DNA of 37,421 nt from Streptomyces rochei (GTDB taxonomy: Bacteria; Actinomycetota; Actinomycetes; Streptomycetales; Streptomycetaceae), in assembly GCA_002155895.1 (NCBI GenBank), contig MUMD01000200.1, positions 1-37,421 on the forward strand. Direction: 5' to 3'. Every line of letters starts with the position of its first letter. Position 1 is the first letter of the stretch. This document shows, one piece after another, positions 1-37,421 of the stretch. The notes beneath the pieces are model-generated. The model was not told the DNA's origin. It saw only the letters and a list, made by a program, of their open reading frames with translations, and did not search any database. Made by a program: the position numbers and the translations under genes.

Positions 1-120
1 GGAGACCCGTTCGAGTTCGTCGCGGCGGCCGACGAAGGTGGTGAGCTGGGCGGGCGGACCGGGCCGCCCGCCCAGCTCACCACCTTCGTCGGCCGCCGCG
101 ACGAACTCGAACGGGTCTCC
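1..120. repeat. Near-perfect 60-bp inverted repeat (head-to-head palindrome) at window edge
   Basis: Bases 1-60 are the reverse complement of 61-120 with a single mismatch pair (58/63), so the arms meet with essentially no loop. The right arm encodes the conserved entry to the ATPase domain of the regulator on the plus strand (AQLTTFVGRRDELERV), while the left arm is only its reverse complement. A natural palindrome of this size inside a conserved coding motif is implausible. I infer a fold-back or chimeric read at a contig end. True sequence upstream of the regulator is probably absent from this window. Confidence 0.95.
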
Positions 121-2457
121 CGGCTCCTCGGCCCGCTGGACCGCGGTGGCGGCGCCCGCCTGGTCACCGTCGTCGGCTCCGGCGGCTCCGGGAAGACCCG
201 CCTCGCCATCGAGGCCGCCGGCCGCGACCCCGGCGGTGTCGCCTTCGTGGACCTCGGCGGGCTGCGCGACGGCGGGGACCTGCCCCGCCAGGTGCTCAAC
301 GCCTTCGGCGTCCGCGAGGGCGTGCTCAACGCCGGCGGCCGCCAGAGCCAGCCCCCGGACACCGTCGAACGCCTCGTCGCCGCCCTGTCCGACACCGACC
401 TCCTGCTGGTGCTGGACAACTGCGAGCACATGGTGGAGGAGGTAGCCCGCCTCGTCTTCCGCCTGCTCACCTCCTGCCCCCGGATCAGGGTCCTGGCCAC
501 CAGCCGCGAGGCGCTGGGCATCACCGGGGAGGTCCTGTGCCCCGTACCACCGCTGGCCGCCCCGCCGGAGGGGGTCAGCGCGGCCGAGGCCCTGGAATAC
601 CCCGCGGTGCGGCTCTTCGCCGACCGCGCCACGGCCGTACGGCCCGACTTCACCGTCGACGCCGCCACCGTCGCCCCCGTGGTGCGGGTCTGCCGCGCGC
701 TGGACGGGCTGCCCCTGGCCATCGAGCTGGCGGCCGCCCGGCTGCGGTCCCTGCCCGTGGACGAGGTCGCCGCCCGCCTCGACGACCGGTTCCGGCTGCT
801 CAGCCAGGGCAGCCGGACCGCCTCGCCCCGGCACCAGACGCTGCGCGCCGTGGTCGGCTGGAGCTGGGACCTGCTGGAGGAGGACGAGCAGCGGCTCGCC
901 CGCCGGCTCACCGTCTTCGCGGGCGGCTTCACGCTCGACGCGGCCGGCCGGGTCTGCGAACTGTCCGACGCCGAAGCCGTCGAGCGGCTGACCGGCCTCG
1001 CCGACAAGTCCCTGATCGAGGGCGACGGAGGCCGCTACCGGATGCTGGGCACCGTCCGCGCCTTCTGCGCCGAACGGCTGGCCAAAGCCGGCGAGGAGGA
1101 AGAGGTCCACGGCCGGTTCACCGAGTACTTCCTGGACCTGGCCCGCACCGCGGAGCCGTACCTGCGCAGCGCCGACCAGCTGGACTGGCTCGCCCGGCTG
1201 GCCGCCGAGGACGCCAACCTCCAGGCCGCGCTGCACCGGGCGGTCCGCACCGACCAGGACACCGCCTTCCGGCTCATCGCGGCCCTCACCGGCTACTGGT
1301 GGCTGCGCGGCCTGCGCGGCCACGGCGCGGTGGCCGCCGCCGAACTGCTGCGCAAGGTCGGCACCGCACCGCCGCAGGGCCTCGAGGAGGAGTACGTGCT
1401 GTGCGTCCTCAACGCGGCGGCCGGCGGCGAGGACGGCGCGGGCGGCGGCTTCACCCTCCAGCCGTACTGGCAGCCCGCCGAGGAGATCATGGCGGAGCTG
1501 GAATGGCCGCCGCGCCACCCCTTCCTGACGGTCCTGTGGGGCATGGGCACCGGCGCGCCGCGGCCCTCCGCCCTGACCGGCGGCCCCCGGCGCCCCGACC
1601 CGTGGTCCGACGCGCTGACCCGGCTCGGCAGGGGGCACATGGCCCTGTTCGGCGGCGAGGTGGACGAGGCGGCCCGCCAGTTCGAGGACTCCCTGGCCGG
1701 TTTCCGCTCCACCGGCGACCGCTGGGGCATGGCGCTGTGCCTCGCCGAACTGGCCATGCTGGCCGGGTGGCGGGGAGAGGGGCAGCGCTCCATGGCCCTG
1801 TACGACGAGGCACTGGAGTCGGCCGGACAACTCGGCGCGGTCGAGGACCTGGCCGACCTGCTCTGCCGCAAGGCCGACGGACTGGTGAGGGCCGGGGACT
1901 TCGCCGCGGCCCGCACCGCCTACGAGCGCGCGGCGCGCACCGCCCGGGAGGCCGGGGCACCCGCCCTGCCCGCCGCCGTGGAGTGGGGACTGGGGGAGAT
2001 CGCCCGGCTCAGCGGAGACCTCACCGAGGCACGCCGGCTGATGGAGGCGGCGCTCGCGGGCTGTGCCACCGGATGGTTCGCCGTGGAGGAGCTGCGGGCC
2101 CGGGTGTTCGTGGCGCTCGGCCGGATCGCCGAGGCCGAGGACGACACGGCCCGGGCCCGGGAATGGCACCAGCGGGCACTGAACGTGATGATCGGCAGCC
2201 GCAACCTCGCGGGCGCGGCCGGAGCCGTGGAGGCCCTGGCCGGGGTGGTGCTGCTCGAGGGCGACCCCGAGGGCGCGGCGCTGCTGCTGGGGCTGGGCGC
2301 GGGCCTGCGCGGCATCTCGCTGGACCAGGACCCCGACGTGGCACGGACCATGAGGCGCGCGCGGGAACTGCTCTCCCCGGACGCCTACGAGGCGGCGTAC
2401 CGCCGCGGACGTGCCATGACCGGCGAGGAGGCCCTCGCCTTCCTCGGCCGCGCCTGA
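61..2457 (+). CDS. AfsR/large-SARP-type transcriptional regulator, NB-ARC ATPase plus TPR region, 5'-truncated
   Basis: This is probably a pathway regulator. The reading frame is open from the window edge, but bases 1-60 are an inverted copy of 61-120, so only 61 onward is trusted (about 798 residues). The protein enters at the conserved AQLTTFVGRRDELERV, followed by a Walker A motif GSGGSGKT (residues 39-46 from base 61), a Walker B-like LLLVLDNCEH near bases 403-432 and the sensor-like TSREALG. DGLPLAIELAAARL and the winged-helix-like segment ending in RAFCAERL are typical of AfsR-type STAND ATPases. The rest is alanine-rich helical sequence with TPR-like repeats. The C-terminus (EALAFLGRA) has no LuxR helix-turn-helix, so the DNA-binding domain should be an N-terminal SARP/BTAD region, which is missing here. 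A strong hairpin follows the stop. The family call is good; whether it controls this cluster is inference. Confidence 0.85.
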   Translation, partial: GPPAQLTTFVGRRDELERVSRLLGPLDRGGGARLVTVVGSGGSGKTRLAIEAAGRDPGGVAFVDLGGLRDGGDLPRQVLNAFGVREGVLNAGGRQSQPPDTVERLVAALSDTDLLLVLDNCEHMVEEVARLVFRLLTSCPRIRVLATSREALGITGEVLCPVPPLAAPPEGVSAAEALEYPAVRLFADRATAVRPDFTVDAATVAPVVRVCRALDGLPLAIELAAARLRSLPVDEVAARLDDRFRLLSQGSRTASPRHQTLRAVVGWSWDLLEEDEQRLARRLTVFAGGFTLDAAGRVCELSDAEAVERLTGLADKSLIEGDGGRYRMLGTVRAFCAERLAKAGEEEEVHGRFTEYFLDLARTAEPYLRSADQLDWLARLAAEDANLQAALHRAVRTDQDTAFRLIAALTGYWWLRGLRGHGAVAAAELLRKVGTAPPQGLEEEYVLCVLNAAAGGEDGAGGGFTLQPYWQPAEEIMAELEWPPRHPFLTVLWGMGTGAPRPSALTGGPRRPDPWSDALTRLGRGHMALFGGEVDEAARQFEDSLAGFRSTGDRWGMALCLAELAMLAGWRGEGQRSMALYDEALESAGQLGAVEDLADLLCRKADGLVRAGDFAAARTAYERAARTAREAGAPALPAAVEWGLGEIARLSGDLTEARRLMEAALAGCATGWFAVEELRARVFVALGRIAEAEDDTARAREWHQRALNVMIGSRNLAGAAGAVEALAGVVLLEGDPEGAALLLGLGAGLRGISLDQDPDVARTMRRARELLSPDAYEAAYRRGRAMTGEEALAFLGRA

Positions 2458-2486
2458 CGGCCCGCGCCGCCCGGAGCAGAGCCGAA

Positions 2487-2514
2487 CCCCGGACCACAGG
2501 GGAGTGGTCCGGGG
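2487..2514. terminator. Bidirectional hairpin terminator between convergent genes
   Basis: A perfect 11-bp stem (CCCCGGACCAC / GTGGTCCGGGG) with a 6-base loop starts 30 bases after the regulator stop and lies between the convergent regulator and exporter genes. There is no U-tract, which is common for actinomycete terminators. Either strand would form it. Confidence 0.8.
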
Positions 2515-2653
2515 CGAGCGGGTGCCGCCGCGCGCGGAACGGGGGACGGCCGCGGCGGCGACACCCGGTGCGGGCCGCCTTCCACGTGACAGGGGGTACG
2601 CGGGAAGGCGGGCGCCGCGTCCGGCGCTCGTCGAGAGCACCGGAGTCGGGGGC

Positions 2654-4219
2654 TCAGCGGGTCGTGGTGAGGGGCGCCGCGGGCTCGTCGCCCGGTTCCT
2701 CCTCCTCGATGACCTTCGGAACGTTGCGCAGGGACACCAGCGAGACCACCGCGACCATGGCCATCACCCCGGCCGCGATCAGCGCCGAGAGGTGGAAGGC
2801 GTCCACGAACGCGTGCCGTGCGGCCTCGACGACCTGCGCGGCGAGGTCGGCCGGCAGGGAGGACGCCACCTGCACGGCGGAGGCGATGGAGTCCTCGATC
2901 GCCGGCACGGCCGAGTCGGGCACCCCCTCCGGCATGTCCAGGCCGCTGGTGTAGGCGGAGTTCAGCGCGCTGCCGAGCACCGCGATGCCCAGCGCGCCGC
3001 CCACCTCCATCGCCGTCTCGGAGATCGCCGCGCCGGAACCGGCCCGCTCCTTGGGCACGGTGGCCAGCACCGTGTCCCCGGTGACCGCGAACGCCATGCC
3101 GAAGCCCACGCCGACCGGCACCATCGCCACGACCAGCATCAGGTAGTTGGACTCCATGCCCGCCGTCGTGTAGAGCGCCAGGCCGAGCGCGCCCAGGCCG
3201 AGCCCCAGCCCGACGGTCCTGCCGCGGCCGATCGCCGTGATCAGCGGCGCCGCCAGCGCGCCGCCGCCCACCGCGGAGGCCGCCGCCCCGGGCAGACCGG
3301 CCAGGCCCGCCTTCAGGGGCGACCAGTCGAGGACCAGCTGGAAGTACTGCGAGAAGATCAGCGACTGCGCCACCATGGCGAACATCGCGAAGAGGTTGGC
3401 GCAGACCGCGCCGCTGAACGCGGCCCTGCGGAACAGCCGCACGTCGATCAGCGGATGCGTCAGCTTCGTCTGCCGCACCACGAACACCGCGAGCGCCACG
3501 GCGCCCACCGCGGCGGCCGCCCACACCTTCGGCTGGTCCACCCCGCCGTGTGCGGCCTCCTTCACCGCGTACACCAGGCCGATGACACCACCGGTGGACA
3601 GCACCACGCTCGGCCAGTCCAGCCGGCCCGGACGCGGGTTGCGGGACTCCGGCAGCACCAGCAGAGCGGCGATGAACAGCACCAGCAGGATGGGGATGTT
3701 GATCAGGAAGACGGAGCCCCACCAGAAGTTGTTCAGCAGCGCCCCGCCGATGATCGGCCCGAGGACGAAGCCCGAGGCCGACATGCCGCTCCACAGACCG
3801 ATCGCCGCGGTGCGTTCCTTGGGGTCGGTGAACACGTTGCGCAGGATGGACAGCGTGGACGGCATGATGGTCGCGCCGGCCGCCCCCAGCAGCACCCTCG
3901 CCACGATGAGGATCTCGGCGTTGGGCGCGTAAGCGGTCAGCAACGAAGCCCCGGCGAACGCGACCGTACCGATCAGCAGCAGCTTCTTGCGGCCGATGCG
4001 GTCGCCGATCGAACCCATGGTGATCAGCAGACCCGCCAGGACGAACCCGTAGATGTCCGCGATCCACAGGATCTGGGTGGCCGAGGGATCGAGATCACCG
4101 ATCAGCTTGGGAATGGCGAGGTGCAGGACGGTCAGGTCCACCGTCAGCAGGACCACCGCCGCGCAGGCGATGGCCAGGACGAGGCCCTTGTGCAGGCGTC
4201 CGTTGACTGGAGTTGGCAT
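2654..4219 (-). CDS. MFS drug exporter, DHA2 family (14 TM)
   Basis: A 521-residue integral membrane transporter, probably the self-resistance or export pump for the cluster product, driven by proton antiport. It opens with a short cytoplasmic tail and a first helix (about residues 12-38). The MFS motif A GDRIGRKK lies at residues 72-79, in the loop after the second helix. The motif-C-like GFVLGPIIGG follows in the fifth helix, as in DHA2 antiporters. Length and the many hydrophobic segments fit the 14-helix EmrB/QacA type rather than the 12-helix type. The ATG at 4219 gives the canonical N-terminus, although its GGAAG ribosome-binding candidate is very close. The tail ends in charged residues (EEEEPGDEP). 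It lies 114 bases downstream of rmlA on the same strand, separated by two hairpins, so it may have its own promoter or depend on read-through. Substrate is inferred from context only. Confidence 0.9.
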   Translation of the reverse strand: MPTPVNGRLHKGLVLAIACAAVVLLTVDLTVLHLAIPKLIGDLDPSATQILWIADIYGFVLAGLLITMGSIGDRIGRKKLLLIGTVAFAGASLLTAYAPNAEILIVARVLLGAAGATIMPSTLSILRNVFTDPKERTAAIGLWSGMSASGFVLGPIIGGALLNNFWWGSVFLINIPILLVLFIAALLVLPESRNPRPGRLDWPSVVLSTGGVIGLVYAVKEAAHGGVDQPKVWAAAAVGAVALAVFVVRQTKLTHPLIDVRLFRRAAFSGAVCANLFAMFAMVAQSLIFSQYFQLVLDWSPLKAGLAGLPGAAASAVGGGALAAPLITAIGRGRTVGLGLGLGALGLALYTTAGMESNYLMLVVAMVPVGVGFGMAFAVTGDTVLATVPKERAGSGAAISETAMEVGGALGIAVLGSALNSAYTSGLDMPEGVPDSAVPAIEDSIASAVQVASSLPADLAAQVVEAARHAFVDAFHLSALIAAGVMAMVAVVSLVSLRNVPKVIEEEEPGDEPAAPLTTTR

Positions 4220-4270
4220 GCTTCCAGACTGCGGTGCTCCGCTTACCGCCCGAGCACCGCGCGCTTACCG

Positions 4271-4305
4271 CGCGCGCACCGCCCGGTTCCCGGGCGGTGC
4301 GCGCG
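4271..4305 (-). terminator. Perfect 16-bp hairpin between dTDP-glucose synthase and exporter genes
   Basis: Stem 4271-4286 pairs perfectly with 4290-4305 around a 3-base loop (ttc). It lies downstream of the dTDP-glucose synthase stop and upstream of the exporter start on the minus strand. It likely terminates or attenuates the glycosyltransferase/rmlA transcript. Confidence 0.75.
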
Positions 4306-4306
4306 A

Positions 4307-4326
4307 CCCGTGAGGGCCCCCACGGG
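4307..4326 (-). terminator. Second small hairpin directly after the dTDP-glucose synthase stop
   Basis: A 6-bp stem CCCGTG/CACGGG encloses an 8-base loop (agggcccc) seven bases past the stop codon. It is the first of two tandem hairpins met by transcription leaving rmlA. Alone it would be weak; with 4271-4305 it makes a plausible tandem terminator. Confidence 0.5.
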
Positions 4327-4333
4327 CGTACGG

Positions 4334-5206
4334 CTAGGCCAGTTCGGCGGCGATGGACCGCACGTACGCGCCGTAGGCCGAGGCCGGCAGTCGCGCACCG
4401 AGCCGCTCGCACGCCTCCGCGTCGATGAAGCCCATCCGCAGCGCCACCTCCTCCACGCAGGCGATGCGCACACCCTGGCGCTGCTCCAGCACCGACACGT
4501 ACTGGCCCGCCGCGAGCAGCGAGGACGGCGTGCCGGCGTCCAGCCACGCGAACCCCCGGCCCAGGTCGACCAGTCTGGCCTTCCCGCGCCGCAGGTAGTG
4601 CAGGTTCACATCGGTGATCTCCAGTTCGCCCCGCGGGGAGGGCCGCAGGTTCTTCGCGATGTCGATCACGTCGTTGTCGTAGAAGTACAACCCCACGATG
4701 GCCCGGTTGGAGCTGGGCCGGGCCGGCTTCTCCTCGATGGAGACCAGCCGCCCCTCCGCGTCGGTGACCCCGACCCCGTACCGCTCCGGGTCCTCGACCG
4801 GATACCCGAACAGCACGCACCCGTCGACCTCGTGCGCGGCGCTCTGCAGGATCTCGTAGAAGTTGTTGCCGTGGAAGACGTTGTCCCCCAGCACCAGTGC
4901 CACCGGATCGTCGCCGATGTTGTCCGCGGCCAGGATGAACGCCTCGGCCAGGCCACCGGGCACCGGCTGCTCCACGTAGTCGAGCTGCAGCCCCAGCGCG
5001 GAGCCGTCGCCCAGCAGCCGCCGGATCTGCGGCAGATCGTGCGGCGTGGAGATGACCGTGATCTCCCGGATGCCGGCCAGCATCAGCACCGACAGCGGGT
5101 AGTAGATCATCGGCTTGTCGTTGACCGGCAGCAGCTGCTTGGACACGGCGAGCGTCAGGGGATGCAGCCGGGAGCCGTGTCCGCCCGCCAGCAGGATGCC
5201 CTTCAT
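4334..5206 (-). CDS. rmlA: Glucose-1-phosphate thymidylyltransferase (dTDP-glucose synthase)
   Basis: Catalyses dTTP plus glucose-1-phosphate to dTDP-glucose and pyrophosphate, the first step of the deoxysugar pathway. The 290-residue length is that of the short RmlA type. The nucleotide-binding signature LAGGHGSRLHPLT is at residues 6-18, followed by SKQLLPV (22-28) with the catalytic-region lysine, QPVPGGLAEAF (80-90) for sugar-nucleotide binding, and LGDNVFHG (107-114) with the metal-binding aspartate. The ATG overlaps the glycosyltransferase stop as ATGA (5203-5206), implying translational coupling, so the two genes form one minus-strand operon. Two hairpins follow the stop. All visible key residues are intact. 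Confidence 0.97.
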   Translation of the reverse strand: MKGILLAGGHGSRLHPLTLAVSKQLLPVNDKPMIYYPLSVLMLAGIREITVISTPHDLPQIRRLLGDGSALGLQLDYVEQPVPGGLAEAFILAADNIGDDPVALVLGDNVFHGNNFYEILQSAAHEVDGCVLFGYPVEDPERYGVGVTDAEGRLVSIEEKPARPSSNRAIVGLYFYDNDVIDIAKNLRPSPRGELEITDVNLHYLRRGKARLVDLGRGFAWLDAGTPSSLLAAGQYVSVLEQRQGVRIACVEEVALRMGFIDAEACERLGARLPASAYGAYVRSIAAELA

Positions 5207-6486
5207 GCCCGCTCGGCCGCCAGCCGCTCCAGCTCGGGCACGATGTCCCGCGGCGCCGGCGCGGACAGCAGCTCCTTGGCCAGCCGCTCGGCGCTGTCGG
5301 CGAAGGAGGGCTCGTTCAGCACCCGCTCCACCGCGGCCTGCAACGTGTCGGCCCGGAACTCACGGGGCTCGATCATCAGCCCCGCCCCCTGCGCCTGCAC
5401 CGCCAGCGCGGTGGCCCGCTCGTCCCACAGCCAGCCCGGCACGATCACCTGGGGCACACCGTGCCGCAGGGTGTTCTGCAGGGTGCCCATGCCCCCGTGG
5501 TGGATGATCGCCGAGCAGGTCGGCAGCAGCTCGTTCAGCGGCACGAAGTCCACCAGCCGCACGTTCTCGGGCAGGGTGGTCCCGGACAGCGACTCGGCCG
5601 TCGCGGAGCCGACCGTGGCGATCAGCTCCACGTCCATCTCGGCCGCCGCCGCCAGCAGGTCGGTGATCGGGAAACCGTCGTTGTAGGCCTCGGGCAGGGT
5701 CAGCCCGAGGGTGAGCACCACCCGCGGCCGCTCCGGCCGCTCGTGCGTCACCCAGTCCGGGACCACCGACGGACCGTTGTACGCCACCGGACGCACCGGG
5801 ATGCGGTTGAGCCCCGCCTCGATCCGCAGGAACGACGGCAGCGGGTCGATGGTGCGCTGACCGACCACCAGCTCCTCGTCGAACCGCCCGTCGCCCTCCG
5901 GCGCACAGCCCAGCCCGGCCAGCCGGCCGGTGATCCAGTCCCCGAGCGCGTCCACCCGTGCCTCCTCGGGCTGCTCCGCGGCCAGACGCAGGTACAGCTC
6001 CCGCATCCGGGCCCAGTGGTCGGTACCGAACAGCAGCCGCGCGTGCGCGGCACCGCAGGCCCGGGCGACGGCCGGGCCGACATAGCTCATCGCGTCCCAC
6101 AGCACCAGGTCCGGCTGCCACGCCCGGGCGAACCGGGTCAGGTCGGTGAGCATCTCGGTGTTGGTGGACAGCTCCGCGATGTGCGCGTAGGCGGCGAGCG
6201 TGTCCCGGACGTACTCCCAGGTCAGCTTGGCGGGGTCGGTCTCCGCGATGTTGAAGCCGCTGCCGTAGCCGGCCTCCGCCGACTCCGGGGCCTGCTGGGA
6301 CTGCTCCATCAGGTTCAGTTCCCGGCCCACGGGGACGGCCGTCAGGCCGGCCCGGGTGATCGTGGGCACGAGGTCGGGCTGGCTGGCCACCCGAACCTCG
6401 TGACCGGCGCTGCGCAACGCCCAGGCGATCGGCACCGTGTTGTAGAAGTGCGAATCGAGCGCGAGTGTCGTGACGAGGACACGCAT
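5203..6486 (-). CDS. Macrolide-type glycosyltransferase (GT1, EryCIII/DesVII/VinC-like)
   Basis: Transfers the activated deoxysugar to the polyketide aglycone. The 427-residue protein begins MRVLVTTLALDSHFYNTVPI, the usual opening of actinomycete antibiotic glycosyltransferases. It has an acceptor-binding N-terminal half and a donor-binding C-terminal half with the signature HHGGMGTLQNTLRHGVPQ (from residue 329), followed by VPGWLWDERATA. The ATG at 6486 is preceded by AGGGAG seven bases away. Longer readings upstream lack a ribosome-binding site and family similarity. It overlaps rmlA by 4 bases. Relatives such as EryCIII and DesVII need a P450-like helper protein; none is encoded in the window, so this may be a stand-alone enzyme as described for VinC, or the helper lies elsewhere. 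Its promoter shares the divergent TAGGGGT region. Sugar and acceptor are inferred from neighbours. Confidence 0.93.
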   Translation of the reverse strand: MRVLVTTLALDSHFYNTVPIAWALRSAGHEVRVASQPDLVPTITRAGLTAVPVGRELNLMEQSQQAPESAEAGYGSGFNIAETDPAKLTWEYVRDTLAAYAHIAELSTNTEMLTDLTRFARAWQPDLVLWDAMSYVGPAVARACGAAHARLLFGTDHWARMRELYLRLAAEQPEEARVDALGDWITGRLAGLGCAPEGDGRFDEELVVGQRTIDPLPSFLRIEAGLNRIPVRPVAYNGPSVVPDWVTHERPERPRVVLTLGLTLPEAYNDGFPITDLLAAAAEMDVELIATVGSATAESLSGTTLPENVRLVDFVPLNELLPTCSAIIHHGGMGTLQNTLRHGVPQVIVPGWLWDERATALAVQAQGAGLMIEPREFRADTLQAAVERVLNEPSFADSAERLAKELLSAPAPRDIVPELERLAAERA

Positions 6487-6604
6487 GTGACATCTCCCTG
6501 GTGAACGGAATGCCGGGTGCGACGAGTCCGGGCTTCGGCGCCGGCTCTTTCCCATCTCCGATCAGCGGGGAACGCACCACACGGCTTCCCTCATGTGCGC
6601 AGTC

Positions 6605-6659
6605 ACCGTATTCCGGCCGCCGGGGCCGCCCAACCCCTAGCGTCCGGGGCCTGCCCCTA
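6605..6659 (-). promoter_or_regulatory. Putative TAGGGGT-box promoter of the glycosyltransferase/rmlA operon
   Basis: Read on the minus strand, a distal TAGGGGC (6659-6653) is followed 20 bp later by a proximal TAGGGGTT (6639-6632). A -10-like TACGGT lies at 6610-6605, 23 bp beyond the seventh base of the proximal box. Transcription would start about 110 bases before the glycosyltransferase ATG. The arrangement matches that before 6746 and 13219. Function is inferred. Confidence 0.55.
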
Positions 6660-6711
6660 GGGCCACCAAGGGCACGTAGGGGTTTTTGCGGCCATCGGTG
6701 TTCCCTACTTT
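6654..6711 (+). promoter_or_regulatory. Putative TAGGGGT-box promoter of the acyltransferase/ligase operon
   Basis: The central palindrome CCCTAGGG (6655-6662) supplies a distal TAGGGC (6658-6663). The proximal TAGGGGTT is at 6677-6684, and a -10-like TACTTT is at 6706-6711, 23 bp from the seventh base of the proximal box. The ATG is at 6746. The central palindrome is shared with the divergent glycosyltransferase promoter. Function is inferred. Confidence 0.55.
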
Positions 6712-6745
6712 TGACGCCTGCGGCAGGAACGAAAGGCGGTCGGCC

Positions 6746-7708
6746 ATGCAGATGGATTCGAGCACCACACCCTCGTCCCGCTCCGCGATCGTCTTCCCCG
6801 GCATGGGGGCGATGTCATTCGCGGACGTGGGACGTTTCATGGTGGCCAACCCTTACGCACGGCGGTTGGTGGCCATCGCCGAAGAGGTCCTCGGCTATTC
6901 ACTGATCGACGGATACCGGCAGTCCGAGCACGACTACAGCGAAGCCGCCCAGGTCGCCTTCCTGGTCAACTGCCTGGCCCTGGCGGAATGGGCGGAGGCG
7001 GAACTCGGCGTCGCCCCCGACCTGTGCGCCGGCCCCAGCTTCGGCGGGAAGGCCGCAGCGGCCTACACCGGCTCCCTGCCCTTCTCGGACGCGGTGCTGA
7101 TGACCACGCGGCTGGCCGCCTGCCAGGACGCCTACTTCGCCGAGCACCACACGGACGTGGTCACCCACTCCTTCGTCCGCACGCCCGAGCCGAAGCTCCG
7201 CGAGATGCTCGCCGAACTCGAGGCACGCGACGAGTGGTACGAGATCTCCTGCTACGTCGACCACGACCTCTACATGGTCTCGCTGCGCGAGCAGGGCCTC
7301 GACCGGTTCAAGAAGCGCATCCGCTCCCTCGGCGGGCTGTCCCTCTACACGATGCGCCCGCCGCTGCACTCGGCGCGATTCGCCGACCTGCGCCGCCGCG
7401 CCGAGGACGAGGTGCTGGGCAAGCTGCCCTTCACCGACCCCCGGATGCCCGTCGTCTCCGACCACGACGGCACCCTGCTGACCGAGGGCGACCAGATCCG
7501 CACCCTGCTGCTGGACGGCATCGTGAGGCCCATGCGCTGGCCGGAGGTCGTGGCCGCGCTGCGCCGGAACGACGTGGCGACCGTGCACGTCGCCGGACCC
7601 GACAACCTCTTCGGCCGGGTCGCCTGCACCACCGACAACTTCGACGTGGTGCGCGTCAACCCGCGACTGGCCCTCCAGCCCCGCAACCGGCCCCACGCCG
7701 AGGCGTGA
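6746..7708 (+). CDS. Discrete acyltransferase, VinK-like (starter-unit transfer to PKS)
   Basis: A 320-residue stand-alone FabD-fold acyltransferase. It has the family opening IVFPGMGAM (residues 15-23), the nucleophile motif GPSFGG with Ser98, and the probable catalytic His208 in PPLHSARF. It lacks the GHSVGE and HAFH signatures of the malonyl-type AT domains encoded downstream. Its similarity in motif pattern, size and company is to VinK of vicenistatin biosynthesis. VinK moves an aminoacyl-protected beta-amino-acyl unit from a discrete carrier protein to the PKS loading ACP. The ATG at 6746 is chosen because AAGGCGG sits six bases upstream; upstream in-frame alternatives have no ribosome-binding site. 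It is followed 23 bases later by the adenylating ligase. The VinK-type role is inferred from family and context; a trans-AT or editing acyltransferase is the alternative. Confidence 0.82.
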   Translation: MQMDSSTTPSSRSAIVFPGMGAMSFADVGRFMVANPYARRLVAIAEEVLGYSLIDGYRQSEHDYSEAAQVAFLVNCLALAEWAEAELGVAPDLCAGPSFGGKAAAAYTGSLPFSDAVLMTTRLAACQDAYFAEHHTDVVTHSFVRTPEPKLREMLAELEARDEWYEISCYVDHDLYMVSLREQGLDRFKKRIRSLGGLSLYTMRPPLHSARFADLRRRAEDEVLGKLPFTDPRMPVVSDHDGTLLTEGDQIRTLLLDGIVRPMRWPEVVAALRRNDVATVHVAGPDNLFGRVACTTDNFDVVRVNPRLALQPRNRPHAEA

Positions 7709-7731
7709 CCGACCGCCCGAGGAGCGCATCC

Positions 7732-9288
7732 ATGTCCGAGGAGTACGGCGGTGCCCTGCACACGCGGTTCCTGAGCGGCCTCGCCCTGGCCCCCGAGCGG
7801 GCCGCGGTCCGCGGACCCGGCTGGGCCCTGACCTACCGGGAACTGCACGAGCGCGCGCTCACCTGGGCCGGGACCCTGCTGCGCGCGGCCGACGGCGACG
7901 CCCGGGGCGGCCCCGGCACCGTCGCGGTCCTGGCGGACAAGGGACCCGACGCCTACACCGGCGTCCTCGCGGCACTGTGCGGCGGCATGACGGTCGTACC
8001 GATGAGCACCTCCTTCCCCGCCTCCCGCATCCGGCAGATGCTGGACGCGGCCGAGGTGTCCGCGGTCGTCGCCGACGAGACCGGACGGGCCCTGCTCGCC
8101 GCGGCCACCGAGCCCGGTGTCCGCACCCCGCCGGTGCTGGCCACCGAGGGCGGCACCCTCCGGGCCGACGCCGCGCACGCGCTCACCGCGCCCCGCCCCG
8201 TCCGCCCCGAGGACACCGCCTACATCCTGTTCACCTCGGGATCCACCGGTCGGCCCAAGGGCGTGCGCGTCACGCACGGCGCCACCGACCACTACTTCCA
8301 GGTGCTGGACACCCGCTACCCCTTCACTCCCGAGGACGTCTTCTCCCAGACGTTCGACCTCAACTTCGACTGCTCCCTGTTCGACCTGTTCTGCGCCTGG
8401 GGCGCGGGGGCCACCGCCCAGCAGCTTCCGGCCGCCGCCTACCGGGACCTGCCCGGTTTCGCCGCGTCGGCCGGACTCACCGTGTGGTTCTCCACGCCCA
8501 GCGCCATCGCCCTGGCCCGCCGCACCGGAGGACTGGGGGAGGGCGCGCTGCCCGGCCTGCGCTGGAGCTTCTTCGCCGGTGAGGCACTCACCTGCCGGGA
8601 CGCCGGGGACTGGCACCGGGCGGCTCCCCACTCGCACGTGGAGAACCTCTACGGCCCCACGGAGCTGACCGTCACCGTCACCGGCCACCGCTGGTCACCG
8701 CAGGACGCGGCGGACCCGGCCGGGAACGGCCTGGTGCCCATCGGCACCGTGCACAAGGGACACGACTGGCTGCTCCTCGGCGAGGACGGCGAACCCGCGG
8801 CCGACGAGGGCGAACTCGTCGTGACCGGGCCGCAGACGACCCCCGGCTACCTGGACCCGGCGGACGACCGGGGCCGCTTCCTGGAGCGCGACGGCCGCCG
8901 CTGGTACCGCACGGGCGACCGGGTGCGCCGGGTCCGCGGCGAGGTGCTGGCCTACGTGGACCGCCTCGACGCCCAGGTCCAGGTACAGGGCTGGCGGGTC
9001 GAGCCCGCCGAGATCGACCAGCGGATGCGGGACGTGGCCGGCGTGCAGGACGCCGTCACGGTGGCGGTGCCCACGCCGGACGGCCAGAACGCGCTGGTCG
9101 GCTTCTACACCGGTGAACGCCTCTCCCCGGCCGTCCTGGTCCGCGCCCTGCGCGCCCATCTTCCGGAGCGCATGATCCCACGGCACTTCCACCACGTGCC
9201 CGCGTTCCCCCTCAACGCCAACCGCAAGACCGACCGCAAGGCCCTGCGGGCGCGGGCGGCCGAGCTGCTGAACCCGACCCGTTCCTGA
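7732..9288 (+). CDS. Amino-acid adenylating ligase (VinM-like, stand-alone A domain)
   Basis: An ANL-superfamily enzyme of 518 residues that activates a carboxylic acid as its adenylate and transfers it to a carrier-bound amine or thiol. Core motifs are intact: A3 FTSGSTGRPKG (167-177), A5 NLYGPTE (305-311), A7 YRTGD (392-396), an A8 region ending GWRVEPAEI (420-428) and A10 NANRKTDRK (495-503) with Lys499. The segment FDLNFDCSLFDLF (208-220) retains the aspartate that usually contacts an alpha-amino group, so an alpha-amino acid substrate is likely. There is no fused carrier or condensation domain. GAGGAG lies seven bases before the ATG. By analogy with VinM it would add a protecting amino acid to a beta-aminoacyl carrier protein before the adjacent acyltransferase acts. 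A beta-amino-acid-activating VinN-like role is the alternative. Confidence 0.82.
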   Translation: MSEEYGGALHTRFLSGLALAPERAAVRGPGWALTYRELHERALTWAGTLLRAADGDARGGPGTVAVLADKGPDAYTGVLAALCGGMTVVPMSTSFPASRIRQMLDAAEVSAVVADETGRALLAAATEPGVRTPPVLATEGGTLRADAAHALTAPRPVRPEDTAYILFTSGSTGRPKGVRVTHGATDHYFQVLDTRYPFTPEDVFSQTFDLNFDCSLFDLFCAWGAGATAQQLPAAAYRDLPGFAASAGLTVWFSTPSAIALARRTGGLGEGALPGLRWSFFAGEALTCRDAGDWHRAAPHSHVENLYGPTELTVTVTGHRWSPQDAADPAGNGLVPIGTVHKGHDWLLLGEDGEPAADEGELVVTGPQTTPGYLDPADDRGRFLERDGRRWYRTGDRVRRVRGEVLAYVDRLDAQVQVQGWRVEPAEIDQRMRDVAGVQDAVTVAVPTPDGQNALVGFYTGERLSPAVLVRALRAHLPERMIPRHFHHVPAFPLNANRKTDRKALRARAAELLNPTRS

Positions 9289-9410
9289 ACGACCGGGACG
9301 ACCGGTGCGGCGGCGACCCGGCTGGGCCGGCCGGTACGACCGGGCCGGCTGGTATGGCTGGTACGACCGGGACGGTCGGTACGGCTGGGCAGGCTGCTAC
9401 GGCTGCTACG
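9289..9410. repeat. Degenerate GC-rich short repeats after the ligase gene
   Basis: ACGACCGG recurs at 9289, 9298, 9336 and 9363. GGTACGACCGGG occurs at 9333-9344 and 9360-9371 (27-bp period), and GGCTGCTAC is tandem at 9392-9409. It lies between the ligase stop and a strong terminator and looks like a decayed minisatellite. I see no ribosome-binding site or convincing coding sequence in it. Confidence 0.6.
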
Positions 9411-9436
9411 GCGTGAAGTGGCGGGCCACCACATGT

Positions 9437-9468
9437 GAGAGCCGCGAACCGACCGGTTCGCGGCTCTC
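9437..9468. terminator. Bidirectional hairpin terminator between convergent operons
   Basis: A perfect 14-bp stem (9437-9450 with 9455-9468, starting GAGAGCCGCGAACC) has a 4-base loop gacc. It sits between the convergent ligase and dTDP-glucose 4,6-dehydratase genes and would serve both. Confidence 0.88.
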
Positions 9469-9492
9469 GTCCGTACGTGCGGCTCGGCCCGC

Positions 9493-10473
9493 TCAGGCCG
9501 CCGGCAGCCCCTCGCACAGCGGCTTCCACCACGCCGGATGGTCGACGTACCAGCGGACCGTGTCGGCCAGGCCCTCGTCGAAGGGGACACCCGGCCGGAA
9601 GCCCAGCGCCCGCAGCTTCCCGTCGTCCAGCGAGTACCGCCGGTCGTGTCCCTTGCGGTCCGGCACCCGCCGCACCATCTCCGGCCCGGCGTCCAGGGCC
9701 CGCAGCAGACGGTCGGTCAGCTGCAGGTTGGTCAGCTCCGTCCCGCCCGCGATGTGGTGCACCTCGCCCGGCACGCCCCGTTCGGCCACCAGCTGGATGC
9801 CCCGGCAGTGGTCGTCCACATGGATCCAGTCCCGGACGTTCAGCCCGTCCCCGTACAGCGGCACCGGGCGGCGCTCCAGCAGACGGGTCACGAACAGCGG
9901 GATGACCTTCTCCGGGTACTGGTAGGGCCCGTAGTTGTTGCCGCACCGGGTGACCCGCACGTCCAGCCCGTGCGTCCGCGCGTACGACAGCACCAGCAGG
10001 TCCCCGCCGGCCTTCGCCGCCGCGTACGGGGAGTTCGGCGACAACGGCGCCTCCTCCGTCCACGAGCCCGCGTCGATCGAGCCGTACACCTCGTCCGTGG
10101 ACACGTGCACCAGCCGCGCTCCCGCCGCCAGGCACGCCGCGGCCAGCCGGTGCGCGCCCACCGCGTTGGTCAGCGCGAACACGTCCGCCGCCGTGATCGA
10201 CCGGTCCACATGGGTCTCGGCCGCGAAGTTGACCACCACGTCGTGGCCCGGGACCAGCGACGCCAGCAGCTCGCTGTCGCAGATGTCCCCCTTCACGAAC
10301 GTGTACCCGCCCGCCACCGGTTCGAGGTTGGCCGGATTGCCGGCGTACGCCAGCTTGTCCAGGACGGTCACCTCGGCGCCCGCCCAGGCGGGGAACCCTC
10401 CGGTGAGCAGGGTGCGCACGTAGTGCGACCCGATGAACCCTGCCCCTCCGGCCACCAGTACCCGCTTCACCAT
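9493..10473 (-). CDS. rmlB: dTDP-glucose 4,6-dehydratase
   Basis: Converts dTDP-glucose to dTDP-4-keto-6-deoxyglucose with bound NAD+, the second step of the sugar pathway. The 326-residue SDR protein has the Rossmann motif GGAGFIGS (residues 9-16), the catalytic STDEVYG with Thr126-Asp127-Glu128, and the YxxxK pair Tyr150/Lys154 in SPYAAAKAGGD. The RmlB hallmark CGNNYGPYQYPEKVIPLF and the GDGLNVRDWIHVDDH segment follow. The ATG at 10473 overlaps the aldo/keto reductase stop by 7 bases, showing tight translational coupling; it is the last gene of a three-gene minus-strand sugar operon. A strong hairpin lies just beyond the stop. No anomalies were seen. Confidence 0.97.
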   Translation of the reverse strand: MVKRVLVAGGAGFIGSHYVRTLLTGGFPAWAGAEVTVLDKLAYAGNPANLEPVAGGYTFVKGDICDSELLASLVPGHDVVVNFAAETHVDRSITAADVFALTNAVGAHRLAAACLAAGARLVHVSTDEVYGSIDAGSWTEEAPLSPNSPYAAAKAGGDLLVLSYARTHGLDVRVTRCGNNYGPYQYPEKVIPLFVTRLLERRPVPLYGDGLNVRDWIHVDDHCRGIQLVAERGVPGEVHHIAGGTELTNLQLTDRLLRALDAGPEMVRRVPDRKGHDRRYSLDDGKLRALGFRPGVPFDEGLADTVRWYVDHPAWWKPLCEGLPAA

Positions 10474-11486
10474 GCCCACGCCTCCGGTCCCGGACCACCG
10501 TTGCCGAGCGGCGGGAACAGTTCCTCCAGCTCGGCCAGCAGACCCTCGTCCAGCCGCAGGCCGAGTGCCCGCCGCGCCCCGTCCAGCTGCGCGGTGGTGC
10601 GGGGGCCCACCACCACCGAGGTCACCCCCGGCCGGTTCAGCACCCACGCGAGTGCGACCTCCGCCGGATCCAGCCCCGCCTCGGCGCACAGCTTCTCGTA
10701 GCGGGTCACCGCGGCCCGGTGCTGCTCCAGCGCCACCGACGCCCGGCCCTGCGCCGTCTTCACGGCGGTGCCGTCGGCGAGTTTGCGCAGCGCCCCGCCG
10801 AGCAGACCACCGTGCAGCGGGGACCAGACCAGGATGCCCATGCCGTACGCCTGCGCCGCCGGCACCAGCTCCAGCTCCACGTACCGGGTCACCAGGTTGT
10901 ACACGCACTGCTCGGAGACGATGCCCAGGAAGTGCCGCCGGTTCGCCGCCTCCTGCGCCGCCGCCAGGTGCCAGCCCGCGAAGTTGGACGACCCCACGTA
11001 CCGGATCTTGCCCTGCTGGACCAGCACCTCCATGGCCTGCCACACCTCCTCCCAGGAGGCCGCGCGGTCCACGTGGTGCATCTGGTACAGGTCGATCCAG
11101 TCCGTGCGCAGCCGCCGCAGCGAGTTCTCGCACCCCGCGATGATGTGCCGGGCCGACAGCCCCTGGTCGTTGGGCAGATCGCTCATCGGGTTGAACACCT
11201 TGGTGCCCAGCACCACCCGCTCGCGCCGGCCGCCCCCCTGGGCGAGCCAGTCGCCGATCAGCTCCTCGGTGAACCCCTTGTGCTCCTGCCAGCCGTACTG
11301 GTCGGCCGTGTCGAAGAAGTTGACACCGCGCTCCAGCGCCTCGTCCATCAGCGCGAACGCCTCTTCGCGGGTGGTGCGGACGCCCAGGTTCAAGGTGCCC
11401 AGGCACAACCTGCTCACCTGCAGCGCCGTACGCCCCAGCCGGGTGTACTCCATGGTGTCCGCGTCACCGTCGTGTGCCGCCGTCAT
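10467..11486 (-). CDS. Aldo/keto reductase, NDP-hexose C-3 ketoreductase (EryBII/TylCII-like)
   Basis: A 339-residue AKR-superfamily oxidoreductase, NADPH-dependent by family. The core begins MEYTRLGRTALQVSRLCLG (from residue 12), and the catalytic tetrad appears intact: Asp59 in NFFDTAD, Tyr64 in QYGWQ, Lys96 in LGTKVF and His137 in YQMHHVD. In deoxysugar pathways this family reduces the 3-keto (or enone) intermediate left by the 2,3-dehydratase, and the neighbouring 2,3-dehydratase supports that. The start at 11486 is chosen because its ATG forms an ATGA overlap with the dehydratase stop; an internal ATG at 11453 matches the usual family start and is the alternative. It overlaps rmlB by 7 bases. 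The stereochemical outcome cannot be read from the sequence. Confidence 0.9.
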   Translation of the reverse strand: MTAAHDGDADTMEYTRLGRTALQVSRLCLGTLNLGVRTTREEAFALMDEALERGVNFFDTADQYGWQEHKGFTEELIGDWLAQGGGRRERVVLGTKVFNPMSDLPNDQGLSARHIIAGCENSLRRLRTDWIDLYQMHHVDRAASWEEVWQAMEVLVQQGKIRYVGSSNFAGWHLAAAQEAANRRHFLGIVSEQCVYNLVTRYVELELVPAAQAYGMGILVWSPLHGGLLGGALRKLADGTAVKTAQGRASVALEQHRAAVTRYEKLCAEAGLDPAEVALAWVLNRPGVTSVVVGPRTTAQLDGARRALGLRLDEGLLAELEELFPPLGNGGPGPEAWAW

Positions 11487-12973
11487 CGTGCCGGGACCTC
11501 CTCGCCCGTGCCGGTCGCCCGGGTCCCGCCGGCCAGACTGTGCAGGCAGGCGACGAGACTGCGGGCCTCGATGTTCAGGTAATGGCCGTGCCGGAGAAGC
11601 CCGGCGAGCTGATGCAGGGCGACCCAGCGGAACGTGTCGTCCTCGATCCGGTGGTCGCCGTGCCAGTCGACGATCAGATAGCGGTTGACCGCGTGGTGGA
11701 ACCGGCCCCCCTCCTCCGACAGACGACTGTCGAACCGGACGCGCTCCGCCGGCGCTTCCAGCACCTCGTCCAGGAAGCGCAACTGCGGCGGGTACGGCGC
11801 CCGCGGATAGTTCGACGGCACGCACTGCACCGTCGGCGCCAGCTCCACCTTGTCGATCAGACCCGCCTGGGTACGGGCGTTGACCAGGGCGTGCACCACA
11901 CCGCCGATCTCGGCGACCAGGAAGGCCACCACGCCCTGCGCCACCGGCTCGATCAAGGGCTGCGTCCACTGCCGCACCTCGCGGCCCGCGGCCCGCACAT
12001 CCACCCCGATCACGCGGAAGAACCGCCCGTCCTCGTGGGCCACGCACTCCTCGGTGCGCTTCCACCCGCGCACCTCGTCCAGCGGCACCCGCCGCACCGC
12101 CAGGCCGCTGCCCGCCCGCAGACCCGCCAGCCAGCTCAGGATCTCCCCGGTGGGGTGCAGGGCGCCCGTCTCCTCCACGCAGGACCGCAGCACGGCCGTC
12201 GAAGCCGGCGCCCCCTCGCCGGCGCCGCCGAAGGGCAGGCAGGCCAGGACCGACCGGGCGTCCATGTTGATCACGTCGTCCTCGGCCAGCAGCCGGTGGA
12301 TCTGGCCCAGGGTGAGCCACCGGAAGCTCTCCCCGGCCCCGACCTCGACCTCCCGCCCCACCTCCACCACGATGTTCCGGTTCCGCTTCCCGACGAACCA
12401 CGAACCCTGCTCCGACTGGAGGGAGTCGGCCAGCACATGGTGGCGCCCGGCCTGCTGGAAGAACTCCACGTACGGCACCGAAGCGCCCTGGTGGACCCTG
12501 CTGTAGTTGCTGCGCGTCGCCTGGACGGTGGGGGACAACTGGACGCCGTTGTGGTTGCCCGGCTCGTTCTTGGCCTGCATCAGGAAGTGCAGCACCCCGC
12601 CGAACTCCTTGGCGACCAGCCCCAGGATGCCGATCTCCGGCTGCCGGATCACCGGCTGCTCCCACCCCGGTGAGCCACCGTCGACATCCTCGGCCGCCAG
12701 CCCCTCCACCGAGAAGAAGCGGCCCGAGTCGTGCACCAGGTTGCCGGTGCCCGGCTCGGAACGCCAGCCGGACAGCCGGTCCAGCGCGATCCTGCGGACC
12801 TCGGCGACGTCGTCGCGCACCCGCCCCGCGTACCAGTCCCGGAACTCCCGGTCGCCGGTGGCCACCCCCTCCACGGCGAGCGCCGACTCGGCCAGCCGCG
12901 CGGCCGTGCGCATCGCGCTCTGCCGGTCCGGCGGTCCGAGCGGCGGCGCCGTCGCGGGAAATACATCGGCCAT
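11483..12973 (-). CDS. NDP-hexose 2,3-dehydratase (EryBVI/TylCVI-type)
   Basis: Removes the C-2 hydroxyl from the dTDP-4-keto-6-deoxyhexose, committing the sugar to a 2-deoxy series. The 496-residue protein shows the internal duplication typical of this family. A first half holds EQPVIRQPEIGILG (105-118) and QLSPTVQATRSNYSR (145-159). A second half holds TQPLIEPVAQGVVAF (337-351) and ELAPTVQCVPSNYPR (377-391). Each half ends in a similar block (VINMDARSVLACL, then YLNIEARSLVACL). The ATG at 12973 has AAGGGGA upstream with a 6-base spacer. It is the first gene of the minus-strand sugar operon and faces the aminotransferase gene across a 245-base divergent region. I could not identify a convincing promoter for it; the TAGGGGT boxes there point the other way. 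Confidence 0.95.
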   Translation of the reverse strand: MADVFPATAPPLGPPDRQSAMRTAARLAESALAVEGVATGDREFRDWYAGRVRDDVAEVRRIALDRLSGWRSEPGTGNLVHDSGRFFSVEGLAAEDVDGGSPGWEQPVIRQPEIGILGLVAKEFGGVLHFLMQAKNEPGNHNGVQLSPTVQATRSNYSRVHQGASVPYVEFFQQAGRHHVLADSLQSEQGSWFVGKRNRNIVVEVGREVEVGAGESFRWLTLGQIHRLLAEDDVINMDARSVLACLPFGGAGEGAPASTAVLRSCVEETGALHPTGEILSWLAGLRAGSGLAVRRVPLDEVRGWKRTEECVAHEDGRFFRVIGVDVRAAGREVRQWTQPLIEPVAQGVVAFLVAEIGGVVHALVNARTQAGLIDKVELAPTVQCVPSNYPRAPYPPQLRFLDEVLEAPAERVRFDSRLSEEGGRFHHAVNRYLIVDWHGDHRIEDDTFRWVALHQLAGLLRHGHYLNIEARSLVACLHSLAGGTRATGTGEEVPAR

Positions 12974-13102
12974 GGGAGATCCCCTTCGGTCGTACCTTTC
13001 CCCATTCGTCGGCGAGCCTATTCAAGGAAAGACAGCACAGGGAATGCTCCAGAACCCCGGAAATAACGTCCCCCGCCACCGTCAGCGTGTTCCCCCGAAG
13101 AA

Positions 13103-13210
13103 TAGGGGTGGCAACCGGCGGCCACCTCGCCCACCACGTCCCACGGCGGCACAGCGTAGGGGTGTCCCCGAAGAGCTAGGGGTTAACACCGTACGTTCCC
13201 GCTCTTTATG
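13103..13210 (+). promoter_or_regulatory. Putative TAGGGGT-box promoter of the aminotransferase/PKS operon
   Basis: Three boxes occur: TAGGGGT at 13103-13109, 13157-13163 and 13177-13183, the last two exactly 20 bp apart. The proximal box runs directly into a -35-like TTAACA (13183-13188); a -10-like TTTATG lies at 13205-13210. A start about 7-9 bases further would fall at the GTG at 13219, implying a leaderless mRNA. CCCC-GAAGA precedes the first and third boxes at near-identical spacing. Function is inferred. Confidence 0.6.
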
Positions 13211-13218
13211 CTCCCCCC

Positions 13219-14394
13219 GTGTTCCGACTTCCCGTATTCCGCGAGCCACTGCACGTCGGCCGCCCCAATATAGGCGACCGCGAAAAACTCCGGGAAAAAA
13301 TCGACGATGCGCTGGACCGCCGGTGGCTGAGCAGCGGCCCGCTGGTGCGCGAACTCGAGGAGCGGGTCGCCGCACTGGCCGGCACCGCCCACGCCGTCGC
13401 GACGTGCAACGCGACCGTCGCCCTCCAGCTCGCGGCCCGCGCCACCGGCGTGCAGGCCGGCGCCGAGGTGATCGTCCCGTCCTTCACCTGGGTGGCCACC
13501 CCGCACGCCCTCGACTGGATCGGCCTCACCCCCGTCTTCTGCGACGTCGACGAGGAGACCGCCGGTATCGACCCGGCGCACGCCGAGAAACTCGTCGGAC
13601 CCGCCACCGGCGCCATCCTGGGCGTGCACGCCTTCGGCCGCCCCTGCCCGATCGACGAACTCACCGAACTCGCCGACCGCCACGGACTGCCCCTGCTGTT
13701 CGACGCCGCCCACGCCCTCGGCTCCACCCACCGCGGACGCCCCGTCGGCGGCTTCGGCAGCGCCGAGGTCTTCTCCTTCCACGCCACGAAGTTCATCAAC
13801 AGCTTCGAAGGCGGAGCCCTGGTCACGGACGATCCCCGGGTCGCCGAACGCGCCCGCGCCATGCGCAACTTCGGCATCGGCGAGGACCGCGAGGTGATCT
13901 CCTCCGGCACCAACGCCAAGATGAGCGAGGCCAGCGCGGCCATGGGACTGGTCTCCCTGGAACGCGTGGACGCCCTGATCGAGCAGAACACCCGCAACCA
14001 CCGCCTCTACGAGGAAGGGCTGGCGGGACTGCCCGGCATCTCCGTCCGGGGACAGGAGCCGGGGGAGCGGGCCAACCACCAGTACCTGGTCGTCGAGATC
14101 GACCAGGCCGAGGCCGGCGTCCACGCCGACCAGGTGCACGCCGTACTGGAACGCCACAACGTGCTCGCCCGCCGCTACTTCCACCCCTGCTGCCACCAAC
14201 TCGCCCCCTACAGCGACCGGCCCGAGACCCACGCCCCCCTGCCGCTGCCGCGCTCCGAGGCACTGGCCGAGCGGGTACTGGCACTGCCGACCGGCGAGGT
14301 CATCGGCGAGGAGGAGATCGACGGCGTCTGCCGCATCATCCGCTGGGCCGTGGAGACCGGCTGCGCGGACGGCGCCCCGAGCACGACGGACTGA
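13219..14394 (+). CDS. PLP-dependent sugar aminotransferase (DegT/DnrJ/EryC1/StrS family)
   Basis: Transfers an amino group, usually from glutamate, to a keto-sugar nucleotide. The 391-residue protein has the phosphate/substrate-region SGPLVRELEERVA, the cofactor-ring aspartate Asp162 in LFDAAHALGS, and the Schiff-base Lys191 in SFHATKFINSFEGG. Because C-3 chemistry is covered by the 2,3-dehydratase and ketoreductase, amination at C-4 is the likely role, as in vicenisamine-type sugars, but C-3 cannot be excluded. The GTG at 13219 is the only sensible start: no ribosome-binding site precedes it and the ATG at 13208 is out of frame, so leaderless translation is plausible. The gene heads the PKS operon, with 90 bases to the first PKS gene. 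It is transcribed away from the other sugar genes. Confidence 0.94.
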   Translation: MFRLPVFREPLHVGRPNIGDREKLREKIDDALDRRWLSSGPLVRELEERVAALAGTAHAVATCNATVALQLAARATGVQAGAEVIVPSFTWVATPHALDWIGLTPVFCDVDEETAGIDPAHAEKLVGPATGAILGVHAFGRPCPIDELTELADRHGLPLLFDAAHALGSTHRGRPVGGFGSAEVFSFHATKFINSFEGGALVTDDPRVAERARAMRNFGIGEDREVISSGTNAKMSEASAAMGLVSLERVDALIEQNTRNHRLYEEGLAGLPGISVRGQEPGERANHQYLVVEIDQAEAGVHADQVHAVLERHNVLARRYFHPCCHQLAPYSDRPETHAPLPLPRSEALAERVLALPTGEVIGEEEIDGVCRIIRWAVETGCADGAPSTTD

Positions 14395-14408
14395 GAAGAC
14401 GGGAACGC

Positions 14409-14427
14409 CGGCCGCCGGAGGCGGCCG
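14409..14427 (+). other. Small hairpin between aminotransferase and first PKS gene
   Basis: CGGCCGCC (14409-14416) pairs with GGCGGCCG (14420-14427) around a 3-base loop. It could attenuate or protect the transcript between the two genes. With an 8-bp stem in GC-rich DNA it may have no role. Confidence 0.35.
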
Positions 14428-14484
14428 CGCCACGACCGGCCGGCGCCGCGACGCCTGGCCGACCCATGTACTGAAGAGGCTGGT

Positions 14485-25245
<10,761 letters not shown>

Positions 25246-25279
25246 CGCACCTGTGGTACCTGACGAAACGGTGGGACCG

Positions 25280-28200
25280 ATGTCCAACGAGACGGCGAAC
25301 GACGAGAAGCTGCGCGACTATCTCCGACGCGCCACGACGGACCTGCGCGAGACCCGACGCCGCCTGCGCGAGGCCGAGGAACTCCAGCACGAGCCGATCG
25401 CCGTCGTCGGCATGGGCTGTCGCATGCCGGGAGGAGTGCGCACCCCCGACGAACTGTGGGAGCTGATCGCCGACGGCCGCGACGCGATGTCCCCGTTCCC
25501 CACCGACCGGGGGTGGGACCTGGACGGACTCCACGGCCCCGACCCGGACACCCCCGGCGCCAGCCTGGCCCGCGCCGGGGGCTTCCTGGACGACATCGCC
25601 CACTTCGACGCGACCCTCTTCGGCATCAACCCGCGCGAGGCCCTGGCGATGGACCCGCAGCAGCGACTGCTGCTGGAACTCACCTGGGAGTCCCTGGAAC
25701 GCGCGGGCATCGACCCGCTCTCCCTGCGGGACACCCGCACCGGCGTCTTCGCCGGCGCCATGTACCACGACTACAACACCCGCCCGATCCAGGTGCCCGA
25801 GGACGTCGAGGGCTACCTGATGATCGGCAACTCGGCCGCCGTACTGTCGGGCCGAGTCGCGTACGCGTTCGGCTTCCAGGGGCCCGCCGTCACCATCGAC
25901 ACCACCTGTTCCTCCTCCCTGGTCACCATCCACCTGGCGTGCGCCGCCCTGCGGCGCGGAGAGTGCACCCTCGCCGTCGCCGGCGGCGCCACGGTGATGT
26001 GCGCCCCCGACGTCTTCGTGGAGTTCAGCCGGCAAGGCGCGCTGTCCGCCGACGGCCGCTGCAAGGCGTTCTCGGCGGCGGCCGACGGCACCGGCTGGTC
26101 CGAAGGGGTGGGCCTGGTCCTGCTCGAACGCCTCTCGGACGCCCGCCGCAACGGTCACGAGGTGCTCGCCGTCGTGCGAGGGTCGGCGGTCAACCAGGAC
26201 GGCGCCTCCAACGGGCTGACCGCACCCAACGGACCGGCGCAGCGCCGCGTCGTGGAGGACGCGCTGCTCGCCGCCCGCGTGAGCCCCGACGAAGTCGACG
26301 CCGTCGAGGCCCACGGCACCGGCACCGTCCTCGGCGACCCGATCGAGGCCGACGCCCTGCTCGCCACCTACGGCCGGGACCGGCCGCACGACCGCGCACC
26401 CCTGTGGCTCGGGTCGGTCAAGTCGAACATCGGGCACACCCAGGCGGCCGCGGGTGTGGCCGGCGTGATCAAGATGGTGATGGCGATGCGGCACGGGGTG
26501 CTGCCCCGGACGCTGCACGTGGAGGAGCCGTCGCCGCACGTGGACTGGTCGGCCGGAGCGGTGGAACTGCTCACCGAGGCCCGGCCCTGGGAGCGAGCCG
26601 GCCACCCCCGCCGCGCCGGTGTCTCCTCCTTCGGGATCAGCGGCACCAACGCCCACGTCATCCTCGAAGAGGCCCCCGACGACACGTCCGACGTTCCGGC
26701 GGACGAGGGCCGGGACACCGACCGGACGTCAGGACGGTGCAGGACCGTGCCGTGGGTCCTGTCCGGCCGCACCGACGCCGCCCTGCGCGCTCAGGCCGGC
26801 CGACTGGCCGAGCACCTGGCCGGTCACCCGCACCTGGAGCCGGCGGACGTCGGCCACACACTCACCACCCGCGCCGCGATGGACCGCAGGGCCGTGGTCG
26901 TCGGCTCCGATCGTGAGGAACTGCTGCGCGGACTGGCCGAGGTGGCCTCCGGAGAGCAGCCGGGGGACTCACCCGTCACCGGGCGCACGGCGTTCGTGTT
27001 CTCGGGGCAGGGAAGTCAGCGTGCGGGTATGGGGCGCGAGTTGTACGACGCGTTTCCGGTGTTCGCGCGGGCGCTGGACGAGGTGGTCGGGGCGCTTGGG
27101 CTGCCGTTGCGTGAGGTGATGTGGGAGGGGGAGGGGGAAGGGCTGGACCGGACGGGGTTCACTCAACCGGCTCTCTTCGCCTACGAGGTGGCTCTGTACA
27201 GGTTGTTGGAGTCGTGGGGCGTGCGGCCCGACATGGTGGCCGGGCATTCGGTGGGTGAGCTGAGCGCTGCCCATGTGGCGGGTGTGCTGTCGCTGGAGGA
27301 TGCGGCGACGCTGGTGGCGGCTCGGGCGCGGTTGATGGAGGCGCTGCCGGACGGCGGGGCGATGATCGCCGTACAAGCCACTGAGGACGATGTCCGCAAG
27401 CATCTCATCGACGGCGTGGACATCGCGGCGGTGAACGGCCCCCGGTCCGTGGTGATCTCGGGTGCTGTTGAGGCGGTCACGGAGGTGGCTGGTCACTTCG
27501 AGCGCACCACGCGGCTGAAGGTGTCGCATGCCTTCCATTCGCCGTTGATGGAGCCGATGCTCGATGAGTTCCGTCGGGTGGCGTCCGGGCTGACCTACCA
27601 GGCCCCGGCTCTTCCGGTGGTGTCGAACGTGACCGGCCGGCTCGCCGAGCCGGGCGACCTTCAGGACCCGGAGTACTGGGTCCGTCACGTCCGAGGAACC
27701 GTCCGCTACCACGACGGCATCGGCAGCCTCGTGGCCCGGGGCGTGCGCCGGTTCCTCGAACTGGGGCCCGCGCCCGTGCTGACCGCGCTCGCCGCCGACC
27801 GTCCGGAGACGGACGGTGCCGTGCACATCGCCACCGCCCGCAGTCGAGGCGGTGCGACGGACTCCCTGCTGCGTGCCGTCGGACGACTCCACACGAGTGG
27901 CCTGTCCCCGGACTGGAACGCCGTGTTCGCCACCACAGGTCCCGTGCAGCGGGTGCCCCTGCCCACCTACGCCTTCCAGCGCAAGCGCTACTGGCTCGAC
28001 GTCACGCCCGGCCACCAAGACGCGGCAGCCGGGCCCGAACACCTCCGTTACCGGGTCGCCTGGCACCCGGCCGTGTCGTCGGACGCGGGACGCGTGCTCC
28101 AGGGGACGTGGAACATCGTGGTCCCCGCGACCCACCGGGACCACCCCCTCGTTCCGGCCCTGGTGGACGCCGTCACCCGGAGCGGCGGGAAGCCGTCCGT

Positions 28201-30112
28201 ACTCGTCACGGACACGAGCACGGGGGCGGGCGCGGACACAGTCACGAGTACGGGCGCGGACGACACGGCGGCCGGCATCGCCGACGCCGGCCCGGACGAA
28301 CTGAGGGGACGACTCGGTTCCCCCGCCGGAGTGCTCTCCCTGCTGGCGCTGGACGACAGGCCGCACGCCCGCCACGCGGGTCTCACCCGAGGGTTGGCCG
28401 GCACCCATGCGCTGGTCAAGGCGGTTCGCGCACTGGCCGAACCCGCCGCGCTCTGGTGTGTCACGAGTGGCGCCGTCGCCGTCCACGACGGCGAGGACGT
28501 CCGGTGCGACCAGGCCCAGGTGTGGGGGACCGGCACCGTCCTGGCCCTGGACCATCCGGACACCTGGGGCGGCCTCATCGACGTGCCCCCGGCCGAGGCC
28601 GTCGCCGCCCCCGAACTGGCGCTCCGCATCGTCGGTCTGGTCGCCGATCCGGGCGGCGAGGACCAGTTGGCCGTACGGTCCGGCGGCGTCTTCGGCCGGC
28701 GTCTGGTCCGTGCTCCTCGTCCCCGGCCCGGCACGAGTGGGTGGCGGCCCCGCGGGACCGTGCTCGTCACCGGGGGCACCGGCGCCCTCGGCGCCCACAC
28801 GGCCCGCTGGCTCGTCCGGCACGGTGCCCGTCACCTCCTCCTCACGAGCCGACGCGGCCCTCAGGCCCCCGGCGCCGCCGAGTTGGCCGCCGAGCTGACC
28901 GCCCTGGGGGCCGAGGCCACCGTCGTGGCGTGCGACGTCACCGACCGGGAGGCGGTCGTCGCCCTCCTGGACCACGTACCCGACGAGCACCCGCTGACCG
29001 CCGTGGTGCACGCCGCCGGCGTCATGCCCGAGCCCGTCGACCTGACCGACATGGCACCGGAGACCTTCGCCGACGTCAGCCGCGCCAAGACCGAGGGCGC
29101 CCGGCTCCTGGACGAAGTGCTCGGTGACCGGCCGCTGGACGCCTTCGTCCTCTACTCCTCCGGGGCCGCCGTCTGGGGCAGCGCGGGACAGGCCGCCTAC
29201 GCCGCCGGCAACGCCCACCTGGACGCGCTCGCCCACCGTCGCCGTGCCCGGGGACGCGCCGCCACCGCCATCGCCTGGGGCCCCTGGCGGGGCGGCATGG
29301 TCGACGCCGAGGCCGAGGCCGCCCTGCGCCGGGCCGGAGTCCCCCCGATGGACCCCGAGCCCGCCCTCGAAGTGCTCCGGCAGGCCCTGGACGACGACGA
29401 GACACATCTTGTCGTCGGCGACTTCGACTGGCCCCGCTTCTCCGCCGTCTACGCCTTCGAGCGCGCCCGGCCGCTGCTGCGGGCCCTCCCCGAGGCCACC
29501 GGCCCCGCCGGGGACGGCACAGCCGTACCGGACGTGCGGGCGGACGAAGGCGCGAGAGGGGAGCGCCTGTCGGCCGAACGGCTGGCCGCACTGCCCGTGG
29601 CCGACCAGGAGCAGACCTTGGTGGAACTCGTCACCGAACACGCCGCCAAGGTCCTCGGCTACGATCGCGACGAGGTCGAGCCCGACAGGGCGTTCAAGGA
29701 CATCGGGTTCGACTCCATGACCGCCGTCGACTACCGGCGCCGGCTCTCCGCCGTGCTCGGGCTCGACCTGCCGGCCACCCTGATCTTCGACCACGCCACT
29801 CCCACCGCGCTCGCCCGTCACCTGAGGTCGGAACTCCTCGGGCCCGACGCCGACCCGCTCACCGCCGTCCTCGCCGACCTGGACCGGCTGGAAGCCGCCG
29901 CGCCCGGCCTCCCCCAGGAGGAGATCGACCGCAACCGGCTCGCCGCCCGCCTGCAAGCCCTGGCCTCCCGCCTCCTCGCCGGCAGCGGCAGCACGGACAC
30001 GAGCGCACCACCCGGAGACGCCGGGGACGCCACCGACGTGGCCAGCCGTCTCGAGGACGCGGACGCCGACGACGTACTCGCCTTCATCGACAAGGAACTC
30101 GGCGTCGGCTGA
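25280..30112 (+). CDS. Type I modular PKS, one module: KS-AT-KR-ACP
   Basis: Adds one malonyl unit and reduces its ketone to a hydroxyl. The 1610-residue protein has an N-terminal docking coiled coil ([20 protein letters not shown]), KS about 40-463 (Cys210 in DTTCSSS, His345, His386), AT about 570-860 (Ser657, HAFH malonyl signature), KR about 1150-1350 (GGTGALG, Trp1299, Tyr1307 in AAYAAGN), ACP with Ser1479 in GFDSMT, and a C-terminal docking tail. There is no DH or ER; AT runs straight into the KR structural subdomain. The KR has the Trp of A-type enzymes and no LDD, predicting an L-configured, non-epimerised alcohol. Its AT is nearly identical in DNA to those of the other PKS genes while flanking KS and KR sequences are not. 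A two-residue GE insertion sits in the AT. The ATG at 25280 follows the previous stop by 34 bases; in-frame GTGs at 25253 and 25271 are weaker starts. Confidence 0.96.
26986..27720 (+). repeat. Homogenised AT-domain cassette inside the single-module PKS
   Basis: From FVFSGQGSQ to GTVRYHDGI the DNA is nearly identical to 16159-16880, 21364-22080 and 31991-32710, including synonymous positions. Codon use switches to G/T-rich third positions within it, and similarity stops sharply at both ends. It looks like an AT swap or gene-conversion tract. Confidence 0.75.
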
Positions 30113-30134
30113 GCCGACCCGGTCCGACCGGAAC

Positions 30135-30160
30135 CACCGCCGGGGCGCGCCCCGGCGGTG
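30135..30160 (+). terminator. Perfect 26-bp palindrome after the single-module PKS gene
   Basis: CACCGCCGGGGCG followed immediately by its reverse complement, 22 bases after the stop. It would form a very stable hairpin in RNA. It probably ends the aminotransferase-PKS transcript, with a new promoter downstream at about 30184-30260. Confidence 0.75.
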
Positions 30161-30183
30161 CTACCACCGGGGCACGGTGCTTG

Positions 30184-30257
30184 TAGGGGCGACTAGGGGT
30201 AGGCGGCCCCGACGCCGCACTGAATTCTTAGTCATTGATCATTCATAGCCATTGATC
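30184..30257 (+). promoter_or_regulatory. Putative regulatory region of the third PKS gene: two TAGGGG boxes and AT-rich patch
   Basis: TAGGGGC (30184-30190) and TAGGGGT (30194-30200) are 10 bp apart, one helical turn. A -10-like TGAATT begins 21 bp after the last T of the second box, in an unusually AT-rich stretch (30220-30275). That stretch also contains the direct repeat CATTGATC at 30233-30240 and 30250-30257. The match to the other TAGGGGT promoters is looser here. Confidence 0.45.
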
Positions 30258-30293
30258 GTGGTTCGTCATTATTTGCGCAGTGGGGTGACCTTG

Positions 30294-33200
30294 GTGCAGG
30301 ACGAGAAGAAGGTTCTCGACTACCTCAAGAAGGTGAGCGCAGAGCTGCATCAGACACGTCAGCGGCTGCGACAGACCGAGGACCGACACCAGGAGCCCAT
30401 CGCCATCATCGCGATGAGCTGCCGCTATCCCGGCGGTGTGCGCTCACCGGAGGACCTGTGGCGGCTGGTCGCCGAGGGCGGTGACGCCATCGGCCCCTTC
30501 CCCGACGACCGGGGATGGAACCTGGACGCCCTGCTGCACCCCGACCAGGACCGCCCGGGCACCTCGTACGTCCGTGAGGGCGGCTTCGTCGACGACATAG
30601 CCGGCTTCGACCCCGGCTTCTTCGGCATCAGCCCCCGCGAGGCACTGGCCATGGACCCCCAGCAGCGGCTGGTCCTGGAGGTGGCCTGGGAGGCGTTCGA
30701 ACGCGCCGGTATCGATCCCCACGCGTTGCGCGGCGCACCCGTCGGCGTCTTCACCGGCTCCGGCGGCCACGACTACGGCGAACTCGTCGCCACCCGGCCC
30801 GAGGTGGCCGAGGCCTACATGATGACCGGCAGCTCCGGCTCCGTCATCACCGGACGGGTCGCCTACACCCTCGGTCTGGAAGGGCCGGCGGTGACCGTGG
30901 ACACGGCCTGCTCCTCCTCCCTCGTGGCCATGCACCTCGCCTGCCACGCACTGCGCCGACAGGAGTGCTCGCTCGCCCTGGCGGGCGGGGTGGCGCTGCT
31001 CGTCAAACCCGAACCCTTCGTCGCCTTCAGCCGACAGGGCGGCCTGGCCGCCGACGGCCGTTGCAAGCCGTTCTCCGACAGCGCCGACGGCACCGGCTGG
31101 TCCGAGGGCGTCGGCGTGCTGATGCTGGAACGGCTCTCCGACGCCGAGCGCAACGGACACCGGGTACTGGCCGTCATCCGCGGCTCGGCCGTCAACCAGG
31201 ACGGCGCCTCCAACGGCCTCACCGCACCCAACGGACCCGCCCAGCGGGACGTCATCCGGCAGGCCCTGGTCGACGCCCGTCTGACGACCGGCGACATCGA
31301 CGTGGTCGAAGGGCACGGCACCGGAACCACACTCGGCGATCCGATCGAGGCCCAGGCCGTTCTCGCCACCTACGGACAGGGGCGCCCGGCGGACCGGCCG
31401 TTGTGGCTGGGCTCCCTGAAGTCCAACCTGGGCCACACCCAGGCCGCGGCCGGCGTCGCCGGCGTGATCAAGATGGTCATGGCGATGCGGCACGAGGTGC
31501 TGCCCAAGACCCTGCACGTCACCGAGCCGAGCACGCACGTCGACTGGACCGCGGGCGCGGTCGAACTGCTGACCGAGGCCCGCCCCTGGAAGACCGACGG
31601 GCGTCCGCGCCGCGCCGGTGTCTCCTCCTTCGGCGCGAGCGGTACCAACGCACACCTGATCATCGAGGAGGCCCCGCTCCCGCAGGCCGACCCGGAGGAG
31701 ACGGCGGAAAGGACGCGGACGGACCTCCTGCCGCCGTTCCTGATCTCCGGCAAGGGCCCCGCAGCCCTGCGCGACCAGGCCCGCGCCCTGTCGGCCTTCC
31801 TCGCCGAGCAGCCGGACCTCGACCTCACCGACCTCTCCTACGCCCTCGCCACCACGCGCGCCTCCTTCGAGCATCGCGCGTCCGTCGTCGCGGCCGACCG
31901 CGAAGAACTCACCCGGTCACTCACCGCCCTCGCCGCGGACGAATCCGCTCCCGGCCTCCACACGGACACCCTGCGGCCCGGAAAGTCGGCCGTGGTGTTC
32001 TCGGGGCAGGGGAGCCAGCGTGCGGGTATGGGGCGTGAGCTGTATGACGCGTTCCCGGTGTTCGCGCGGGCGTTGGACGAGGTGGTCGAGGCGCTTGGGC
32101 TGCCGTTGCGTGAGGTGATGTGGGACGGGGAGGGTCTGGACCGGACGGGGTTCACGCAGCCGGCTCTCTTCGCTCACGAGGTGGCGCTGTATCGGTTGTT
32201 GGAGTCGTGGGGTGTGCGGCCGGACATGGTGGCCGGGCATTCGGTGGGTGAGCTGAGTGCTGCTCATGTGGCGGGGGTGCTGTCGCTGGAGGATGCGGCA
32301 ACCCTGGTGGCGGCTCGGGCGCAGTTGATGGAGGCGCTGCCGGACGGCGGGGCGATGATCGCCGTGCAGGCCACGGAAGAGGACATCCGCAAGCACCTCG
32401 TCGACGGTGTGGACATCGCGGCGGTGAACGGCCCCCGGTCCGTGGTGATCTCGGGTGCCGTGGAGGCTGTTACGGAGGTGGCTGGTCACTTCGAGCGCAC
32501 CACGCGGCTCAAGGTGTCTCACGCTTTCCATTCGTCGTTGATGGAGCCGATGCTCGATGAGTTCCGTCGGGTGGCGTCCGGGCTGACCTACCACGCCCCG
32601 GCTGTCCCGGTGGTGTCGAACGTGACCGGCCGGCTCGCTGAGCCGGGTGATCTCCAGGACCCGGAGTACTGGGTCCGTCATGTCCGTGGGACCGTCCGCT
32701 ACCACGACGGCATCCGCACCCTGGAGGACGAGGGCGTCCGGACCTTCGTGGAGGTCGGCCCGCAGGCCGTCCTCGCGGGACTCGGCTGCGGCGAGGACGC
32801 CGTGTTCGTGGCGGCCCAGCGCCGAGATCGCGCTGAGGCGGTCCAGCTGGTCACCGCGCTGGGTGAGCTGCACACCCGTGGTGTCACCGTCGACTGGGAG
32901 GCGTTCTTCGCCGGTCGTGGTGCCCGCACCGTCGACCTCCCCACCTACGCCTTCCAGCGCAAGCGCTACTGGGTGAACCCGGCTGTCCAGACCGGCGACC
33001 CGGCGTCCATAGGCCAGCGCACCATCGACCATCCCATGCTCAGTGCCGTCGTTCCGCTCGCGGACTCGGACGGCATCGTCCTCACCGGGCGCCTCTCGCT
33101 CCGTACTCACCCCTGGCTCGCCGACCACGCCGTCATGGGCACGGTGCTGCTGCCCGGCACCGGGTTCGTGGAGCTGGCGGTGCGCGCCGGTGACGAGGTG

Positions 33201-36200
33201 GGCTGCCCGGTCATCGAGGAACTGACCATCGAGGCACCGCTCGTCTTCGCTCAGCGGGCCGGCCTCATGCTCCAGGTCCTGGTCGGCCCCCCGGACGGCG
33301 CGGGCACTCGATCGGTGGCCGTCTACTCCCGTGACGAGGACGCCGAGACCGGCCCCTGGCTGCGTCACGCCGCCGGTCTCCTGACCGCCGCCGAGCATTC
33401 TTCCGACGGCGACGGCGACGGCGACGACCTGACGCAGTGGCCCCCGGAGAACGCCTCGCCCCTCACCGTGGACGGCCTCTACGAGCGTCTGGTGGAACAG
33501 GGCTTCGCCTACGGTCCCGTCTTCCAGGGACTGCGGGCGGCCTGGCGGCGGGGCCAGGACCTCTTCGCGGAGATCGTCCTGCCCACCGACTCCGCCCACG
33601 ACTCGCCGTCCGGCGCGGCGAGCTTCGGGGTGCACCCGGCGCTCCTCGACGCCGCCCTGCAGACCCGATTCCTCGACGACGGCGGGCCGGACGGCAAGGG
33701 GATGGGGGAGACCTCCATCCCGTTCGCCTGGAACCGGGTGACCCTGCACAAGGCCGGGGCCACCGCTGTCCGCGTCCAGGTCTCCCCGCACGGGGCGGGG
33801 CTGCGGATGACCGTCGCCGACCCGGCCGGTGCCCCCGTGGTCACCGTGGAGTCGCTGATCGCGCGGCCCGTCTCACCGGAACAGCTCCAGGCGTTCCGTG
33901 GTGACGAGGAAACCCTCTACCGCGTCGGCTGGGTCCCCGCACCGCAGGGCACGGACGACGCGACCGATGCGCCCCATGACTTCACCGTGCTGCGCCTGTC
34001 CGAGCTGCCCGACCTTCCCGTCCCCGAGCCGGAGGCGCAGCCGCTCACTCAGGTCCGTGCGGCGACCCGTCATGTCCTGGCCGCCCTCCAGCAGTGGCAG
34101 GGCCCCGGCCGGCTCGTGGTCGTCACCCACGACGCGCTCGACGTCCCCGGCGCATCGGAGGACGACGGTGTCGAGCGCTCGACGGCACTCCGGCTGGCAG
34201 GAGCGGCCGTCCGAGGGCTGGTGCGTTCCGCGCAGGCCGAGACCCCGGGCCGCTTCGTCCTCGTCGACCTGGACGAGGACCCCGCCTCGGAGGCCGCGCT
34301 GGCCGCCGCCGTCGCCACGAGCGAACCCGAAGTGGCGATCCGGGCGGGAGCCCTGCGCGTCCCCAGGCTGGAAGCACTGCCCGCCCCCACCGAACGCGGC
34401 GACACGCAGGCCGCGCCCGCGTGGGACTCCGACGGTACGGTGCTCATCACCGGCGGCACCGGAGGGCTGGGCTCGCTCGTCGCCCGTCATCTGGTCGCCG
34501 AGCACGGTGTCCGCCACCTGCTGTTGACCAGCCGGAGCGGCATGGCCGCCGACGGCGCCGCGGAGCTGGTCACCGAGTTGTCCGAGGCGGGCGCGGACGT
34601 GCGGGTCGAGGCGTGCGACGTCGCCGAACGGCAGGCGCTCGCCGACCTGCTCGCCGGCATCGGCACCGACCATCCGCTCACCGCCGTCGTGCACACCGCG
34701 GGCGTCGCCGACAACGGCGTCATCGAGGCGCTGACCCCCGACCAGGTCGACTACGTGCTCCGCCCGAAGGCCGACGCCGCCTGGCACCTGCACGAGCTGA
34801 CCCGCGACCTGCCGCTGACCGTCTTCGTCATGTTCTCCTCGTCCTCCTGCGTGGTGGACGGTCCCGGCCAGGGCAACTACGCCGCCGCCAACCTCTTCCT
34901 CAACGCCCTCGCCGAGCACCGCGCCGCCGCCGGCCTGCCGGCCCACTCCATCGCGTGGGGCCTGTGGGGCGGGGGCCAGGGCATGATCCAGCGGCTCAAG
35001 CGTGCCGACGTCCTCCGCGTCAACCGCTGGGGCGTGATCGAACTCGCCGCCGACGAGGGACTCCGCCTGTTCGACGCGGCCCTCGCCACCGGCACACCCG
35101 CCCCGGTGGCGTTCCACCTCGACAAGACCGCCGTCCAGCACCGCGCCGAAGGCATCCCCGCGATGTTCCGCGGCCTGGTCAGCGCCGCACCCGCGCGACG
35201 GACCGCCTCTTCCCGGCCCTCCGCCTCGGCGGGCACCGCGTCCGACGACACCGCGCTGGCCCAACGGCTGGCCGGGCTGCCCGACACGGAACGTGAACGT
35301 GCCGTCCTGCACCTCGTGCGGGCGGAGGTCGCGGCCGTGCTCGGTCACGAGAGCGCCGACACGGTCGAACCGGACCGCGCGTTCCAGGAACTGGGCTTCG
35401 ACTCCCTCACCGCGGTGGAACTGCGCAACCGCCTCCAGGCCACCACCGGCCTGCGCATCCCGGCCACCGTGGTCTTCGACTACCCCAGTTCGCGGGTGCT
35501 GGCCGACTTCCTGTTCGCGGAGGTCTCGGGCACCGACGTCGACGCGGCCCACATCGCGTCGAGCGTGGCCGTGCACGCCGGCGCCGACGACGACCCCGTC
35601 GCCATCATCGGCATGGCCTGCCGCTACCCCGGCGGAGTCACCGACGCGGAAGATCTTTGGCAACTGGTCGTCGACGGGGTCGACGGAGTCACCGCCGACC
35701 CGCCGACCGACCGGGGCTGGGACCTCGGGCGGCTCTACGACCCCGAGCTGAGCCGCCCCGAGACGACCTACGTCCTGGACGGCGGATTCCTCTACGACGC
35801 CGCCGACTTCGACCCCGACTTCTTCGGTATCAGCCCCCGCGAGGCGCACCGGCTGGACCCCCAGCTCCGCGTGCTCCTGGAAGCGTCCTGGGAGGCGTTC
35901 GAACGGGCCGGCATCGCACCCGGCACCCTCAAGGGCAGCCCTACCGGCGTGTACGCCGGCCTCATGCACCACGACTACGTCACCAGCGCCATCCAGGGGA
36001 GCACCATCTCGGGCCGCGTCTCCTACACCCTCGGCCTGGAAGGCCCGTCGGTGACCGTCGACACGGCCTGCTCCTCCTCGCTGGTCGCCCTGCACTTCGC
36101 CGCCCAGGCGCTGCGCCAGGGTGAATGCTCGCTGGCCCTGGCGGGTGGCGTCTCCGTCATGGCGACCCCCGACATGTTCACCGAGTTCAGCCGCCAGGGC

Positions 36201-37421
36201 GCGCTGTCCCGGGACGGCCGCTGCAAGGCGTTCTCGGCCGCCGCCGACGGTACGAGCTGGGGCGAGGGCGTCGGCGTCCTCGTCCTGGAACGACTCTCCG
36301 ACGCGCGGCGCAACGGCCACCGGGTACTGGCCGTGGTCCGGGGCTCGGCGGTGAACCAGGACGGCGCTTCCAACGGCTTCACCGCACCCAACGGCCCCTC
36401 GCAGCAACGAGTCATCCGCAAGGCTCTGGGTACCGCCGGTCTCGGCGCCGCGGACATCGACGTCGTGGAAGCCCACGGCACCGGTACGTCCCTCGGCGAC
36501 CCGATCGAGGCGCAGGCGCTGCTGGCCACCTACGGGCAGGGCCGACCCGAGGGACGGCCCCTCTGGCTCGGCTCGCTGAAGTCGAACCTCGGCCACACCC
36601 AGGCCGCGTCCGGGGTCGCCAGTGTCATCAAGATGGTGATGGCCATGCGGCACGGGATGCTGCCGCGCACCCTGCACGTGGACGAGCCGTCGCCGCACGT
36701 CGACTGGTCGGCGGGGGCGGTGGAACTACTCACCGAGGCCCGGGAATGGGAGAGCGACGGGCGTCCGCGCCGGGCGGGTGTCTCGTCCTTCGGCCTGAGC
36801 GGGACGAACGCGCACGTGATCCTGGAAGAGGCGCCGGTCCTGGCTGATGCGGAGGTGGAGGCGGAAAAGTCTCCGGCTCCTGCTCCGGTGCCGCTGCCGG
36901 TGGTTCCGTGGATGCTGTCCGGGCGTGGTGAGGGTGCGTTGCGGGCGCAGGCGCAGCGTCTGGCCGAGTACGTGGCCGGGCGGGAGGACCTGTCGCCGCT
37001 GGACGTGGGATTCTCGCTGGCCACGACGCGGAGTGTGTTTGAGCACCGGGCTGTCGTAGTAGGCCGGGACCGCGAGGAACTGCTGAGCGGGCTCGCTGGA
37101 GTGGTCTCCGGTGGGACTCCGGTGCAGGGCAGGACGGCGTTCGTGTTCTCCGGGCAGGGGAGCCAGCGCGCGGGGATGGGGCGTGAGCTGTATGACGCCT
37201 TCCCGGTGTTCGCGCGGGCGTTGGACGAGGGGGTCGAGGCGCTTGGGCTGCCGTTGCGTGAGGTGATGTGGGACGGCGAGGGCCTGGACCGGACAGGGTT
37301 CACGCAGCCGGCTCTCTTCGCCCACGAGGTGGCGTTGTATCGGTTGTTGGAGTCGTGGGGTGTGCGGCCGGACATGGTGGCCGGGCATTCGGTGGGTGAA
37401 CTGAGTGCTGCCCATGTGGCG
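30294..37421 (+). CDS. Type I modular PKS, KS-AT-DH-KR-ACP / KS-AT... (3' end outside window)
   Basis: At least two modules; 2376 residues are visible and the frame is still open at the window end. Docking coiled coil ([20 protein letters not shown]), then KS about 37-460 (Cys206, His341 in the variant EGHGTGT, His381), AT about 568-855 (Ser650, HAFH malonyl signature), DH about 910-1190 (His945, Asp1119), KR about 1385-1560 (GGTGGLG, ADN at the LDD position, Tyr1529) and ACP with Ser1704. The next module has KS about 1766-2190 (Cys1926, His2061, His2101) and an AT beginning near 2283 with Ser2366, cut ten residues later, so its specificity motif is not visible. The first module should form a double bond. 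GTG 30294 is chosen because GGGGTGA ends five bases before it; GTG 30285 and TTG 30291 are in-frame alternatives. A terminator palindrome and TAGGGG boxes upstream suggest its own transcript. Confidence 0.96.
31991..32960 (+). repeat. Homogenised AT-domain cassette in the third PKS gene
   Basis: The codon style changes abruptly at VVFSGQGSQ, and the DNA stays nearly identical to module 1 of the first PKS (16165-17130) through the post-AT linker to TYAFQR. The preceding KS is unrelated at this level. A further copy begins at about 37130 and runs to the window edge. Confidence 0.75.

What the first reader, a model, noticed from the sequence alone, without database searches (positions are those of the whole stretch)
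6605..30257. A TAGGGGT box family with conserved promoter geometry in three intergenic regions
Seen: TAGGGG(T/C) occurs at 6639-6633 (minus), 6659-6653 (minus), 6677-6683, 13103-13109, 13157-13163, 13177-13183, 30184-30190 and 30194-30200. Three promoters have a distal box 19-20 bp upstream of a proximal TAGGGGTT at the -35 position, with a -10-like hexamer 22-23 bp further on (TACGGT 6610-6605, TACTTT 6706-6711, TTTATG 13205-13210). The fourth, before the third PKS, has boxes 10 bp apart. All spacings are near whole helical turns, placing boxes on one DNA face. Inference: these are sites for one activator touching RNA polymerase at -35, coordinating sugar, starter and PKS operons. The CTAGGG half resembles half of the PAS-LuxR (PimM-type) box CTVGGGA, but the second half is missing. 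The spacing does not fit the 11-bp SARP heptamer rule, so the regulator is unknown.
Basis: partly seen in the sequence, partly recalled or inferred. Interest (0 to 1): 0.78.

Follow-up and report, generated by a model that had tools for sequence, protein, structure and literature searches.

The report
Shared activator boxes in macrolactam cluster
Short TAGGGG boxes, repeated one or two DNA turns apart at a fixed distance from the start of transcription, mark promoters of a vicenistatin-like antibiotic gene cluster and of many related clusters, and are most likely the docking sites of the cluster's own MalT-like activator protein.

Summary
The window is a whole contig of a fragmented Streptomyces genome, holding part of a vicenistatin-type macrolactam cluster. 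The boxes are kept in the S. pilosus orthologue, with further pairs at other promoters. In 20 other vinK regions, TAGGGG occurs as same-strand pairs 10/11 or 20-22 bp apart (31 phased pairs in 17 of 20; 29 control hexamers mean 2.1, max 12). Paired boxes avoid coding DNA (0 of 54). A TANNNT -10 hexamer starts 29/30 bp after the proximal box in 20 of 31 cases (other windows mean 0.23). The likeliest binder is the cluster's LAL protein (MalT-like STAND ATPase with LuxR-type HTH): a LAL lies within 85 kb of vinK in 19 of 20 genomes, and pairs at 10 or 20 bp are enriched near LALs of the same HTH class outside vinK clusters. SARP and PAS-LuxR sites do not fit. No binding was measured; outside vinK clusters the -10 geometry is weak and most LAL neighbourhoods lack a pair.

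The parts
6634..6639 (-). Proximal TAGGGG(TT) box of the glycosyltransferase (vinC-like) operon promoter
   Evidence: conserved in S. pilosus
6654..6659 (-). Distal TAGGGG box of the same promoter, 20 bp upstream; overlaps the distal box of the divergent promoter (CCCCTAGGGC)
6605..6610 (-). -10-like TACGGT, 29 bp from the start of the proximal box
   Evidence: conserved
6658..6663 (+). Distal TAGGGC box of the vinK promoter
   Evidence: TAGGGT in S. pilosus
6677..6682 (+). Proximal TAGGGG(TT) box of the vinK promoter
6706..6711 (+). -10-like TACTTT, 29 bp from the start of the proximal box
13103..13108 (+). Extra TAGGGG box, 54 bp upstream of the next one, in a block conserved in S. pilosus
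13157..13162 (+). Distal TAGGGG box of the aminotransferase (vinF-like) promoter
13177..13182 (+). Proximal TAGGGG(TT) box of the aminotransferase promoter
13207..13212 (+). -10-like TATGCT, 30 bp from the start of the proximal box (better fit than TTTATG 13205-13210)
   Evidence: conserved
30184..30189 (+). Distal TAGGGG box before the third PKS gene
30194..30199 (+). Proximal TAGGGG box before the third PKS gene, 10 bp from the distal one; no clear -10 at 29/30
5203..6486 (-). Glycosyltransferase gene (activator-dependent family), first gene of the minus-strand operon; start 6486 is my choice
6746..7708 (+). VinK-type acyltransferase gene
   Evidence: PF21124 VinK_C
13219..14394 (+). DegT/DesI-like sugar aminotransferase gene
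30252..37421 (+). Third large PKS-type reading frame of the window, cut by the contig end; real start probably GTG 30294 (my reading). Not itself scanned against Pfam; PKS by strong DNA similarity to the other PKS modules
1..2457 (+). C-terminal 818 aa of a SARP-STAND regulator; its SARP/BTAD part lies off the contig
   Evidence: S. pilosus orthologue, 1066 aa

Best explanation
The boxes are operators of the cluster-situated LAL activator, a MalT-like STAND ATPase of about 950 aa with a C-terminal LuxR-type HTH. An activated LAL multimer binds two or more head-to-tail TAGGGG boxes set one or two helical turns apart. The proximal box covers the -35 position (29-30 bp from box start to a TAGCGT-like -10), so the bound protein recruits RNA polymerase at promoters that lack a good -35. 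One regulator thereby switches on starter, sugar, PKS and thioesterase operons together. Shown here: box placement, phasing, -10 distance, conservation, presence of the LAL gene and statistical association of boxes with this LAL HTH class. Inferred: that the LAL binds the boxes, that it activates, and that binding is multimeric.
For: Placement and phasing in the window. Boxes conserved in S. pilosus and found at further promoters of its complete cluster. In the own genome a pair follows the LAL gene (L101 5825/5845) and two pairs lie in the TE/last-PKS region (L060). 20 other vinK regions: 31 phased pairs against a mean of 2.1 and max of 12 for 29 permuted hexamers, in 17 of 20 regions. Paired boxes in apparent coding DNA 0 of 54, unpaired 48 of 120, random positions 788 of 1,000. 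-10 at 28-31 bp in 20 of 31, or 17 of 28 after merging the most similar sequences; other windows mean 0.23, max 1. LAL within 85 kb of vinK in 19 of 20 genomes; the exception, G302, has no pair. 10 of 10 LALs read in the own genome and the 40-kb vinK regions share STVEQHL in the recognition helix. No other DNA-binding regulator was recognised among the genes scanned in the cluster except the SARP-STAND protein. Non-vinK neighbourhoods of this LAL class: TAGGGG pairs at exactly 10 or 20 bp, 12 in 35 regions (control hexamers mean 0.38, max 4) and 3 in 9 regions (mean 0.03, max 1); in 11 neighbourhoods of other LALs, 0. The LAL profile matches the MalT NOD in the PDB (8bob, E 1.6e-5). MalT multimers bind MalT boxes cooperatively and recruit RNA polymerase (PMC4381067 passages).
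Against: No binding, transcription-start or mutant data. LAL-like genes are common (11-28 matches of any size per genome), so one within 85 kb of a PKS cluster is not rare. In non-vinK LAL neighbourhoods the -10 distance is barely enriched (3 of 16; other windows mean 0.38, max 2), and 29 of 44 such 20-kb regions have no phased pair. Counting all phased spacings there, the excess is smaller: 15 pairs against mean 3.0, max 13 (35 regions) and 3 against mean 1.03, max 8 (9 regions); the 10/20-bp count was picked after seeing the vinK spacings. The 11 other-LAL regions do hold 2 phased pairs, at 11 and 22 bp. G174 has two LALs near vinK but no strict pair; G122 has a LAL at 74 kb and only a 13-bp pair. 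One FkbO region (G027) has a TAGGGG array with no LAL homologue in 40 kb. The LALs compared outside vinK clusters were chosen for similarity, so their shared helix is partly selection.
Confidence: 0.75

Rival explanations
1. The boxes are bound by the cluster's other regulator, the SARP-STAND protein whose C-terminal part is the first gene of the window.
For: It lies in the cluster, next to the boxes, and carries OmpR-like and BTAD domains in S. pilosus.
Against: No homologue (tblastn E up to 1e-8) in the 40-kb vinK regions, 0 of 20. BTAD genes within 85 kb of vinK are seen for 4 of 20 genomes in a listing that was cut short, against LAL in 19 of 20. The usual SARP operator is heptamers with 4-bp spacers (PMC3367932 passages); here 10 and 20-21 bp are commonest, and the box end lies 23-24 bp from the -10.
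Confidence: 0.08
2. The boxes are bound by a regulator encoded outside the cluster (a global regulator, a two-component LuxR regulator, or a BldC-like direct-repeat binder).
For: Binding was not measured; BldC binds direct repeats as cooperative multimers (PMC5859096, title and abstract start seen in the listing); G174 and the G027 array break the simple LAL rule.
Against: In the own genome, among the 30 of 42 TAGGGGTT loci that were read, phased pairs occur only in this cluster, which is not what a global regulator would give; pairs at 10 or 20 bp go with LAL genes of one HTH class; BldC sites are A+T-rich (recalled).
Confidence: 0.13
3. TAGGGG/TAGCGT is the -35/-10 pair of an alternative sigma factor.
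For: A fixed distance between two conserved elements.
Against: 23-24 bp between the hexamers is too long for sigma contacts at both (recalled: about 16-19); the boxes come as phased tandem copies at one- or two-turn spacing.
Confidence: 0.03
4. The boxes are chance G+C-rich hexamers.
For: The whole-window count is not above chance.
Confidence: 0.01

Closest known systems
MalT boxes of Escherichia coli (operators of the LAL archetype MalT)
   Same: Short asymmetric G-rich box, several per promoter, used by a STAND ATPase with a LuxR-type HTH that multimerises and recruits RNA polymerase (PMC4381067 and PMC9628970 passages); the LAL profile matches the MalT NOD.
   Different: Sequence differs (MalT box GGA[TG]GA against TAGGGGT); 10-bp and 20-21-bp head-to-tail spacing; protein similarity to MalT is remote.
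LAL binding site CTAGGGGGTTGC of FkbN/RapH-type regulators (recalled from a patent; from no call)
   Same: The consensus around the proximal box here reads about cTAGGGGttg, close to the recalled site.
   Different: Recalled only. My test in FkbO neighbourhoods was void: 0 of 10 held a LAL homologue. A phased repeat and -10 rule is not part of what I recall.
PAS-LuxR (PimM-type) box CTVGGGAWWTCCCBAG
   Same: Half-site CTAGGG; the consensus is quoted in PMC9942304 (passage).
   Different: No palindrome; direct repeats instead; no match in the promoter regions.
SARP heptamer repeats
   Same: Direct repeats placed by helical turns near the -35 (PMC3367932 passages).
   Different: 10 and 20-21 bp commonest instead of 11, and (against a recalled 8 bp) a longer distance to the -10.

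Membership tests
LAL (MalT-type LuxR) regulators: the protein | N-terminal ATPase domain and C-terminal LuxR-type HTH in a protein of 872-1159 aa | tested here: met
   L101:2918-5794, 958 aa: AAA_16 at 25-176, GerE at 885-936; definition and size range from PMC6022917 passages
LAL (MalT-type LuxR) regulators: the protein | STAND architecture (NOD, helical repeat sensor, HTH) as in MalT | tested here: met
   Profile of 35 LALs matches the MalT NOD, 8bob (E 1.6e-5, one stretch); the MalT sensor 1hz4 (E 3e-5) has no stretch passing alone and other TPR proteins score alike, so the sensor part is weak. Model mean pLDDT 86.4: NTPase, long helical repeat, HTH. Foldseek: STAND-TPR protein first, MalT fifth, TM-scores low
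LAL operator (MalT-like box array) | Repeated asymmetric boxes in same-strand (direct) orientation upstream of target promoters | tested here: met
LAL operator (MalT-like box array) | Proximal box at a fixed position covering the -35 | tested here: met
   20 of 31 in vinK clusters; weak outside them, 3 of 16
LAL operator (MalT-like box array) | Bound by the LAL protein | not testable with these tools
   association only
SARP operator | Heptamer direct repeats with 11-bp period | tested here: not met
   Spacings 10 (17 pairs), 20-21 (7 pairs), 11 (6 pairs), 22 (1 pair); box end 23-24 bp before the -10
PAS-LuxR (PimM) box | Palindrome CTVGGGAWWTCCCBAG | tested here: not met
   One 3-mismatch hit in the window, in a coding region at 12135, at chance level
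vicenistatin-type macrolactam cluster | VinK acyltransferase, glutamate mutase, VinJ-type hydrolase, starter decarboxylase, amino-sugar genes, modular PKS | tested here: met
   the S. pilosus orthologue supplies MutE, a B12-binding protein, a PLP decarboxylase, an alpha/beta hydrolase, an ACP and a thioesterase; gene roles from PMC5785472 passages

The most novel reading that the evidence does not exclude
LAL regulators whose recognition helix reads STVEQHL share one operator grammar across Streptomyces polyketide clusters: TAGGGG boxes head to tail at one or two helical turns, then a TAGCGT-like -10 at 29-30 bp. This grammar would let a LAL regulon be read from sequence alone and would show that a STAND multimer can bridge boxes one or two turns apart.
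Probability: 0.45. Interest if true: 0.68.

Novelty: new variant of a known kind. Interest (0 to 1): 0.56.

Why it matters
LAL proteins control many macrolide and macrolactam clusters, yet their operators are poorly defined in the open papers whose passages I saw: PMC9628970 (2022) could not predict a consensus for its LAL, and PMC5015266 (2016) calls AveR and PikD the only LALs whose mechanism had been studied in any depth. A sequence rule with a fixed box phase and -10 distance would allow LAL targets to be predicted, promoters to be annotated where no -35 is visible, and silent clusters to be tied to the regulator that should wake them. It also makes a mechanistic question testable: how a STAND multimer reads head-to-tail boxes at both one and two turns.

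Tried and rejected
FkbO-based search for FK506/rapamycin-type clusters, to test the LAL site I recall from a patent: 13 of 394 genomes had the family; 10 of the 13 neighbourhoods were read and 0 of 10 held a LAL homologue, so the test is void.

General LAL neighbourhoods: box plus -10 geometry is not enriched in the 9 + 11 non-vinK neighbourhoods and hardly in the larger set (3 of 16), so I do not claim the -10 rule outside vinK clusters.

PAS-LuxR palindrome, SARP spacing and sigma-type spacing were considered and rejected. A vinD promoter with boxes was sought: TAGGGG has no minus-strand copy next to vinD; only a TAGGCT conserved in S. pilosus (13015-13020, minus). A sigma-70 and terminator scan of 30050-30300 found nothing.

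Those with TAGGGG, CTAGGG, CTAGGGG, CCCCTA or GGGGT plus LuxR, LAL or Streptomyces terms listed no title on this box. I read passages of 8 papers only; the single CTAGGGG in PMC3367932 is in a primer. This is not a proof that the box is not in print.
Full report
WHAT THE WINDOW IS. The 37,421 bases are the whole of one contig (C114) of a 7.68-Mb genome in 808 contigs. Protein families (10 frames scanned, the PKS frames not) show a glycosylated beta-amino-acid macrolactam cluster: VinK acyltransferase, amino-acid adenylating enzyme, glycosyltransferase, dTDP-glucose synthase, 4,6- and 2,3-dehydratases, an aldo-keto reductase and a DesI-like aminotransferase, followed by three long PKS frames. 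One close relative was found in the genome collection, Streptomyces pilosus NZ_BMTU01000002.1 (VinK 90% identical). Its contig gave the orthologous cluster, including a glutamate mutase (MutE and a B12-binding protein), a PLP decarboxylase, an ACP, a VinJ-like hydrolase, a methyltransferase, a thioesterase, a SARP-STAND regulator of 1,066 aa and a LAL regulator of 953 aa. The roles of vinH-O and VinJ are as described in passages of PMC5785472. The vin names of the sugar genes are recalled, and the product was not tested. I therefore say vicenistatin-type.

THE OBSERVATION. All eight boxes are confirmed; a ninth TAGGGG lies in the aminotransferase gene. The total is ordinary but the placement is not: 8 of 9 in 1,236 intergenic bases, where intergenic shuffles give 0.82 on average and never 8 in 2,000. 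In the whole genome TAGGGGTT is rarer (42) than its reversed control (68), and 3 of the 42 sit in this window. Of the 42 sites, 30 were available as loci of about 3 kb; phased TAGGG[GC] pairs occur in 4 of the 30: three loci from the window, and L060, which maps to the thioesterase/last-PKS promoter region of the S. pilosus cluster. So each phased pair seen among those 30 loci belongs to this one cluster; 12 sites were not read. 0 of 30 other loci around LuxR-type genes of the same genome had a TAGGGG pair.

CONSERVATION AND EXTENSION. In S. pilosus the TAGGGG boxes of the three regions are kept, and further pairs appear before the VinJ-like gene (26185/26205), the minus-strand PKS (102505/102495) and the thioesterase (103605/103596). 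The adenylation gene has one TAGGGG at 27678, with TGGGGT 10 bp upstream and TACTGT 29 bp downstream (read by eye). The own genome keeps the first of these pairs right behind its LAL gene at a contig end (L101 5825/5845). The stretch before the LAL gene in S. pilosus shows no TAGGGG, so the regulator does not appear to be under its own box.

A GRAMMAR SHARED BY MANY CLUSTERS. VinK was searched in 394 genomes of the family; 71 matches are strong (E up to 1e-56), own and S. pilosus included. I picked 20 of the other 69, mostly on long contigs, and read 40 kb around each. TAGGGG is rare there (174, against a mean of 476 for 29 permutations of its letters), yet it makes 31 pairs at 9-11 or 19-22 bp, in 17 of 20 regions; permutations make a mean of 2.1 and at most 12. 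Distance 10 alone has 17 pairs. The three regions without such a pair are G302, G174 and G122 (G122 has one at 13 bp). In G174, two single boxes have a TANNNT at 30 bp, with degenerate boxes upstream (read by eye). Paired boxes lie in apparent coding sequence (a frame-composition rule of mine) in 0 of 54 cases, unpaired ones in 48 of 120, random positions in 788 of 1,000. Of 31 proximal boxes (25 from the 20 regions, 6 from S. pilosus), 20 have TANNNT starting 28-31 bp from the box start, all 20 at 29 or 30, 16 of them fitting TAGNGT; 53 other 4-bp windows give a mean of 0.23 and a maximum of 1. Merging only the most similar sequences leaves 17 of 28; some of the genomes are close kin, so the number of independent events is lower still. 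Unpaired boxes: 12 of 123. Three further promoters (G245, G386, G197) have TTCAAT instead at 30 (listing, read by eye).

WHICH PROTEIN. Among the genes scanned in the cluster only two DNA-binding regulators were recognised, the LAL and the SARP-STAND protein. A LAL homologue lies within 85 kb of vinK in 19 of 20 genomes (3.8 to 82 kb, distances); the exception, G302 (268 kb to the nearest one I took from the listing), also has no box pair. This is supportive rather than decisive, since these genomes hold 11 to 28 LAL matches of any size. The SARP-STAND protein has no homologue in the 40-kb regions, 0 of 20, and any BTAD protein within 85 kb appears for 4 of 20 genomes in a listing that was cut short. 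The 10 LALs read in the own genome and the 40-kb regions all carry STVEQHL in the recognition helix; those of the other regions lie outside what I read. To go beyond vinK clusters, 49 neighbourhoods of LALs of this HTH class were read (9; 40, of which 5 contained VinK and were set apart, 3 of 5 with a phased pair). In the 35 and 9 without VinK there are 12 and 3 TAGGGG pairs at exactly 10 or 20 bp (permutations mean 0.38, max 4; and mean 0.03, max 1). In 11 neighbourhoods of LALs with other helices there are none at 10 or 20, but one each at 11 and 22. With all phased distances counted the contrast is weaker: 15 against mean 3.0, max 13; 3 against mean 1.03, max 8; 2 against mean 0.86, max 5. 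Some of the 15 promoters are related (L153, L194, L195, L203 and L214 look alike in the listings). The -10 rule is weak in this set (3 of 16; other windows mean 0.38, max 2).

MECHANISM. The LAL has an AAA ATPase domain and a GerE HTH. A profile of 35 LALs matches the MalT NOD in the PDB, and the predicted fold is NTPase, long helical repeat, HTH. Foldseek puts a STAND-TPR protein first and MalT fifth, with low TM-scores and many unrelated TPR proteins nearby. [quoted passage not shown] the MalT box is GGA[TG]GA (PMC9628970 passages). The same scheme explains asymmetric boxes in direct repeat, whole-turn spacing, a proximal box at the -35 and the absence of a canonical -35. Class assignment (LAL) was tested; that this operator is bound by it is inferred. 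The divergent vinC/vinK region is notable: the two distal boxes overlap in one CCCCTAGGGC, so the two promoters may share or compete for a protomer (inference).

LIMITS. Gene starts are mine. No literature statement of this box was found in the searches made, but I recall a patent naming CTAGGGGGTTGC as a LAL site for FkbN/RapH-type regulators; if right, the box itself is partly known and what is new is the promoter grammar and its spread. After re-checking the calls I lowered the main confidence from 0.76 to 0.75, because LAL genes are common and the all-distance contrast outside vinK clusters is modest.

Noticed in passing
window 1-2457: The first gene is the C-terminal part of a SARP-STAND (AfsR-like) regulator; the contig starts inside it, and its OmpR/BTAD part is seen only in the S. 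pilosus orthologue (1066 aa).
   Followed up: partly
window 30135-30160: A perfect G+C palindrome (CACCGCCGGGGCG/CGCCCCGGCGGTG) lies between the second and third PKS genes, just before the box pair; predicted fold -41.5 kcal/mol for 30113-30183, z -2.3; it is not conserved in S. pilosus.
   Followed up: partly
window 13207-13221: With the -10 at 13207-13212 the transcript of the aminotransferase gene would begin at or next to its GTG start (13219), so it may be leaderless.
   Followed up: no
window 13015-13020 (minus): A TAGGCT -10-like hexamer upstream of the 2,3-dehydratase gene is conserved in S. pilosus, but no TAGGGG box faces that gene; how this operon is switched on is open.
   Followed up: partly
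L184 about 11018-11104 (minus strand): An array of six TAGGGG boxes (spacings 11, 32, 11, 20, 12) in a FkbO-type region (G027) with no LAL homologue in the 40 kb read.
   Followed up: no
L153, L194, L195, L203, L214: Five neighbourhoods share a promoter with two TAGGGG boxes 10 bp apart followed by a third, degenerate AAGGGGTT box.
   Followed up: no
window 6654-6663: The distal boxes of the two divergent promoters overlap in one CCCCTAGGGC, CCCCTAGGGT in S. pilosus.
   Followed up: partly
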